A DNA stretch of 64,000 nt from Erythrobacter sp. GTDB taxonomy: Bacteria; Pseudomonadota; Alphaproteobacteria; Sphingomonadales; Sphingomonadaceae. The position numbers and the translations under genes are program-made. The stretch's first letter is position 1, and each line of letters opens with the position of its first letter. The notes below the pieces were generated by a model. It saw only the letters and a list, made by a program, of their open reading frames with translations. It made no database searches and had not been told where the DNA came from. Where the stretch lies: the NCBI GenBank assembly GCA_029937545.1, contig JAPYPR010000005.1, positions 62,001 to 126,000 of the forward strand. Direction: 5' to 3'. Below are positions 1 through 64,000 of this stretch, piece after piece.

Positions 1-171
1 GACACTTTCCAGCGCCGCCGACGGCGTCTGCTCGGGAGCCGGAGCGACGAGATCGTCTTGCGTCAGACCTTCCTGCGCCAAGCCCGCTTGCGGAGCCACG
101 GCTAGCATGCCAGCCATCGCCAGACCGGCCATGGTGCGGTTCAAACCCTTGAAGAAGCCAGGAAAATTCAT
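1..171 (-). CDS. Exported protein of unknown function, N-terminus only
   Basis: The 57 visible codons begin at an ATG read from base 171 downward and run off the left edge of the window. They start with a short polar segment followed by an Ala/Gly/Met/Leu-rich hydrophobic stretch ending in GLAQE, a convincing Sec signal peptide with cleavage after LAQ. The mature start is acidic and Pro-rich (DDLVAPAPEQTP), which looks like a periplasmic linker. The function cannot be judged because the body of the protein lies outside the window. It is transcribed divergently from pyrE, and the roughly 220 bases between them must hold both promoters. Confidence 0.7.
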   Translation of the reverse strand, partial: MNFPGFFKGLNRTMAGLAMAGMLAVAPQAGLAQEGLTQDDLVAPAPEQTPSAALESV

Positions 172-393
172 CGTCTGGACGCTCTTTCGTATCTCGTTTT
201 CAGCTCGGCCCGGTGATCGTTGTAAGGACCATCGAGAATCGGCCACCCATGGTGCGACGACCCGGAAATGGGCGGGATTTGGGCTGCCCTATAGGCAGGG
301 ATGGCCCGCGCCTCAAGCGCCCAGCAGACAAAATTATGCATTACCCTTTGCCTCTTGCGCAATCGCGCGCAACACGCTTTGAGCCGGGGCGGT

Positions 394-975
394 ATGACAG
401 AAGACGAAATCCTCTCCGAATTCCGTGCCAGCGAAGCCCTGCTCGAAGGCCATTTCAAGCTCAGCAGCGGGCGGCACAGCGGGCATTATTTGCAATGCGC
501 CAGGGTGCTGATGAACCCCGAACGCGCAGGAAACCTCGCCCGGGCGCTGGCGCAAAAAATCCCCCGCGAAGTCCGTAACGAGGTCGATGCGGTGGTCAGC
601 CCGGCAATGGGCGGCCTGATCATCGGCCACGAAATGGGCCGGGCGCTGGGCAAGGACGCCATGTTTCTCGAGCGACCCGAGGGCGAGTTTCACCTGCGCC
701 GCGGGTTTCGCCTCGATCAGGGTGCCAAGGTGCTGATGGTCGAGGATGTGGTGACCACCGGCCTATCCAGCCGCGAGGCGATCGCAGCAGTGGGCCGCGA
801 AGGCGGTGAGGTCATCGCAGAATGCGCGCTGGTCGACCGCAGCAACGGATCTGCCGATCTGGGCGTGCCCTTCTTCCCGCTGATCGACATCAACTTTCCA
901 AGCTATGCGGAAGGCGAAGTGCCGGACGAGCTTGCGGCCATTCCGGTGACGAAACCGGGGAGCCGCGCCGCTTGA
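394..975 (+). CDS. pyrE: Orotate phosphoribosyltransferase
   Basis: PyrE converts orotate and PRPP to orotidine 5'-monophosphate in pyrimidine synthesis in the cytosol. The 193-residue protein carries the type I phosphoribosyltransferase PRPP loop (VLMVEDVVTTGLSS) near residues 115-128. It also has the family's SSGRHSGHYLQCARV segment near the N-terminus and AMGGLIIGHE in the middle. The ATG at 394 (MTEDEILSEF) was chosen over an in-frame start 31 codons upstream because the extra residues are low-complexity and unlike the family. The stop codon overlaps the next start (TGATG), so PyrE is the first gene of a translationally coupled run with the serine-hydrolase-like gene and pdxJ. Confidence 0.95.
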   Translation: MTEDEILSEFRASEALLEGHFKLSSGRHSGHYLQCARVLMNPERAGNLARALAQKIPREVRNEVDAVVSPAMGGLIIGHEMGRALGKDAMFLERPEGEFHLRRGFRLDQGAKVLMVEDVVTTGLSSREAIAAVGREGGEVIAECALVDRSNGSADLGVPFFPLIDINFPSYAEGEVPDELAAIPVTKPGSRAA

Positions 976-1607
976 TGCGGATTCCTGCCGGTCTGCTAGC
1001 ACTCGTCTGGTCGAGCTTCGCCAGTCCGGCGCTGGCCTGCGCTGTACAGCCTGTACCGATACTTGGCGACGGGGCTGCCGGGCCAGTGCGCCCGCAATTC
1101 TATGCCGCGCTCGATCCAGCGATCGCTGACGATTTTTCCGGCGAGGTCCAGCTGTACCGCCACGGCAGCCCGCAGGATGCGAACGGCGTTCCCGATTTCT
1201 ATTCGACCGGACCGAGCGGGGTCGAATGGTGCCTTGCCGGACGCAGCGCGCCGCCGGATGAAGGCTGGAGCTACAACTATTGCGAGTACATCGTGCTCGG
1301 CGCGGTGCTGGAGTTGGTGACCGGCAGACCGATTGGCACCCTGATTGGCGAACGCCTTCGTGCTGCCGGTGTCCAGGGCCCGATGCTCGCCACCCGGCGA
1401 CCGCGCAGCCTCGCGCGCAGTGGCGCGGACTTCCCCTTCGACATTTCTCGCTACGGTGCTTCGGCAGGAATCGTCGGGTCCGTGAACGACATCATCGCCT
1501 TTGATCGCGCGCTGCTCGACGAGGATTTCGAATTCGGCGAACTGTGGCAGAAGCAGGGGTGGTCGTTCGACACCCTTTCCGCCGCGGTGTGTGGAGACGC
1601 GACATGA
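975..1607 (+). CDS. Secreted protein with remnant serine beta-lactamase-like fold
   Basis: This 210-residue protein has a signal peptide (hydrophobic residues 4-20, cleavage near SPALA). Its middle reads like the Tyr-region helix of serine hydrolases/class C beta-lactamases (YIVLGAVLELVTGRPIGTL, about residues 102-120). However, I see no upstream S-x-x-K nucleophile motif, the expected Y-x-N triad reads Y-N-Y, and the protein is roughly half the family length. It is therefore probably a shortened, non-catalytic relative, or a degraded but still open gene. It overlaps pyrE (TGATG) and pdxJ (ATGA), so it is translated as part of that operon. A structural or binding role is possible; I cannot name one. 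Confidence 0.65.
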   Translation: MRIPAGLLALVWSSFASPALACAVQPVPILGDGAAGPVRPQFYAALDPAIADDFSGEVQLYRHGSPQDANGVPDFYSTGPSGVEWCLAGRSAPPDEGWSYNYCEYIVLGAVLELVTGRPIGTLIGERLRAAGVQGPMLATRRPRSLARSGADFPFDISRYGASAGIVGSVNDIIAFDRALLDEDFEFGELWQKQGWSFDTLSAAVCGDAT

Positions 1608-2359
1608 GTAATGGATCTAGCCCCGGAAAGCTACGCCTCGGCGTAAACATCGATCACGTAGCGACCATCCGCAACGCGCGCGGCGGCGACCATCCCGATC
1701 CGGTGCGCGCGGCAGAAATCGTCGCCAGCGTTGGCGGTGACGGGATCACGGCGCATCTGCGCGAGGACCGGCGACATATCCGCGATGCCGATCTTCGGCG
1801 CATCCAGCAGGCCACCGACCTGCCGTTGAACCTGGAGATGGCGGCGACCGAGGAAATGCTCGACATCGCCCTCGCCCACAAACCGCATGCGGCCTGCATC
1901 GTGCCCGAAAAGCGCGAGGAGCGCACGACCGAAGGCGGGCTGGATGCGGCGGGACTTCACAATACGCTGACGCCGATCGTCTGGAAGCTGAAAGACAACG
2001 GCATCCGCGTCTCGCTGTTCATCGAACCGGACGAGCGGCAATTAGAAGCGGCTGAGCGCCTCGGTGTGCCGGTTGTGGAGTTCCATACCGGGGAATATGC
2101 CCATGCCGGTCTCGACGGCGACGCCGAGCGCGAGGCGCGAGAGTTGGAGCGCATCAAAGCCATGTCCGCAGCGGCGCGCAGTGTCGGGATCGAACCGCAT
2201 GCGGGCCACGGGCTGACCTACGAAAACGTGAAACCCGTCGCCGCCGTTCCCGAGCTGGCCGAGTTGAATATCGGGCATTACCTCGTTGGCGAGGCGGTGT
2301 TCGTCGGTCTGGAAGATGCCGTGCGACGGATGCGCATATTGATGGATGAGGCAAGGTAG
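1604..2359 (+). CDS. pdxJ: Pyridoxine 5'-phosphate synthase
   Basis: PdxJ condenses 1-deoxy-xylulose 5-phosphate with 3-amino-2-oxopropyl phosphate to make pyridoxine 5'-phosphate, the last ring-forming step of DXP-dependent vitamin B6 synthesis. The 251-residue protein is full length. It shows the signature [17 protein letters not shown] at the N-terminus, EMAATEEM, the VSLFIEPD strand, and the C-terminal glycine-rich [11 protein letters not shown] and [12 protein letters not shown] segments of the TIM barrel. The ATG at 1604 overlaps the preceding stop (ATGA). A longer in-frame start 20 codons upstream lies inside the previous gene and adds residues unlike the family. A long palindrome follows before acpS. 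Confidence 0.96.
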
Positions 2360-2394
2360 ATGGCGACTATTCGCTCCCTTTGGTCGCTGCGCCC

Positions 2395-2473
2395 GGCACC
2401 GGCCCGCACCCCCTCCCTGCCACCTATAAGATACGGTGCCGTGGGTGGCCGGGAGGGGACGTGGGCCGGTGCC
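2395..2473. repeat. Large GC-rich palindrome between pdxJ and acpS
   Basis: Bases 2395-2423 and 2445-2473 are 29-base imperfect inverted arms. The outer eleven bases are GGCACCGGCCC on the left and GGGCCGGTGCC on the right, and the pairing continues inward through a CCCTCCC/GGGAGGG-like run to a loop of about 21 bases. The element lies inside an operon, 35 bases after the pdxJ stop and 20 bases before the acpS start. There is no T-tract, so it is not an obvious intrinsic terminator. It resembles REP-type palindromic units. Copies elsewhere in the genome would be needed to call it a repeat family. Confidence 0.7.
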
Positions 2474-2493
2474 GCGACCGTCAGGAGAAAAAC

Positions 2494-2895
2494 GTGATCA
2501 TCGGCGTCGGCTCCGACCTGTGCAATATCGAGCGAATCCAGAACTCTCTCGACCGTTTCGGAGAGCGGTTCGAGAACCGCGTCTTTACCGAGATCGAACG
2601 CGCCAAGGCGCGGCGGCGGCCGTTCACCATCGCAGGCACCTATGCCAAGCGGTTTGCAGCCAAGGAGGCCTTCTCCAAAGCGGTCGGCACGGGCTTCCGG
2701 CGCGGGGTCTTCATGAAGGACATCGGAGTCGTGAACGCCAAGTCCGGTGCGCCCACGCTGGCGCTCACCGGCGGCGCTGCAATCCGGCTTGCGGAAATGG
2801 TGCCGGAGGGCCATGAGGCGCGCATTCATCTTACCCTCACGGACGATCACCCATGGGCACAGGCCTATGTGATCATCGAGGCCCTTCCCGCATGA
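2494..2895 (+). CDS. acpS: Holo-[acyl-carrier-protein] synthase
   Basis: AcpS transfers 4'-phosphopantetheine from CoA to the serine of acyl carrier protein, activating fatty acid synthesis. The 133-residue protein begins with the family's [14 protein letters not shown], in which the aspartate is a Mg ligand, and contains [15 protein letters not shown] with the second acidic metal ligand. It ends with [22 protein letters not shown] start at 2494 was chosen because it is preceded at six bases by AGGAG (2483-2487) and gives the usual family N-terminus. Longer in-frame starts would translate the upstream palindrome. The stop overlaps lepB (ATGA). Confidence 0.95.
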
Positions 2896-3776
2896 GTACC
2901 GGCACACCGGCAATGAACGACATCGCCAAGTCTTCCGACACCAAGGACGAAAAGGTCGACTGGCTCGCGGAAATCCGCGGCCTTGCGCTGATGCTGCTGG
3001 CGGTCTTCGCGTTTCACAGCTTTATTGCCAAGCCGTTCTACATCCCGTCCGAATCGATGATGCCGAACCTGCTGGTCGGCGACCGGCTGATCGTCAGCAA
3101 ATACCCCTATGGCTGGAACTGGTCATCGATCAGTTTCCACCTTGCCCCGCGCGGCGACTGGCGGGTGATGGGCGATACGCCCGAATATGGCGATATCGTG
3201 ATCCCCGTTCACCCCGAACGGGACGAGGATTACATCAAGCGCGTCGTCGCGCTGCCCGGCGACCGGATCGCGGTGCGCGGCGGTCAAATCATCCTCAACG
3301 GGACACCGATCGAACAGCGGGTGGAGCCTGCGCTCGACCTGCCTCTGGATGCGAATTCGCGCTGCGACGGCTTCAATCTCGATAATTTCCGCGCCCGCAA
3401 CGACGCCGGGGAGCTGGTCTGCCGCGTGCCGGTGATGCGCGAGACTCTGCCCAATGGCGCGACCTATCTGGTGATCGACCATACCCGCACGGCGCTCGAC
3501 AATTTCCCCGAGATCACCGTGCCGGACGGCGAGGTCTTCGTGATGGGCGACAATCGCGATCATTCCTCCGACAGCCGCGAGCTCGCCAGTTCGCGCGGCC
3601 TGCTGGGTCCGATCCCGCTGGAGAACATCGGCGGTCGCGCGGAATTCATCACCTTCTCGCTCGACGGAACGACCACACTCAACCCGGTGACCTGGTGGAC
3701 GAGCCTGCGCGAAGGGCGCGCCTGGTCGACGCTGCGCCCGGCGGTTGTGGAACGCCGAAGCGCCGCGGCGAGTTGA
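2892..3776 (+). CDS. lepB: Signal peptidase I
   Basis: LepB is the inner-membrane serine protease that removes signal peptides from exported proteins. The 294-residue protein has a charged N-terminus, one clear membrane helix at about residues 34-48, and the catalytic serine at about residue 55 in [13 protein letters not shown]. The general-base lysine is at about residue 116 in [11 protein letters not shown], and the [11 protein letters not shown] box lies near the C-terminus. It is longer than minimal Gram-positive enzymes because of a loop around residues 140-200, as is usual for proteobacteria. The ATG at 2892 overlaps the acpS stop; a second ATG at 2913 is also possible. Confidence 0.95.
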
Positions 3777-3802
3777 TCCCTTCGAACAGGGGAGCAAACA
3801 AG

Positions 3803-4906
3803 ATGCCTGACAGCGATCGCAGCGACCTCGGCAGGAGCCCGACCCGGATCGACAGCAGGGCACTTCGCCTCGAAATCGGGAAGGCCTTTACCTGGGGGAT
3901 CGTAATCGGCCTGCTGGTTCTGGCGGTCTACATCTCGCAATCGCTGCTCGTGATCTTCGGGGCCATGGTATTCGGCGCGCTGATCGATGGCGGAGCGCGC
4001 CTCCTGGCCCGCATCCTGCCGATCGCACGCGGTTTCCGCATCGCCATCGTGCTGTTGCTTACGGTCGCCTTCCTGCTCTGGCTCGGCTATTTTGCGGGCT
4101 CCCAGATCTCGCAGCAGGCGGCGCAGTTCCCCAGTATCGTCACCGAGCAGATCGGCCGCACGATCGGCTGGCTGCAGTCGAGGGGCTTTGCGGTCGAGTC
4201 CGGCGATATTCGCAGCTTCGCGGGATCGCTGGCAAGCGGCGTGGGCACGGTAACGCAGGCCATCGGCGGTGTCGTCGGCGGGCTCACGACGCTGTTCCTC
4301 ATCATGATAATCGGCATCTATTTTGCCGTCGATCCCGACATCTACGAGCGCGGAGCGGCCTGGATGATTCCGGCGCGCCATCGCGATGCCTTTTACGACA
4401 CCTTCAGCCACATGGCGAAGACCTTGCGTCGCCTGCTGGCCGGACGTCTGCTCGGCATGTTGTTCGAAGGGTTCTTCACCTGGATCATGCTGGCCTTCGG
4501 CGGAATGTTGATCGGTATCGATCCGGTGCCGATGGCTGCCCTACTCGGCTTGCTCACGGGCCTGCTCGCCTTCATCCCCAATATCGGCGCGATCACATCG
4601 GGCGTGCTGATGGTGCTGGTCGGCTTCTCCGGCGGTACCGACATGGGGCTTTATACGATCTTCGTCTATTTCCTGGTCCAGAACTTCGACGGCTACGTCA
4701 TAATTCCGATGATCGCGAAAAAAACCGTCGATCTCGCGCCCGCGCTCGTATTGTCGGCGCAGCTGATCTTCGGCGTGCTGTTCGGGATTCTCGGGATCGC
4801 GCTCGCCGATCCGCTGCTGGCGATGATCAAGACCGCCTTGCAGCGCCGTTCTGCTCGAATGGAGGACGTGGACGACGTGAAGAAATTCGAACCGAAGGAC
4901 GCCTGA
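3803..4906 (+). CDS. AI-2E family transporter (PerM/YdiK-like)
   Basis: This 367-residue inner-membrane protein has about eight hydrophobic helices. The pairs at residues 30-80 and the GLLTGLLAFIPNIGAITSG motif near residue 255 are diagnostic of the AI-2E exporter/UPF0118 family. Members include TqsA, implicated in AI-2 export, and Na+/H+ or Na+/Li+ antiporters, so the substrate cannot be assigned. A soluble segment of about 80 residues (about 85-165) lies between the second and third helices. The start at 3803 is supported by GGGGAG at 3789-3794, nine bases upstream. It sits 26 bases after lepB and 4 bases before the DUF3089 gene, probably in the same transcript. Confidence 0.85.
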   Translation: MPDSDRSDLGRSPTRIDSRALRLEIGKAFTWGIVIGLLVLAVYISQSLLVIFGAMVFGALIDGGARLLARILPIARGFRIAIVLLLTVAFLLWLGYFAGSQISQQAAQFPSIVTEQIGRTIGWLQSRGFAVESGDIRSFAGSLASGVGTVTQAIGGVVGGLTTLFLIMIIGIYFAVDPDIYERGAAWMIPARHRDAFYDTFSHMAKTLRRLLAGRLLGMLFEGFFTWIMLAFGGMLIGIDPVPMAALLGLLTGLLAFIPNIGAITSGVLMVLVGFSGGTDMGLYTIFVYFLVQNFDGYVIIPMIAKKTVDLAPALVLSAQLIFGVLFGILGIALADPLLAMIKTALQRRSARMEDVDDVKKFEPKDA

Positions 4907-4910
4907 ACGC

Positions 4911-6152
4911 ATGGTCCGCAAGTTTCTCTACATCGTCTCGTCCCTAATCGCGCTGGTCATCGTCGGCGGCATCGCGCTGTCGATCTGGTCTCGTGAGGCG
5001 ACCGAGATCGCTTTCGTACCACGCGGCGATTTCGTCGAGCAGGAGCCGTTGGACCAGAACGCGTATCAGGACCCTGCAATGTGGTATTCGCGCCCCGGCC
5101 TCGGCGCGAACGATCCGGCACGCTATCAACCCGCAGTGGCCGAAACCTCCCCCGATCCGGCGGAGCGCACACCGTCGCCCGATACGCCCGCCGCCGAACA
5201 GAGCCTCGATCGCGGCGTCCCGCAGGTGGGCATCAACTCGCAGCCCGGCGAGATAGCGAACCCGCGCGAACTGCCCGACTTCGCCGTCTTCTTCGTGCCC
5301 CCGACCAGCTATACCAAGGGCGCTTTGGGCGACTGGAACGCGCCGCTGAACGATGCCGATACCGACCAGCTGGCACGCGTGTTCCTGCGCGGCCTCGCGA
5401 GCCCGTTCAATCGTGCCGACGAGGTCTGGGCGCCAAAATACCGTCAGGCAGCGGTCGGCGCTTTCCTGACCGATCGCGAAGAAGCCACACGCGCCATCGA
5501 TGCCGCCTATGCGGATGTCGAACAGGCGTTCCGCTATTTCGTCGAGAGCGTGGGATCGGACAAGCCGATCGTGCTGGCAGGGCACAGCCAAGGCGCGGCC
5601 CATGTTTTGCGCTTGCTGCGTGACGTTGTCGCTGGAACCGAGCTGGAACCACGGATCGCGGCCGTCTACGCGCCCGGCTGGCCGATTTCGCTGGCGCACG
5701 ACCTACCTGCCCTGCCCCTCCCCGCTTGCGCATCGCCCGGCCAGTCCGGCTGCATCGTCAGCTACCTCAGCTTCGCGGACGACGGCGATCCGGGCCAGCT
5801 ACTCACGCGCTATAGCCAGATGCCGGGCCTCGATGGTCAGCCGCGCGGGACCGAGGACCCGGTGCTCTGCGTCAATCCGCTGACCGGCATGGCCGGCGGC
5901 TCCGCGCCTGCCAGCGACAATCTCGGCACGCTGGTGCCGGAAGACAGCTTGGCCACGGCGGAGCTTGTCTCAGGGGCTGTCGGCGCGCGCTGCGGCGAGA
6001 ACGGCATTCTCTACATCGGCGATCCGCCCGAACTGGGCCAGGGCGTGCTCCCGGGTGGGAATTATCACGTATATGACATTCCGCTGTTCTGGAAAAATTT
6101 GCAGGAAGACGTGGTGCGGCGGGTGACGGCATGGAAGCCCGCGCAATCGTAA
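4911..6152 (+). CDS. DUF3089 alpha/beta hydrolase-like protein
   Basis: The 413-residue protein has an N-terminal membrane anchor or uncleaved signal (residues 4-27) and a Pro-rich linker. This is followed by an alpha/beta hydrolase core with the nucleophile elbow GHSQGA at about residue 223 and FAVFFVPPTSYTKG near residue 125. This arrangement matches the DUF3089 family, predicted serine hydrolases of unknown substrate. It most likely faces the periplasm, tethered by the anchor. Its 3' end overlaps ruvX by 22 bases, so the two are expressed together. The enzymatic role is inferred from the GxSxG motif only. Confidence 0.82.
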   Translation: MVRKFLYIVSSLIALVIVGGIALSIWSREATEIAFVPRGDFVEQEPLDQNAYQDPAMWYSRPGLGANDPARYQPAVAETSPDPAERTPSPDTPAAEQSLDRGVPQVGINSQPGEIANPRELPDFAVFFVPPTSYTKGALGDWNAPLNDADTDQLARVFLRGLASPFNRADEVWAPKYRQAAVGAFLTDREEATRAIDAAYADVEQAFRYFVESVGSDKPIVLAGHSQGAAHVLRLLRDVVAGTELEPRIAAVYAPGWPISLAHDLPALPLPACASPGQSGCIVSYLSFADDGDPGQLLTRYSQMPGLDGQPRGTEDPVLCVNPLTGMAGGSAPASDNLGTLVPEDSLATAELVSGAVGARCGENGILYIGDPPELGQGVLPGGNYHVYDIPLFWKNLQEDVVRRVTAWKPAQS

Positions 6153-6616
6153 CCGACAACGCGCTGGAATATGGCAACGCGCTGCCCGATGGCGGCGCCT
6201 TGCTGGGGCTCGATGTCGGTACGAATACCGTCGGCATTGCCACCTGCGACCGTGAGTGGCGCTTTGCGACGGCGGGCAAGACGCTGCAACGCGGCAAGTT
6301 CGGCAAGGACAGCGAGAGCTTGCGCGCGCTGGCGACCGAGCGCGGCATCAAGGGCGTCGTCATCGGCCTGCCGCGCAATATGGACGGCAGCGAAGGCCCG
6401 CGCGCGCAGGCAAGCCGCGCCTACGCCCGCAACGTCGCGCTGGCGCTCGGCCTGCCGGTGCTGCTGTGGGACGAGCGCTGGTCCACCGCCAGTGCCGAGG
6501 GCGCGATGATCGCGCAGGACATGAGCCGCGCCAAGCGCGCCGCACGCATCGACAGCCACGCTGCCGCGATCATCCTGCAAGGTGCGATCGACACGCTGGC
6601 TGGCGGCGGGTTCTAG
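6131..6616 (+). CDS. ruvX: Putative pre-16S rRNA nuclease / Holliday junction resolvase RuvX (YqgF)
   Basis: This 161-residue RNase H-fold protein shows LGLDVGTNTVGIATCD with the first catalytic aspartate and GVVIGLPRNMDGSEGPRAQ in the middle. LWDERWSTASAE carries the catalytic glutamate, and RIDSHAAAIILQ the last aspartate. YqgF proteins process the 5' end of 16S rRNA in E. coli and have been proposed as resolvases. The start lies inside the preceding gene, and a roughly 18-residue lead precedes the core. An alternative later start is not obvious. Confidence 0.92.
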   Translation: MEARAIVTDNALEYGNALPDGGALLGLDVGTNTVGIATCDREWRFATAGKTLQRGKFGKDSESLRALATERGIKGVVIGLPRNMDGSEGPRAQASRAYARNVALALGLPVLLWDERWSTASAEGAMIAQDMSRAKRAARIDSHAAAIILQGAIDTLAGGGF

Positions 6617-6736
6617 GCGGCGAGCGCTTTTCGCCGTAAGGCGGCCTCACCCGCGAAAAGGCGGCTGTCGCTGACCTCCGCCTCGCGCCACAGTGCCTCG
6701 CGCTTTCGGTCTCGCGATTAGCGATCACGCGAGGCA
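6613..6736 (-). pseudogene. Short coding-like fragment downstream of the decayed 6.7-7.3 kb gene
   Basis: Reading the minus strand from just after the TGA at 6737-6739, an ATG opens a few codons in one frame. The coding-looking stretch REALWREAEVSDSRLFAGE then continues in a different frame to a TAG at 6613-6615. That second frame has a TAA shortly upstream and no start of its own. The most economical reading is a small gene with one frameshift, coupled to the decayed gene before it. Its stop overlaps the convergent ruvX stop by two bases. I do not recognise the product. Confidence 0.4.
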
Positions 6737-7275
6737 TCACGCGGCCTCCTGCTGCTCGAATTGCGGATAAGCTTCTATCAATTGCGTGCAGCGCCTGCGC
6801 GGGCGTAGCCAACGCATGCTCAGGCGCTTGGGCGATGCACAGCAGTTCCGCAAATCCGGTGGCCGTATCGAGCGCGAGGCATTCGCGCAAACCCGGGGTC
6901 TGCCGTTGTCTCATCATATGCAATCAGGACCAGCGCCGCCCTGCCGCGCGTGGCGCGCTGCAGTATCGAGGTTCCGCCGTTCTTCTGATGACGGAAGGGC
7001 ATATGCGCGAGAGGCTCATCGCCCAAAGACCTGCCCATTCCTTCGATCAACGGTTCGATCAGCGCCGAAGCGCCATCGAGCGTCACGGCGGCCCGCGCAA
7101 GATAGCTGCAATCTTCAAAGTCCGCACCCGCGCCATATTCGGCCAACCCTGCCAACACATCGCCGACCGGCTTGCTGGCAAGCCAGTCTTCGCGGACCTG
7201 CTCGACTCGCAACTGCGCGCGGCGCAGCGCGGACGGATTTCCGCACAGCGCCGCAATTCTCTCGTCTATCTGCAC
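6737..7275 (-). pseudogene. Decayed cytosolic protein gene, frameshifted and internally deleted
   Basis: A GTG at 7275 starts a good reading frame (MQIDERIAALCGNPSAL) for about 120 codons to near base 6915. The coding character then jumps to the +1 frame (LRECLALDTATGFAELLCIA). It jumps again near base 6783 into QLIEAYPQFEQQEAA, ending at the TGA at 6737-6739. Restoring two bases at the last junction joins ALHA to QLIEAY smoothly. The join at about 6915 looks like a deletion of the middle of a longer gene, because a variable N-terminal domain abuts a helical, HEAT-like C-terminus. The first frame alone would encode 151 residues with a spurious tail. Product unknown. Confidence 0.6.
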
Positions 7276-7285
7276 CTCGGGGACC

Positions 7286-7441
7286 TTAGCCCGGGACCTG
7301 CCGGGTCACGTCGTAGACGTAGACCATGATCACGATCAGCCTGTCGCCGGTCGCGGGTCCGGAGGCAAGGGCGCTGCCGAACAGGCCGGTGACCTGGTCT
7401 GGCCCCGGAAGGCTGGCGATGTCGATAGAGGATAGTTTCAT
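7286..7441 (-). CDS. 51-residue protein of unknown function
   Basis: An ATG read from base 7441 downward encodes 51 residues ending at the TAA at 7286-7288. A GGAG Shine-Dalgarno (about 7451-7454) lies nine bases upstream. The sequence starts MKLSSIDIASLPG and ends with a hydrophobic stretch DRLIVIMVYVYD plus a short polar tail. It is too short for most gene callers. It sits only ten bases upstream of the GTG of the decayed gene and looks like the first gene of that operon. The good ribosome site and clean frame contrast with the broken gene behind it. Function unknown. Confidence 0.6.
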   Translation of the reverse strand: MKLSSIDIASLPGPDQVTGLFGSALASGPATGDRLIVIMVYVYDVTRQVPG

Positions 7442-7574
7442 CGATTTTCACTCCAATTTGCCGACCGTGCGACCCCATGCCTCGGCTCGGCATCCCGAAG
7501 CGTGCCAAGCGGTCCGCCGCGCTTGAAATTAAAACATTGTAAGTCGGCGGAACCCCGCGCTATCGGGCACCGCG

Positions 7575-8033
7575 ATGACCGGCGAAGAACTTAAATTCGA
7601 TCCTGCGGAGGCGACCAAGTTCTTTACCGCGCGCGGGCATTCGGGCTGGCTCGGCCTCACCTATTGCGACCATGGCGACGATTGGGTGGAGCTGGAGCTG
7701 CCCTGGCGCGAGGACCTGCTCGGCGAAGAGGGGCAACGGGTGCTTGCCTCCGGCCCGATCCTCAGCCTGATGGACATGGCCAGCGGCATGGCGATCTGGC
7801 GGACGCTGGACGAGTTCAGCGCCATCGCCACGCTCGACCTCAGGGTGGACTACGTGCGCCCGGCGCGCGAAGGGGCGAGCGTCTTCGGTCGCTCGCAATG
7901 CTATCGCCTCACTCGCAGCGCGGCTTTCGTCCGCGGTCTTGCCCATGATGGCGACGCGGGCGATCCGGTCGCGCATATCCAGGCCGTCTTCATGAAGATC
8001 GCGCCACAAGGTCCGGTGGTGCCGAATGGCTGA
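7575..8033 (+). CDS. PaaI-type hotdog thioesterase
   Basis: The 152-residue protein fits the single hotdog domain of the PaaI/YbgC group. It has a Gly/Leu-rich LGLTYCDHGDDWVELELPW strand, then the long central helix preceded by LASGPILSLMDMASGMA, where the catalytic acid of this family normally lies. RVDYVRPAREGASVFG forms the dimer-interface strands. Such enzymes hydrolyse acyl-CoA thioesters, often aryl- or hydroxyaryl-CoA. It overlaps a second hotdog gene by eight bases, so the two are probably made together and might form a heteromer. The specific substrate cannot be read from sequence. Confidence 0.85.
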   Translation: MTGEELKFDPAEATKFFTARGHSGWLGLTYCDHGDDWVELELPWREDLLGEEGQRVLASGPILSLMDMASGMAIWRTLDEFSAIATLDLRVDYVRPAREGASVFGRSQCYRLTRSAAFVRGLAHDGDAGDPVAHIQAVFMKIAPQGPVVPNG

Positions 8034-8436
8034 GCCGACCGATATGGATGCGCTGACTCCCTATGCACGCTCGCTCGGGATCCATCTGGAGCGTTGGGAA
8101 GATGATGACACCCCCGTGATGCGGGTGGAGTTCGACGAGACGGTCGAGGGCCGCCCCGGCCATTATCACGGTGGGGCGACCGGAGGTTTGCTCGAGACCG
8201 CAGGCTACGCACTACTCAGGGCCGAGCTGGAGCACCGAGATCGGTCCGCCGTACTCAAGCCGATCAACATCACGGTGCAGTATCTCGCGGCAGGCAAGAA
8301 CCAGGCAACCTATGCCAAGGCCCGCATCACCAAGTTCGGTCGCCGCAGCGCGAATATCACGGTGGAAGCGTGGCAGGACGATCCGACGCGACCGATCGCC
8401 ACGGCAGTCATGAACGTGCTGATGGCCGAAAGCTGA
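8026..8436 (+). CDS. Second PaaI-type hotdog thioesterase
   Basis: This 136-residue protein has the same hotdog layout as its upstream neighbour: GHYHGGATGGLLETAGYALL forms the central helix with the HGG turn typical of PaaI thioesterases, followed by NITVQYLAAGKNQATYAKA. The HGG motif is present here but degenerate in the first gene, so this copy is the better candidate for an active enzyme. The start at 8026 overlaps the preceding gene by eight bases. It ends four bases before the convergent penicillin-binding protein gene. Confidence 0.85.
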   Translation: MAEPTDMDALTPYARSLGIHLERWEDDDTPVMRVEFDETVEGRPGHYHGGATGGLLETAGYALLRAELEHRDRSAVLKPINITVQYLAAGKNQATYAKARITKFGRRSANITVEAWQDDPTRPIATAVMNVLMAES

Positions 8437-8439
8437 CGC

Positions 8440-10662
8440 CTAGCGCGGCGCTTGCTCGCGCAAACGTTCGTCACGCTGGCGCCTGATTTCCTCGTAACGC
8501 TCCTCGGCCTCGATCTGGCGATCCTCTGCGCGGCGGCGCGCTTCCTCGATCGCCTGGTCGTCGATCCCGATCCCGTCTTCGCCGATCCGGATATCGACCG
8601 GAATGCCGTCCACCTCGGTCGAGAACACCGCCTCGCCGTCCCGGATCCGGATGCGCGAATTGCCGTCGTCCAGCGGAATATCGCCGATATCGGGCACGTC
8701 GAGCGGCTCGACGGGGGTGCCAGGATCGCGCTGTTCGCGCGGCGAGGGTCGACCCGTCGCCTGAACGCCCAGCGCGCGGTTCATGAAGTCCCGCCAGATA
8801 CGAGCGGGCAAGCCGCCGCCCGAAATATTGCCGGCGAGCGGAGAGTTGTCGTCGTTGCCGATCCACACGCCGACCACCAGATCGCCCGCATAGCCGACGA
8901 ACAGCGCGTCGCGATTGTCCTGCGTCGTGCCGGTCTTGCCGAAGTTCGGACCGCTCAGCATGGCCGCGCGACCGGTCCCCTCATTGATCGCGGCCCGCAG
9001 CATCTGCTGCATATCGTCGCGCGTCGATGACGAAAAACTGGACGGCCCGTCCAACAGATTCTCGAAGAACCCCCGCTCTGGACGGGCAAAAGCATGGGCC
9101 TCTGCCGGATAGGCATTGCCGGCCACGGCGGCGTAGGCGGAAGTGAGCTCCAGCAGGCTCATCGTGTTGGTACCGAGCGCCAAACTGGGATCGCCCTTGG
9201 TGAGCGGCGAGGTCACGCCCAGGTCGCGCGCGAGCTGGATCACCTTCTCGCTGCCGACCTCCTCGAACAGGCGCACTGCGGCGACATTGCTCGACTGGGC
9301 AAATGCCTCTTCCAGCGTCAGGCTCTCCGAATAGCGCTCGCGCGAATTCTTGGGACGATAGCTGCCTTGGGTGAACGCGGTATTCGCGATGCGATCGTCG
9401 GGGTCCCACCCGGCCCGTAGCGCGGCGAGATAGACGAACAGCTTGAAGGTCGATCCCGGCTGGCGCTTGGCCTGCGTCGCGCGGTTGAACGGCGACTTTT
9501 CGTAGTCCTTGCCGCCGATCATCGCCACGACCTCGCCATTGGGCCGCATCGCAACGAGCGCCACCTGCGCGGACCCGAGCGGCGCGCGGCTCGTCACATC
9601 GCGCGCAATGGACTGCAAGTGGCTGTCGAGCGTGGTGGTCAGCGTCTGTCGTGCATAGCCGCCCTCGGCCTCCTTGCGCGCTTCGGGCAGCGCCCAGTCG
9701 GCGAAGTACGTGCCGGTCGGCAAGTCGCTCTTGAGCCGCACATCGAGCGCCGGGGGCGTCATTCCGCGCGCCTCGGCCTCGGTGATGTATCCCGCCGCAA
9801 CCATCGATTTCACCACGAGCCCCATGCGCTGTTCCGCGCGGTCGTAATGCCTGGTTGGGGCATAGCGCGAAGGTGCCTGGAGCAGGCCCGCCAGCATAGC
9901 CGCCTGGTTGCGCTTCAGGTTTTCCGGCTTGCGGTAGAAATAATGCAGGCTCGCTGCGCGAAGGCCATAGACGTTGTCGCCGAAATAGGCGTTGGAAAGG
10001 TATCGCTCGAGGATCTCGTCCTTGGTCAGCCAGCTTTCGAGCCAGAACGCAATCAGCGCCTCGCGCGCCTTGCGGGTCAGCGTGCGTTCGGGCGTCAGGA
10101 AAGTAAACTTTGCAAGCTGCTGGGTGATCGTGCTGCCGCCGCCGGTGCCGGTGAAGATCGCGCGTCCGATCCCGCGCGGATCGACGCCCCAGTGGTCGTA
10201 GAAGCGGCGGTCCTCGATCGCGAGGAAGGCCTCCACCACATGCGGCGGCAGGGTGTCCAGGTCCACCGGCTCGTCGACAATGGCCCCGTTGCGCGCAATC
10301 GGCGTTCCGTCGGCCGCCAGCAGCGTAATCTGTGGCGGGGCGATCGGTTCGAGCGACTTGGACAGCGGCGCGGTGATCGCCAGCCAGCCGACCAGCAGGA
10401 TAAACAGGGCGAGCATGCCCAGCACGATGCGCCCTGCCCACCAGCGCTTGCGGCGGCCCAGCCAATAGTCCCTCTGCCACCAGCGCAGGCGGCGGCGCTC
10501 TTCGGCTTCGAGCGCATGATCGAGACTGGAGAGCCGGTCGTCCCAATCGTCATAGAGCGACTCGTCGTAATCGAACGCGTCATGCGTCGCATAATAGCCG
10601 CTGTGCCCCGACGGCTCGGGCTCGGCCTGCGGCTTGCGTCTGAAGGAATCGAATACGCACAT
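8440..10662 (-). CDS. Penicillin-binding protein 1A-type transglycosylase/transpeptidase
   Basis: This 740-residue class A PBP polymerises and crosslinks peptidoglycan. It has a long acidic, Tyr-rich and then Arg/Trp-rich cytoplasmic N-terminus (about 75 residues) and one membrane helix (about 77-97). A GT51 domain carries the catalytic glutamate at about residue 150 (EDRRFYDHWG) and GSTITQQLAKF. The transpeptidase domain has the serine at about residue 404 (GSTFK), an SSN motif and KTGTT near residue 575. The last 60 residues form a charged Glu/Arg coiled coil. It follows cobS in the same direction with 49 bases between them, which contain a perfect inverted repeat. Confidence 0.92.
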   Translation of the reverse strand: MCVFDSFRRKPQAEPEPSGHSGYYATHDAFDYDESLYDDWDDRLSSLDHALEAEERRRLRWWQRDYWLGRRKRWWAGRIVLGMLALFILLVGWLAITAPLSKSLEPIAPPQITLLAADGTPIARNGAIVDEPVDLDTLPPHVVEAFLAIEDRRFYDHWGVDPRGIGRAIFTGTGGGSTITQQLAKFTFLTPERTLTRKAREALIAFWLESWLTKDEILERYLSNAYFGDNVYGLRAASLHYFYRKPENLKRNQAAMLAGLLQAPSRYAPTRHYDRAEQRMGLVVKSMVAAGYITEAEARGMTPPALDVRLKSDLPTGTYFADWALPEARKEAEGGYARQTLTTTLDSHLQSIARDVTSRAPLGSAQVALVAMRPNGEVVAMIGGKDYEKSPFNRATQAKRQPGSTFKLFVYLAALRAGWDPDDRIANTAFTQGSYRPKNSRERYSESLTLEEAFAQSSNVAAVRLFEEVGSEKVIQLARDLGVTSPLTKGDPSLALGTNTMSLLELTSAYAAVAGNAYPAEAHAFARPERGFFENLLDGPSSFSSSTRDDMQQMLRAAINEGTGRAAMLSGPNFGKTGTTQDNRDALFVGYAGDLVVGVWIGNDDNSPLAGNISGGGLPARIWRDFMNRALGVQATGRPSPREQRDPGTPVEPLDVPDIGDIPLDDGNSRIRIRDGEAVFSTEVDGIPVDIRIGEDGIGIDDQAIEEARRRAEDRQIEAEERYEEIRRQRDERLREQAPR

Positions 10663-10667
10663 AGCCT

Positions 10668-10691
10668 ACTGTATTAAACGAATAATACAGT
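10668..10691. promoter_or_regulatory. Perfect inverted repeat upstream of the PBP1A gene (candidate operator)
   Basis: ACTGTATTA at 10668-10676 and TAATACAGT at 10683-10691 are perfect nine-base arms separated by AACGAA. The centre lies about 17 bases upstream of the PBP start codon, in AT-rich sequence that stands out from its GC-rich surroundings. The size and symmetry suit a homodimeric repressor. There is no T-run consistent with a terminator on either side. The regulator is unknown; no regulator gene is adjacent. Confidence 0.55.
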
Positions 10692-10711
10692 CATGGATAG
10701 AGGGTGCAGGC

Positions 10712-11704
10712 TTAACCCTGGCCAACAACGCTTTCCGGCAGGTCCTCACCGAAGACCCGCTGATAATATTCGGCCACCAGCATGCGCTCTTCCTCGTCGC
10801 ACTTGTTGAGGAAGGAGAGGCGGAAGGAAAAGCCGACATCCTTGAAGATCGCATAATTCTGCGCCCATGTGATCACGGTACGCGGGCTCATGACGGTCGA
10901 GATATCGCCGTTGATGAAGCCCTGGCGCGAAAGATCGGCGACCTTGATCATGTCGGCCAGCACCTTGGGATCTATGTCCGGGTTCTTCGCCTCGACGATC
11001 TTCTGCTCGGTTTCGGCAGGCAGATAGTTGAGGCCGACGACAATGTTCCAGCGGTCCATCTGGCCCTGGTTGATCTGCTGGGTGCCATGATAGAGCCCGC
11101 TCGTATCGCCGAGGCCGACCGTGTTGGCGGTGGCGAACAGGCGGAAGTTGGCATCCGGGCGGATTACGCGGTTCTGGTCGAGTAGGGTCAGCTTGCCCTG
11201 CTGTTCCAGCACGCGCTGGATCACGAACATCACGTCGGGCCGGCCGGCATCGTATTCGTCGAAGACCAGCGCTACCGGATGCTGAAGCGCCCAAGGCAGA
11301 AGGCCTTCGCGGAACTCGGTGACCTGCAAGCCATCGCGCAGCACGATCGCGTCGCGACCGACCAGGTCGATACGGCTGATATGCGCGTCGAGATTGATGC
11401 GGATGCAAGGCCAATTCAGGCGCGCGGCGACCTGCTCGATATGCGTCGATTTGCCCGTGCCGTGATAGCCTTGGACCATGACGCGACGATCGTGTGCGAA
11501 CCCTGCAAGGATGGCGAGAGTGGTGTCCGGGTCGAATACGTAGTTCTCGTCGAGGTCAGGCGTACGTTCGTCCGGCTTGGAGAAGGCCGGGACTTTCCAG
11601 TCGATATCGATCCCGAAGGTTTCGCGCACATCGACTTCGGTGTCGGGCGCAGAAAGAACCGTCTTGGCGGCGGCATCGAAGCTCTTGTCGGTCATGTCGT
11701 TCAT
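10712..11704 (-). CDS. cobS: Cobaltochelatase subunit CobS-like AAA+ ATPase
   Basis: The 330-residue AAA+ protein carries Walker A in [13 protein letters not shown] (about residue 81), Walker B in [11 protein letters not shown], and sensor residues in [11 protein letters not shown]. This matches CobS, the MoxR-type ATPase that works with CobT and CobN to insert cobalt into hydrogenobyrinate diamide. Neither cobT nor cobN lies nearby. In many alphaproteobacteria CobS/CobT are retained without the rest of the pathway, so the real metal and target here are uncertain. The MND start at 11704 is divergent from the oxygenase gene across 55 bases. Confidence 0.88.
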
Positions 11705-11759
11705 CGCCTGCGCGACCTAGGCATTTATATCCGCTGCGCCAAGCCTATATTGGCTGGCA

Positions 11760-12605
11760 ATGCCGCAAGAGCCCCTATCAGAGAAGCTTCGCCTCAAGCT
11801 GGTCGAGCGGGTCCGCGGCGTATTCAACGATGTCGAGGGCGGCGAACAGCCGGTGCCGGTTTCGGACGAGGCATTGTTCGAAAAGGATTCGCCGGTCCGG
11901 CTCGTCCATGCGGACATCGTCGGCATGATGGTCGGCGGCATTCGCGGGCTGCTGCTGCAGATGCTGCACCCCCACGCGTTACAGGGCGTACTCGATCATT
12001 CGAACTTCCGCAGCGACATGCACGGACGCCTGCGCCGCACCGCGCGCTTCATCGCCGTTACCACTTTCGGCCACCGCGACGACGCCATGGCGGCGATCGA
12101 GCGGGTCAATCGCATCCATACAAAGGTCGGCGGTACACTGCCCGACGGTACGCCCTATGAGGCGACCAATCCGCGTACTCTCGCCTGGGTTCATGTCGCA
12201 GAGGCGACCAGCTTCCTCGCAGGCTATCTCCGCCATGTCCGCCCGGATATGCCGGGCAGCGAGCAGGACGAATATTATCGCCAGTTCGCCGTCATCGCCC
12301 GCGCACTAGGAGCCGATCCGGTGCCGCTGGATCGGCGCGAGGCGGAGACGCTGTTCCGCGAATTGCGCGGCGACTTGCAGACCTCTCCAGCGGCACGCGA
12401 AGTGGCGCAACTGGTCCTCACGCAAAAGCCCGAAGGCTCGCCGCCAGCGGTCCAGGCAATGCTGGGCGCGGAGGCTGTCGCGCTCCTGCCGCCCTTTGCC
12501 CGCTCCATGCTCGGCCTCGAGCGACCCGGCCTCGCCAGCATCCCCGCACGAGCGGCGACCTGGGGCATGGGGCGGACATTGCGCTGGGCTTTCCGGCAGG
12601 GCTGA
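11760..12605 (+). CDS. MpaB/DUF2236 family oxygenase
   Basis: The 281-residue protein contains the hallmark HADIVGMMVGGIRGLLLQMLHP segment and later FGHRDDAMAAIERVNRIH and LAWVHVAEATSFL. The spaced histidines resemble the haem-binding, latex-clearing-protein-like MpaB oxygenase fold (DUF2236). Members act as haem-b oxygenases in fungal and bacterial secondary metabolism, but the substrate of the bacterial group is mostly unknown. It stands alone on the plus strand between cobS and the J-domain gene, both of which run on the minus strand. Confidence 0.85.
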   Translation: MPQEPLSEKLRLKLVERVRGVFNDVEGGEQPVPVSDEALFEKDSPVRLVHADIVGMMVGGIRGLLLQMLHPHALQGVLDHSNFRSDMHGRLRRTARFIAVTTFGHRDDAMAAIERVNRIHTKVGGTLPDGTPYEATNPRTLAWVHVAEATSFLAGYLRHVRPDMPGSEQDEYYRQFAVIARALGADPVPLDRREAETLFRELRGDLQTSPAAREVAQLVLTQKPEGSPPAVQAMLGAEAVALLPPFARSMLGLERPGLASIPARAATWGMGRTLRWAFRQG

Positions 12606-12616
12606 GCTTGCCATCT

Positions 12617-13210
12617 TCAAGCAATCGCGCGTGATTTCCTGAGCAGCTGATAGGCTTCCACCACGCGCCCCAACCGCGCTTCGTGGCGTCGGTCTCCGCC
12701 GTTGCGGTCGGGGTGGTAGCGGCGCACCAGTTCGGAATAGCGGCGACGCAGCCGCTGGTGGTCGACATTCGTGCCGAGACCCATGGTTTCCAGCGCCTCG
12801 GCCTCTTCGCGACTGAAGCGTCCGTCCATCGCCATCTCCGCTTCGCGCCGCGCGCGGCTGCGGATGCCTGCAGCCCGCGCCGAGATCGCGTCGAGCGGGT
12901 CGTCGTAATCGGCCCAGCGGGGCATTCCGTCGACGCCAGCCGTCGGGCGATACGCCGGTTGTTCCGTCCGCCAGCCCGCACCCGGAGCCTGCGCGTGGTA
13001 TATTTCCTCCGCGCTCATCCCTTCGAACCAGTCGTATCCCGCATTGAATTCGCGCACGTGGTCGAGGCACAGCCATTGCCACTCGCCAGGTCCGTCGAAA
13101 CCGTGTCCGCGGCCGCCGGGCGCGCGAAATTCGCCGGGTTCCTCGCAAGTGGGGTGGGCGCAGACCCTGCCGGTATCTTCGTAACGTCCGTGGAACCTCG
13201 TCTGGCGCAT
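12617..13210 (-). CDS. J-domain protein with N-terminal cysteine motif
   Basis: The 197-residue protein ends in a J domain: LRRRYSELVRRYHPDRNGGD contains the HPD tripeptide that stimulates DnaK-type Hsp70 ATPase. The N-terminal half holds a Cys-containing region (CAHPTCEEPGEF and later WLCLDHVREFN) that could bind zinc. The J domain at the C-terminus, rather than the N-terminus, marks it as a class III co-chaperone. The ATG at 13210 was preferred over in-frame starts further upstream, which would run antisense through bolA. It is divergent from bolA across 60 bases. Confidence 0.85.
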   Translation of the reverse strand: MRQTRFHGRYEDTGRVCAHPTCEEPGEFRAPGGRGHGFDGPGEWQWLCLDHVREFNAGYDWFEGMSAEEIYHAQAPGAGWRTEQPAYRPTAGVDGMPRWADYDDPLDAISARAAGIRSRARREAEMAMDGRFSREEAEALETMGLGTNVDHQRLRRRYSELVRRYHPDRNGGDRRHEARLGRVVEAYQLLRKSRAIA

Positions 13211-13270
13211 TCGTTGTAGAATGGGGAGCGATGCTCGCCATGCAAACCCCGCAAGAGGAGAAATTGCCCG

Positions 13271-13543
13271 ATGGCCGGAACAGTACAGCAGGAAATGGAA
13301 GCGCTTCTTACCGAGGCTTTCTCGCCCACACGGCTTGAAGTGATCAACGACAGCGCGAACCATCACGGACATTCTGGCGACGACGGCAGCGGGGAGTCGC
13401 ACTTCACCATCGTGATCGAGGCTGCGGCTTTCGCCGAGAAGTCCCGGCTCGAACGCCAGCGAATGGTCAACAAGGCGCTCGGCGACATTCCGGGTGAGCG
13501 GGTTCATGCGCTGGCCATTCAGGCCTCGGCACCGACGCCATGA
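13271..13543 (+). CDS. bolA: BolA family protein
   Basis: The 90-residue protein is a typical BolA: residues 20-28 (PTRLEVIND), then SHFTIVIEAAAF, and the RLERQRMVNKALGD helix, with conserved histidines in NHHGHSGDD. BolA proteins partner with monothiol glutaredoxins to bind [2Fe-2S] clusters and influence iron handling and cell shape. It overlaps the next gene (ATGA) and heads the run bolA, GST, pirin, SDR and hydrolase, a grouping compatible with redox or detoxification roles. Confidence 0.93.
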   Translation: MAGTVQQEMEALLTEAFSPTRLEVINDSANHHGHSGDDGSGESHFTIVIEAAAFAEKSRLERQRMVNKALGDIPGERVHALAIQASAPTP

Positions 13544-14271
13544 CGTCGCCAGCCTACGATCTCTGGTATTGGCCATCGATCCAGGGACGCGGCGAGTTCA
13601 TACGCCTCTTCATGGCGGCTGCCGGGATCACATACCGCGACCGGGCGCGAACCGGCGATGCGCAGGCGCTGGTCGAAGATATGGAGGCGCGCGAAAAGAG
13701 CAGCCAGTTCGCGCCCTACGCGCCGCCTTATCTGGTCGAACGCGAGAGCGGTTTCGCGATCGCTCAGGTCGCGCATATTCTCGCTTGGCTGACCGACAAG
13801 CACGATGAGGGCACCGGCGATCCGGCGACCAATCTCCACCTGATCCAGTTGCAGCTCACGATCACGGATATCGTTGCCGAGGTGCACGACACTCATCACC
13901 CTGTGGCGAGCGGCGTGTATTTCGACGACCAGAAGGATGCAGCGCAGCGTGCCGCCCAGGAATTTCGCGACGAGCGCATTCCGAAATACTTCGATCATTT
14001 CGAAGCAGCCCTATCCGTCAAACCGGGACCTTTCATGGCGGGCGCAAAGTGGAGCCATGTCGACACCTCGCTGTTCCAGCTGGTCGAAGGTCTGCGCTAT
14101 GCTTTCCCTCTCCGGATGGGCGCCATCAGCGACGACTATCCAAAGCTCATGGCCTCCCGCGACGCGGTCGCAGTAATCGAAGGCATCGCGAGCTATCTGG
14201 ACAGAGAGGCGCGTATCCCCTTCAATGAGGATGGCATCTTCCGCCATTACGAGGAGCTGGACGCCGCATGA
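13540..14271 (+). CDS. Glutathione S-transferase family protein
   Basis: The 243-residue protein opens with YDLWYWPSIQGRGEFIRLFMAAAG, a thioredoxin-fold N-terminal domain of the GST type. The tyrosines near residue 7 are candidates for the catalytic hydroxyl. It continues with a mainly helical C-terminal domain (QLQLTITDIVAEVHD, FMAGAKWSHVDTSLFQLVEGL). The N-terminal Gly/Arg pattern is closer to sigma/mu-like GSTs than to bacterial beta GSTs. It is coupled to bolA upstream and pirin downstream by ATGA overlaps. The likely role is conjugation or peroxide detoxification. Confidence 0.85.
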   Translation: MTSPAYDLWYWPSIQGRGEFIRLFMAAAGITYRDRARTGDAQALVEDMEAREKSSQFAPYAPPYLVERESGFAIAQVAHILAWLTDKHDEGTGDPATNLHLIQLQLTITDIVAEVHDTHHPVASGVYFDDQKDAAQRAAQEFRDERIPKYFDHFEAALSVKPGPFMAGAKWSHVDTSLFQLVEGLRYAFPLRMGAISDDYPKLMASRDAVAVIEGIASYLDREARIPFNEDGIFRHYEELDAA

Positions 14272-15158
14272 GCCAGATCACCGAGATCCTGACCCCCACC
14301 ACCCATGATCTCGGGCAGTTCCAGGTGCGCCGCGTGCTTCCGGCGAAGGCGCGATCGATGGTCGGCCCTTTCATATTCGTCGACCAGTTCGGCCCGGCGC
14401 AGCTCGATCTCGGTAGCGGGATGGACGTGCGGCCGCATCCGCATATCAACCTCGCGACCGTGACCTGGCTGTTCGAAGGCGCGATCGACCACCGCGACAG
14501 CATCGGCAGTTTTTCGACCATCCGGCCGGGTCAGGTGAACCTGATGACGGCGGGCAAGGGGATCGTACATTCGGAACGCTCGCCCGAAGAGGAACGCCGC
14601 GCAGGAGCGAAGCTCTACGGCATGCAGACCTGGCTCGCTCTTCCCGACGGGCGCGAGGAGATCGACCCGGCCTTCGAAGCCGTGAAGGACCTGCCCGTGA
14701 TCGAGGACGGCCGCGCGAAAGCCGTTGTGATCATGGGCGATTTGTGGGGCGAACGCGCTGCGACCACGACCTATGCAGACACGATCTACGCCGAGATCAT
14801 GCTCGAGGCAGGCGGCGCGATCCCTATCGAGGACGAGACCGACGAGCGAGCCGTGATGCTGGTGGGCGGCGAGGCGGAGCTCGACGGGCACAAGCTGAAG
14901 AAGTTTGCGCTCAATGTCTTGCAGCCGGGGCGCGACATGACGCTGGAAAGCAAGACGGGCGGGCGGGTCATGCTGCTCGGTGGCGAGGCTTTCGAAACGC
15001 AGCGGCACGCGTGGTGGAACTTCGTCAGTTCGAGCCGCGACCGCATCCAGCAAGCCAAGGAAGACTGGCGCGAAGGGCGCTTCGCCAATGTGCCGGGCGA
15101 TAGCCAGGAGCGCATCCCGCTGCCCGATGGCGCACCGAAAACCGTAACCTATCCTTGA
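14268..15158 (+). CDS. Pirin family protein
   Basis: The 296-residue bicupin begins with ARSMVGPFIFVDQFGP and carries DVRPHPHINLATVTWLFEG, which supplies the two metal-binding histidines of the pirin motif. GIVHSERSPEEER holds the third. Bacterial pirins have been described as quercetin dioxygenases or regulators of central metabolism. The metal site looks intact here, so an enzymatic role is possible. It overlaps the GST gene by four bases, and the downstream SDR starts after a clear GAGGGGA ribosome site. Confidence 0.9.
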   Translation: MSQITEILTPTTHDLGQFQVRRVLPAKARSMVGPFIFVDQFGPAQLDLGSGMDVRPHPHINLATVTWLFEGAIDHRDSIGSFSTIRPGQVNLMTAGKGIVHSERSPEEERRAGAKLYGMQTWLALPDGREEIDPAFEAVKDLPVIEDGRAKAVVIMGDLWGERAATTTYADTIYAEIMLEAGGAIPIEDETDERAVMLVGGEAELDGHKLKKFALNVLQPGRDMTLESKTGGRVMLLGGEAFETQRHAWWNFVSSSRDRIQQAKEDWREGRFANVPGDSQERIPLPDGAPKTVTYP

Positions 15159-15168
15159 GGGGAACCAT

Positions 15169-15981
15169 ATGAGCTTCGAAGACAAGACCGCCTGGATCAC
15201 CGGCGCAAGCAGCGGCATCGGCGCAGCACTGGCGCGCGAGTGGGGCAACAGGGGGGCGCGGGTCATCCTCTCGGGTCGCGACGAGGCCCGTCTGGCCGAG
15301 GTGGCTGACAGCATCTCCACCGAGACGCTCATCCTGCCCTTCGATGTGCGCGACGAAGACGCCATGAAGGACGCGACCGAGAAGGCCTTCGCGTGGCACG
15401 GCGTCGATATCTTCGTTGCCAATGCTGGCGTATCCCAGCGCAGCGCAGCGGTCGATACCGACATGCAAGTCTATCGCGAGATCATCGACATCGACCTCAC
15501 CGCACAGATCGCGGCGACGCAGGCATTGTTGCCGCATGTGACAGAACGCGGCAGCGGGCACTTGCTCTTCATCAGCTCCATCGCAGGCAAGGTCGGCGTG
15601 CCGATGCGGACGGCCTATTGCGCAGCCAAATTCGGACTGGCGGGCTATGCGGACGCGTTGCGCGCCGAACTCTCGCAAAGCGATGTGCAGGTGCACGTGA
15701 TCTATCCCGGATCGGTCGCCACCGACGTCAGTCGCAATGCCCTCACCTCCGACGGTAGCAAGCGCGGGCGCTCGGATTCGGTCATCGACAACGGCATTCC
15801 GCCGGGCGAAGCGGCGAAATGGATTGTCGATGCGGTAGCCAAGGGCGAGCGGGAAGTGATCGTGGCGCAAGGCATGGAACAGGCGATGGGCGAGGCGCGC
15901 CGCACCCCGGACCAGTTGCTCGACCAGGTCGCCGCGATGGTCGCCAGCGGCTACATGGAGAAGATGAAGGCCGAAGGCTGA
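15169..15981 (+). CDS. Short-chain dehydrogenase/reductase
   Basis: This 270-residue classical SDR has the cofactor motif TGASSGIGAALA (residues 11-22), the NAG strand (VANAGVS), the catalytic serine in LLFISSIAGKVG, and YxxxK as YCAAKFGLAGYADAL. It probably uses NADP(H), since a basic residue (SGRDEAR) follows the second strand. The C-terminal region is long, like membrane-associated DHRS7-type enzymes. The start at 15169 has a GAGGGGA site upstream. The stop overlaps the next hydrolase gene (TGATG). Confidence 0.9.
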   Translation: MSFEDKTAWITGASSGIGAALAREWGNRGARVILSGRDEARLAEVADSISTETLILPFDVRDEDAMKDATEKAFAWHGVDIFVANAGVSQRSAAVDTDMQVYREIIDIDLTAQIAATQALLPHVTERGSGHLLFISSIAGKVGVPMRTAYCAAKFGLAGYADALRAELSQSDVQVHVIYPGSVATDVSRNALTSDGSKRGRSDSVIDNGIPPGEAAKWIVDAVAKGEREVIVAQGMEQAMGEARRTPDQLLDQVAAMVASGYMEKMKAEG

Positions 15982-16889
15982 TGGCCGCTCTGGAGCAGAA
16001 GCGCGTTCCGCTCGCTAACGGGATCGAGCTGGACGTGGTCGACGAGGGACCGCGAAATGCGCCGGCACTGATCTTCCTCCACGGTTTTCCGGAAAGTCAT
16101 CGGACCTGGCGCAACCAGATCCCGGCATTCTCGGACCGCTATCGCTGCATCGCGCCCGACCAGCGCGGCTATCGTGGTTCGTCCAAACCGCAGGAGGTCG
16201 AGGCATACACGCCGGACAAATTGATCGGCGACGTCTTCGCGCTCGCCGATGCGCTGGAGATCGAACGCTTCACCATCGTCGGCCACGACTGGGGCGGCGC
16301 GATCGCATGGGGTGTGGCCTATGCCGGGATGATGAACGGCCGCGTGGCGCGCGCGGCCATCGCCAATGCCCCGCATCCGGTGCTGTTTCCGAAATTGCTC
16401 TACACCAACCGGGCCCAGCGTGAGGCGAGCCAGTATTTCCTCACCTTCCGCGACCGAGCCAACGATCCGTCGATCCACGAGCACGGCCTCCTCCCGGTCC
16501 TGATGAAAGCCTTCGAAGGCCGCGAGGTCGCTTCCTCCATGGAGCCTGAAGAGCAGGCCCGGTTGCTGCAGGACTGGTCCGATCCCGATGCCGCCATCGG
16601 CATGTTGAACTACTACCGCGCAAGTCCGATGGAAGTGCTCTCGCTCGATGCGCTTTACGAGCTACCCGACGACTATCAGCCCCTCCCCCTTCCCAAGCTG
16701 ACGATCCCAACGCTGGTGATCTGGGCGATGGACGATCAGGCGCTGCCGCCTGCGAATCTCGACGATCTCGACGAGGTCATCGACAATCCCGAGGTCGTTC
16801 GCATTCCGGACTGCGGCCATTTCGTGCAGTGGGAGGCGCCCGAGGCTTACAATCAAGCGCTAGCCGCGTTTCTCGATCGGACCGACTAG
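15981..16889 (+). CDS. Alpha/beta hydrolase, epoxide hydrolase-like
   Basis: The 302-residue protein has the oxyanion motif HGFPESHRTWRNQ, the nucleophile elbow GHDWGGAIAWG with aspartate as nucleophile, and a terminal catalytic histidine in DCGHFVQWEAPE. The His-Gly-x-Pro and Gly-x-Asp-x-Gly pattern is that of soluble epoxide hydrolases and haloalkane dehalogenases. The second acid is probably in WAMDDQALPP. The ATG at 15981 shares an A with the SDR stop. Its TAG overlaps the convergent DUF2332 stop. The natural substrate is unknown. Confidence 0.87.
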   Translation: MAALEQKRVPLANGIELDVVDEGPRNAPALIFLHGFPESHRTWRNQIPAFSDRYRCIAPDQRGYRGSSKPQEVEAYTPDKLIGDVFALADALEIERFTIVGHDWGGAIAWGVAYAGMMNGRVARAAIANAPHPVLFPKLLYTNRAQREASQYFLTFRDRANDPSIHEHGLLPVLMKAFEGREVASSMEPEEQARLLQDWSDPDAAIGMLNYYRASPMEVLSLDALYELPDDYQPLPLPKLTIPTLVIWAMDDQALPPANLDDLDEVIDNPEVVRIPDCGHFVQWEAPEAYNQALAAFLDRTD

Positions 16890-17950
16890 CCGAGCCATTC
16901 CACCCATTCGCCATGCGCATGGGCATTGGCCAGATGCACCGCCTCCTCGCCACCGGGCCAGTAGCGCACATGCAGCTCGTGTGCGAAGGTCTCGCGATTG
17001 GTTTCGAGCGACAGCCAGGCGAGCGGGCGGTCGCCGTCGGCAGTCTCGCCCGCCTTCTCCATCGCGTCGGTAATCCGCGCTTGCGTAAAGTCCGGCAGGT
17101 ACTGCCACATGATCGAATGCATGAGCACGCGAGTGACGCCTTCGTCATGCGGCTTGGCGAGCTCCTGCTCGACCCAGTCGCCCGCGTCCATCCGCTCGAT
17201 CTCCGGCGGCATCCGCTCGGCCAGCGCAATGGCGGCGTCGATCCGGGCCATGCGCTGGAAAGCTTCGGGCCAGACGTAGCTCTTGAGCCGCAGCGCCTGC
17301 GCCTCGTCGGTCAGATCGACGGGAGCGATATCGTTGCCGCGCGCATCGACAAATGCCAGCTCGCTCTCCGGCGGCGGCGATCCACGCCATTCCGGCTCGA
17401 TAACCATCCGGCTCGTCGAGGGCCCCACCTGAACGCCGCCGAGATCGTAGCGATAGCGCCCCATCATGGTATTGATGCCCGCGCTCGCGCCAATCTCCAG
17501 CAGCTCGAATTGCGGCGCGACCCGGCTATCCGCCAGCCACAGCAGCCCCGCCATCAGGCTGGCCGATCGGCCCGCCTCGTTCGTCTGCGGCGGCCCGTCG
17601 AGCCACGGCATCAGGCGCGCATCGTAGGCTTCGACAAGCTCGCGCACCAGCGCATCGACCTGCCCCTGGTCGCTCATGCGCCCGGCGTACACATCCTCCA
17701 GCCGCGGCTCTTCGCCCGTCAGCAGGAGGTTGTGAATGCCGCCCGCAATCCGCAACGGCATGGCATCGCGCAGGCTCAATCCTTGCCAGCCATGCACCCG
17801 GCGCGCGGTCGCAGCCTGGCTATCCTCCAGCGCGAGCAAGGCGCGGACGATCCGCGCCGTTCCGGGTGCGCCGTTCTTTTCCGCATGTTCGGCCTGCCAC
17901 GCAATCGCTTGCGGAACCGAAACAATATCCATGACCGCCCGGTCTGCCAT
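16886..17950 (-). CDS. DUF2332 family protein
   Basis: The 354-residue protein matches the uncharacterised DUF2332 family. It has an early [15 protein letters not shown] helix, a Rossmann-like [13 protein letters not shown] motif near residue 148 that resembles the SAM-binding glycine loop of methyltransferases, and a C-terminal [12 protein letters not shown] segment. A methyltransferase-like fold is an inference from that loop. It runs convergently into the hydrolase, the two stops overlapping at CTAG, and is divergent from hisG with only about 40 bases between starts. Confidence 0.8.
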
Positions 17951-17991
17951 TCGTGTTGCCCTTTGTCCCTTCGCTGCCTATCTGCGCGGCC

Positions 17992-18648
17992 ATGAGCGAC
18001 AGCCTGACCTTTGCCGTGCCCAAGGGCCGGATCCTCGACGAGGCCCTGCCCGTCATGGCGCGCGCCGGCGTGGTGCCCGAAGAGGCGTTCCACGACAAGG
18101 CCAACCGCTCGCTCACTTTCGGCACCACGCGCGACGACATGCGCCTGATCCGCGTGCGCGCCTTCGATGTGGCGACCTTCGTGGCGCATGGTGCGGCGCA
18201 GATGGGCATCGTCGGCTCCGACGTGATCGAGGAATTCGATTACGCCGATCTTTATGCGCCGGTCGATCTCGACATCGGCCACTGCCATCTCGCGGTTGCC
18301 GAGCCGAAGGAAGGCGCGGCCAGCGTCGACGGGGCGAGCCACGTTAGGGTCGCGACAAAGTATCCAAACCTCACGCGCCGTTTTTTCGAGCGGCAAGGGG
18401 TGCAGGCCGAATGCGTCAAGCTCAACGGCGCCATGGAGATCGCCCCATCGCTCGGCCTGTGCGGGCGGATCGTCGACCTGGTCTCTTCGGGCCAGACGCT
18501 CAAGGAAAACGGGCTGGTCGAAACGGGGCACATCATCGACATCACCGCGCGCCTGATCGTCAATCGCGCCGCGCTGAAGACCGATCCTCGCGTGGCTGCG
18601 CTGGTCGAAGCATTTCGCCGCGACGCCAGCGAGCGCAAGGCCGCCTGA
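17992..18648 (+). CDS. hisG: ATP phosphoribosyltransferase, short form
   Basis: HisG condenses ATP and PRPP in the first step of histidine synthesis. At 218 residues it is the short form that lacks the C-terminal regulatory domain and normally works with HisZ, which is not in this window. Visible motifs are [28 protein letters not shown], and the PRPP loop [16 protein letters not shown]. The ATG at 17992 gives the usual MSDSLTF start. A non-family 13-codon extension was rejected. The stop overlaps hisD (TGATG). Confidence 0.95.
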
Positions 18649-19940
18649 TGCAGTTGCTCCGCACCTCCGACGCCGACTTCGAGGCGAAGTTCGACAAGGT
18701 CGTGCGCGACCGGCGCGAGAGCGACAGCAATGTGACGCGCGATGTCGCGAACATTCTGAACGACGTGAAAGAGCGCGGCGATGCGGCGCTGGTGGATTAC
18801 ACCGCTCGCTTCGACCAGCACCGGCTGACCAGCGATAGCGACTGGTGCATTTCCGCCGAGGACTGCAAGGCGGCTTACGACGCGCTCGATGGCGAACTGC
18901 GCGATGCGCTCGAACTCGCGTCCGACCGCATTCGTGCCTATCACGAAAGCCAGCTTCCCGAAGACCGCGACTATACCGACGACATCGGCATGCGCCTCGG
19001 CGCGCGCTGGCTTCCGGTCGATGCGGCGGGGCTTTACGTACCGGGCGGCCGCGCGGCTTATCCCTCTTCGCTGCTGATGAATGCCGTTCCCGCGAAGGTC
19101 GCGGGTGTCGAGCGTCTCGTGGTCGTCACGCCGACCCCCAAGGGCGAGAGCAATGCGCTTGTCCTCGCCGCAGCCCATATCGCGGGCGTCGACGAGGTCT
19201 GGCGTGTCGGCGGCGCGCAGGCCGTGGGCGCCCTCGCCTACGGCACGCAGCGCATCGGCAAGGTCGATGTCATCACCGGCCCCGGCAACGCCTGGGTCGC
19301 CGAGGCCAAGCGCCAGCTCTACGGCGTCGTCGGCATCGACATGGTCGCAGGACCCAGCGAGATCCTCGTTATCGCCGACAAGGATAATGACCCGGACTGG
19401 ATCGCCGCCGACCTGCTGAGCCAGGCCGAGCACGATCCTACCAGCCAGTCCATCCTCATTACCGACGACGCGTCGCTTGCAGGCATGGTCCGCGACAGTA
19501 TCGACCGCACGCTCCTGTCGCTGCCCACCGGCAAGACCGCGCGCACCAGCTGGGATGCGCATGGCCTGATCGTCATCGTCGACAGCCTCGACCAGGCTCC
19601 TGCTCTCGCCGATCGCCTCGCCGCCGAGCATGCCGAACTCATGGTCGCCGATCCGCAGGCGATGTTCGACATGCTGCGCCATGCCGGGAGCGTCTTCCTC
19701 GGCAAGCACACACCCGAAGCGGTCGGCGATTATGTCGCCGGCCCCAACCACGTCCTTCCCACCGGGCGCCGCGCGCGCTTCGCCAGCGGGCTGTCGGTGC
19801 TCGATTTCATGAAGCGCACCAGCTTCATCGACGCCTCCGACGCGGCGCTGGCCGCCATCGGCCCCGCCGCCGTCAACCTGGCCGAGGCCGAGGGCCTTCC
19901 CGCGCACGCCCTTTCGATTTCCGTGAGACTGAACAAGTGA
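18648..19940 (+). CDS. hisD: Histidinol dehydrogenase
   Basis: HisD oxidises L-histidinol to histidine in two NAD+-dependent steps. The 430-residue protein shows GLYVPGGRAAYPSSLLMNAVPAKVAGV, VDVITGPGNAWVAEAKRQLYG, the zinc and catalytic region DLLSQAEHDPTSQS, and FLGKHTPEAVGDYVAGPNHVLPT. The C-terminal EAEGLPAHA supplies a further histidine ligand. All expected metal and base residues appear present. The start overlaps hisG and the stop overlaps the GTG of nusB, so hisG-hisD-nusB-thiL form one translationally coupled unit. Confidence 0.97.
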   Translation: MQLLRTSDADFEAKFDKVVRDRRESDSNVTRDVANILNDVKERGDAALVDYTARFDQHRLTSDSDWCISAEDCKAAYDALDGELRDALELASDRIRAYHESQLPEDRDYTDDIGMRLGARWLPVDAAGLYVPGGRAAYPSSLLMNAVPAKVAGVERLVVVTPTPKGESNALVLAAAHIAGVDEVWRVGGAQAVGALAYGTQRIGKVDVITGPGNAWVAEAKRQLYGVVGIDMVAGPSEILVIADKDNDPDWIAADLLSQAEHDPTSQSILITDDASLAGMVRDSIDRTLLSLPTGKTARTSWDAHGLIVIVDSLDQAPALADRLAAEHAELMVADPQAMFDMLRHAGSVFLGKHTPEAVGDYVAGPNHVLPTGRRARFASGLSVLDFMKRTSFIDASDAALAAIGPAAVNLAEAEGLPAHALSISVRLNK

Positions 19941-20389
19941 CCCAGACCAAACGCAGCCAGGCCCGCAGCGCCGCCCGCCTCGGCGCCGTGCAGGCCCTCT
20001 ACCAGCAACAGATGGAGGGCACGAAACTCGCCAAGCTGCTCGACGAATTTCACCAGCACCGCCTCGGCCGTGTGATCGAAGACGACGAATATGCCGAGGC
20101 GGACGTCGATTTCTTCGACGATATCGTGGCCGGCGTGGATGCGCGCCGCGAGGAGATCGACGGTTTGCTGGCCGCCCGCCTCGCGCAAGGGTGGACGCTG
20201 GCGCGGCTCGACAAGACCATGCTCCAGATCTTGCGCGCCGGGACTTACGAACTGCTCGCCCGGCAGGACGTCGGCAAGGCGGTGTCGATCAGCGAGTATG
20301 TAGATGTCGCCAAAGCCTTCTTCGACGACCGCGAGGCGAAGTTCGTGAACGGCATTCTCGATGCGGTCGCGAAAGAGGCCGGGCGCTGA
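19937..20389 (+). CDS. nusB: Transcription antitermination factor NusB
   Basis: NusB binds boxA RNA with NusE (S10) in rRNA antitermination complexes. The 150-residue all-helical protein begins with an Arg/Ala-rich segment ARSAARLGAVQALYQQQ, typical of NusB, and has the conserved LDKTMLQILRAGTYELL and the C-terminal ISEYVDVAKAFFDDREAKFVNGILDA. The start is GTG at 19937, overlapping the hisD stop (GTGA). Its stop lies within CTGA, where the thiL frame begins. Confidence 0.95.
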   Translation: MTQTKRSQARSAARLGAVQALYQQQMEGTKLAKLLDEFHQHRLGRVIEDDEYAEADVDFFDDIVAGVDARREEIDGLLAARLAQGWTLARLDKTMLQILRAGTYELLARQDVGKAVSISEYVDVAKAFFDDREAKFVNGILDAVAKEAGR

Positions 20390-21240
20390 ACGAGAGAGCC
20401 TTCATAGAAGCGTTGAGAGCGCTTGCGACCGCGCCAGCCGCACGCGGGCTGGAAGACGACGCGGCGGTTCTCGAAATCGGCAACGAAACGCTCGTCATTA
20501 CGCACGATACCATCGTCGAGGGCGTCCATGTCCGCGAAAGCGACGATCTCGCCGATGTCGCATGGAAGCTGATTGCGGTGAATCTTTCCGACCTCGCGGC
20601 CAAGGGCGCGGAGCCGCTGGGGGTCCTCGTGTCACACATGCTTGGCGACGGTGACGAACGCTTCGTAACGGGTCTCGATGACGTGCTCGAAAGCTACGAT
20701 GTATCCCTGCTGGGCGGAGACACGATATCTGCCGCGGGTCGGCGTGCGTGGGGATGCACGGCGATTGGTCGCGCGACAAGCAGCCCGGTACCGGACAGGC
20801 GTGGCGCGAGATCGCGGGATGCGATCTACGTCACCGGCCCGCTCGGCGCGGCGATGCTCGGCTTCGAAGGTGTCGGAGAGTTCGAAAGGGCCTACCTGCG
20901 CCCGAAACCCTTGCTGAACGAAGGGATCGAGCTCGCCCCGCAAGTCAGCGCCATGATGGACATCAGCGACGGCTTATTGCTGGACGCCAACAGGATGGCG
21001 CGCACAAGCGGCATGACTTTCGCTCTGGAAAGCGCTCGTATCCCGGTCGTTGACAAGGCTCGCTTCGAAGACTGCATCCGTTGGGGCGACGACTACCAAT
21101 TGCTCTTCACCGCGGCACCGGAAACCGCATTACCTACCGCCGCTACACGTATCGGGTCGGTTTTGGACGAAGGCCCAGCGCCCATCTTGCTCGACGGTTC
21201 GCCGCCCGCCGCAAACAGGCCGCTCGGCTACCAGCATTGA
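20386..21240 (+). CDS. thiL: Thiamine-monophosphate kinase, probable CTG start
   Basis: ThiL phosphorylates thiamine monophosphate to the diphosphate cofactor. The protein shows LEDDAAVLE, the TIVEGVHV and DVAWKLIAVNLSDLAAKGAEPLG segments, DVSLLGGDTIS, and MMDISDGLLLDANRMA of the PurM/ThiL ATP-binding fold. It has about 284 residues, slightly short but complete. No ATG, GTG or TTG lies where the family begins. The codon at 20386 is CTG, overlapping the nusB stop as CTGA exactly where sibling junctions in this window use ATGA or GTGA, and it gives (M)NERAFIEAL. A TTG at 20413 is the alternative and would lose nine residues. Confidence 0.88.
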   Translation: MNERAFIEALRALATAPAARGLEDDAAVLEIGNETLVITHDTIVEGVHVRESDDLADVAWKLIAVNLSDLAAKGAEPLGVLVSHMLGDGDERFVTGLDDVLESYDVSLLGGDTISAAGRRAWGCTAIGRATSSPVPDRRGARSRDAIYVTGPLGAAMLGFEGVGEFERAYLRPKPLLNEGIELAPQVSAMMDISDGLLLDANRMARTSGMTFALESARIPVVDKARFEDCIRWGDDYQLLFTAAPETALPTAATRIGSVLDEGPAPILLDGSPPAANRPLGYQH

Positions 21241-21291
21241 AGACTTGCGCGTTGCGCGGTCGATAAGCACGGAATGCTGCGCTTTTCGGCC

Positions 21292-21319
21292 TTGCCACGC
21301 AACACATTGCCCTTATACC
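21292..21319 (+). promoter_or_regulatory. Candidate sigma-70-type promoter for hppA
   Basis: TTGCCA at 21292-21297 and TATACC at 21314-21319 are spaced 16 bases apart, about 74 bases upstream of the hppA GTG. They lie in the only long gap between thiL and hppA. Both hexamers depart from consensus, so this is a suggestion only. Confidence 0.3.
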
Positions 21320-21392
21320 TCTGCACGACAACCGCCCGCATTCCAAACGACGGGCGTCGCAAGACATAAACAATCGGGAGGGGAAATTTTCC

Positions 21393-23549
21393 GTGGACCT
21401 AGTTCTCATATCGATCGGGTTGGGACTGCTGGCCGTCATTTACGGTTTCGTCACCAGCCGCCAAGTGCTCAGTTCGGGTGCCGGCAATGAAAAAATGCAG
21501 GAAATCGCCGGTGCCATCCAGGAAGGTGCGCAGGCCTATCTGAAGCGCCAGTACACCACCATCGGCATGGTCGGCGTGGTCGTCGCCGTGCTGGTATTCG
21601 TGTTCCTCGGCCTGATGCCGGCCATCGGCTTCGTCATCGGTGCGGTGCTGTCCGGTGTTGCCGGCTTCATCGGGATGAATATCTCGGTGCGCTCCAACGT
21701 GCGCACCGCGGCTGCCGCGCAAAGCGGCCTGCAGCAGGGGCTAACGCTGGCGTTCCGTGCAGGTGCGATCACCGGCATGCTCGTCGCAGGCCTCGCCCTG
21801 CTCTCGATCGCGGTATTCTTCTGGTATCTCGTCGGTCCGGCAGGCTTCGCCCCCGATAGCGACGAAGTGGTTTATGGCCTCGTCGGCCTCGCCTTCGGTG
21901 CTTCGCTGATCTCGATCTTCGCGCGTCTGGGCGGCGGTATCTTCACCAAGGCTGCCGACGTCGGTGCCGACCTCGTCGGCAAGGTCGAGGCGGGCATTCC
22001 CGAAGACGATCCGCGCAACCCCGCAGTGATCGCGGACAATGTGGGCGACAATGTCGGCGACTGCGCCGGCATGGCTGCCGACTTGTTCGAGACCTATGTC
22101 GTGACCGTCGGCGTGACGATGGTGCTCACCGCGCTGCTGTTCAGCGACGTGCTGGGCGACCTGCTGCTTTCGATGATGGCGCTGCCGCTGCTGATCGGCG
22201 GGGCATGCATCGTGACCAGCATCATCGGCACCTATTTCGTGAAGCTTTCCAAGGGCGGCACGAATGTGATGGGCGCGATGTACAAAGGCTTCATCGTTTC
22301 TGCCGTTCTTGCCATTCCGCTCATCTATCTGGTCATCAGCTTCGCGCTGGGCGGGATCGGCACGGAAATCGGCGGTGCGGTAGCAGGTGTCGATCCTGGC
22401 GCTCCGCTGGCCGAAGAAGGCACGGCCGAGCAGGTCACCGCCTTCACCGGCATGGACCTGTTCATCTGCTCGGTCATCGGCCTCGCGATTACCGGCCTCA
22501 TCATCTGGATCACCGAGTATTACACCGGTACGAACTATCGTCCGGTGCGGTCGATCGCCAAGAGTTCGGAAACCGGCCACGGCACCAATGTGATCCAGGG
22601 CCTTGCCATCAGCCTTGAATCGACTGCCCTGCCCACGCTCGTGATCGTGGCGGGCATCATCGCCACCTTCCAGCTCGCAGGTCTCATGGGCATCGCTTAT
22701 GCGGCTACCGCCATGCTGGCGCTCGCGGGCATGGTCGTAGCGCTCGACGCCTATGGCCCGGTGACGGACAATGCCGGCGGCATCGCCGAAATGGCCGGTC
22801 TCGACGACAGCGTCCGCGAGAAGACCGACATGCTCGATGCGGTCGGCAACACCACCAAGGCCGTGACCAAGGGTTACGCAATCGGTTCGGCGGGCCTCGG
22901 CGCGCTGGTCCTCTTCGCCGCCTACACGACCGACCTGGCGAAGCTGTTCCCCGAGGCGGACGTCGATTTCAGCCTTGAGAACCCCTACGTCATCGTCGGC
23001 CTGCTGCTCGGCGCGCTGCTGCCATATCTGTTCGGTGCAATGGGCATGACTGCCGTGGGCCGGGCCGCCGGCGACGTGGTGGTCGACGTGCGCGAGCAGT
23101 TCGCGAACGACAAGGGCATCATGGCCGGCACCAGCAAACCGGACTATGCCCGTACGGTGGACCTTGTAACGAAGGCCGCGATCAAGGAAATGATCCTCCC
23201 TTCGATGCTGCCCCTGCTGGCACCGATCGTGGTCTATTTCGCGATCCTGTTCCTGGCGGGGCAGGAGAACGCCTTTGCCGCCGTCGGAGCCCTGCTCCTC
23301 GGTGTGATCATTGGCGGTATCTTCGTCGCCCTGTCCATGACCGCCGGCGGCGGCGCATGGGACAACGCCAAGAAGTACATCGAAGACGGCAATCACGGCG
23401 GCAAGGGCTCCGAAGCCCATAAGGCTGCCGTGACCGGGGATACCGTGGGCGATCCTTACAAGGATACTGCGGGTCCGGCCGTGAACCCGATGATCAAGAT
23501 CACCAATATCGTCGCGCTGTTGCTGCTGGCAGCTCTCGCGGCAGGCTGA
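21393..23549 (+). CDS. hppA: Membrane H+-translocating pyrophosphatase, K+-independent type
   Basis: This 718-residue integral membrane enzyme couples pyrophosphate hydrolysis to proton export. It has about 16 hydrophobic helices. The catalytic loop [21 protein letters not shown] is followed by [20 protein letters not shown], and a second acidic site lies in [13 protein letters not shown]. The segment [18 protein letters not shown] carries lysine at the position that distinguishes K+-independent enzymes from K+-dependent ones (alanine there). A GTG start at 21393 follows GGGAGGGG at about 21376-21383. A strong terminator follows the gene. Confidence 0.97.
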
Positions 23550-23577
23550 CCAAGCCTAACCCAAGTTGGTGAAGAGA

Positions 23578-23609
23578 CCCCGTTCGGAGCGATCCGGGCG
23601 GGGTTTTTA
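23578..23609 (+). terminator. Intrinsic terminator after hppA
   Basis: CCCCG (23579-23583) pairs with CGGGG (23600-23604), with an inner CGGA/TCCG stem around a GCGA loop, followed by five T residues. Its stem-loop shares 19 consecutive bases with the terminator at 25359-25390. Confidence 0.9.
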
Positions 23610-23730
23610 CTTGAAGTTCAGCCGCCGAGTTGCATTATAGATAGTGGACAGGGGCGGTCATCTCATGATCGAGCGAGGGGTTTGCTCAGGATCTCTGTCC
23701 TTGGGACTCGCTTAGGGACGCAGGACTGCA

Positions 23731-25334
23731 TTGGTGCAGCAGGGCTGGCGCGATGCCGGCCAGATACTGAACATCAATCACGATGACGGTACCTACCTGC
23801 TCCAGCGCGACAGCGTGGCCACCAGCACGGAGCGCTGGGGCATCCCCGAAGTCGTCGAAGTCGACGTTTCCGATGGCAGCTACAAAACCGTCCAGCGCAC
23901 CAACCCGGTGGTCAGGGACTGGGTAGCCGACGGCAACGGCATGGTCCGTGCCGGTTTCAACAGCGACAGCAAGAACGGCAAGGTGCGCATGCTCTACCGT
24001 TCGGAAAACGACGCGAACTTCAAAACCGTGTACAACGAGGCGGACGCTAGCTTCACAGGTACGCTGCCCAGCCCGCGCATGTTCATTCCCGGAACGGACG
24101 ATGCCTATGTCATCAGCCGCGAGGATGGTTATGACAAGCTCTACCGCATGAATATGAATACAATGCAGCTTGGCGAGCCGATTTTCGAAGTCGAAGGCTA
24201 CGACCTGCAGGGCATCATCACCAATCAGGACAACACCAAGGTCGTCGGTTACTACACTTTCGACGGCACCATGCGCCGCGTCTTCACCGATCCGACCCTG
24301 AAGGCGATCAAGGACGGGCTGGAAGAGGTCTTTGGCCAGGACGAGGCGGTCATCGTCGATTACACGGACGATTTCAGCAAGGTCATCGTTTACGGCGGCG
24401 GAATGCGACGCGAAGGCGGCTACTATCTCTACGACACGCAATCGGGCTCTCTGCGGCTGCTGAACTGGACGCGGACCGCGCTCAAGGACGCGCCTCTCAA
24501 TCCGGTCAAGGCGGAATGGTATACCGCCAGTGACGGCACCCGGATCCAGGCGATCGTGACCTATCCGCGCCATCGCATGGGCGAAAAGAACCTGCCCGTC
24601 GTCGTCATGCCTCATGGCGGACCGTTCGGTGTGCAATCGGCCACCAACAGCGCTGAGCCGTGGAACCAGCCGCTCGCCGAGCAGGGCTATGTCGTCATTC
24701 AGCCGAACTATCGCGGCTCGGGCGGTTATGGCCGCGCGTTCGAGGAGATGGGCCGTGAGCCGGGCGGCTACGGCAAGCGCATGCAGGACGATCTCAACGA
24801 TATCCTCACTGCCTATGGCGAGAAGGGCGTGATCGATCCGAACCGCGCCTGCATCATGGGGTGGTCCTATGGCGGGTATGCAGCCGCTCGCGGTGCCCAG
24901 CGCGATCCGAATGTCTGGAAATGCGCGATCGCCGGAGCCGGCGTCTACGACATGCCGCTGATGAACAAGTGGGACGCGCGGAATCTGGCCGGTTCAACAG
25001 TGGCTTCCAGGCGACGTCCGAGGATCCAGAAGGCATTTCGTCCGCACGCAATACCGATGGCCCCTGGGCACCGATCCTCATCGTGGCGGCAAAGCATGAC
25101 GCGCGTATCCCGATGGAACAGTCCGACACTCTCGTCGACAATCTGAAGAAGTCGGGGAAGGTCGAAGGCAAGGATTTCCGCTACATCGTGCAGGAACAGG
25201 GGACTCATAATCTCCCCTATGACGACGTGCACATCCAGTGGATAGAAGAAGCCTATGCTTGGCTGGAGAAATACAATCCGGCCTACATTCCCTCCGACGG
25301 GGATAGCGCACCGGCACTCGTCGACTTCGACTGA
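23731..25334 (+). pseudogene. S9 family peptidase (prolyl oligopeptidase type), 5'-truncated and frameshifted
   Basis: The first frame opens at a TTG (23731) just after an in-frame TAG (23713). It encodes the later blades of the beta-propeller and the start of the hydrolase domain, including MPHGGPFGVQS, NYRGSGGYG and the nucleophile elbow GWSYGGYAAARG. At about 24987 the frame breaks: reading one extra G there (AATCTGGGCCGG) restores NLGRFNSGFQATSEDPEG. The coding then runs to a TGA at 25332-25334 with the catalytic aspartate (AAKHDARIP) and histidine (GTHNLPYDD). The unrepaired protein would lose both. The signal peptide and about 200 N-terminal residues expected of the family are also absent. 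Confidence 0.85.
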
Positions 25335-25358
25335 TCCGAAAAATCGGCAATCACGTTT

Positions 25359-25390
25359 GCCCCGTCCGGAGCGATCCGGGCGGGGCTTTT
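25359..25390 (+). terminator. Intrinsic terminator after the S9 peptidase relic
   Basis: GCCCCG (25359-25364) pairs with CGGGGC (25381-25386), with the same CGGA-GCGA-TCCG inner hairpin as the hppA terminator, followed by TTTT. Confidence 0.88.
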
Positions 25391-25515
25391 ATATTCACCA
25401 CCAAGTTTGCCCCGTGGCGGTACGCTTCGAGTTCGCACGCTGTATCTTAACCCCTGCCCTGATATGAACTGCCCATCGACAAGCGGTCGCGTGCATGTCG
25501 AGGGAGGCAAAACCG

Positions 25516-26685
25516 ATGCACAGGGGTAACCTCGCACAAGCGAGCAAGCTCGGCGTGGAGCCGAGACCCGCGACGTGCAATCTTCCCGACGGCTTTCAGC
25601 TGCGCGGCTGGAAGGGCCTTGATCTGGACGGGCTCCAGGCATCCTGGAGCCGTCTCGCCGACCGCGCATCGACTCCGAACGCGTTCTTCGAAGCGGGCTT
25701 TCTGGTACCATCGCTCTCCATCTTCGATCCGGAGGGAGGGGTCTCGCTCGCCCTGCTGGTTGAGGGCGGGCAGCTTCGCGGGGTGATGCCGTGCACTTCG
25801 AGAAGCGACTATCACGGTCGCCGACTGCCGCATTCCGCAAACTGGCTCCACGCCAATATGTTCTGCGGCGTTCCGCTCGTGGAAGCGGGCTATGAGGAGG
25901 CTTTCTGGACTGCCTATCTGGCAACCTGCCATCACCTGCTCGGCTCCTCGTGGTTCGTACATTTCTCGCGCCTGCCTGCCGACTGCACGGTCACCCGAGC
26001 ACTTGAGACGGTCTGCCTTTCCCAACAACGCCAAATGCAAATCGTGCACCGTGAAGCCCGCGCAGTCCTCAATCGCGGGAGCACACCTGAGACCCATCTG
26101 GCACAAACCATGGCTCCGAAGGCGCGCAAAGAGCTTCGCCGCCAGCGAAGGCGTCTCGGCGAGCTCGGCACTGTCGAAATCGTGCGGTCGCTATCGCAGG
26201 AGGGACTGCAGCGCTGGATCGAGGAATTTTTGATGCTTGAGACGAAGGGCTGGAAGGGTGAGAGTGGTTCGTCGTTGGCTTCGAACACACATACGACCGC
26301 GCTCTTCGTCCAGGCGCTTACCCGTGCTGCGGAGCAGGGCCGGCTCGAACGCTTGTCCCTGACCCTCGAGGGCAAGCCGATTGCCATGCTGGCAACATTG
26401 CTTGCACCTCCCGGCAGCTTCTCTTTCAAAACCGCGTTCGACGAGGATTATGCGCGCTATTCGCCCGGCATGCAGCTCCAGGTCGAGAACCTGGCGCTAC
26501 TGGACGATCCCGATCTCGCCTGGTGCGATAGCTGCGCTGCTGAGGGCCATCCGATGATCGAACGGATATGGCGCGATACGCGCGAGATGGTCTCGATCAC
26601 GGTCGAGGCCGGCCGGGGCTGGCGGCGGCAATTGGGCAAGCTCTGGGCACGGATCGAGGCTTGGCGGATGGAGCAGCGCCGATGA
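25516..26685 (+). CDS. GNAT/CelD-like (BioF2 domain) acyltransferase
   Basis: The 389-residue protein fits the CelD/BioF2-like GNAT fold used by FemAB-type and cellulose-associated acetyltransferases. The central segment ARKELRRQRRRLGELG is followed by WIEEFLMLETKGWKGESGSSL and an acyltransferase core (GKPIAMLATLLAPPGSFSFKTAFDEDYARYSPGMQL). The ATG at 25516 was preferred over one at 25495 because GGGAGG lies eight bases upstream of it. It is coupled by an ATGA overlap to a cupin-like gene, implying a shared pathway. The acceptor substrate is unknown. Confidence 0.8.
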   Translation: MHRGNLAQASKLGVEPRPATCNLPDGFQLRGWKGLDLDGLQASWSRLADRASTPNAFFEAGFLVPSLSIFDPEGGVSLALLVEGGQLRGVMPCTSRSDYHGRRLPHSANWLHANMFCGVPLVEAGYEEAFWTAYLATCHHLLGSSWFVHFSRLPADCTVTRALETVCLSQQRQMQIVHREARAVLNRGSTPETHLAQTMAPKARKELRRQRRRLGELGTVEIVRSLSQEGLQRWIEEFLMLETKGWKGESGSSLASNTHTTALFVQALTRAAEQGRLERLSLTLEGKPIAMLATLLAPPGSFSFKTAFDEDYARYSPGMQLQVENLALLDDPDLAWCDSCAAEGHPMIERIWRDTREMVSITVEAGRGWRRQLGKLWARIEAWRMEQRR

Positions 26686-27557
26686 CAGTCCGCGACCCCG
26701 ATCTCGCGCAGCAGCGACCGACGCAGGTGTTTCCCCGAGATACGCTGGCGACTTTTGCGGCCAACTATCCCGAGATACCGCACACCCTCACCCACCGCCT
26801 TCAGGTCGACGAGCGGCTGACGCTAGACGCGCTGGCCCTCCTTGCAGGGCAACTTCCCGACGCCAGCATCGAGTACAACCGCGGCAACCTCCCAGTCGGC
26901 GTCGAGGGCAAGCCCGGCAGCACCGGCCTCGCCATCGAGGACACCATCCGCCACATCGCCACCAGCGACAGCTGGGCAGTGCTCAAGAACATCGAGCAGG
27001 TGCCCGCCTATCGCGCCCTGCTGCTCGACCTGCTGGAAGAGCTGCACCCCGCTATCGAGGCCACGACCGGCCCCATGCTCACCCCGCAGGCCTTCGTCTT
27101 CATCTCCAGCCCCGATGCCGTCACCCCCTATCACTACGACCCGGAGCACAACATCCTGCTCCAGCTCACCGGGTCCAAGACCATGACCCAGTTCCCCGCC
27201 GGCAACCCCCGCTTCGCGCCCGACACCTGCCACGAGAGCTACCACCGCGGCGGCGCGCGCGAACTGCCGTGGTCCGACGACCTCCTATCAGGCGGCACCC
27301 CCTTCGCCATCCACCCCGGGGAGGCCGTCTACGTCCCCGTCATGGCACCGCATTTCGTCCGTAACGGGCCGACGAGCTCGATCTCGCTCTCCATCACCTG
27401 GCGCAGCGCCTGGAGCTATGCCGAAGCCGAAGCCCGGTGCTTCAATGCCACGCTTCGCCGCATCGGCCTCAGACCCCGCGCGCCCGGCCGCTGGCCCGCC
27501 GCCAACCGCGCCAAGTCGACCGGCTGGCGCATCATCCGCCGCTTGACGCGAGCGTAA
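26682..27557 (+). CDS. Cupin-like (JmjC-type) domain protein
   Basis: The 291-residue protein has a JmjC/cupin-8-like core. HYDPEHNILLQLTGSKTMTQF supplies an HxD-type metal pair, and YVPVMAPHFVRNGPTSSISLSITW the distal histidine, as expected for 2-oxoglutarate/Fe(II) hydroxylases. The C-terminus is strongly basic (RRIGLRPRAPGRWPAANRAKS), suggesting contact with nucleic acid or acidic partners. It overlaps the GNAT gene, so a two-enzyme modification module is plausible. Substrate and product are not known. Confidence 0.82.
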   Translation: MTVRDPDLAQQRPTQVFPRDTLATFAANYPEIPHTLTHRLQVDERLTLDALALLAGQLPDASIEYNRGNLPVGVEGKPGSTGLAIEDTIRHIATSDSWAVLKNIEQVPAYRALLLDLLEELHPAIEATTGPMLTPQAFVFISSPDAVTPYHYDPEHNILLQLTGSKTMTQFPAGNPRFAPDTCHESYHRGGARELPWSDDLLSGGTPFAIHPGEAVYVPVMAPHFVRNGPTSSISLSITWRSAWSYAEAEARCFNATLRRIGLRPRAPGRWPAANRAKSTGWRIIRRLTRA

Positions 27558-27578
27558 GGTCCACGCAAAGCCGCTCGC

Positions 27579-28484
27579 GTGAGCGACACCAAGACCCCCG
27601 AGCAACTCGTCGCAGGCCTCGTCCGCCTGCTTACCGTCACCCGCGATGGCGAGGACGCGTTCAGCGCCCCGCAGCAGCCCGGCGGCGTCGGCCGCGTGTT
27701 CGGCGGCCAGGTCATCGCCCAGGCGCTGCAGGCCGCGCAGGCCACCGCGCCCGAGGGGCTCGAGGCCCATTCGCTCCACGCCTACTTCCTGCGCGGCGGC
27801 AAGGAGGGCGTCGACATCGCCTATGCCACCGCGCGCGACTTCGACGGGCGCAGCTTCGCCAACCGCCGCGTGGTCGCGACGCAGGAGGGCAAGCCGATCC
27901 TCAACCTCACCGCCAGCTTCCAGCGGCCGGAGGACGGCCTTTCCCACGACGACACGACCATGCCGGACGTGCTGCCGCCCGAAGAGCTCAAGCCCGATAT
28001 GGAGCAGCGCCGCGCCATGGTGGAGCGGATGGGCGACCGCATGAGCGAGGACCAGCGCAAGTTCGTCCTCCGCCCCCGCCCGATCGACATGCGGACCAAT
28101 GACAAGCTGCACTGGATGAACAGCGAACCGCGCCCGCCGCGCGCGCACAGCTGGTTCCGCACGGTCGCGCCCCTGCCCGACGATGCGGCGCTGCACCGCG
28201 CGGTGATCGCCTATGCCAGCGACTACACGCTGCTCGGCACCAGCGCCCTGCCCCATGGCCTCAGCTGGATGCGCGGCGAGCTGGTCGGTGCCAGCCTCGA
28301 TCACGCGATCTGGTTCCACCGTCCGGCACGCGCCGACGAATGGCTCCTCTACGCAACCGACGCCCCGTGGAGCGGATCGGGCCGAGGCTACAACCGCGGC
28401 CGCATCTTCAACCGCGCCGGCGAGCTGATCGCCAGCGTGGCGCAGGAGGGGATGATGCGGAAGCGGGTCCAGCGAGAGGGCTAA
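27579..28484 (+). CDS. tesB: Acyl-CoA thioesterase II
   Basis: TesB hydrolyses medium- and long-chain acyl-CoA. The 301-residue double-hotdog protein has the N-terminal RVFGGQVIAQALQAAQAT helix and HSLHAYFLRGGK. The second hotdog carries YASDYTLLGTSALPHG, with the catalytic aspartate, and SLDHAIWFHRPARADEWLLY. The expected catalytic triad positions look intact. The GTG at 27579 is used because it gives the family start MSDTKTPEQLVAGL. It lies 21 bases after the cupin-like gene and may be cotranscribed with it. Confidence 0.93.
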   Translation: MSDTKTPEQLVAGLVRLLTVTRDGEDAFSAPQQPGGVGRVFGGQVIAQALQAAQATAPEGLEAHSLHAYFLRGGKEGVDIAYATARDFDGRSFANRRVVATQEGKPILNLTASFQRPEDGLSHDDTTMPDVLPPEELKPDMEQRRAMVERMGDRMSEDQRKFVLRPRPIDMRTNDKLHWMNSEPRPPRAHSWFRTVAPLPDDAALHRAVIAYASDYTLLGTSALPHGLSWMRGELVGASLDHAIWFHRPARADEWLLYATDAPWSGSGRGYNRGRIFNRAGELIASVAQEGMMRKRVQREG

Positions 28485-28809
28485 AACCTTTGTAGGACAA
28501 ATGTTGGGCTGCCCGAGGGCGAGACCCATGACATGGACCGCATGTTACACAGTTCAGGGCGGAAAAACCTCGGGGTTCGAAAAAGCGGGCCGACGATGGG
28601 AAAGAACGGCGCGGGAATAGCACTGGGCAGGGATGTAGGAAAACCGAGCAGGTCCGCCACCACGTGCAGGTACGAAAAATTAACCCCATTCACGCCTGAA
28701 ATCTTAACCATCGATCCGCGAAATCCCATCTTTCTGCGGTTTTTGCGTAGTCCTTCGTTTACCTTTGCATCGTAGAGCGGCGAGCCTGATCAACTATCCG
28801 GGCCCGTCC
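28485..28809. other. Intergenic region upstream of the RTX gene
   Basis: This gap of about 325 bases contains no convincing gene, hairpin terminator or RNA. It becomes AT-richer toward the RTX start and includes a TTAACCAT at 28704-28711, which resembles a CtrA half-site but has no partner at the correct spacing. The RTX promoter presumably lies here. Confidence 0.5.
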
Positions 28810-31692
28810 ATGTCGAAAATCGTAGCTTCGCGTCTTACCTATCTTGAACAAACGACTTCGGCCTACCGAACTCCGTCGGTCGAGCCCGACGCGCCCGCCA
28901 CATGGGGTGGCTACGACTTGGTCGCCGCCGCCGCATTGCTCGGCAAGCAGTCGCCCAGCCTTCAGGTCCCGGCGCTTCCTTCCTTGGAAATCTACGAGAT
29001 CCAGGGCGCAGGGCACGTGTCCGCTCATGTCGGTGCCACGGTTTCGACCCAGGGTATCATCACCGCCATCGACCGCGGCGGCTTCTGGCTTCAATCGGCC
29101 GTAGGCGATGGTGACAGCGCAACCTCGGACGCAATCTTCGTTCGTCATTCTGTCGCCGGTGTAGCTGTCGGAGACGCGATCACGGTCACCGGAGTAGTGG
29201 GCGAGCAAGCGCGCGGACCGGGCCTGACCATCACGGAGATTTCCGCCCAGACGGTCAGTGTGCACAGCCACGGCAATGCACTCCCCGAGGCAATCCTGAT
29301 CGGTGTCAATGGCATTCTCCCGCCGACCTCGGTTATCGAAGACGACTCGTTCGGTTCCTACGATCCGGAGACCGATGGCCTGGATTTCTGGGAATCGCTC
29401 GAAGGCATGCGCGTGACGCTGGAAACGCCGCAGGCGATTTCCAACACCAACAGCTATGGCGAGACCTACCTCGTCGCTTCGCATGGCGCCGACGCGACCG
29501 GCATGACCATTCGCGGCGGGCTCGCCATCGGCGAAGGCGACTGGAACCCCGAGCAGATCCAGCTCGACGACCGGCTCTACGACCAGCCTTACCTGACTGT
29601 GGGAGATCAGCTCGCGAGCGTCACCGGCATCCTCGGCTATGGCTACAATCACTACGAGCTGGTCGCGACCGAGCGCGCCGTCGTTACGCGTGATGCGGTA
29701 CTCACTCGCGAAACCGCCGATTTCAGTGGTGATGCGAACCACTTGACCGTCGCAACCTACGATCTGTCGAACCTCGACCCCTACGATGCACGCTTCGCTT
29801 CGGTCGCCAACGACATTGTAAACCGGTTGCAGTCTCCCGATGTCATTGCCGTCCAGCGCGTGCAGGACGCCGACGGTCGGGGCACTGGAACCGATCTGTC
29901 GGGCCATGCGACCGCCGACCGCCTGATCGAAGCGATCTTCCAGCAAACCGGCCTACGCTACGTTTATGTCGAGATCGCACCCGACGAAATCAATTCGACC
30001 GCCGGGCAGGAAAACGGCAATGTCCGCAACGGTTATCTCTATCGCCCCGACCGCGTGGAACTGGTCGAAGGGAGCCTGCAAGTCATCGACCACGCAATCT
30101 TCGATGGCACCCGCAGCCCGCTGGTGGCGACCTGGAGCTTCAATGGCGAGGAAGTGACGACGATCAACGTCCATTTCACCACGCGATATGGCAGCGACCC
30201 GCTGTGGGGAGCGGTGCAGGACCCGTATCATGCGGGCACGATCATGCGGACCAACCAGATTGCTGCGGTGGACGAATATATCGAAGCGATGCTCGCCGCC
30301 GACCCGGACGCCAATGTCATGCTCACCGGTAGTTTCGGCGGCTTTACCTGGGAAGCAGCGCAGCGACAGCTGACGGATGACGGGCTGCTGACCAATCTCA
30401 CGAACTGGCTCGACGCGGGCGACCGTTACACCTCTATCGTCGATGGCAATACGCAGCAATTGCACCACACGCTGCTGAGTGGTGGACTGTTCTCACGCGC
30501 CGAGTACGATATCGTCCATCTCAACTCGGAGTTCGCTGGTCTCGGCCGCAATTCGGCCAACGATCCGCAAGTTACGCGGTTCTATATTCCGAATGCGCCG
30601 GACAACCTGCGCCTCGCCGGCAACAGTGTGGTAGAGAACGCAGCCGCTGGCACGGTGGTCGGGCGGCTAGTGGCCGACGACACGCTTGGCGATCGGCTGA
30701 CTTACGAACTGCTCGACGACGCCGGAGGCCTGTTCGGGATTAACGCCGCCACTGGCGTCATCACGACCACCGCTCCGCTGAATTTCGAAGAACTGGCGCA
30801 GTATAACCTTGAGGGCCGCGTGACGGACACGGCAGGTCTGAGCACCTCGGGAAGTTTCACTGTGTCGGTACTCGACGCCAACGAAACGCCGGTCGCGGCT
30901 GACGATAGCCTCTCGATCGTCGAGGGTGGAGTCGCGAACGATCTTGCCGCACTTCTGCTCGGCAATGATGCGGATCCGGACGGCGGTGCCTTGCGTATCC
31001 TGTCGGTCGATACGGCCGGAACGACCGGCAGGGTGGAATTCGATCCCGAGACCCAAAGCCTGCGCTATTTTGCGCGTGGCGGGGCGATCGACGAGCTGGC
31101 TCAGGATGAAAGCCTGCTCGACACTTTCACCTATACCGTGGTGGACGCCAACGGCGCGACCCATACCGCACGCGTGACGATCACCGTCGATGGCGCGGTG
31201 GATGGCGTGACCCTGTATGGCGGGAACGGCAACGACGTGCTGCACGGCAGCGAAGGCGACGATTTTCTCTACGGCGGCAATGGCACCGACACGCTGATCG
31301 GCTACGGCGGCGATGATTGGCTGGAGGGTGGCCGTGGCAACGACATCCTGACCGGCGGCGAGGGTTCGGATATCTTCGTAGTCGAGAAGGCCGGAGGCCA
31401 CGACTTCGTCACGGATTTCGATATTCATGAAGACATGATCCACGACCGTGACGATCTGGGCCTGAAAGCCTGGTGGCTCGAGGATTACGACAACGACGGC
31501 ACGCTCGATCTTACGCTGATGTTCAACAAGGGCGCGAAGATCACCCTCGCCAATGTCTGGGACATGGTTTTTCAGGGACAGGATGGCGCGGATGTGGATG
31601 CGCTGGTGGACCAGATCGTCTTTTACCACACGACCGATGCTGGCGCGGCCGGCTTCGTCAATTTGGGTGCGGTCAACGAATTTATCGTCTGA
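28810..31692 (+). CDS. Secreted RTX protein with ExeM/NucH-like nuclease fold and altered active site
   Basis: The 960-residue protein lacks a Sec signal and ends with glycine-rich Ca2+-binding repeats (GNGNDVLHGSEGDDFLYGG to GSDIFVV, about residues 805-860), the mark of type I secretion. The order of domains follows ExeM/NucH extracellular nucleases: an OB-like N-terminal domain (STQGIITAIDRGGFWLQ), a central endonuclease/exonuclease/phosphatase (EEP) domain (about 310-600), a cadherin-like domain and a further tandem Ig-like domain, then RTX. Residues that normally bind metal or catalyse are changed: QE becomes Q-R350, GDxN becomes G-S508-F-G510, LDH becomes L-H552-H, and SDHDP is missing. 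It therefore probably no longer cleaves DNA. The ATG at 28810 was chosen over a TTG 15 codons upstream. Confidence 0.8.
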   Translation: MSKIVASRLTYLEQTTSAYRTPSVEPDAPATWGGYDLVAAAALLGKQSPSLQVPALPSLEIYEIQGAGHVSAHVGATVSTQGIITAIDRGGFWLQSAVGDGDSATSDAIFVRHSVAGVAVGDAITVTGVVGEQARGPGLTITEISAQTVSVHSHGNALPEAILIGVNGILPPTSVIEDDSFGSYDPETDGLDFWESLEGMRVTLETPQAISNTNSYGETYLVASHGADATGMTIRGGLAIGEGDWNPEQIQLDDRLYDQPYLTVGDQLASVTGILGYGYNHYELVATERAVVTRDAVLTRETADFSGDANHLTVATYDLSNLDPYDARFASVANDIVNRLQSPDVIAVQRVQDADGRGTGTDLSGHATADRLIEAIFQQTGLRYVYVEIAPDEINSTAGQENGNVRNGYLYRPDRVELVEGSLQVIDHAIFDGTRSPLVATWSFNGEEVTTINVHFTTRYGSDPLWGAVQDPYHAGTIMRTNQIAAVDEYIEAMLAADPDANVMLTGSFGGFTWEAAQRQLTDDGLLTNLTNWLDAGDRYTSIVDGNTQQLHHTLLSGGLFSRAEYDIVHLNSEFAGLGRNSANDPQVTRFYIPNAPDNLRLAGNSVVENAAAGTVVGRLVADDTLGDRLTYELLDDAGGLFGINAATGVITTTAPLNFEELAQYNLEGRVTDTAGLSTSGSFTVSVLDANETPVAADDSLSIVEGGVANDLAALLLGNDADPDGGALRILSVDTAGTTGRVEFDPETQSLRYFARGGAIDELAQDESLLDTFTYTVVDANGATHTARVTITVDGAVDGVTLYGGNGNDVLHGSEGDDFLYGGNGTDTLIGYGGDDWLEGGRGNDILTGGEGSDIFVVEKAGGHDFVTDFDIHEDMIHDRDDLGLKAWWLEDYDNDGTLDLTLMFNKGAKITLANVWDMVFQGQDGADVDALVDQIVFYHTTDAGAAGFVNLGAVNEFIV

Positions 31693-31707
31693 GCGCCCTG
31701 CGCCCGG

Positions 31708-31722
31708 TCTAGTCTAGTCTAG
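31708..31722. repeat. Three tandem TCTAG units
   Basis: Three exact copies of TCTAG begin 16 bases after the RTX stop. The three TAG triplets fall in three different frames on the plus strand, and the complementary TAGs do the same on the minus strand. The repeat is short and could be chance, though CTAG is usually scarce in bacterial DNA. Confidence 0.6.
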
Positions 31723-31737
31723 ACGCAAAAGAGAGCT

Positions 31738-31851
31738 AACCTGGAAGCCGGCCGGGGTGCCTACCTCGTCGGAATCGAAGCATGCGCCGACGCCGCCGGT
31801 GAACACCGTGCTGTCGCTGATGCAGTAGCCGCAGTTGCAGGCTACGCGACT
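31738..31851 (-). pseudogene. Relic of a YadA-type adhesin membrane anchor
   Basis: Read on the minus strand this stretch encodes YCISDSTVFTGGVGACFDSD and AGFQVS. These match the C-terminal anchor of the intact adhesin 4.3 kb away (YRISDSTVFTGGVGVGFDSG, AGFQAS). At the DNA level, bases from 31741 align with 36083 onward at about 90% for some 80-85 bases and then diverge. No head or stalk sequence is present. It is a fragment left by duplication, recombination or loss of a second adhesin gene. Confidence 0.8.
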
Positions 31852-31980
31852 GTAACACGCATGCGGTCCCAGCTTCGCGAGAACGGCCGGGATGGGCCGG
31901 ACGATAGGAAAGAGCGGCACCCGGTAGCACCGGTCGTGATCGCCGGAAATTTGCAGTCTTCCCTATCGCAGGTATTTCCG

Positions 31981-33003
31981 TCAGTCGCCCAGCGCGGTCT
32001 CGATCGCGCCGAGAGGAACGAGCTTGAAGTTCTGCGCCCCCGTGGCGTTGATCCCGTCTTGCGCGACGAAGAGCCCGCCGGGGAAATTCGGCCCGAAATC
32101 TCCGCGCCTGGCCTCGATGCCGTCGGTCTCTTCGGTGCTGCCGAACCGGCCTTCCCCGATGCGGAACCGACCGGCAGGCAGCACGTCTGGCAGGCTATAG
32201 CGCATGTAAGTGTTGTCGCCCTGGCTCGAGGCATAGAGCCAGCCACCGGCCGCGCCTTCGGGCACCAACGCCAAACCCTCGAGGTCCGCTACGAGATTGC
32301 GATTGTCGACCCGCGCGACCAGTTCGCCCTCCGTACGACCGGAAGCGAAGCGCCAAATGCCGCCAGCCTCCTCGCCGATAAAGAGGGTGCCGTCGCGCGC
32401 ATCGATAGCGCAGCCTTCGGGCTGGCTTGGAACATTCATGGTGCGCAGCTGCCGGATGGTTGGCTGCGCACCCAGTGTGATGGTCCATTCGCCGATATTG
32501 CCTTCCTTCGGAACCGTGTAAACGACGAGTCCGCCATCGGAAGCGCGATACCCGCAGATGCCGTAGGCTTCACCCGGACCGGCGGCGAGCGTTGCGAGAG
32601 GCACCAGTTCCGCGGCGTCCGTATCCAGCCGGAACAGGGCGATCTTGCCATTCGCTAGGTCCGAGCGATCGCTGGCAAAGACGATGATCCCTTCGTTTCC
32701 CATATCGACCAGATCGACATTGTTCAGACCCGGCTGCGCGTGGAAGCCACGGATCGCGCCGTCCAGGCCGTAAACATAGAGTCCGCCTTTTTTGTCAGTA
32801 GCGACGATCAGGCTATCCGCTGGCGAAGCTGCGTTGCGCCAGATCGCCGGATCGTCGGCCGCATCTTCATTGGCCGTGCCAACGGGTTCGGTTTCGGCGA
32901 CCGCGTAGACCGGCGTAGCGGGATTGCCCATCACGGGAATCGTGGCGCAGGCAGCAGCGACCGCGAGGGTGGAGAGGGCGAAAAAAGTGAAACCGCTACG
33001 CAT
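31981..33003 (-). CDS. Beta-propeller phytase, probable lipoprotein
   Basis: This 340-residue enzyme of the beta-propeller phytase family hydrolyses phytate in the presence of Ca2+. Signature segments are ANEDAADDPAIWRNAASP, TDKKGGLYVYGLDG, PGLNNVDLVD, NLVADLEGLALVPE, SSQGDNTYMRY and TDGIEARRGDFGP, covering the Ca-binding and phosphate sites. The N-terminus has a hydrophobic signal ending in AVAAAC, so it may be lipid-anchored. Its start shares bases with the stop of the TonB-dependent receptor upstream (TGATG), indicating co-expression for phosphate or phytate scavenging. Confidence 0.92.
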   Translation of the reverse strand: MRSGFTFFALSTLAVAAACATIPVMGNPATPVYAVAETEPVGTANEDAADDPAIWRNAASPADSLIVATDKKGGLYVYGLDGAIRGFHAQPGLNNVDLVDMGNEGIIVFASDRSDLANGKIALFRLDTDAAELVPLATLAAGPGEAYGICGYRASDGGLVVYTVPKEGNIGEWTITLGAQPTIRQLRTMNVPSQPEGCAIDARDGTLFIGEEAGGIWRFASGRTEGELVARVDNRNLVADLEGLALVPEGAAGGWLYASSQGDNTYMRYSLPDVLPAGRFRIGEGRFGSTEETDGIEARRGDFGPNFPGGLFVAQDGINATGAQNFKLVPLGAIETALGD

Positions 33004-35828
33004 CAGAACGTCATCCTCACGCCTGCCTTCATGGTCCAGTTATATTCCTCGTACTGGTAGATATTCCGCCGTCCGCCGAGCGTGTTGTAAGCGAAATACT
33101 TCCCATCGGTGATGTTCACCCATTCATAGAACAGCTGGAGCCCGTCGGCGACGCGATATTTGGCCGACAGGTCGAGCTGGAAGTGATCGTCGACATAGCG
33201 GTCGAGCGCAGGCTCGCTGCCGAGCTCATCGAGATATTTGTCGCGATAGGTGCCCGACAGGCGGACATCGACCAGACCCTTGTCGTAGCCGACCGAAACA
33301 TTGCCGGTATGCTTGCTGGTCGAGGGCAGCGGAATGTCGCGCGGGCCGTCGGCCGCCACCAGCGTCACCGCACCGTCCGCATCGGTATAGGTGTAATTCG
33401 CCTGCACCAGAAACCCGTCGAGCGCGCCGGTGAAGGCCTGCGCGAAGCCCAGCTCGAAACCGAAGACCTCGGCCTTGTCGCCGTTGAACCAGATTGTCGC
33501 TTCATCGAAGGGTACGCCGCGGAAGCTTCCGTTGAACGGCGCATCGTCGGCCTCGAATACGGTCTCGACGAAGAAATCCTCGATGTTCTTGTAAAAAGCG
33601 GAGGCATAAATCGCGCCATTGTCGGTCATATAATATTCGACTGCCGCATCCACGTTCCAGGCTTCTGCGGGAAGCAGACCGGGATTGCCGAACTCGCCCT
33701 CGCGCTCCCCGTCATCGGCTTCTTCCACGGCCACCCGAGGTGCCTGCTGGAAGGGGCCGGGCCGCACGATAGAGCGGTAGCCCGCGGCGCGCAGAATCAG
33801 GTCCGGCGCGGCTTCGAAGCGCAGATTGAGGCTGGGCAGCCAGTGATCGTAATCCTTGTCGATCGAAACCGGGCTGACCAGCACCACGTCGTCGGTGGCG
33901 ATCGTGCCATCGGGCAGCGTTCCGTCTTCCTCGACCAGCAGCACATCGTTGCCACTGAGCGTGTTGGACGTGTTCTCGTACCGCACGCCGCCGATCACGG
34001 TCAGCGTGGAGCTGTCCCAACGACCGAGTAGATAGCCTGCAAGGATGTCTTCCTCCACCACGAAATCCTCGACTGCACTGTCGAAGGCGCTGTCGATCTC
34101 CTGCAATTCGAAACTGTCGAAGTTGCGCAGGAAAAAGTCGGTCGCCGCGGTGAAACCGGGAAGCGGACCGATGTTGGCGATCCGATAGGTCGGGTCTTCG
34201 CCCAGCGCGTCCGCCAGCGCGTAGTCGTCAAGCTCGTAGAACTCGACGGTGCCGTTGAAGCTCTTTTCCCGCCAGCGGCCCTTGGCTCCGGCCTGCACCG
34301 TGAACTCGCCATTGTCGCCGACGAAGCGGCGCCCAAGGTCGAATTTGGCCGAGTATTCTTCGTCCTGCGAATCCGACAGCACGACGTATTCGACGTCGTT
34401 GAGCTCGTAAGCCGAGGGGTTGAAGAAGTCGCCAGGGTTGGCGAGGACGGAGTAAAGCGGCACTCGCTCGTCAGCCAAATCGAAGCCCAGTCGCAGCCCT
34501 TCCGCTTCGTATTCACGCTCGAACTGGGTCGGATCGATGCTGCCGTTTTCGCGCTCGCTCGATTTCGCCCAGCTGCCGGAGTATTCGGCGAACCAATCGC
34601 CCCAATCGCTTTCGCCGCCCAAGACCACGCTGCGGATCTTCTGGCGTTCAAAGCGATCCTTGATGTCGCGCTCGACCACGATGGCCTCATCGTCGTCATA
34701 GACCAGCTGGTCGCTCGTGCCCGATGCGCCTGCGTCACCGAGGTCGAAGGTCAGGCGACGGCGGAATTCCTGATCGTCGAACTGGCTGTAGATGCCGCGG
34801 ACATACAGCTCCGTGCTGTCGCCTGCACGAAAGTCGAGGCCCAGCGTAGCGCTGATTCGCTCGCGCTCCACATCGTAGTCGCGATACTGGAATTCCTCGG
34901 CATAGACGAGACCGTCGTCGAGTTCCCAATCGTCCGCTTCGATATTGTCGGTTTCGAACGTGCGCTTGTAATAGGACAGGCCGCCCGACACACCGAAATT
35001 GTCGCCAAGGCGCGCAGAGAAATCCACGCTGCCCTTGGGGCTCACTTCGTCGGCAAGCTCGTTGTAGCTGCCTTCCAGCTTGACGGTCAGCAGGTCCCGC
35101 TTGCGGTCGAAAGCACTGGTTGTCTCGATCTCGACCGATGCGCCGATCGTATCGGCATCCATGTCGGGAGTGAGCGACTTTTTCACCTCGATCGATTCGA
35201 TGATGTCGGACGACACCACGTCGAGCGCGACGGCACGAATGTCGTTTTCGGGCGAAGGCAGCCGCACGCCGTTGAGCGAGGTGGCGTTCAGGCTGGGGCT
35301 GAGGCCGCGGATGGAGACGAAGCGGCCCTCGCCCTGATCATTCAGCACGTTGATGCCGGGCAGGCGGCGAAGGCTCTCGGCCACGTTCTGGTCGGGAAAC
35401 TGGCCGATGGCATCGCGAGTCAGCACGTCGGAAACCGTGTCGTTTTGGCGCTTGCGCGAAAGGGCGCTGGAAAGGTTGGCGGCCTGGCCGATGACCAGGA
35501 TCTCGTTATCTCCGAAGCCGCTCAGCGCCACATCGGCTCGCACGGTCCCCGTCGCGGGCACCGTCACGCTCTGCGTCCGGGTCTCCGCGCCGACATAGCT
35601 GACTTCCAGCGTATAGCTTCCGGCAGGTACCTCGTTGAAGCGGAACGATCCATCGCGCTCGGTCGTGGTAACGCGGTCGAGCTCGACGATGCGCACCTGG
35701 GCCGAACGAAGCGCGATCGTCTGGCTCGCATCGCCGACCGAGCCGACCACTTCTCCGGCCTGCGCCAGCGTGGGGATGGTAGCAACGGCGAACGCCGCGC
35801 CGGCGAGAAGCGATTTCCTGATATTCAT
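33003..35828 (-). CDS. TonB-dependent receptor paired with phytase
   Basis: This 941-residue outer-membrane receptor starts with a signal peptide (about 24 residues, cleaved near LAQA). A carboxypeptidase-regulatory-like domain follows (ALRSAQVRIVELDRVTTTE, about residues 38-105). The plug domain contains DVLTRDAIGQFPDQNVAESLRRLPGI and VSIRGLSPSLN, and a large beta-barrel ends in the aromatic VRMTF. No FecA-type signalling domain is present, so it is unlikely to talk directly to the ECF factor nearby. The ATG at 35828 follows GGAGG by about seven bases. Coupling to phytase suggests uptake of inositol phosphates or metal-phytate complexes. Confidence 0.93.
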   Translation of the reverse strand: MNIRKSLLAGAAFAVATIPTLAQAGEVVGSVGDASQTIALRSAQVRIVELDRVTTTERDGSFRFNEVPAGSYTLEVSYVGAETRTQSVTVPATGTVRADVALSGFGDNEILVIGQAANLSSALSRKRQNDTVSDVLTRDAIGQFPDQNVAESLRRLPGINVLNDQGEGRFVSIRGLSPSLNATSLNGVRLPSPENDIRAVALDVVSSDIIESIEVKKSLTPDMDADTIGASVEIETTSAFDRKRDLLTVKLEGSYNELADEVSPKGSVDFSARLGDNFGVSGGLSYYKRTFETDNIEADDWELDDGLVYAEEFQYRDYDVERERISATLGLDFRAGDSTELYVRGIYSQFDDQEFRRRLTFDLGDAGASGTSDQLVYDDDEAIVVERDIKDRFERQKIRSVVLGGESDWGDWFAEYSGSWAKSSERENGSIDPTQFEREYEAEGLRLGFDLADERVPLYSVLANPGDFFNPSAYELNDVEYVVLSDSQDEEYSAKFDLGRRFVGDNGEFTVQAGAKGRWREKSFNGTVEFYELDDYALADALGEDPTYRIANIGPLPGFTAATDFFLRNFDSFELQEIDSAFDSAVEDFVVEEDILAGYLLGRWDSSTLTVIGGVRYENTSNTLSGNDVLLVEEDGTLPDGTIATDDVVLVSPVSIDKDYDHWLPSLNLRFEAAPDLILRAAGYRSIVRPGPFQQAPRVAVEEADDGEREGEFGNPGLLPAEAWNVDAAVEYYMTDNGAIYASAFYKNIEDFFVETVFEADDAPFNGSFRGVPFDEATIWFNGDKAEVFGFELGFAQAFTGALDGFLVQANYTYTDADGAVTLVAADGPRDIPLPSTSKHTGNVSVGYDKGLVDVRLSGTYRDKYLDELGSEPALDRYVDDHFQLDLSAKYRVADGLQLFYEWVNITDGKYFAYNTLGGRRNIYQYEEYNWTMKAGVRMTF

Positions 35829-35993
35829 TGAAGCCCTCCAAGGTATTTGAAGGGCGCTTAGGAGTCTTGTTTGACTGCATGATTGCCGCCCGGAGGCAAA
35901 CACGTTGCAGTCACGCCAAACTGGTCACGCGAATGCAACACCGTCCAAGGCCATTCGGACCACGAGCGCTTCTTCCCCATTCATTTGCTGACG

Positions 35994-36027
35994 AAAAAAG
36001 GGGCGGAGCGCTTCTCGCGCCCCGCCC
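35994..36027 (-). terminator. Intrinsic terminator after the YadA-type adhesin gene
   Basis: On the minus strand GGGCGGGGCGC and GCGCTCCGCCC form an 11-bp stem with one G-T pair around GAGAA, followed by six T residues (35994-35999). It separates the adhesin from the receptor-phytase operon. Confidence 0.9.
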
Positions 36028-36070
36028 TCCTTGCTGGTCCGCAGGGAAGCTTGCGGACCGGACCTGGCGC

Positions 36071-38068
36071 TTACCAGGAAGCCTGGAAGCCGGCCCGGGC
36101 GCCTACCTCGCCGGAGTCGAAGCCTACGCCGACGCCGCCGGTGAACACCGTGCTGTCGCTGATGCGGTAACCAAAGCTGGCCGAACCCGCGACGCGCTCG
36201 TTGAAGTAGCCGAAGCCCCCGGCCATGCCGAAGGTCTTGCCCGGCATGATGATCGGCGATTCCAGCGCCAGCGCCAGCGCGACGCCTTCATTGGCGCGCC
36301 GGGCCTGAGTGTTATTCTCGTCCGCTAGGTCGAACAGGATGCTCGTCTGGTTCTGGAGGTCCGAGATCGCTGCCGAATTGGCCGCTATGGCGCCGGTGTT
36401 GTTGGCGACCAGCATCGAGTTGGTCATGATCGCTGCCGAGTTGGCCTGCACGTCGCTGAAGCTGGCAAGATTGCTCGTGCCGTTGGAGCTGCTGACGCCG
36501 AGCGTGCCGTTGGCATCCGCCGTGACGAAGGCGATCGGGCCGACCTGCGAACCGCTGCTCGCGCCGAGCGAGGCGACGACCACCTGGCCGTCGTTCGTGG
36601 CGATCGCACCGTTACCGATGGCGACCGAGTTCGCACCCGAGGCTACTGCCTCGTTGCCCATCGCGATCGCACCGTCGCCGCTGGCTGCGGCTGCTTCACC
36701 GATCGCGACCGAGCGGACGCCCGATGCATTGGCGAGATGGCCCAGCGCGGTGGCGCGTTCGGCCCCTGCGCTCGACTGCCAGCCATAGGCGGTCGCGCCC
36801 GGACCAGTGGCGACGCTCTCTCCGCCGACCGCGGTGGTCGAGTTGCCCATCGCCATGGCAGTGTCGCCGATGGCGAGTGCGTCGACGCCGTTGGCGACGG
36901 CTTCGTTACCGATGGCGGTGCTGAAGTCGGTCTGCGCATCGGCATTCTCGCCGACCGCTACCGAGCGGACACCCTGCGCCGTGGCGAGGTGGCCGACAGC
37001 CGTGGCACGCTCTGCGCCGGCAACCGACTGCCAGCCGAAAGCGCTCGCGCCCGGACCGGTGGCAACGCTCTCGCCGCCGATGGCCGAGGTGGACGGACCG
37101 CTCGCGCTGGCGGTAAAGCCGACTGCGAGGGCATCTTCGCCGTCTGCCGTGGCCAAGCCGCCGACAGCAGTGGCGCCGAGGCCGGTTGCCTGGGCGTCTG
37201 CACCGAGCGAGGCGGAGTAGACGCCGTCCGCAACTGCGCCGTCGCCGTCGCCGTCGCCATCGCTACCGATCGAAATCGCACCGACCTGGCGTGCTTCTGC
37301 GTCGCCGCCGATCGCGATGCCGGCATCGTCGGTCGCCAGAGCGCCGAATGCGCCGCCGTCGGTGTTGCCGCCGATGGCGATGCCGCCGCGACCCTGGGCC
37401 GCTGCCGCTTCACCCACGGCCACCGAAGCGAAGCCGTCGGAAATGGCGAGATGGCCGAGCGCGGTCGAGCGCTCTGCATTGGCGCGAGCTTGCCAGCCAT
37501 AGGCCGAGGCACCCGGACCGGTCGCGACACTCTCGCCGCCGACTGCGGTGGTGGAATTACCCATCGCCATCGCGCTGTCGCCCACTGCCAGTGCATCGAC
37601 GCCATTAGCTACGGATTCGTTACCGATGGCGGTGCTGAAGTCGGTCTGCGCATCGGCATTCTCGCCGACTGCGGTCGAACGCTCGCCCTGAGCGGTGGCA
37701 AGGTGGCCGACAGCCGTGGCGCGCTCGCCGGTCGCTTCAGAGCGCCAACCGATGGCGCTGGCCCCCGGACCTTCGGCGAAAGCTTCGCCGCCGATCGCCG
37801 TGGTTGACGGGCCGCGAGCCGTGGCGGGCGCGGTACCCTCGTCGTCGCTGCCGACGGCGACGGCATCGGTGCCGTCCGCGATGGCACCGGTGCCGACGGC
37901 AACGCCGCCGTCGCCGGTCGTGGTCGCATCGGTGCCGCACTCGGTCGAGTTAGTGTTCGCGTCGTTGCATTCGGGCGTCTCGTCGGCCTGTGCGGACGTT
38001 GCCATTGCGAACATCGCAGTGCCGGCGAGCAGCGCGGCTGCCAGGTGGGTGTTGGTTGTCTTGATCAT
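36071..38068 (-). CDS. YadA-type trimeric autotransporter adhesin
   Basis: The 665-residue protein has a signal peptide (about 28 residues). A long head of 14-residue YadA-like repeats (pattern AVGxxAxAxG/SxAIG) fills about residues 50-520. A short helical stalk follows (NSAAIMTNSMLVANN, AAISDLQNQTSILFD), then the C-terminal membrane anchor (YFNERVAGSASFGYRISDS to AGFQASW). Such proteins form surface trimers that bind host or abiotic surfaces. About 143 residues of the head are duplicated 238 residues apart. AAGGAAG lies upstream of the ATG at 38068. It has its own terminator. Confidence 0.93.
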   Translation of the reverse strand: MIKTTNTHLAAALLAGTAMFAMATSAQADETPECNDANTNSTECGTDATTTGDGGVAVGTGAIADGTDAVAVGSDDEGTAPATARGPSTTAIGGEAFAEGPGASAIGWRSEATGERATAVGHLATAQGERSTAVGENADAQTDFSTAIGNESVANGVDALAVGDSAMAMGNSTTAVGGESVATGPGASAYGWQARANAERSTALGHLAISDGFASVAVGEAAAAQGRGGIAIGGNTDGGAFGALATDDAGIAIGGDAEARQVGAISIGSDGDGDGDGAVADGVYSASLGADAQATGLGATAVGGLATADGEDALAVGFTASASGPSTSAIGGESVATGPGASAFGWQSVAGAERATAVGHLATAQGVRSVAVGENADAQTDFSTAIGNEAVANGVDALAIGDTAMAMGNSTTAVGGESVATGPGATAYGWQSSAGAERATALGHLANASGVRSVAIGEAAAASGDGAIAMGNEAVASGANSVAIGNGAIATNDGQVVVASLGASSGSQVGPIAFVTADANGTLGVSSSNGTSNLASFSDVQANSAAIMTNSMLVANNTGAIAANSAAISDLQNQTSILFDLADENNTQARRANEGVALALALESPIIMPGKTFGMAGGFGYFNERVAGSASFGYRISDSTVFTGGVGVGFDSGEVGARAGFQASW
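36660..37814. repeat. Long direct repeat inside the adhesin head
   Basis: Bases about 36660-37100 and 37374-37814 are direct repeats offset by 714 bases (238 codons). Long stretches are identical, for example CGTTACCGATGGCGGTGCTG at 36904 and again at 37618. Each copy encodes a GPSTxAIGG to GEAAAAxG block. The spacing is a multiple of three, so recombination between copies would shorten or lengthen the head without breaking the frame. Confidence 0.8.
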
Positions 38069-38271
38069 GTGCTTTCTTCCTTTTCGGACCAGAAAGCCGA
38101 TCTGCGCGGGTCATCCCCTCCCACAGCAGACGACGATCGCCATCCGGGCTGCGCGAAGACCTGCGGGTCTCGGCTGCCGTCCCGACCGGGACAGCGCGCG
38201 CAGCTACCCGGACGGTGCCCGATCGGATGCACCGCGGATGAACAGAATTCTCGGAAAAGCGGTAAGCTATT

Positions 38272-38290
38272 GTTTCTTTAAGAAAGAAAC
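38272..38290. promoter_or_regulatory. Perfect inverted repeat between anti-sigma and adhesin genes
   Basis: GTTTCTTT (38272-38279) and AAAGAAAC (38283-38290) are perfect eight-base arms around AAG, seven bases downstream of the anti-sigma stop. No T-run follows on the minus strand, so it is not a typical terminator. An operator or mRNA-stabilising hairpin is possible. Confidence 0.4.
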
Positions 38291-38297
38291 TGCAGCG

Positions 38298-39041
38298 TCA
38301 GACCCGGTCGAGCGCGCCGGCAATCAGGATTGGCGGTGTCGGAGCCTCATGCGGAACGCCCGTGTCCTCTTCGAACGTGACCGCAAGTGTCGAACCCCCA
38401 ACTAGGAGCTCGGCCTCACGTGCCGAAAGATCGCGTGCGAAGCTGCCGCTTTGCGGGATCGATCCGAGCGAGACGGGGGCGCCGCCTTCGGGAATGACCC
38501 AGAGTTCGGGTGCCTGACCCTCGCCCGCCGTAAAGCCTTCGATAGACAGAGAGAGACGACGGTTCTGCGGATCGACCACACCTGCAAGCCTGCGCCCGGC
38601 CTCCTCGTCCTGCAATTGCGCGACGAACTGCTCGTTCGGTGCCAGGGCGACATCAGGCGGCAGCGTTTCGACCGTTTCGGGCGTGGAGAGGAACAAGACG
38701 AGCGCAGCCGCCGCCGCACCCAGCCCGGCAATCGCCGTAGCGATGCTCCACCCGGATGGGCCGCGCGACGGTCCGGCCATGGTCGCAACGGCCACCGGCG
38801 TATCCGCATCGAGCCGCGCTTCGATCCCGGCCCAGACGGACGGCGACGGCAGCATCCGACCCGCGGCCTCACCCATCGCACCTAGTCGGCGTTCCCACCA
38901 TGCAACGGCATCTGCGAAGTTTGCATCGCTCAGCATGGAGCGCTGCGCTGCACTCCGCTCCTCTCCCTCGAGAACGCCGAGAGCGTATTCGCCTGCGCGG
39001 ACGAAGGGATCGTCTTCCAGGATGGCGGGATCGTCAGCCAC
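38298..39041 (-). CDS. Anti-sigma factor, RskA-like
   Basis: The 247-residue protein has an N-terminal sigma-binding region (EYALGVLEGEERSAAQRSM, WWERRLGAMGEAAG), one membrane helix (about residues 98-116), and a periplasmic RskA-type domain (APELWVIPEGGAPVSLGSI, LAVTFEEDTGVP). Such proteins hold an ECF sigma factor at the inner membrane until an extracytoplasmic signal triggers their proteolysis or release. There is no zinc HxxxCxxC motif near the N-terminus. It overlaps the sigma gene by eight bases, which supports a stoichiometric pair. Confidence 0.88.
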   Translation of the reverse strand: MADDPAILEDDPFVRAGEYALGVLEGEERSAAQRSMLSDANFADAVAWWERRLGAMGEAAGRMLPSPSVWAGIEARLDADTPVAVATMAGPSRGPSGWSIATAIAGLGAAAAALVLFLSTPETVETLPPDVALAPNEQFVAQLQDEEAGRRLAGVVDPQNRRLSLSIEGFTAGEGQAPELWVIPEGGAPVSLGSIPQSGSFARDLSAREAELLVGGSTLAVTFEEDTGVPHEAPTPPILIAGALDRV

Positions 39042-39564
39042 CGAGGCATCCTTTCAGCCCGGCAAGCCCGCGCCTGATCCAGCTCTTCATCGTGCCCAAT
39101 GGCACGTTCACCTTCTCCGCTAACTCCGAATGCGAATAGCCCTCGAAAAACGCCAGCTTGATCGACCGGCGATGGTCGCCCTGCAATTCCTCGAGACACC
39201 GGGCGAGCGCGCGATTGTCTTCCATATCGCACAGCCATTCGTCGGCGGGCTTGATGTCGTCGTCTTCCACCTCTGGCAGCGTGTCGCCCGCCAGTTCCTC
39301 CCCGCGCGCACTCCGGCGCAGGTCGTTGAGAGCCGTGTTGCGGGCGATCGTGCAAAGCCACGTGATGGGGCTGCCCTTGGCCGAGTCGAAGCGGGCGGCG
39401 CGTTTCCACACCTTGACGTAAACGTCCTGCAGCAGGTCTTCGGCGCGCTCACGCTCCCGCACGATCCGCACGATCGTCGCAAACAGCTTCGCAGACGTCA
39501 TATCGTAGACGGTATGCAGAGCGGGACGGTCGCCCCTCGCAACCCCCGACATGGCATCCAGCAA
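39034..39564 (-). CDS. ECF RNA polymerase sigma factor
   Basis: The 176-residue group IV sigma factor has region 2 (VYDMTSAKLFATIVRIVRER, DLLQDVYVKVWKRAARFD) and region 4 (DHRRSIKLAFFEGYSHSELAEKVNVPLGTMKSWIRRGL), with no region 3 or 1.1. The start is uncertain. TTG at 39564 (LLDAMSG) has AGG about nine bases upstream, ATG at 39552 lacks one, and the coding character continues for several codons upstream of both. The partner is the overlapping anti-sigma factor. The target regulon is unknown; the adhesin just downstream is an obvious candidate. Confidence 0.9.
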   Translation of the reverse strand: MLDAMSGVARGDRPALHTVYDMTSAKLFATIVRIVRERERAEDLLQDVYVKVWKRAARFDSAKGSPITWLCTIARNTALNDLRRSARGEELAGDTLPEVEDDDIKPADEWLCDMEDNRALARCLEELQGDHRRSIKLAFFEGYSHSELAEKVNVPLGTMKSWIRRGLAGLKGCLGG

Positions 39565-39772
39565 TTCTGCGCGCCTGTCGATTAGGCTGGCTCCCCCTGA
39601 TCCGGCGGAAACTGTTTGAGTCCAATGGTTTTGTCAACAGCCGAAGCACGCCTTCGCACTTGCACAAAAAACCGCGAGCCAAAGGCGTCGCTCTGCGCTA
39701 TAGGGCCCACACTACCCGCGCGCCCAGAGCCGTGCCCCATGCACCGCAGCGCCGGACAACACACGAGATTCC

Positions 39773-41560
39773 ATGTCCTTCGAAACCCTTCCGCCGGTCA
39801 TCGGCGATGCGCTCGCCGCACGCGGCTATGATGCGCCCACATCCGTCCAGGCTGCCGTCATCGAACCGCAGGCCAAGGGCCGCGACCTCATCGTTTCGGC
39901 GCAGACCGGCAGTGGCAAGACGGTCGCCTTCGGCCTCGCGCTGGCTGACGATCTGCTCGCCGAAATGGGCGGCATGCCGCTCGCCAAAAAGCCCCTCGCC
40001 CTCGTCATCGCGCCCACGCGCGAGCTGGCGCTGCAGGTCAGCCGCGAGCTCGGCTGGCTCTATGCGGGTGCGGGCCTGCGTATCGCGACCTGCGTCGGCG
40101 GGATGGATGCGAGCAAGGAGCGGCGCAATTTGCGCGGTGGCCCGGCGATCGTCGTCGGCACGCCAGGGCGCCTGCGCGACCACATCGAGCGCGGTGCGCT
40201 GGACCTCTCCGACCTGATCGGCGTGGTGCTCGACGAAGCGGACGAGATGCTCGACATGGGCTTTCGCGAGGACCTGGAAGAGATTCTCGACGCAACACCC
40301 GATGCGCGGCGCACGCTGCTGTTCTCGGCCACCATGCCACGCCAGATCGAACGATTGGCCGAGCGCTACCAGCGTAATGCGCTGCGCCTCTCCCTCGTGG
40401 GCGAGGAGCGCGGGCATGGCGACATCGCCTATCAGGCGATCACTGTCGGCCCGTCGGAAATCGAGAATGCGGTGGTGAACCTGCTGCGCTTCCACGAGGC
40501 GGAGACGGCCATCGCCTTCTGCGCCACGCGCGAAAGCGTGCGGCGGCTCCACGCGACCCTCCAGAACCGCGGCTTCGGCGTCGTGGCGCTGTCGGGCGAG
40601 CATTCGCAGAGCGAGCGCAACAGCGCATTGCAAGCGCTGCGAGATGGCCGTGCGCGGGTGTGCGTGGCGACCGACGTGGCGGCGCGCGGGATCGACCTGC
40701 CGTCCTTGAGCCTCGTCATCCATGTCGAGATTCCGCGCGATGCCGAAACGCTGCAGCACCGCTCGGGCCGGACCGGGCGAGCCGGGCGCAAGGGGACCGC
40801 GGCCATCGTGGTGCCCTTTAACCGCCGTCGCCGGGTCGAAGGCATGCTGCGCGGTGCCGGGATCGACGCGCAATGGATGGACGCGCCGACCCCGCAGGCG
40901 ATCCGCAAGAAGGACCGCACGCGCCTGGTCGAGGCGATCACCGAGCCGCGCGAGTTCGAAGACGACGACCGCGAGATCGCCGCCGACATCATGAGCCGCA
41001 TGAGCCCCGAGGACATCGCCGCCGCGCTGGTCCATGCCCATCGTGCAGACCTGCCGGTGCCGGAAGAGCTGCTCGCCAACACTCCCGAAGCGCGCGAAAA
41101 GGCCAAGGCCGAAAAGCACCGGCCCGGCTTCGAGGACGTGGTGTGGTTCAAGATGGACATCGGCCGCCGCCACAATGCCGAGCCGCGCTGGATCCTCCCG
41201 CTGATCTGCCGCCGCGGGCACATCACCCGCAACGAGATCGGCGCGATCCGCATCGGCCAGCACGAGAGCTGGTTCCAGGTGCCGCGGGCCGTCGCCGGCA
41301 AGTTCGCCGACGCCGTGGCGCGCACCGCCTCACCCGACGACGAACAAGATGCCATCGCCATCGTCGAGTCGCCCGACGGTCCGCGCATCGAGGCGCGCCA
41401 GAACCGCAAGCATGGCGGGCCGAAGGTCCACGCCCGCCCGATGGGCAAGGGCGATCACGGCGGTCCTGGCAAGCGCCCCGGCGGTAAACCGCCGTTCAAG
41501 AAGGGCAAGGCGGGCGGTGGCAAACCCTTCAAAGGCAAGCGCAAGCCTGCGAAGAGCTAA
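39773..41560 (+). CDS. DEAD-box RNA helicase with DbpA-type RNA-binding domain
   Basis: The 595-residue protein carries motif Q region ARGYDAPTSVQ, Walker A AQTGSGKT, PTRELALQV, GTPGR, DEAD (VLDEADEMLDMG), SAT (LLFSATMP), ATDVAARGID and HRSGRTGRAGRKG. It then has a DbpA RNA-binding domain (VVWFKMDIGRRHNAEPRWILPLI, about residues 458-520) and a basic Gly/Lys/Pro-rich tail. The layout matches CsdA/DeaD- or DbpA-like helicases acting in ribosome assembly or cold adaptation; the exact orthologue is not certain. It is divergent from the sigma factor gene across about 208 bases. Confidence 0.93.
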   Translation: MSFETLPPVIGDALAARGYDAPTSVQAAVIEPQAKGRDLIVSAQTGSGKTVAFGLALADDLLAEMGGMPLAKKPLALVIAPTRELALQVSRELGWLYAGAGLRIATCVGGMDASKERRNLRGGPAIVVGTPGRLRDHIERGALDLSDLIGVVLDEADEMLDMGFREDLEEILDATPDARRTLLFSATMPRQIERLAERYQRNALRLSLVGEERGHGDIAYQAITVGPSEIENAVVNLLRFHEAETAIAFCATRESVRRLHATLQNRGFGVVALSGEHSQSERNSALQALRDGRARVCVATDVAARGIDLPSLSLVIHVEIPRDAETLQHRSGRTGRAGRKGTAAIVVPFNRRRRVEGMLRGAGIDAQWMDAPTPQAIRKKDRTRLVEAITEPREFEDDDREIAADIMSRMSPEDIAAALVHAHRADLPVPEELLANTPEAREKAKAEKHRPGFEDVVWFKMDIGRRHNAEPRWILPLICRRGHITRNEIGAIRIGQHESWFQVPRAVAGKFADAVARTASPDDEQDAIAIVESPDGPRIEARQNRKHGGPKVHARPMGKGDHGGPGKRPGGKPPFKKGKAGGGKPFKGKRKPAKS

Positions 41561-41575
41561 GCCGCCCGCCCGCGC

Positions 41576-42403
41576 TCAGTGCGTGAGCAGCAGCGGCACC
41601 GTCACATCGCCCAGCATGGCGCGGGTCGTTCCGCCGAAGATCCGCTCGGCAAGCCGGGTGCGGCCATAGGCGCCCATCGCGATCAGCCCGACCTTGCGCG
41701 CTTCTGCGGCCTTGCGCAGGGCGGCGTCGACGCCGTCCTCATCCTCGCCGATCTCGACCATCTCGCAGGAGATGCCGTGGCGCGAGAGGTAGTCCGCTCC
41801 GGCAACCGGCGGCAGGTCCGGCAAGTTGCCAGCGCCGCCTTTGCGCGACTTCTCCTTCGCGGTCGCCAGATAGACCTGGCTCGCCTGGCGCAGGAAGGGC
41901 ACCGCAGCCTTCAGCGCATGGCTCGCTTCGGCCGACCCGTCCCAGGCGACCAGCACCGGTGCGCCCACTTCGAAGCGCTGGCAGTCCGCCGGGAGCACCA
42001 GCACCGGGCAATCGGCGGTCACCGCCAGCTCCCCGGCCGTGAAAGACGCGCCTTTCTCATTCGTACGCGGTTCCTTAGCGCCGACCACGACGAGGTCGCT
42101 CAGGGATGATGCATGCAGCAACGCCAGGGCGGTTGGCCCGGCGGCATCGACCCAGTTCCACGCCACGCCCTCGTTGGCCATATCCTTCTGCGTCGTCTCC
42201 TTCAGAGCGGCTGCCTGCTCGCGCCAAACCGGCACCATCGCGGCAAAGGCGGCGCCATAAGGATCGACTGCACCCGCGGCCTCGTAAGGTATCGCGTGCA
42301 ACAATGTGAGATGCGCATCGAAAGCGCGAGTAATGTCGAGCACCGCGTCGAGGCGCTTCGAGAAACCGTCGTCGCCGGTCGCGTTGAACAGGATGGATTT
42401 CAT
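41576..42403 (-). CDS. Tandem universal stress protein
   Basis: The 275-residue protein contains two UspA domains. The second has the ATP-binding pattern LIAMGAYGRTRLAERIFGGTTRAML, corresponding to GxGxxG-like and GS/T residues near the C-terminus. The first (ILFNATGDDGFSKRLDAVLDITRAF) has a less complete nucleotide site. The start at 42403 (MKSILF) follows AGAAGGAAA by about seven bases, and longer in-frame starts upstream would read through the promoter gap. It is convergent with the helicase gene, 15 bases apart. Confidence 0.88.
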   Translation of the reverse strand: MKSILFNATGDDGFSKRLDAVLDITRAFDAHLTLLHAIPYEAAGAVDPYGAAFAAMVPVWREQAAALKETTQKDMANEGVAWNWVDAAGPTALALLHASSLSDLVVVGAKEPRTNEKGASFTAGELAVTADCPVLVLPADCQRFEVGAPVLVAWDGSAEASHALKAAVPFLRQASQVYLATAKEKSRKGGAGNLPDLPPVAGADYLSRHGISCEMVEIGEDEDGVDAALRKAAEARKVGLIAMGAYGRTRLAERIFGGTTRAMLGDVTVPLLLTH

Positions 42404-42594
42404 GGTGCGTTTCCTTCTCGAATATTCTGCAACAGACAAGCCCACATTGCCGTACTTGTCTGACAAAGTTACACCGAGTGCAAAGCCATTTCCTTGATCT
42501 AGCGCAAACGCGTCCAGAAATCGGCGGAGCGACGGTAACCCCGCATAACGCAAGGCAAATTGGAACGGGCGGTGCCGCGGGTCATTACCCCTGT

Positions 42595-43332
42595 ATGGAC
42601 ATCCAACGCGAGCAGCGGAAATTCCGCCAGGCCAAGCCGTCGCGCCTCGGCAGGGGCATCGAACGGCTCACCCACCCCTTGGGCAAGACCCTCGCCGATC
42701 TGGTGCCGAAGCGCGCGGTCCAGATGATTCTGAACGGCCTCGATCGGGCTGTCGACGCGCCGCAGCTGGTCCGTTTCGATCACGATCCCAAGGATATCAA
42801 CGCGGCCCATCGGGCTGCCAAGAAGGTCACCCGCGCGGCGCGTAGCGTCAGCGCGACGACCGGCGCGGCAGCGGGCCTCGGCGGCGCATTGTCAATGAGC
42901 GCCGATATCCCCGCCACCATTGCCATCGCCCTGCGCGTCATCCGCGATACGGGCCGCGCCTATGGCTTCGAAGGCGAAGGCGAAGCGGAGAAGCTGTTCC
43001 GCCTCCAGATTCTGGAACTCGCCGCGCTGAACGATCCCGAGCAGCGCAAGGCCCGCATCGCCGATCTCGAACAGGGCATCGGCGGGGAAGGCCAGCTGGT
43101 CCATACGGACCATGAACACATCACGCCCATCGTCGACCAGGTGGTCGAACGCATCAGCCGCGCCCTCGCCTTCGCCTCCGTCCGCAACCGTGTCGGTATG
43201 GTGGTGCCGCTGGTAGGATCGGTGGTCGGCGGGATCGTCAATTCCTCGTTCCAGAACGATGTCGGCAAGGCCGCCCGCTTCGCCTTCCAGGCCCGCCGCC
43301 TGCGCGCGGAAGAGGGCGTGGTCGAAGGGTGA
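42595..43332 (+). CDS. EcsC family protein
   Basis: The 245-residue protein matches the EcsC family. It has a basic N-terminus and a long amphipathic middle with a glycine-rich hydrophobic stretch (ATTGAAAGLGGALSMSADIPATIAIALRVI, shown here only as a landmark at about residues 86-115). A second such segment near the C-terminus contains VVPLVGSVVGGIVNSSFQNDVG. EcsC family proteins are of unknown molecular role, often next to transport or proteolysis genes; a peripheral membrane association is likely. The ATG at 42595 was chosen for a family-like MDIQREQRK start. Confidence 0.82.
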   Translation: MDIQREQRKFRQAKPSRLGRGIERLTHPLGKTLADLVPKRAVQMILNGLDRAVDAPQLVRFDHDPKDINAAHRAAKKVTRAARSVSATTGAAAGLGGALSMSADIPATIAIALRVIRDTGRAYGFEGEGEAEKLFRLQILELAALNDPEQRKARIADLEQGIGGEGQLVHTDHEHITPIVDQVVERISRALAFASVRNRVGMVVPLVGSVVGGIVNSSFQNDVGKAARFAFQARRLRAEEGVVEG

Positions 43333-43350
43333 GCGGGCGCAAAGCCTGCT

Positions 43351-45408
43351 CTACCCCCCTGCGTGGTAGAAATCGTAGATCTTCTGCGCCACCGCCTCGC
43401 TGATGCCGGGGGCGCGTTTCAGGTCGTCGAGCGCCGCCGCCCGCACCTTACCTGCCGTGCCGAAATGCAGCAGCAGTGCGCGTTTGCGGCTGGGGCCGAT
43501 GCCGGGGATTTCGTCCAGCGGGCTGGCGGTGATGGCGCGGCTGCGTTTGGCGCGGTGAGCGCCGATGGCATAGCGGTGGACTTCGTCGCGCAGGGTCTGG
43601 AGATAGAATAGCAGCGGCGAATTGACCGGCAACGTCTTCTCGCGCCCGTCGGGGAAGTGGAACACCTCGCGCCCCTCGCGGCCATGGTGCGGGCCCTTGG
43701 CGATGGCGATCAGCGGCAGGTCCTCGATTCCCATTTCCGCCAGCGTGTCGCGCACGCTCGACATCTGTCCTTTTCCCCCGTCGATCAGCAGGAGGTCGGG
43801 CCAGACGGTTCGATGATCCTCCCCGCCCCGGGGAGGGGGACCGCCAGCCGCAGGCTGGGGGTGGTAGGGAGTGTCGGCGGGCGCGGAGTTCGACTGCGAT
43901 TCCCCTCCACCATTCTGCGCATGGTCCCCCTCCCCGACATCGGGGAGGCTGGCGAGGTTGCGGAAGCGGCGGCGCATTACCTCGCGCATCATGCCGAAAT
44001 CGTCGTTGGTTTGCGCGGACTTGATGTTGAACTTTCGGTACTGGCCCTTCTCGAACCCTTCCGGACCGGCGACGACCATCGCACCCAGCGCCTTGTCGCC
44101 CTGGATATGGCTGTTGTCGTAGACTTCGATGCGCTGCGGCACATCCTCCAGTCCGAGGAATTCGGCCAGCTCGCGCTGGATTTTTGCCTTGGCGCCGCTT
44201 TCCGCCTGCCGCCGCTCCAGCGCTTCCACCGCATTGCGCTGCGCCTGCTGCATCAGCTTGCGCCGCGTGCCGCGCTGGGGGATCGAGATGGCGACGGCAT
44301 GCCCGGCTTTCCCGCACAAGGCCTCGGCAATCAGCTCCCGCTCGGGCAATTCGCGGTCGACGAGGATCGTCTTGGGCGGCGGCACCTCTTCGTAGAATTG
44401 CAGGAGAACATCGGCGAGCACCTCCGCCTCCTCCACATCGCCCGTGTTGCGCGGGAAAATCGCGCGATGGCCCCAATTCTGCCCGCCGCGGATGAAGAAT
44501 GCCTGCACACCCATGTGCCCGCCCTTGGCCGCCAGCGCGAAGACGTCCGCATCGCCGACGCCGCTGGCGTTGATCGCCTGGCTGCCCTGGATGAAGGTCG
44601 CCGCGCGCAGCCGGTCGCGCAGGATGGCGGCAGTTTCGAAGTCGAGATCCTCCGCCGCCTTCGCCATCTGCTTTTCGAGGTCGGACTGCACCGCGCTGGA
44701 CTTGCCGCCTAGGAAATCCTTCGCCTCATGCACCAGCGATGCATAGCCCGCCTCGTCGATCCGCCCGACGCAGGGCGCGGAGCAGCGCTTGATCTGGTAG
44801 AGCAGGCAGGGGCGGTCGCGATTGTTGAAGAAGCTGTCGGTGCAGCTCCTCAACAGGAACAGCTTCTGCAGCGCATTGAGCGTCTTGTTGACGCTGCCCG
44901 CGCTGGCGAAGGGGCCGTAGTAATTGCCCTTGGCCCGCCGCGCGCCGCGATGCTTCTGGATGCGCGGAAAAGCGTGATCGGCGCGCAGCAAGATGAAGGG
45001 GAAGCTCTTGTCGTCGCGCAGCAGCACGTTGAACGGCGGGCGATAGCGCTTGATAAGTTGCGCTTCGAGCAGCAGCGCCTCAGCCTCCGAATTGGTGACC
45101 ACGATTTCCATCCGGCGGCACTGGCTGACCATGCGCTGGAGCCGATTGGTGAGCGCCTTGACCTGCGTGTAATTCGCCACCCGCGCCTTCAGGCTGCGCG
45201 CCTTGCCCACGTACAACACGTCGCCGCGCGCATCGAGCATGCGATAGACGCCGGGGCGCGGCTTGAGCGTCTTGGCCGTCTCCCGGATCGCGGTGAGGCC
45301 GGCCTCCAGATCGGGTTGCGCGCTGGCAACGGTATAGGTCGCACGTTCCTCGTGGAAACGCTCCTTGCCTCTCGGGTCGTGGGGGGAACCGGCTTTCGTG
45401 CGCGACAT
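43351..45408 (-). CDS. uvrC: Excinuclease ABC subunit C with in-frame insertion
   Basis: UvrC makes both incisions in nucleotide excision repair. The 685-residue protein has the N-terminal GIY-YIG domain (GVYRMLDARGDVLYVGKA), the UVR motif (QMAKAAEDLDFETAAILRDRL), the RNase H-like domain (RIEVYDNSHIQGDKALGAMVV, LLLIDGGKGQMSSV), and C-terminal helix-hairpin-helix motifs (IPGIGPSRKRALLLHFG). Between RRRF and WPDLLLIDGG there is a Gly/Pro-rich insertion of about 50 residues encoded by palindromic DNA. The ATG at 45408 gives MSRTKAGSPHDP. It is divergent from the permease gene. Confidence 0.95.
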   Translation of the reverse strand: MSRTKAGSPHDPRGKERFHEERATYTVASAQPDLEAGLTAIRETAKTLKPRPGVYRMLDARGDVLYVGKARSLKARVANYTQVKALTNRLQRMVSQCRRMEIVVTNSEAEALLLEAQLIKRYRPPFNVLLRDDKSFPFILLRADHAFPRIQKHRGARRAKGNYYGPFASAGSVNKTLNALQKLFLLRSCTDSFFNNRDRPCLLYQIKRCSAPCVGRIDEAGYASLVHEAKDFLGGKSSAVQSDLEKQMAKAAEDLDFETAAILRDRLRAATFIQGSQAINASGVGDADVFALAAKGGHMGVQAFFIRGGQNWGHRAIFPRNTGDVEEAEVLADVLLQFYEEVPPPKTILVDRELPERELIAEALCGKAGHAVAISIPQRGTRRKLMQQAQRNAVEALERRQAESGAKAKIQRELAEFLGLEDVPQRIEVYDNSHIQGDKALGAMVVAGPEGFEKGQYRKFNIKSAQTNDDFGMMREVMRRRFRNLASLPDVGEGDHAQNGGGESQSNSAPADTPYHPQPAAGGPPPRGGEDHRTVWPDLLLIDGGKGQMSSVRDTLAEMGIEDLPLIAIAKGPHHGREGREVFHFPDGREKTLPVNSPLLFYLQTLRDEVHRYAIGAHRAKRSRAITASPLDEIPGIGPSRKRALLLHFGTAGKVRAAALDDLKRAPGISEAVAQKIYDFYHAGG
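43813..43950. repeat. Pair of inverted palindromic units inside uvrC
   Basis: Two units in opposite orientation share the core GGTCCCCCTCCCC. Unit 1 (about 43815-43868, minus orientation) contains CCTCCCC/GGGGAGG and the perfect CCAGCC-GCA-GGCTGG hairpin. Unit 2 (about 43901-43950, plus orientation) contains ACCAT/ATGGT and CCTCCCCGA-CA-TCGGGGAGG. The pair is translated as part of UvrC (for example HPQPAAGGPPPRGGEDH). This has the structure of a bacterial interspersed mosaic-type element. Confidence 0.8.
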
Positions 45409-45472
45409 GGGTCGCAGATAGTGCGCGCACTCCGCTTGTGCAAAGCCGTGTTTGTCGCCATCCCCACCCGCC

Positions 45473-46756
45473 ATGGACGGGAAACACATCGCACCGCCGC
45501 GCACGGTCGGCTTCTGGGGGACCGCGCTGTTCCCGCTCAACGGGATGATCGGGGCCGGCATCTTCGCCCTGCCCGCGGTACTGGTGGCGGCGGTCGGCAA
45601 TTTCGCGCCCTGGATGATGCTGGTGGGCGGTGTGCTCTTCCTGCCGCTGGCGCTGTGCTACGCCTGGATGAGCGCGCGGTTCGAACATAGCGGCGGATCC
45701 GTGCTGTATGGGGAGGCGGCGTTCGGGCGCTTCGTCGGCTTCCAGGCTGGCTGGGCGCGCTATGTCAGCGCCATCGTGACCGCGGCGGCGAACATGCATG
45801 TGATGGTCGCCTACCTCGCCGTGGTATTTCCGGCGCTGGACGGCCCGGTGGCTGCGCCGGTCGCAGTGGCGGTCGGGCTGGCGATTATTACCGCGATCAA
45901 CCTCTACGGCATGCGCGCTTCGGTCGGGACGCTGGGGGGCATGACCGCAATCAAGCTGGTGCCGCTGGCCGCGCTAGTGGTGTCGGCCTTGTTCGCCGGA
46001 GGAGAGCTGGGCGCGGTCGCCCTGCCGCAGTTCAGCCAGGTCGAGACGGTGATCCTGCTCACTTTTTACGCCTTCATCGGCTTCGAAGGCGTGATCGAGG
46101 CGGCAGGCGAATTCAAGAACCCCAAGCGCGACGTTCCGCTCTCGATCGTAACCATGGTGAGCGGCGTCACCCTGCTCTATATGGCTGTGATCTGGGCGTT
46201 CATCCTGATCGGCCCCGAATTCGCGGGCGAGAACAATGCGCTGGCCGGCTCTGCCGAAGCGGCAATGGGCCAGATCGGCTCGCTTGCCATCGTGATTGCC
46301 GCCAGCTTCAGCATCGGAGCGAACAATTTCGCCAGCGGCGTCGCCCAGCCGCGGCTGATGTATGGGATGGCGCGGCGCGGTATGCTGCCGAGTTGGTTCG
46401 CCTATGTGCACCCGCGTTTCCTCACGCCGTTCAACGCCATCCTGTTCTACGGCGTGGCAGCCATCCTGTTCGGCCTGTGGGAGGGCTTCACCGCGCTGGC
46501 CGTGGCGGGTACGCTGATCCGGCTGGTGACCTATATCGTGACCAGCTGCGCCCTCCCCGTGCTGGAGCATCGCGAAGGGCGCATCGTGCCGCTGCATCTC
46601 TCCTGCGTGATCTTTGCGGTCGGCAGTTCGCTCTTCATCGCCAGCCAGACGGCGCCGCAAGCCTGGCTGGTGCTCGGCGGTATCTTGGTGGTCGGCGCAG
46701 TGCTGTATTTCGTCGCCGCGCGGCAGCAGCCGGATTACACGCTCGACGAGGCTTGA
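45473..46756 (+). CDS. APC family amino acid permease
   Basis: The 427-residue integral membrane protein has about 12 hydrophobic helices. It shows the APC hallmark in the first helix, FPLNGMIGAGIFALPAVLV, where the unwound GxG loop binds the substrate amine. FYAFIGFEGVIEAAGEFKNPKRDVPLSI follows in the middle (cited as a landmark near residues 200-228). Substrate specificity is unknown. The ATG at 45473 was chosen over a GTG seven codons upstream. It is divergent from uvrC, with only about 64 bases between starts, and is followed one base later by the flavoprotein gene. Confidence 0.87.
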   Translation: MDGKHIAPPRTVGFWGTALFPLNGMIGAGIFALPAVLVAAVGNFAPWMMLVGGVLFLPLALCYAWMSARFEHSGGSVLYGEAAFGRFVGFQAGWARYVSAIVTAAANMHVMVAYLAVVFPALDGPVAAPVAVAVGLAIITAINLYGMRASVGTLGGMTAIKLVPLAALVVSALFAGGELGAVALPQFSQVETVILLTFYAFIGFEGVIEAAGEFKNPKRDVPLSIVTMVSGVTLLYMAVIWAFILIGPEFAGENNALAGSAEAAMGQIGSLAIVIAASFSIGANNFASGVAQPRLMYGMARRGMLPSWFAYVHPRFLTPFNAILFYGVAAILFGLWEGFTALAVAGTLIRLVTYIVTSCALPVLEHREGRIVPLHLSCVIFAVGSSLFIASQTAPQAWLVLGGILVVGAVLYFVAARQQPDYTLDEA

Positions 46757-46757
46757 C

Positions 46758-47930
46758 ATGGCGGAACGTTACGATGCGATCGTGCTGGGCGCAGGGGCCG
46801 CCGGGCTGATGTGCGCTGCTCGCGCGGGCCAGAAGGGCAAACGCGTACTGGTGCTCGAACGCGCGGAAAAGCCGGGGAAGAAGATCCTCATCTCCGGTGG
46901 CGGGCGGTGCAACTTTACCAATATCGGCGCGGGTCCGGCGCATTATCTCTCGCAAAACCCGCATTTCGCGAAGAGCGCTCTGGCCCGGTACACCGCCCGC
47001 GACTTCCTCGACCTGGTCGAGAGCTACGATATCGCCTGGCACGAGAAGACGCTCGGCCAGCTGTTCTGCGACGGGTCCGCGAAGCAGATCGTGGCAATGC
47101 TGCTGGAGGAATGCGCGAAAGGCGACGCGGATGTGCGCTGCGGGGAGGAGGTCGCCTCGGTCGAGCATGACGGCGACTTCACCGTTGCGGCACAGACTGC
47201 TGCTTACAGCGCACCGGCCCTCGTCATCGCCACCGGAGGACCGTCGATCCCGAAGATGGGCGCAACCGGTTTCGCCTACGATCTCGCCCGCCAGTTCGGG
47301 CTCAAAGTGGTCGAGCCGCGCCCCGCCCTCGTCCCGCTGACCCTCGGCGGCAAAGAGGTGCTGTTCCGCGAAATTTCCGGCGTTTCCGCGCCGGTCGTCG
47401 CGAGTGCGGGCAAGGCCAGCTTCCCCGAAGCCGCCCTTTTCACCCATCGCGGGCTGTCCGGCCCGTCGATCCTGCAGGCGAGCAGCTACTGGTCGCCGGG
47501 CGAGCCGGTGGTCGTAAACTTCCTGCCCGATCGCACCGATGGCTGGCTGCTCGAAGCCAAGCGCGAGATGCCGCGTGCCACGCTCAAATCGCTGCTGCGT
47601 GATGCCCTGCCAGACCGCTTGGCAGACATTCTCGCCGAAAAGCTGGACATAGCGACCGAACTCGGCAATGCGCCCGACAAGGCGCTGCGGGCCGCGGAAG
47701 AGCGGTTGCGCCGTTGGGAATTCCGCCCCAACGGCACCGAGGGTTTCGCCAAGGCGGAGGTCACCGTCGGCGGCATCTCCACCGCCGAACTTTCCAGTAA
47801 GACCATGGAAGCAAAGCGAATTCCCGGGCTCTACGCCGTCGGCGAGGCAGTCGACGTGACCGGCTGGCTGGGCGGCTACAATTTCCAGTGGGCCTGGGCC
47901 AGCGGCGTCGCGGCGGGTGAAGCGCTGTAA
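46758..47930 (+). CDS. HI0933/BaiN family flavoprotein
   Basis: The 390-residue protein has an N-terminal dinucleotide-binding motif (AIVLGAGAAGLMCAARAG), KKILISGGGRCNFTN, which is diagnostic of the HI0933 family, and a C-terminal GLYAVGEAVDVTGWLGGYNFQWAWASG that closes the FAD site. Members are predicted FAD-dependent reductases; BaiN reduces bile acid intermediates in gut clostridia. The ATG at 46758 follows the permease stop by one base, so the two are likely cotranscribed. Its substrate is not deducible here. Confidence 0.88.
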   Translation: MAERYDAIVLGAGAAGLMCAARAGQKGKRVLVLERAEKPGKKILISGGGRCNFTNIGAGPAHYLSQNPHFAKSALARYTARDFLDLVESYDIAWHEKTLGQLFCDGSAKQIVAMLLEECAKGDADVRCGEEVASVEHDGDFTVAAQTAAYSAPALVIATGGPSIPKMGATGFAYDLARQFGLKVVEPRPALVPLTLGGKEVLFREISGVSAPVVASAGKASFPEAALFTHRGLSGPSILQASSYWSPGEPVVVNFLPDRTDGWLLEAKREMPRATLKSLLRDALPDRLADILAEKLDIATELGNAPDKALRAAEERLRRWEFRPNGTEGFAKAEVTVGGISTAELSSKTMEAKRIPGLYAVGEAVDVTGWLGGYNFQWAWASGVAAGEAL

Positions 47931-48087
47931 CACACCGCCGTTAGGGAACGGTATTGACGGGCGCGGCAAGTTGACCGGACCCGCACAATCGCTAGCTTCC
48001 CATGTGACGGATCCGTGAAAACACGGGCCGAGCAGGGGATGCTGCTGCCTAGCTGCCGAGGTGGATGGTAGCGCGGAAAGGAACCAC

Positions 48088-49635
48088 ATGCGCCAACTCC
48101 AGGGCATGGATGCGAGCTTCGTCGCGCTGGAAACGCGCAATTCGCCGATGCACATCGGCTCGATCCTGATCTACAATCCGGAAACCGCGCCCGGCGGCTT
48201 CGTCCGCTTCAAGGACATCCTGAACTTCTTCGAAAGCCGCATGCAGCTCAGCCGCACCATCCGCCAGCGGCTGGTGCGCGTGCCTTTCGATCTCGACTAT
48301 CCCTACTGGATCGAGGACCCGGACTTCGACCTCGAATATCACGTCCGCCACATCGCCTTGCCCAAGCCGGGCGACTGGCGACAGCTATGCATCCAGGCCG
48401 CGCGCATCTTTGCCCGCCCGCTCGACCTGACGCGCCCGCCGTGGGAATTCACCATCGTAGAAGGGCTGGAGAACATCGAAGGCGTTGCGAAAGGCAGCTA
48501 CGCCATGGTGACCAAGGTCCACCACGCCGCGATCGACGGGATGAGCGGGGTCGATTTGCTGGAAGCCATGCACACGCTCGATCCTAACGAGGCCGCCCCG
48601 CAGGCGCCAGACGACTGGCAACCGGAGAGGGTGCCCAATCCCGTAGAATTGCTCGGCAAGAGCTATTTCAACGCGATCACCAATCCGATGAAGCAGCTGG
48701 AGGTCGCGGCCAAGGCCGCCCCCGGCCTCGCAAAAGCGCTCAAGGGCATGGTCGCCAAGGAGTTCGACCTGTCTCGCGAGATGATCGCGCCCAAGACACG
48801 CTTCAACCGCAAGATTTCGGGCCACCGCGTGGTCGAGGGGCGCAGCGTGCCGCTCGCCGATATCAAGATGATCCGGCAGGCGGTCGACGGTGCGAAGGTC
48901 AACGACGTGTTCCTCTCCATCGTCGGCGGCGCGATGCGCAAATACCTGCTCGCCAAGGAAGATTTGCCAAAGAAGACGCTGACGGCCATGGCCCCGATTT
49001 CGGTCCGCAGCAAGGACGAGAAGGGCGACATGGGCAACCAGGTCGCCGCCATGGTCGCGCCGCTGGGCACGCATATCGAGGATCCGCTGGAGCGGCTGCA
49101 ATATTGTCACGACCGTACGAAGAACTCGAAGGCGATGACGGAGGCGATGGGCGCGCGAAACATGACCGAGGCGAGCAAGGTCAGCCCGGCCCTGTGGATG
49201 AGCCTCGGCGCGCAGCTCTATACCCGCCTCGGCCTTGCCAATCGCGGGGTCGGGCCGATCTTCTCGACCGTGGTCACAAATGTCCCCGGCCCGCCGGTGC
49301 CGATCTATTCCAGCGGCGCGCGACTGGAGAGCCAGATGGGCCTCGTCTGCCTGACCGACGGCATGGGCCTGGGCCATGTGGTGCAGAGCTATACCGACGA
49401 AGCGACAATCAGCTTCACCGCCTGCCGGGAGCTATTGCCCGATCCGGAATTTTACATCGAGTGCATCGTCGAGAGTTTCGATGAACTGCGCGATGCGGCC
49501 AAGGCAGCGGCAGTAGCACCGGCGAAGAAGAAGGCTGCACGGAAAACACCCGCCAAGCCTGCCAAAGGCGGCACGAAACGAGCCACCAGCCGTTCGACAC
49601 CCACCCGTAAAGGGAAAGGATCGCAAAAATCATGA
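48088..49635 (+). CDS. Wax ester synthase/diacylglycerol acyltransferase with lysine-rich tail
   Basis: This 515-residue WS/DGAT enzyme makes storage wax esters or triacylglycerol from acyl-CoA and alcohols or diacylglycerol. The catalytic HHxxxDG motif is HHAAIDG at about residues 145-151, preceded by PWEFTIVEGL. The second conserved region is VNDVFLSIVGGAMRKYLL, with NVPGPPVPIYSSGA near the C-terminus. After about residue 475 a Lys/Ala/Pro/Thr-rich tail (APAKKKAARKTPAKPAKGG) resembles histone H1-like or phasin-type basic tails. AAAGGAA lies upstream of the ATG. It overlaps a hydrolase gene (ATGA). Confidence 0.92.
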   Translation: MRQLQGMDASFVALETRNSPMHIGSILIYNPETAPGGFVRFKDILNFFESRMQLSRTIRQRLVRVPFDLDYPYWIEDPDFDLEYHVRHIALPKPGDWRQLCIQAARIFARPLDLTRPPWEFTIVEGLENIEGVAKGSYAMVTKVHHAAIDGMSGVDLLEAMHTLDPNEAAPQAPDDWQPERVPNPVELLGKSYFNAITNPMKQLEVAAKAAPGLAKALKGMVAKEFDLSREMIAPKTRFNRKISGHRVVEGRSVPLADIKMIRQAVDGAKVNDVFLSIVGGAMRKYLLAKEDLPKKTLTAMAPISVRSKDEKGDMGNQVAAMVAPLGTHIEDPLERLQYCHDRTKNSKAMTEAMGARNMTEASKVSPALWMSLGAQLYTRLGLANRGVGPIFSTVVTNVPGPPVPIYSSGARLESQMGLVCLTDGMGLGHVVQSYTDEATISFTACRELLPDPEFYIECIVESFDELRDAAKAAAVAPAKKKAARKTPAKPAKGGTKRATSRSTPTRKGKGSQKS

Positions 49636-50423
49636 CTACTGCCAACACCGAGACGGCAATCGAAGCGCACCCGCCGCACACGCTGCTCGCCTTGACCGAG
49701 CCGACCCGTGCCATGGGCGAAGTCGCCAGCTTCCTGGCGCTGCGCCCGCTGCTCAAGCGGCTGCCGAAGGGCGACGGGCATGGCGTGCTGGTACTGCCCG
49801 GCTTCATGGCGTCGGATGCATCGACGCGCCCTTTGCGCACGATGCTGGAACGGCTCGGCTACGATGCGGTCGGCTGGAACCTCGGTCGCAATCTGCGGGT
49901 CGACAATGCCCGGATCGAAGCGATGATGGCCTGTGTGGACGAGATCCATGATCGCACAGGCGACAAAATCTCGATCGTCGGCTGGAGCCTCGGCGGGGTC
50001 TTCGCCCGCGAGCTTGCCAAGCTGGCACCCGAAAAGGTCCGCATGGTCATCAGCCTCGGCAGCCCGATCAGCGGCGATCGCAACCACACCAATGCGCGCC
50101 GGCTGTTCGAACTCCTCAACGGACGCGAACCCGAACCGATGCAGGATGGCAATTTCCGCGATCTCGCCAAGGCGCCGCCCGTCCCCACCACCTCGATCCT
50201 GACCAAGGGCGACGGCGTGGTCCATTGGCGCGGGTCGGTCCAGGCGGCCGATCACGAGTGCTGCGAGAACATCGAGGTGATTGCCAGCCATATCGGCCTC
50301 GGCGTCAATCCGGCGGTGGTCTATGCCATCGCCGACCGGCTCGCGCAGCCGCAAGGCGAGTGGCACAAGTTCAGCCCGCGCGGCATCGCCAATATCGCCT
50401 TCCCGCGCTCCCGCCTGCACTGA
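49632..50423 (+). CDS. Alpha/beta hydrolase coupled to the WS/DGAT gene
   Basis: The 263-residue protein has an early GVLVLPGFMASDAST strand-loop and the nucleophile elbow GWSLGGVFARELA at about residue 119. TKGDGVVHWRG probably holds the acid and IEVIASHIGLGVNP the histidine. It is related to lipases and PGAP1-like hydrolases. The start overlaps the WS/DGAT stop by four bases, so it is made with the acyltransferase and may act on the same neutral lipids or their precursors. The end is four bases from the convergent receptor gene. Confidence 0.85.
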   Translation: MTTANTETAIEAHPPHTLLALTEPTRAMGEVASFLALRPLLKRLPKGDGHGVLVLPGFMASDASTRPLRTMLERLGYDAVGWNLGRNLRVDNARIEAMMACVDEIHDRTGDKISIVGWSLGGVFARELAKLAPEKVRMVISLGSPISGDRNHTNARRLFELLNGREPEPMQDGNFRDLAKAPPVPTTSILTKGDGVVHWRGSVQAADHECCENIEVIASHIGLGVNPAVVYAIADRLAQPQGEWHKFSPRGIANIAFPRSRLH

Positions 50424-50427
50424 TGCG

Positions 50428-53151
50428 CTAAAACGCCTTTCGGACGTCGATGCCGAGATAGCGCCCCGTCGGGTCGATCCGCAGCGGATCGTAAGCATCC
50501 GGCACGACGCCGTCTTCGTCCACCACGCGGCGACGCGCATCGAAGATGTTGTCGGCCTTCAGCGAAACCCGCAGGCCTTTGAGCCAGCCCTCGTCCTTGT
50601 CGAAAACCTCGCCGAGATCGGCAAAGATGCGCAGGTCGAGCGTGGCTAGATCGTCGAAGAAAAGGTCGCTAGAGCCCGGGAGCCCGCTGCCGTTGAGCCG
50701 CGCCTTTCCCGTGTATCGGCCCGACAGCCGTAGGCCGTAGCCCTGCCAGAACAGGCCGCCCTCCAGTCGCGCTGAGTTCTCGGCAATTGCGCCGCCGCCC
50801 AGCACATCGCCGGCGAGCTGGTCGAACAGCGGCCCGCCGTCTGCCAGCAGGATCTCGTTCTCCAGCGCGCGATCGAAATTGACGCTGAGGAAGTAGCGTG
50901 GCCGCTTGTCCTCATCGTCGCGGCCGCGGCTGAATGGGTTCATGCCCCCACGCCGTCCCCCACCTTGGCGGGCCTGACCTTGCGTCTGTGCGCCATCGGT
51001 CGAACACATCCGCTCGCGCAGCGCCTTCAAGCGCTCGGGGTCGATCTCCCCGTCTTCGTTCCTGAGCCGGGCCAGCATCGCCTCCGGTAAGCCATCCAGC
51101 TGCGCCGGATCGGCGCAAAGGGCCGTGCGCATGGCGGCGAACCGTTCACCGCGCTGCTCGGCACCCTCGCCGCAGAAACGCTCGCGCGCAGCGGCAATCT
51201 TTTCGGGGTCCGGATGGCCGCTGTCGTCCAGCAGGCGTGCGCGGAACTGTTCGGGGATCTGCGAGAGGTCGGGCATTTCGCCTTGCGGTACTTCGCAGAA
51301 GGCCTTGCGCATCGCTTCCATGCGCGCAGGATCGAAGCCGCCACGCGCGCCTGCCCCGCTCTGCTGCGCTTCACGCCCGGCTCCGCGCTCGGACCGCTCG
51401 GGTGCCTTGCCGATCTGGCCGCGCGCGTTGAACCCGATCGAAAGGATACGGCTGCGCGTTTCGAACAAGGTAATCGGTCGGCGATCGATCGCCAGCAGGT
51501 CGCCGCCGACATCGCGCGTCACGCGGTCGGGGAAGGCTTCCTCGAAGGCCGCGCTGAAACCGGGCGTCGAAGTGACATCGTTCGAGCGATTGATCCCGTA
51601 TTCGACATTCAGCCGCGCATCCTCCCAGAACGGCAGGCGCCAGTTGCCGGAGAACTTCCAGTCGGACTGCGTTTCCGCGACGAGGTTCGGATTGCCGCCG
51701 GTAACCAGTGTGACCAGCTCGGTCGTCCCGCTGGCATAGTCGAACACGGGCACGTTGAACTCGTCGATCCGCGGGCTGCCCAGATCGGTCAGGCTCGGCG
51801 CGACTCCGCGGCGGAAATAGGTCGCGCCCAGCGTCAGGTTCTCGAACGGCCGCCAGCTTGCGCCAGCCGTCCAGTCGGTCAGCACGCCGAAGTCGGACAA
51901 TTCGTCGATCCCTGCGGACAGGTTCAGGCTGAGATCGCCGATGGCTCCCAGCGCCCCGTCGCGTTCGGCGATAGGTACGGCGAGATTGATGCCCCCATCG
52001 ACCCGCCTGCGGGTGAGTGACAGATCCGTATCGGAGCGTGTGTCGGCGCTCTCGATCCGCTTCCAGTCGAGCCCCGCATCCAGCGTCACGGCGACGTCGC
52101 CTGCGGGAAGTGCGATGGGATAACCGGTCAGGGTGGCGTTGTTGGTTATGCTGTAGGTCTTGCTGTCGGCGACATCGAAGCCAGACGCATCGAAGCGGTC
52201 GATTTGCGTTTCGCCATCGGTGAAAACGGCGTCGGAGATGAAATTGGCTTTCCAGTCGCCGAGGGCGGAATTGAAGGTCCCGCCCAGCGACAGCGTGTCG
52301 GTTTCGCTGCGCCGTTCGAGCGGGGTCAGCCCGTCGTTCGCCAGCCCCGAAAGGCTGCGGCTGCGGTCGCGGTTGAGGGTGGCGTTCAGGCTGATGGAAT
52401 CTCCGCTCTCCATAAATGCCCGCGCGTAGTTCGCGGTCAATTCTCCGCTCCAGGTGTCGGAAACCAGCGAACGGAAAGGTGCCTCATCTTCGCGGCCATC
52501 GATGGCGAGGCCGCGCTCCGCTTCGGTGAGGAGGCTGCGATCCTCCACTTCGGCGTTGAAGTTGAGCCGACCTTTCTCGCCAATGCGCAGATAGGTGAGT
52601 TCCTGCTCGTTATAGGAATAGCCGCCGCGCGCAGGCTGCTCGTATTCCACCTCTGCGATGACGCTCTGGAAATTCGGCTTCAGGATGATGTTCACCACCC
52701 GCTGGTCGGGGGAATAGCCGAAGCGCTGGGCCACCTCTTCCGGAAATACCTCGATCTTGGCGACGGACTCCGGCGGATAGGAGCGGAATTCACGCCAGCT
52801 CGACACGCGGACCCCGTTGATGAGGAAAACCGGGCGGCCGTCGCCGCGGCTGCCACGTGCTCCGCTACTGGTGGCAGGCTGGATCGCCTCGATAATATCG
52901 GCGATCGAGCCGCCGCCGAAAGCCGCGATGTCTTCTTCGTCATACTCGGCGATGGGCGGCTGATCCACGATCAGCTGGCCACGAATGCGCGTGCTAGTGA
53001 CGACGATCGTGTCGTCGTCGTATTCCGGCTCTTCGGCCTCCCGCGCGTCGGTAGCGGACTCCTGCGCGATCTCGGCCGCTTCTTGCGCGAGACCAGTATT
53101 CGCCGAAACAAGCGCGGCGAGCGAGACGGTAATTGCAAGACATTGCTTCAA
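50428..53151 (-). CDS. TonB-dependent receptor with duplicated Cys-containing insert
   Basis: This is an outer-membrane receptor of about 907 residues. No ATG fits. TTG at 53151 gives KQCLAITVSLAALVSANTGLAQ as a complete signal peptide, so it was chosen. The plug contains DTIVVTSTRIRGQ, GSIADIIEAIQPATS and VFLINGVRVSSWREF. The barrel follows and ends in GIDVRKAF. Around residues 605-740 an extra segment holds two related modules of about 50 residues (MRKAFC to RERFC, and MRTALC to RERMC) and a Gly/Arg-rich linker, where a barrel loop would be. Ligand unknown. Confidence 0.88.
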   Translation of the reverse strand: MKQCLAITVSLAALVSANTGLAQEAAEIAQESATDAREAEEPEYDDDTIVVTSTRIRGQLIVDQPPIAEYDEEDIAAFGGGSIADIIEAIQPATSSGARGSRGDGRPVFLINGVRVSSWREFRSYPPESVAKIEVFPEEVAQRFGYSPDQRVVNIILKPNFQSVIAEVEYEQPARGGYSYNEQELTYLRIGEKGRLNFNAEVEDRSLLTEAERGLAIDGREDEAPFRSLVSDTWSGELTANYARAFMESGDSISLNATLNRDRSRSLSGLANDGLTPLERRSETDTLSLGGTFNSALGDWKANFISDAVFTDGETQIDRFDASGFDVADSKTYSITNNATLTGYPIALPAGDVAVTLDAGLDWKRIESADTRSDTDLSLTRRRVDGGINLAVPIAERDGALGAIGDLSLNLSAGIDELSDFGVLTDWTAGASWRPFENLTLGATYFRRGVAPSLTDLGSPRIDEFNVPVFDYASGTTELVTLVTGGNPNLVAETQSDWKFSGNWRLPFWEDARLNVEYGINRSNDVTSTPGFSAAFEEAFPDRVTRDVGGDLLAIDRRPITLFETRSRILSIGFNARGQIGKAPERSERGAGREAQQSGAGARGGFDPARMEAMRKAFCEVPQGEMPDLSQIPEQFRARLLDDSGHPDPEKIAAARERFCGEGAEQRGERFAAMRTALCADPAQLDGLPEAMLARLRNEDGEIDPERLKALRERMCSTDGAQTQGQARQGGGRRGGMNPFSRGRDDEDKRPRYFLSVNFDRALENEILLADGGPLFDQLAGDVLGGGAIAENSARLEGGLFWQGYGLRLSGRYTGKARLNGSGLPGSSDLFFDDLATLDLRIFADLGEVFDKDEGWLKGLRVSLKADNIFDARRRVVDEDGVVPDAYDPLRIDPTGRYLGIDVRKAF

Positions 53152-53385
53152 GGGATCAGCTTTCGTATTTCGATCTAACCGCCCCCTCTCGTCCGTCAGT
53201 GTAGGAAACCCTTCACCGTTACAACAGGTGATGACGTATCGGATTGTAACCGGTCGAAGTGCATCCCACATTGGTCGGACAGCGACCCGTGGCGCGGCGA
53301 CGAGCGCCGAGGCTTCCCTTTTCGCAGGCTTGCCGCTACAGGGCGCGACCACGAAACTTCACTCAGATACGGATAGACAGACTGC

Positions 53386-53643
53386 ATGGCCAAAGAAGAA
53401 CTCCTCGAAATGCGCGGCAAGGTAGTCGAGCTGCTGCCGAACGCGATGTTCCGGGTAGAGCTCGAAAACGGCCATGAAGTGCTGGGTCATACCGCCGGCA
53501 AGATGCGCAAGAACCGCATCCGCGTGCTGGTGGGCGACGAGGTGCTGTGCGAACTGACGCCCTATGACCTGACCAAGGCGCGCATCACCTATCGCTTCAT
53601 GCCCGGCCGTGGTGGCCCGGGCCAGGGTCCCGGCCCGCAGTAA
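53386..53643 (+). CDS. infA: Translation initiation factor IF-1
   Basis: IF-1 is an S1/OB-fold protein that occupies the ribosomal A site during initiation. The 85-residue sequence [18 protein letters not shown], then [21 protein letters not shown] and [11 protein letters not shown], matches IF-1 throughout. A short Gly/Pro/Gln-rich tail ([12 protein letters not shown]) extends beyond the usual 72 residues, which is common in sphingomonads. It starts the infA-maf-RNase-yacG run. The 234 bases between it and the divergent receptor gene contain both promoters. Confidence 0.96.
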
Positions 53644-53649
53644 ATCTGC

Positions 53650-54225
53650 ATGAGCTCGCCAAGGCTCATCCTCGCATCGGCAAGTCCCCGCAGGCGCGAA
53701 CTGATCGCGCGCCTCGGCGTGACGCCGGACGCCATCGCTCCCGCCGACATCGACGAGACGCCGCACAAGGCCGAACTTCCGCGCAACTATGCCAAGCGCA
53801 TGGCGCGCGAAAAGGCCCAGGCTGCCGCATCGGATGAGGGCTTCGTGCTGGCGGGCGACACGGTCGTCGCTGCCGGCCGCCGCATCCTGCCCAAGGCCGA
53901 GGACGAGGCGACCGCGCGCAAGTGCCTCGAACTGCTTTCCGGCCGCCGCCACCGCGTGCTCTCGGCCATCGCCCTATGTGCGCCCGATGGCGCCATGCGT
54001 GAGCGGTTGAGCGAAACGGTCGTCTTGTTCAAGCGCCTCTCCGCAGAAGAGATCGACGCCTACCTCGCCAGCGGCGAATGGGACGGCAAGGCGGGTGGAT
54101 ACGCCATTCAGGGCATCGCCGAAGGGCTTATCAGCCGCATCCAGGGAAGCCATTCGGGCGTCGTCGGCCTGCCGCTTTATGAAACACGCGCGCTGCTGAA
54201 GGCGGCGGGGTTCGACATTGCCTGA
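53650..54225 (+). CDS. maf: Maf-like nucleotide pyrophosphatase
   Basis: Maf proteins are house-cleaning nucleoside triphosphate pyrophosphatases linked to septum inhibition. The 191-residue protein has LILASASPRRRELI at the N-terminus, the conserved FVLAGDTVVAAGRRILPKA, LLSGRRHRVLSAIAL, and EWDGKAGGYAIQGIAEGLI. The catalytic aspartate lies in LAGDTVV. It starts six bases after infA and overlaps the following RNase gene by eight bases. Confidence 0.93.
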   Translation: MSSPRLILASASPRRRELIARLGVTPDAIAPADIDETPHKAELPRNYAKRMAREKAQAAASDEGFVLAGDTVVAAGRRILPKAEDEATARKCLELLSGRRHRVLSAIALCAPDGAMRERLSETVVLFKRLSAEEIDAYLASGEWDGKAGGYAIQGIAEGLISRIQGSHSGVVGLPLYETRALLKAAGFDIA

Positions 54226-55180
54226 CACCGGGCTTGAGTGGCTCGTCGAGCATGGCATTGGCGAGACGCGCGCGCTGTTGATGGATGGCGACAAGCCCGT
54301 CGCGGCGAAAATGCGCTGGCCGGGCGAACTGGCCCCCGGCGAGACCTTCGATGGTAAACTCCTTCAAAAATCGGGAGCGCGCGGCATGGCCGCACATCCG
54401 TCGGGCCAAGGCGTGCTTGTCGATCGCCTACCGCGCGACGCGAGCGAGGGCGCAACCATCCCGCTTACGATCACGCGCGCCGCCATGACCGAACGCGGTC
54501 GATACAAACTGGCGGCTGCTCGTCCGATATCGGCGACATTCGCCTCGGTGGAGAGCCCGATGGCCACCGGAGAGAGCGTCCGCAGTTTTCCGGACAGCAC
54601 TTGGGATGACATCTGGCACGCCGCATCTTCCGGCGAAGTGGAATTTTCCGGCGGATCGCTGATCTTCGCCACCACGCCGGCGATGACGCTGATCGACATC
54701 GATGGGGACTTCTCGCCGCGTGAGCTCGCGCTCGCCGCCGTGCCCGAGATTGCGCGCTGGCTACCGCTGTTCGACCTCGGCGGGTCCGTCGGGATCGACT
54801 TCCCCACTCTCGAAGCCAAGACAGACCGCAAGGCGGTAGACGCAGCGCTGGAACACGCGCTTGCCGACTGGCCGCACGAGCGCACTGCGATGAACGGCTT
54901 CGGCTTCGTCCAGATCGTCGCGCGGCTCGAAGGTCCATCCCTGCTCCACCGCTTCGCCACCTCCCGCGTCGGCATGGCCGCGCGCATGGCGCTGCGCCGG
55001 GCGGAAATGGTCGAAGGGCCTGGTGCGACCTTGCTGACGGTGCATCCCGCGCTGAAAGCCAAGCTCAAGGCGGAATGGCTCGCGGAGCTTGAAAGCCGCA
55101 CCGGTCGCCCGACGCGCGTCGAAACCGAGCCCGGTCTTGCGATCGAGGCGGCGCAGGCCCAGATCGTGCCGCATGACTAA
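54218..55180 (+). CDS. Compact RNase E/G-like ribonuclease
   Basis: The 320-residue protein resembles the catalytic half of RNase E/G. An S1-like N-terminal region (RALLMDGDKPVAAKM) is followed by a DNase I-like catalytic core with aspartates in GGSLIFATTPAMTLIDIDGD and FDLGGSVGIDFPTLE, corresponding to the two metal-binding aspartates of E. coli RNase E. It lacks the zinc-link CPxC motif and the scaffold region, so it is much shorter than full RNase E. The start is TTG at 54218, overlapping maf; the stop overlaps yacG. Confidence 0.85.
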   Translation: MPDTGLEWLVEHGIGETRALLMDGDKPVAAKMRWPGELAPGETFDGKLLQKSGARGMAAHPSGQGVLVDRLPRDASEGATIPLTITRAAMTERGRYKLAAARPISATFASVESPMATGESVRSFPDSTWDDIWHAASSGEVEFSGGSLIFATTPAMTLIDIDGDFSPRELALAAVPEIARWLPLFDLGGSVGIDFPTLEAKTDRKAVDAALEHALADWPHERTAMNGFGFVQIVARLEGPSLLHRFATSRVGMAARMALRRAEMVEGPGATLLTVHPALKAKLKAEWLAELESRTGRPTRVETEPGLAIEAAQAQIVPHD

Positions 55181-55361
55181 GCCTGCCAAGCCCTGCCCGA
55201 TCTGCAAGAAAGCGCGCCGCGAGGAATTCAGCCCCTTCTGCTCCAGCCGCTGCCGCGACCGCGACCTGTCGCAATGGTTCGGCGATGGGTACAGCGTGCC
55301 CGGCCGCCAGGCGCTGCCGGAAGAAATCGCGGCAGAGGTCACAGGTGGAATGGAAGACTGA
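55173..55361 (+). CDS. yacG: DNA gyrase inhibitor YacG
   Basis: This 62-residue zinc-binding protein has the motif CPICKK with FCSSRCRDRDLSQWFGDGYSVPG, giving the C-x2-C-x15-C-x3-C-type zinc finger of YacG. YacG inhibits the DNA-binding activity of gyrase B in E. coli. The ATG at 55173 overlaps the end of the RNase gene by eight bases. It is the last gene before tRNA-Phe. Confidence 0.92.
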   Translation: MTKPAKPCPICKKARREEFSPFCSSRCRDRDLSQWFGDGYSVPGRQALPEEIAAEVTGGMED

Positions 55362-55450
55362 AATCCCCCCTTGCCAATGCGCGCCAGCTTCGCCATAGGC
55401 GCGCTCTCATTGCTCGCAGGGCCCAAACGGCCCTCCTGCCGCAGCAGTGT

Positions 55451-55525
55451 GCCCGGGTAGCTCAGTGGTAGAGCAGACGATTGAAAATCGTCGTGTCGGT
55501 GGTTCGACTCCGCCCCTGGGCACCA
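55451..55525 (+). tRNA. tRNA-Phe (GAA)
   Basis: The 75-base cloverleaf has acceptor arms GCCCGGG and CCTGGGC with one G-U pair, D-arm GCTC/GAGC, and the anticodon stem GACGA/TCGTC around TTGAAAA (anticodon GAA). The variable loop is GTGTC, and the T-arm GGTGG-TTCGACT-CCGCC. The encoded 3' end is ACCA, so CCA is in the gene. Confidence 0.96.
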
Positions 55526-55530
55526 CTTCG

Positions 55531-56451
55531 CTACCCGAGCGTGTCCAGCAATTCCGATACCGCGTTCACGCTTTCATCCAGCGCTGCCAGATCGCGGGGG
55601 CGGGTCAGCTGCCAGACCGGCACTTGCGCTACTATTTTCGCCGCAAGTGCGCCCTGCTGGCCCCACAATCCCATCGCCTCCAGCGCCTCGGGCCGGTAGA
55701 TCGTGCCAGCGAGTACCGCCGCGAGCGCAGCGCCTCCGGTCAGGCGTTCGACCGCGAGCGTGGAACTCGTCGCCAGGATCAGGATCGCGTCGAGATTCTC
55801 CGGCCCTTCGCCCGCGCAATGGGCGGGGACCGAGCAGTGGAACTTGTCCTCGCGCATCCAGTCGCGCTCGATAATGCGATCGTCCCAACCGAAATGCTCG
55901 ACCGCTTCGCGCCACAGCTTGATCCGGCTGCTGCTCGGGTAAAGCTCTGCACCGTCTTCTGCGGATGACACGCGGCTGAGATCGTCCGCCACAAGCCTGG
56001 CACCGGCAGCCACCAAAGCTGCCGCCATGGTGCTCTTGCCCTCGCCCGCCTCGCCGCAAAACAGCACCCGCCGCCTGTCCAGCTCGACCGCGCTGCCATG
56101 CCACATCGCCTGCCCGCGTTGATAGCCGAGCAGGCCCCAGGCGCTGCCGAGCGTGAAAAGCTGCAACTCGCGCGGATCGGCGCTGAGCGAAGGATGCAAC
56201 AGGATGCGCCGCCCCCCGTGCACCTGCCAGCCACCGACGCCTTCGATGGCGAAGCGCACGCCGTCGGCATCGGTGGCGGTGCCGCCATCGGTCGGGCAAT
56301 CGGGACATGGTTTGTCGGACAGAACTATGGCGACGTCCGGCTCGCCCTCGTCGCCGGTACGAAAGGCTTCCCACGCGTCGAGCTTGATCTGCGACGCCAC
56401 CAGCAGACCTGAATGGCGATAGCGCCACGGCAGGACCGGCGCGTCCGTCAT
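55531..56451 (-). CDS. HprK-like serine kinase domain protein
   Basis: The 306-residue protein has a P-loop [19 protein letters not shown] at about residue 140, followed by [11 protein letters not shown], the pattern of the HPr kinase/phosphatase-like ATPases often found near PqqD or peptide-modification clusters. The N-terminal 130 residues ([40 protein letters not shown]) are family-typical. No phosphotransferase HPr or PqqD gene is adjacent. It ends six bases past tRNA-Phe, convergently, and starts 60 bases from the divergent wrbA. Confidence 0.8.
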
Positions 56452-56511
56452 GCGGAACCCCCGCCCGCGCCACACGCTTTGACCATCGAACCGAACAAAA
56501 AGGAATCCCCC

Positions 56512-57114
56512 ATGACCCGCATTCTCGTGCTCTATTATTCGTCCTACGGCCACACTGCCAAGATGGCAGAAGCGATTGCCGAGGGCGTGCGCGACGCGGG
56601 TGCCGAGGCGGCGGTGCGCCATGTGCCCGAAACCGCGCCGCAGGAAGTGGTGGAAAGCGCAGGCTTCCAGCAGATGGAAGGCCACAGCTGCATCGGCGGG
56701 CCGGACGAGCTGGCGGAGTACGACGGAATCATCGTCGGCAGCCCGACCCGCTATGGCCGGATGAGCAGCCAGATGGCAGCCTTCTGGGACCAGACCGGCG
56801 GGCTATGGCAGAAAGGCGCGCTGATCGGGAAGGTCGGCGCAGCCTTTACTTCGACCGCGAGCCAGCATGGCGGGCAGGAAACGACGCTGTGGTCGATCCT
56901 CAACAATCTTTTGCACATGGGCATGACAGTGGTCGGCCTCGATTATGGTTTTGAAGGCCTGGTCGGCGTCGACGAGGTCAAGGGCGGCGCGCCCTATGGT
57001 GCGACCACGATCGCCGATGGCGACGGTTTGCGCCAGCCGAGCGCGGTGGAACTCGACGGTGCGCGCTATCTCGGCAAGCGGGTGGCGAACACGGCGGCGA
57101 AACTTTGCGACTGA
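56512..57114 (+). CDS. wrbA: NAD(P)H:quinone oxidoreductase WrbA
   Basis: This 200-residue flavodoxin-like FMN quinone reductase has [22 protein letters not shown] as its FMN phosphate loop, [23 protein letters not shown], and [27 protein letters not shown]. WrbA reduces quinones by two electrons, limiting redox cycling. The ATG at 56512 follows AAAAAGGAATCC. The adjacent HprK-like gene is divergent. Confidence 0.95.
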
Positions 57115-57152
57115 GGGTTGTGCTGGCGTGATGGCGCGCTAACCCCTTCGAC

Positions 57153-58457
57153 ATGCACGAGACAGCCAGCAGCGCGCTTTCCGCCTTCGAACTCGCCGCG
57201 ATCCTCGTGGTCGCCTCGGCCCTGCTGGGCTGGCTCAACCATCATTTCATCAAGCTGCCGCATGTCATCGGGTTGACGGTCATGGGCGCGCTGGCGGCGA
57301 TCGCGCTGACGGCGGTCGATGCAGTCGTCCCCGGCATCACGCTGGACGACTGGGTAACCGAGACGCTCCAGCAGCTCAATTTCACCGAGACGCTGCTGCA
57401 GGGGATGCTCAGCTTTCTGCTGTTCGCCGGTGCGTTGCATGTCGATCTCGACCGCTTGAAAGTCGCCTGGCTCCCGGTCTTGCTGCTGTCCACCGTGGGC
57501 GTGCTCATTTCGACCGTGCTGGTCGGCCTCGCCATGTGGGGCGTCGGAATGCTGCTCGCCCTGCCCATCGCGCCGATCTGGTACTTCGTGTTCGGCGCGC
57601 TGATCGCCCCGACCGATCCCGTGTCGGTGCTGGGCGTGCTCAAGGAGGAGAATGTCCCCGCCTCGCTCCAGAGCGCGGTGGCAGGCGAGAGTCTGTTCAA
57701 CGATGGCGTGGGCATCGTGGTCTTTATCATCCTGCTGGGCGCGGCGGTGAGCGGCACCGACTTCTCTCTGTCCGAGGGCGCGCGGCTGTTCGCGATCGAA
57801 GCGGGCGGCGGTATCCTGGTGGGGCTGCTGTTCGGCTGGATCGGCTATCGCGCGCTCGCCAGCATGGACGAATACACGCTTGAGGTACTCATCACACTGG
57901 CGGTGGTGATGGGTGGTTATGCGCTGTGCTCCTACCTTTACATCTCCGGCCCGCTGGCGATGGCGGTGGCCGGGCTGCTGATCGGCAACCAGGGGGTTAC
58001 TTACGCCATGAGCGATGTGACCCGCGACTATGTCGTCAAGTTCTGGGAGCTGGTCGACGAACTGCTGAATTCCGTCCTCTTCCTGCTCATCGGGCTGGAA
58101 ATGATCGTGCTGACCGTCGGCTTGGACGAAGCGGCGCTGGCGCTGGTTGCTATCCCGATCACGCTGGCGGCGCGGGCCATCGGGATCCTTGTCTCGACCA
58201 AGGCCATTCCCGCCGCGCGATTGCAGGACAAGGGCGCAGGCCGCGTGCTGTGGTGGGGCGGGTTGCGTGGCGGTATTTCGATCGCGCTTGCACTCTCGCT
58301 CCCGCCCGGCGAGACGCGCGACCTGATCCTTGCCGCGACTTTCGCCGCGGTCCTGTTCAGTGTCTTGGTGCAGCGCGCCACGCTCGGTCGGTTGATCGAG
58401 AAACTGAAGCGCGACCATGCCCCCGCGGTCGAGGATAACGCCCCTGCGGTCCACTGA
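57153..58457 (+). CDS. Na+/H+ antiporter, CPA1/NhaP family
   Basis: The 434-residue protein has about 12 hydrophobic segments. [46 protein letters not shown] (shown as a landmark at about residues 145-190) contains the TDP and ND motifs in which the antiporter aspartates lie. The C-terminal half has VNxGVRGGI-like motif [17 protein letters not shown]. It lacks a large cytosolic regulatory domain. Predicted function is Na+ (or K+)/H+ exchange and pH homeostasis. It follows wrbA by 38 bases and is 110 bases from purC. Confidence 0.9.
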
Positions 58458-58567
58458 TTGCTTTAGCCGTACCGCTTCTGTATGCGGCTTGCCGAACGCC
58501 CCGGGCAGCGGTCGCATCCGATTCCGCCACCGGGGCGCAGGCTTTTGAAGCGCGAAGGAACAGCTGC

Positions 58568-59371
58568 ATGGCACGTCGCCGCCAGATCTACGAAGGCAAG
58601 GCCAAGATCCTCTACGAGGGTCCCGAACCCGGCACGCTGATCCAGTATTTCAAGGACGATGCGACCGCCTTCAATGCCCGGAAGAAGGGCACGATCAACG
58701 GAAAGGGCGTAATCAACAACCGCATCAGCGAGTTCGTTTTCACCCGCCTCAGCCACATCGGCATCCCGACCCATTTCATCCGCCGCCTTAACATGCGCGA
58801 GCAGCTGATCCGCCAGGTCGAGATCATCCCGCTCGAAGTGATCGTGCGCAATGTCACCGCCGGTTCGCTCAGCAAGCGCCTCGGCCTCGAGGAAGGCGAG
58901 CTGTTGCCGCACACGCTGCTCGAATATTGCTACAAGGATGATAGCCTGGGCGATCCGCTGGTGTCCGAAGAGGAAATCGCCTGCTTCAACTGGTGCAGCC
59001 ATGAAGAGCTGCAGGACATGGCCAGCATGGCGATTCGCATCAACGACTTCCTGTCCGGGATGTTTGCCGCGATCGACATCAAGCTGGTCGATTTCAAGCT
59101 GGAGTTCGGCCGCATCTGGGACGGGGACTTCAGCCGCGTGATCCTGGCCGACGAGATCAGCCCCGACGGCTGCCGCCTATGGGATATCAACACCGGCGAA
59201 AAGCTGGACAAGGATCGCTTCCGCCGCGACCTGGGCGGGGAAAGCGAAGCCTATCAGGAAGTCGCCCGCCGCCTGAAGCTGCTGCAGGACGACGATAACG
59301 GCCCCGGCGAGGTGCTCGACATGAGCGCGCACCGCAGCCGCTTGCGCTCCCCGGTCAAGCCGAAGAAATAG
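58568..59371 (+). CDS. purC: SAICAR synthetase
   Basis: PurC condenses CAIR with aspartate in de novo purine synthesis. The 267-residue protein has [68 protein letters not shown], and the aspartate-binding [36 protein letters not shown]. The stand-alone form has a slightly charged C-terminal tail ([15 protein letters not shown]). AAGGAACAG precedes the ATG. Confidence 0.96.
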
Positions 59372-59479
59372 GCATAGGGCGCACGCACTATTGCGACGCG
59401 CTGCGCTTGCGGCGCAGCGATTTTGCCTTAGGCTGATGTCCGGACTTGCCGCTGTCGCGGCGCAATCGGGACGCATTTC

Positions 59480-62374
59480 ATGAACAGCTTTAGTCCACGC
59501 CGGCGCTTTGTCGGCCTGCCCCTGATCGCTCTGGCAGCGGCGACTTGCCTTGTTCCTGTCAATATGGCTGCGCAGGAAACGGAACAAGCCGCCGAGGCGC
59601 AAATCGAACCGAGCACCGTCACCGGCTGGAACTTCCCCGTCTACGACATCCCCGCCGACCCCGCCGTACGCTTCGGCATGCTCGAGAACGGCATGAAATA
59701 TGCGATCATGCGCAATGCCACGCCGCAAAACGAAGTGGTGCTGCGCATGCGCTACGATGTCGGTTTCATCGACGAGCTCGACGGCGAACTAAATGCGGCA
59801 CACTTCGTTGAGCACATGGCCTTCAACGGGTCGGCCAACGTTCCCGAGGGCGAAATGATCAAGCTGCTCGAGCGAGAGGGACTGAAATTCGGCGCCGATA
59901 CCAATGCCTCTACCGGCTTCGACGAGACGATCTACAAGCTGGCCCTGCCTCGCAATGACGAAAGCCTGATCGATACCGGCCTCATGCTGATGCGCGAGAT
60001 CGGCTCGGAGCTGACCATCATGCAAGGCGCGGTCGATCGGGAGCGCGGCATCCTGCAGTCGGAAATCCAGACCCGGAACAGCTATCAGGCGCGCAACGCA
60101 CGCACTTCCTTCAAATTGCTCGCTCCGGACACGCTCTACGCCACGCGCTATCCCGGTCCCGATGGCGCCGGCCCCACCGCCACGGTAACTGCCGAGCAAT
60201 TGCGTTCGATGTACGAGCGCTATTACCGGCCGGACAATGCCACGCTGGTGATCGTGGGCGATGTCGATCCCGACATGATCGAGGCCAAGATCAAGGAACG
60301 CTTCGCCGACTGGCAGAAGCCGGAAGAGCCGTTGTTCGTTACGGACGTCGGTGCCGTCGATTTCGAGCGCGCACCCGCAGCGGCGAATTTCGTCGATCCC
60401 TCGATCGATTATCTGGTCGAGATCACCCGCCAGTCTCCCTACGTGGAGCGGCCCACGACCGTCGCCGAGGCCCGGCGGGCGTTCCAGATCGGCGTCGCCT
60501 CGCAGGTCATCAACCGCCGTTTGCAGAAGCTGGCGCTCTCGCCCGCATCCCCGGTCTTGCGCGCGGGGATGCGGATTGCCGATTTCCAGGATGTCGCGGT
60601 GCATGCAGGCGTCACCGTCTATGCTCGCGAGGATCGTTGGGACGAAGCGCTCGCCGTCGGGGAACAGGAAATCCGCCGCGCGCTCGAATATGGTTTTACG
60701 CAAAGCGAAATTACGGAAGCGTTGACCAATCTCGACACGGCGCTGAAGAACGGTGCCGAGCGGCAGGCCACGCGCCCCAGTGCGACTTTGGCGAACGGCC
60801 TCATCGCAACGCTGTCCAACGAGCGCCCTTTCGTCACGCCGGCAACCCGTTACGAGGTGTTCCAGCAGATCCGTCCGGAACTGACGGCGGAGGCGGTCCA
60901 TGCGACCTTCAGGCAGGCCTTCACCGGCTCGGGCCCGCTCATCCTGGTGGCCTCCAAAGCGCCGGTCGAGGGGGGCGAGGAAGCGATCCTGGCAGCCTTT
61001 GAAGCCTCGCAAGAGGTCGCGGTGACGGCGCCCGTCGAGGAGGCGACGTCCGACTTCGCCTACACCGATTTCGGCACGCCCGGCATTGTCGTGGCGGACG
61101 AGCGGATCGACGATCTCGGCTTGCGCGCGCTGAGCTTCGACAACATTGTGCGCCTCAATCTCAAGCCGACCGATTTCAAGGACAATGAAGTCCGCTTTCA
61201 TGTCCGTATCGGTGCGGGCGAGCTTGGCTACGGGCTGGACCAGCCAGGCGCGACGATGATGCTGAATTCCGTCTACGGGCTCGCCGGTCTGGAAGAGCAC
61301 GATTTCGAGGAGCTGCGCCGCATCCTTGCCGGGCGGAACGTCAGCCTGGGCATTGCCTCCGCGACCGATCACTTCCATGCCGCAGGAACCACCAAGGCGG
61401 CCGATTTCGAGCGCCAGATGGAAGTCACCGCAGCCTATCTGACGGCACCGGGATACCGCCCCGAAGCCGAGGCCCGGTGGAATGCGATCATCCCGCCATT
61501 CATTGCGCAAACGGATGCCTCGCCGATCAATGTGTTCCGCAACGAAGTGCGCCGCGTGATCGCCGGAGGGGACAAGCGCTTCGGAACGCTGGACGAGGAG
61601 GAACTGCTCGGGCTGACGCTCGAGGACTTGCGTGCAGCCGTCGCGCCCGGCCTCGAACAGGGGGCGATCGAGATCGTCGTGGTCGGCGATTTCGAAGAGC
61701 AGGAGGTGATCGACGCCGTTGCGCGCACCTTCGGGGCTTTGCCGGAGCGGCCCGAGGCGCTGCGCGACTACCCCGAAGCGCGGCAGGTCTCATTCCCGCA
61801 GGACCGCAGCCTGCGCCCGCTCTATCACAAGGGTGAGGCCGACCAGGGCCTCGTCCATGTCGTCTGGCCGACCGATGACGACGACGATCACAAGGCGGAG
61901 ATTACCGGACAGCTTGCCGCCGCTGTCATCAGCCTGAGACTGACGGAGAAGCTGCGCGAGGAGCTCGGCGCGACCTATTCGCCCGAGGCCTATTCCAGCA
62001 TGTCGAGCGTGTTCGACGGCTTCGGCTATCTCGGCGCGCTGGCCATCGTCGAACCGGCGAAGCAGGCACTGGCCTTGGACGCGATAGACGAAATCGCAGC
62101 CGAGATGCGCGACGCTGCTATCGATGACGATCTGCTGGCGCGCGCCCGCAACCCGCTTGTCGAACGCATCGCCAAGCAGCGGCGCGAGAACAGCTACTGG
62201 GTCGGCGCGCTCGAAAGCGCCCAGCTGCGCGCCGATCGTCTCGACCGCATTCGCCGCTACGAGCCGCTGCTGCGCGAGATCACGGCCGCCGAGATCCAGG
62301 CTTTCGCCCGGCGCTACCTGACCGCCGACGGCGTGCTACGCATTGCCGTGGTCCCGGAAGGCAGCGGCGAGTAA
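59480..62374 (+). CDS. M16 family zinc metallopeptidase
   Basis: The 964-residue protein is a two-domain M16 (pitrilysin/insulinase-type) peptidase. It has a signal peptide (about 30 residues, AAQ end), an N-terminal HFVEH (HxxEH) zinc motif at about residue 110 in AAHFVEHMAFNG, and a downstream glutamate (GADTNASTGFDETIY). A repeat of the fold follows after residue 480. The C-terminal half lacks HxxEH, as is normal for M16B/A. It is most likely periplasmic. A terminator follows and a TonB receptor gene converges on it. Confidence 0.92.
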   Translation: MNSFSPRRRFVGLPLIALAAATCLVPVNMAAQETEQAAEAQIEPSTVTGWNFPVYDIPADPAVRFGMLENGMKYAIMRNATPQNEVVLRMRYDVGFIDELDGELNAAHFVEHMAFNGSANVPEGEMIKLLEREGLKFGADTNASTGFDETIYKLALPRNDESLIDTGLMLMREIGSELTIMQGAVDRERGILQSEIQTRNSYQARNARTSFKLLAPDTLYATRYPGPDGAGPTATVTAEQLRSMYERYYRPDNATLVIVGDVDPDMIEAKIKERFADWQKPEEPLFVTDVGAVDFERAPAAANFVDPSIDYLVEITRQSPYVERPTTVAEARRAFQIGVASQVINRRLQKLALSPASPVLRAGMRIADFQDVAVHAGVTVYAREDRWDEALAVGEQEIRRALEYGFTQSEITEALTNLDTALKNGAERQATRPSATLANGLIATLSNERPFVTPATRYEVFQQIRPELTAEAVHATFRQAFTGSGPLILVASKAPVEGGEEAILAAFEASQEVAVTAPVEEATSDFAYTDFGTPGIVVADERIDDLGLRALSFDNIVRLNLKPTDFKDNEVRFHVRIGAGELGYGLDQPGATMMLNSVYGLAGLEEHDFEELRRILAGRNVSLGIASATDHFHAAGTTKAADFERQMEVTAAYLTAPGYRPEAEARWNAIIPPFIAQTDASPINVFRNEVRRVIAGGDKRFGTLDEEELLGLTLEDLRAAVAPGLEQGAIEIVVVGDFEEQEVIDAVARTFGALPERPEALRDYPEARQVSFPQDRSLRPLYHKGEADQGLVHVVWPTDDDDDHKAEITGQLAAAVISLRLTEKLREELGATYSPEAYSSMSSVFDGFGYLGALAIVEPAKQALALDAIDEIAAEMRDAAIDDDLLARARNPLVERIAKQRRENSYWVGALESAQLRADRLDRIRRYEPLLREITAAEIQAFARRYLTADGVLRIAVVPEGSGE

Positions 62375-62393
62375 ATCTGGCGGACAACAAGAA

Positions 62394-62425
62394 GGCCGGG
62401 AAGGTATCCACCCTCCCGGCCCTTT
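62394..62425. terminator. Bidirectional terminator between the M16 peptidase and TonB receptor genes
   Basis: GGCCGGGA (62394-62401) pairs with TCCCGGCC (62414-62421) around a small loop, with a short T-run on the plus side. The convergent genes end 20 bases upstream and 19 bases downstream, so one hairpin could serve both strands. Confidence 0.7.
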
Positions 62426-62443
62426 CCCCCGTGACGATTGGGG

Positions 62444-64000
62444 TCAGTAGCGAACGCGGGCCGACACGCCAAACACGCGCGGGTCGTTCACGAAACCGGT
62501 GTTGTTGTTGAAATCGATGCCGCCCTTAACATTGTCGGCATCGGTGATGTTGCGCACGAAAGCCGCCACTTCGAGGCTGCCGTCGGTGCGGGCATAGCCG
62601 ACGCGCAGGCCGCCCTCGATCTGGTTGTTCGCGTTGAATTCCTCGCTCTCATAGAGGAAGAAGTTCGTCGCGCCCTGATAGGCCCAGTCGGTGAAGGCGA
62701 AGATTTCGCCGCCATCGCCGATCGGGACACCATACCGCGCGGTCACGTCCGCGATCCATTCGGGCGCGTTGGGGAACGGATTGCCGTCCACCAGCGCGCG
62801 CGTGGTGCCGGACAGGACGACCGTGGGATCGACGACGGTGCACTGCGCACAGATGCCGACAGCGAGGTTTTCATCCTGAATCTTGGTGTCGTTCCAGCTG
62901 AGGCCGGCAGTGATCAGGAAATCGGGCGTCACTTGGAAGGCGCTGTCGAGTTCGAAGCCGAAGCCGCGGCCCTTCTCCGCATTGACCAGCTGCACAAGGT
63001 TGCCCGCGCCGCCGACGGCGGAGAACTGCGGATCCTCGATCGTGTAGTAATAGACCGCGCCGTTGAGGCGCACGCGGCGATCGGCCAGCTCGGACTTGAA
63101 ACCGACTTCGTAGCTGGTGATCTTCTCCGACAGGGCGATCGAGGGCGGCGCGCCGAAGGCGACGTCACGGCCCTGAATGGTCGGCGCGCGGAAGCCGTTG
63201 GCGACGCGCGCGAAGACGCTAGCACCGTTGCTCACGTCGAGAAAGGCAGCGAGGTCCCAGCTGAGGCGTGAGTCCTCGACTTCGCGATATTGCAGGCCGG
63301 GGCCGGAGATGAAGGACGGCGAAATCACACCGAACTGCTTCTCGTCATCGGTCCAGCGCAGGCCGCCGGTCAGCTTGAGCACGTCGGTCACCTGCGCCGA
63401 CAGCTGGCCGAAGACCGCCCAGCTATCATTGGTGTGGCGGACCGTCACGGAAGGCGGGAAATCGAAGCCGACGGTGGTGACGTTGAAGTCGCTTTCGAAC
63501 ACGAACATGCCGACCTGCCAGTCCAGCGTGCCGCCGGTATCGGAGGCCAGCCGCACCTCGTGAGTGAACTGGTCGAGCTCGATCGAGTCCTGCGTGTCGG
63601 AGGGGAACGGGATGAAGCCCGGTCCGCTCACCGGCAGGAAGGCCGCGCCGAAGCCGCCGTCGATATCGCCGCGGCTGGAGCCTTCGCTGTTGGCCCAGGA
63701 CGTGATGCTGGTGACGGTGGCGAAATCGGCGTCATAATCGACCCGGATGGTCGCGATGTCAGCTTCGTACTGGGACTGGTTGCCCGCGCCGGCATCGTAG
63801 AAAACGGTCTTGCGGTCGTAATTCTCGTTGAGGTCGTTATCGCCCGGGCCGAGGATATTGGCGCGGAACAGCGTCGAAGTGCCTTCGAGGTCGCGCAGCT
63901 GGTAAGAACCGAGAATGCTCAGGCGGTCGGTCGGAGTCAGCAACAGCTGGATACGCCCGGCAAGCTCGTCATAGGCGCCATAAGCGTCCTCTTCGCCGGT
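62444..64000 (-). CDS. TonB-dependent receptor, 3' part
   Basis: The frame is open from the TAC-ending C-terminus (VFGVSARVRY) at 62444 to the right edge, where it begins with GEEDAYGAYDELAGR. The 519 visible residues are beta-barrel: aromatic-ending strands, FGQLSAQVTDVLKLTGGLRW and NGFRAPTIQGRDVAFG are typical of sphingomonad TonB receptors. The plug and signal peptide lie beyond the window. The first M (63943 region) is not the true start because coding continues upstream. Ligand unknown. Confidence 0.88.
   Translation of the reverse strand, partial: TGEEDAYGAYDELAGRIQLLLTPTDRLSILGSYQLRDLEGTSTLFRANILGPGDNDLNENYDRKTVFYDAGAGNQSQYEADIATIRVDYDADFATVTSITSWANSEGSSRGDIDGGFGAAFLPVSGPGFIPFPSDTQDSIELDQFTHEVRLASDTGGTLDWQVGMFVFESDFNVTTVGFDFPPSVTVRHTNDSWAVFGQLSAQVTDVLKLTGGLRWTDDEKQFGVISPSFISGPGLQYREVEDSRLSWDLAAFLDVSNGASVFARVANGFRAPTIQGRDVAFGAPPSIALSEKITSYEVGFKSELADRRVRLNGAVYYYTIEDPQFSAVGGAGNLVQLVNAEKGRGFGFELDSAFQVTPDFLITAGLSWNDTKIQDENLAVGICAQCTVVDPTVVLSGTTRALVDGNPFPNAPEWIADVTARYGVPIGDGGEIFAFTDWAYQGATNFFLYESEEFNANNQIEGGLRVGYARTDGSLEVAAFVRNITDADNVKGGIDFNNNTGFVNDPRVFGVSARVRY

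Follow-up and report, generated by a model that had tools for sequence, protein, structure and literature searches.

The gene at positions 28810..31692 of the stretch of Erythrobacter sp. DNA analysed here (64,000 nucleotides, referred to below as the window) encodes a protein which is organised like the secreted nucleases of the ExeM/NucH type but in which most of the residues of the active site are replaced. Secreted nucleases of this type are interpreted as scavengers of DNA or as cutters of biofilm, and naming based on likeness would label this gene a nuclease as well. The question raised by this locus is, therefore, whether the protein still cuts, whether its gene is heading for decay, or whether it is a secreted pseudoenzyme, as was proposed in an initial annotation made from the sequence, and, if so, what it does outside the cell.

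Domain organisation and loss of the active-site residues

The protein consists of an OB-type region, an EEP (DNase I-fold) domain, a cadherin domain, a Big_9 domain and RTX repeats, in this order (Table 1). The initial annotation's reading of an ExeM/NucH-type order in an open frame of 960 codons is confirmed by the stop-free ORF and by a match of residues 80-563 to the NCBIfam model ExeM_NucH_DNase (NF033681; 110 bits, E 1.2e-31), the OB-like region being followed by the EEP domain as in those nucleases. The curated cut-off of this model is 300 bits, and the window protein (110), its degenerate relative L046 (128) and the intact protein L078 (160) are all below it. The solved relative 9sf8/9sf9 aligns to residues 60-588 (E 3e-61), the fold-search rows span the EEP domain and place it in the EEP (DNase I) fold, and the predicted model of the protein folds well. 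In the OB region 40 of the 42 near-invariant columns are retained, including DFWESLEGM (192-200). The EEP model was not listed in the Pfam search of the protein, and no Pfam match to a lamin-tail domain (LTD) was found at its N-terminus up to a limit of E 10. The RTX repeats near the C-terminus match PF00353 (E 6.5e-14), and their binding of Ca2+ is predicted from this Pfam match.

Table 1. Positions in the window of the pseudonuclease gene, its parts and its neighbours
Feature	Position	Strand	Remark
TesB-like acyl-CoA thioesterase, upstream neighbour	27579..28484	+	conserved in L042-L045
Upstream intergenic stretch, partly conserved in L042-L044	28482..28809	+	presumed promoter site
Pseudonuclease gene	28810..31692	+	960 aa ORF without stop; ATG at matching place in L042-L044
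OB-type region (ExeM N-terminal, YhcR-like)	28987..29724	+	residues 60-305
EEP / DNase I-fold domain, catalytically degenerate	29725..30597	+	residues 306-596
Codon 318, Asp for canonical Asn (A-S/T-Y-N motif)	29761..29763	+	common to 7/7 members
Codon 350, Arg for metal-binding Glu	29857..29859	+	common to 7/7 members; Xds E532 by motif
Codon 455, His retained	30172..30174	+	motif alignment
Clade-specific segment PYHAGTIMRTNQIA	30223..30264	+	residues 472-485, identical in 7/7 members
Codons 508-510, S-F-G for canonical D-x-N (metal / phosphate positions)	30331..30339	+	
Codon 552, His for catalytic Asp	30463..30465	+	Xds D787 by motif
Codons 583-584, Ala-Asn for Asp-His of SDH box	30556..30561	+	Xds H837 by motif
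Cadherin domain	30625..30873	+	residues 606-688 (Pfam)
Big_9 Ig-like domain	30880..31185	+	residues 691-792 (Pfam)
RTX Ca2+-binding nonapeptide repeats	31210..31440	+	about residues 801-877, then C-terminal tail to 960
Phytase, next gene downstream	31981-33003	-	
TonB-dependent receptor, beyond phytase	33003-35903	-	
YadA-like trimeric autotransporter adhesin	36071..38068	-	direct downstream neighbour in L042-L044

Eight core sites of the EEP domain were compared (in the numbering of the window protein N318, E350, H455, D508, N510, D552, D583 and H584). Seven of them are lost in the window (N318D, E350R, D508S, N510G, D552H, D583A and H584N), His455 being the sole core residue that is left. 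A profile alignment matches the positions of N318 and E350 to Asn7 (N7) and Glu39 (E39) of DNase I; His455 we take, by motif, to be DNase I H134. The four substitutions listed initially (E to R350, D to S508, N to G510 and D to H552) proved right when compared with 9sf8/9sf9 and with the relatives from genomes, as did the missing SDH box, SDH(D) reading S582-A583-N584(-D585) in the window, and two further substitutions were found, viz. D318 for the Asn of A-S/T-Y-N and A583 for the Asp of SDH. Canonical residues were also sought at shifted positions, the finding which, according to the initial annotation, would have spoken against the loss, and no substitutes were seen in the aligned motifs.

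The relatives in this comparison were gathered by their likeness to the window, from a scan of genome contigs (best 80 of the 289 found) and from further genome searches. The count of core sites is based on an alignment of 107 rows, viz. the window and 106 loci. It omits L001-L011 (the gene itself or RTX-only matches in its own genome), L012 (the window), L123-L127 (identical to L042-L046), L133 (contained in L098), L032 (stop), L034, L035 and L038-L041 (fragments), and the remote relatives L036 and L037, in both of which the active site is intact. In 100 rows, which comprise 96 distinct sequences, every one of the eight core residues is canonical; owing to the selection of relatives by likeness, this count is uninformative on how often such losses occur in more distant ExeM-type proteins. 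The remaining seven rows, all with core losses, are the window and six relatives (L042-L046 and L122).

The significance of these changes can be judged from Xds of Vibrio cholerae, which, like ExeM, was matched to the window through common motifs and not by alignment; its E532, D711, N713, D787 and H837 correspond in this way to R350, S508, G510, H552 and N584 of the window protein. According to PMC6746945, E532, D711, N713 and H837 are predicted residues of the metal cleft, and most or all activity disappeared in point mutants of D787 and H837 although the protein was still made. For ExeM, PMC6085458 gives E521 and D822 as predicted metal sites and H642, N699 and H823 as phosphate sites. Because the Xds mutants lost activity at equivalent residues, the window protein can with high confidence be regarded as catalytically dead. 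The changes are also concentrated at the core: 46 EEP columns are near-invariant (conserved to at least 95% among the 100 relatives with an intact site), and of these the window alters 7 of 9 core columns compared to 3 of 37 others (Fisher p 7e-5, which is descriptive only because several of the sites had been flagged beforehand).

Common descent and stepwise loss

In a phylogenetic tree from which the active-site columns were removed (quick search, no bootstrap), the window protein and the six degenerate relatives form one clade (SH-aLRT 100) within intact proteins of the Sphingomonadales, of which L078 and L065 are nearest to it on the tree. The stem branch of the clade is long (0.41 changes per column). 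The core sites read D R H S G H A N in the window, L122, L042, L043 and L044, but D R H S G D D G in L045 and D R H N N D N H in L046. Thus, the changes N318D and E350R are common to all seven members, D508 is altered in all of them (S or N), and N510, D552, D583 and H584 are lost in differing combinations, L046 retaining N510, D552 and H584, and L045 retaining D552 and D583. The initial annotation had read the substitutions as a single coordinated loss of chemistry in a pseudoenzyme; the catalytic loss stands, but the later losses are uneven across the clade, and, as judged from these sequences, the core residues look to have been lost stepwise and not in one coordinated event.

Among the best 80 of the 289 relatives, the nearest named one is from Qipengyuania sp. 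XHP0211 (97% identity), which makes a Qipengyuania the probable source of the window. Within the genus, 13 of 60 genomes give a match, seven of them with a member of the pseudonuclease clade and seven with an intact copy, one genome (G310) having both. In a sample of the family, 27 of 298 genomes match, and in the 26 in which the motifs were read (all except a fragment in G118) the degenerate form is present only in the window's own genome. The sole core change seen outside the clade is a Glu for the Asp of SDH in the stop-bearing gene of genome G252. Plasmid records gave 26 matches among 72,556, all below 60% identity, and viral contigs gave no confirmed match. In the window's own genome (3.04 Mb, 105 contigs, 99.99% complete), which encodes four other EEP proteins, there was no other match to the ExeM model and none to Endonuclease_NS or Endonuclease_1. 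A role of the protein as regulator of an active paralogue was also considered, but, because six of the seven clade genomes give no match for a second copy, it is rejected for most members.

Selection on the degenerate domain

All seven clade members are open frames without stops. By pairwise Nei-Gojobori estimates, the EEP domain has a dN/dS of 0.027-0.073 when the window is compared with its four closest relatives, similar to that of flanking housekeeping genes, and the values of the OB and EEP regions span 0.03-0.09. No part of the protein is more constrained than the EEP domain in the comparisons with L122, L042 and L043 (dN/dS 0.027-0.042, as against 0.066-0.093 for OB), and in that with L044 only the cadherin domain has a lower value. 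Furthermore, 34 of the 37 non-core near-invariant columns of the EEP domain are retained. The low dN/dS relative to close relatives, the conserved columns, the intact fold and the open frames thus bear out the view that this is a pseudoenzyme rather than a decaying gene. However, the strong constraint among close relatives is not accompanied by any special constraint at the distance of L046, the most distant member: EEP values are 0.261 for window-L046 and 0.239 for L045-L046 (dS is large in comparisons with L045 and L046), no lower than the 0.205-0.245 of intact pairs, and dN is slightly higher in EEP than in OB both for L046 (0.283 and 0.267) and for L078 (0.395 and 0.342). In L043, dS relative to the window is raised to 0.46-0.84 in the cadherin, Big_9 and RTX part (9600-10700 of that locus), compared with 0.27-0.34 in OB/EEP, which suggests recombination.

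Nine substitutions (L221, D318, R350, A398, I430, T477, I478, N482 and I484) are fixed in all seven members and absent from 24 near intact rows, and eight of the nine fall in the EEP domain. The segment of residues 472-485 is the longest stretch that is identical across the seven members, and 7 of its 14 residues depart from the consensus sequence that 20 near relatives with an intact site give. Support for it is modest, because a run of this length in the EEP domain was reached by 182 of 5000 shuffles; the pattern nevertheless suggests a new job for this part of the protein, beyond mere tolerance of change.

Genomic neighbourhood and secretion

The initial annotation placed the gene beside an adhesin, and this holds in L042, L043 and L044, where the 3' end of the YadA-like adhesin gene lies directly downstream; in the window, a phytase and a TonB-dependent receptor intervene and the adhesin is 4.4 kb away. 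The adhesin link is thus real in the sister species, which have no phytase/receptor segment, and interrupted in the window. Since this pair is absent at this place in L042-L045, the segment 31712-35994 that carries it was probably inserted. A 98-bp direct repeat (89%) is present at 31740-31837, just inside the extra segment, and at 36082-36179, part of the 3' end of the adhesin gene. The adhesin itself (36071-38068) varies strongly among close relatives, with 66-86% identity in aligned parts, L043 being only partly alignable.

A link to phosphate scavenging through the phytase and the receptor is unsupported, the pair being absent in L042-L045 and near an intact nuclease in 1 of 80 loci (L098; flanks of up to 8 kb). 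In that locus (2026-9722), from Erythrobacter litoralis SNB-035, a receptor-phytase pair 70-73% identical to that of the window lies upstream of the intact nuclease gene; this nuclease is the paralogue of L045 and shares a contig with it.

No N-terminal signal peptide is seen by eye in the window protein. Elsewhere in its genome, on a contig different from that of the pseudonuclease gene, genes for LssB (726.8 bits; cut-off 693.1), HlyD (331.3 bits; cut-off 208.65) and a TolC-like protein (104.9 bits, below the cut-off of 225.15) are mutually adjacent (contig C99). We infer that the protein would be exported by a type I secretion system.

Proposed function and alternative explanations

It is well supported by these sequence comparisons that the gene encodes a selected, secreted-type pseudoenzyme of the extracellular EEP nuclease family. 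The best overall explanation, to which we give a probability of about one half, is that it is an RTX pseudonuclease exported by a type I system, which likely holds nucleic acid or a similar polyanion outside the cell. According to this proposal, the ancestor would have been an OB+EEP protein of the Sphingomonadales with an intact nuclease site, in which the metal site was destroyed early in the clade by the changes Glu350 to Arg and Asn318 to Asp. Arg350 and Asp318 may pair as a salt bridge at the former place of Mg2+, which would let the cleft grip the phosphate backbone in a metal-free state and leave it uncut. In the individual lineages the remaining catalytic residues would then have drifted, with selection still acting on the fold, on the OB region and on the segment 472-485, which is presumably on the surface. 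The Ca2+-loaded RTX exoprotein would leave the cell through the type I system, bind nucleic acid or a similar polyanion outside, and be tied to the surface or matrix through its cadherin, Ig and RTX modules.

Binding of nucleic acid appears the likeliest role of the pseudonuclease, and an OB region with nearly all of its near-invariant columns preserved makes binding of DNA plausible. A role of this kind has a precedent, since proteins of Staphylococcus aureus bind extracellular DNA and strengthen biofilms (PMC6593408). Against the polyanion reading, the EEP domain of the window has stayed as acidic as that of proteins with an intact site: its net charge is -22, and seven intact rows range from -20 to -37. 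Lys+Arg are slightly more numerous (17 compared to 9-15) but Asp+Glu are within the intact range, so that there is no clear shift of charge toward the binding of a polyanion. Active EEP enzymes hold DNA with the help of metal ions, and the loss of the metal sites therefore also counts against the holding of DNA by this domain. Conservation cannot tell which ligand is bound.

That the dead EEP domain binds a protein partner, a glycan or a surface, with residues 472-485 as its interface, and that the protein is an adhesin or a link to the matrix, is a possibility of some substance, although we think it rather unlikely: eight of the nine clade-fixed substitutions are in this domain, five of them at 430, 477, 478, 482 and 484, half of the invariant segment differs from the intact consensus, and the adhesin adjoins the gene in three relatives. 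However, the retention of the OB region and of nearly all non-core EEP columns is not obviously needed for a different ligand, and the shuffle support for the segment is modest. If the domain were instead no more than a folded spacer or a scaffold for export, and the OB, cadherin, Ig or RTX parts carried the function, then it would be expected among the freest parts of the protein, whereas it is the most constrained part relative to L122, L042 and L043; this explanation, with which the intact cadherin, Big_9 and RTX modules and an EEP domain no tighter than OB relative to L046 and L078 agree, is improbable.

The readings that retain some chemistry, or no function at all, fare worse. A site rebuilt for new chemistry or another metal, e.g. 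around His455 and His552, is suggested by the retention of the former and the appearance of the latter in five of the seven members, and the two positions are close together in DNase I-fold enzymes; but His552 is not a property of the clade, as it is absent from L045 and L046, and we consider such a site very doubtful. Cutting by unusual residues would agree with the intact fold and OB region, but when one change at either of two Xds positions abolished all or most activity, a nuclease lacking seven of eight core residues is highly improbable. Least credible of all is that the gene is decaying, for which only the loss of catalytic residues speaks: a decaying gene should not be expected to show seven stop-free frames and such low dN/dS in OB and EEP, and the broken relatives in genomes G036 and G252 show the opposite pattern, mostly keeping their catalytic motifs. 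The breaks are a frame change in G036 (L035/L040), which could be a sequencing error, and a TAG stop in G252 (L032).

Returning to the preferred reading of a nucleic acid-holding exoprotein, a more specific and more speculative version of it is a "dead DNase" matrix protein, in which the charge-swapped Arg/Asp pair replaces Mg2+ and the protein binds and shields extracellular DNA, metal-free and uncut; we put this forward only tentatively. If it were true, extracellular DNA would have turned from food into building material in this marine clade, and L046 and L045 would show the order of the steps. With a selected version that seemingly does not cut, partly degraded members and intact relatives at about 55% identity, the question of whether a nuclease can become an extracellular holder of DNA is directly testable.

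Comparison with known systems

The window protein shares with ExeM of Shewanella oneidensis, NucH and Xds the OB-like region followed by the EEP domain, but differs from ExeM/NucH in scoring below the model's cut-off, in the loss of catalytic residues and in having no LTD match. As described in PMC6085458, ExeM has a signal sequence and a C-terminal anchor, whereas the window protein has an RTX C-terminus and no signal peptide by eye; the same paper reports that ExeM without its LTD retained some activity. The solved relative 9sf8, which is annotated "Endonuclease/exonuclease/phosphatase domain-containing protein", has the canonical residues, unlike the window protein; neither entry, 9sf8 or 9sf9, is named in the open-licence papers of PubMed Central that were searched. 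Also related are L078 of Novosphingobium kunmingense and L047 of Sphingomonas paucimobilis (56% and 53% identical to the window over OB+EEP), both of which, unlike the window protein, retain all eight core residues. L078 has the same order OB+EEP+cadherin+Big_9+RTX, but carries upstream Calx-beta domains and a sub-cut-off LTD match, neither of which is found in the window.

Neither a pseudonuclease of this sort nor a nuclease-derived protein that binds extracellular DNA and strengthens biofilms is described among the matches listed from open-licence PubMed Central papers. The pseudonucleases of the Ssd1/Dis3 type and CPSF-100 are intracellular, RNA-directed and of folds other than EEP, whereas the pseudonuclease of the window is bacterial, of the EEP fold and RTX-borne. 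In fungal Ssd1/Dis3-type proteins and CPSF-100, according to PMC8097288, PMC8934651 and PMC10211241, the inactive fold has been kept for binding or regulation.
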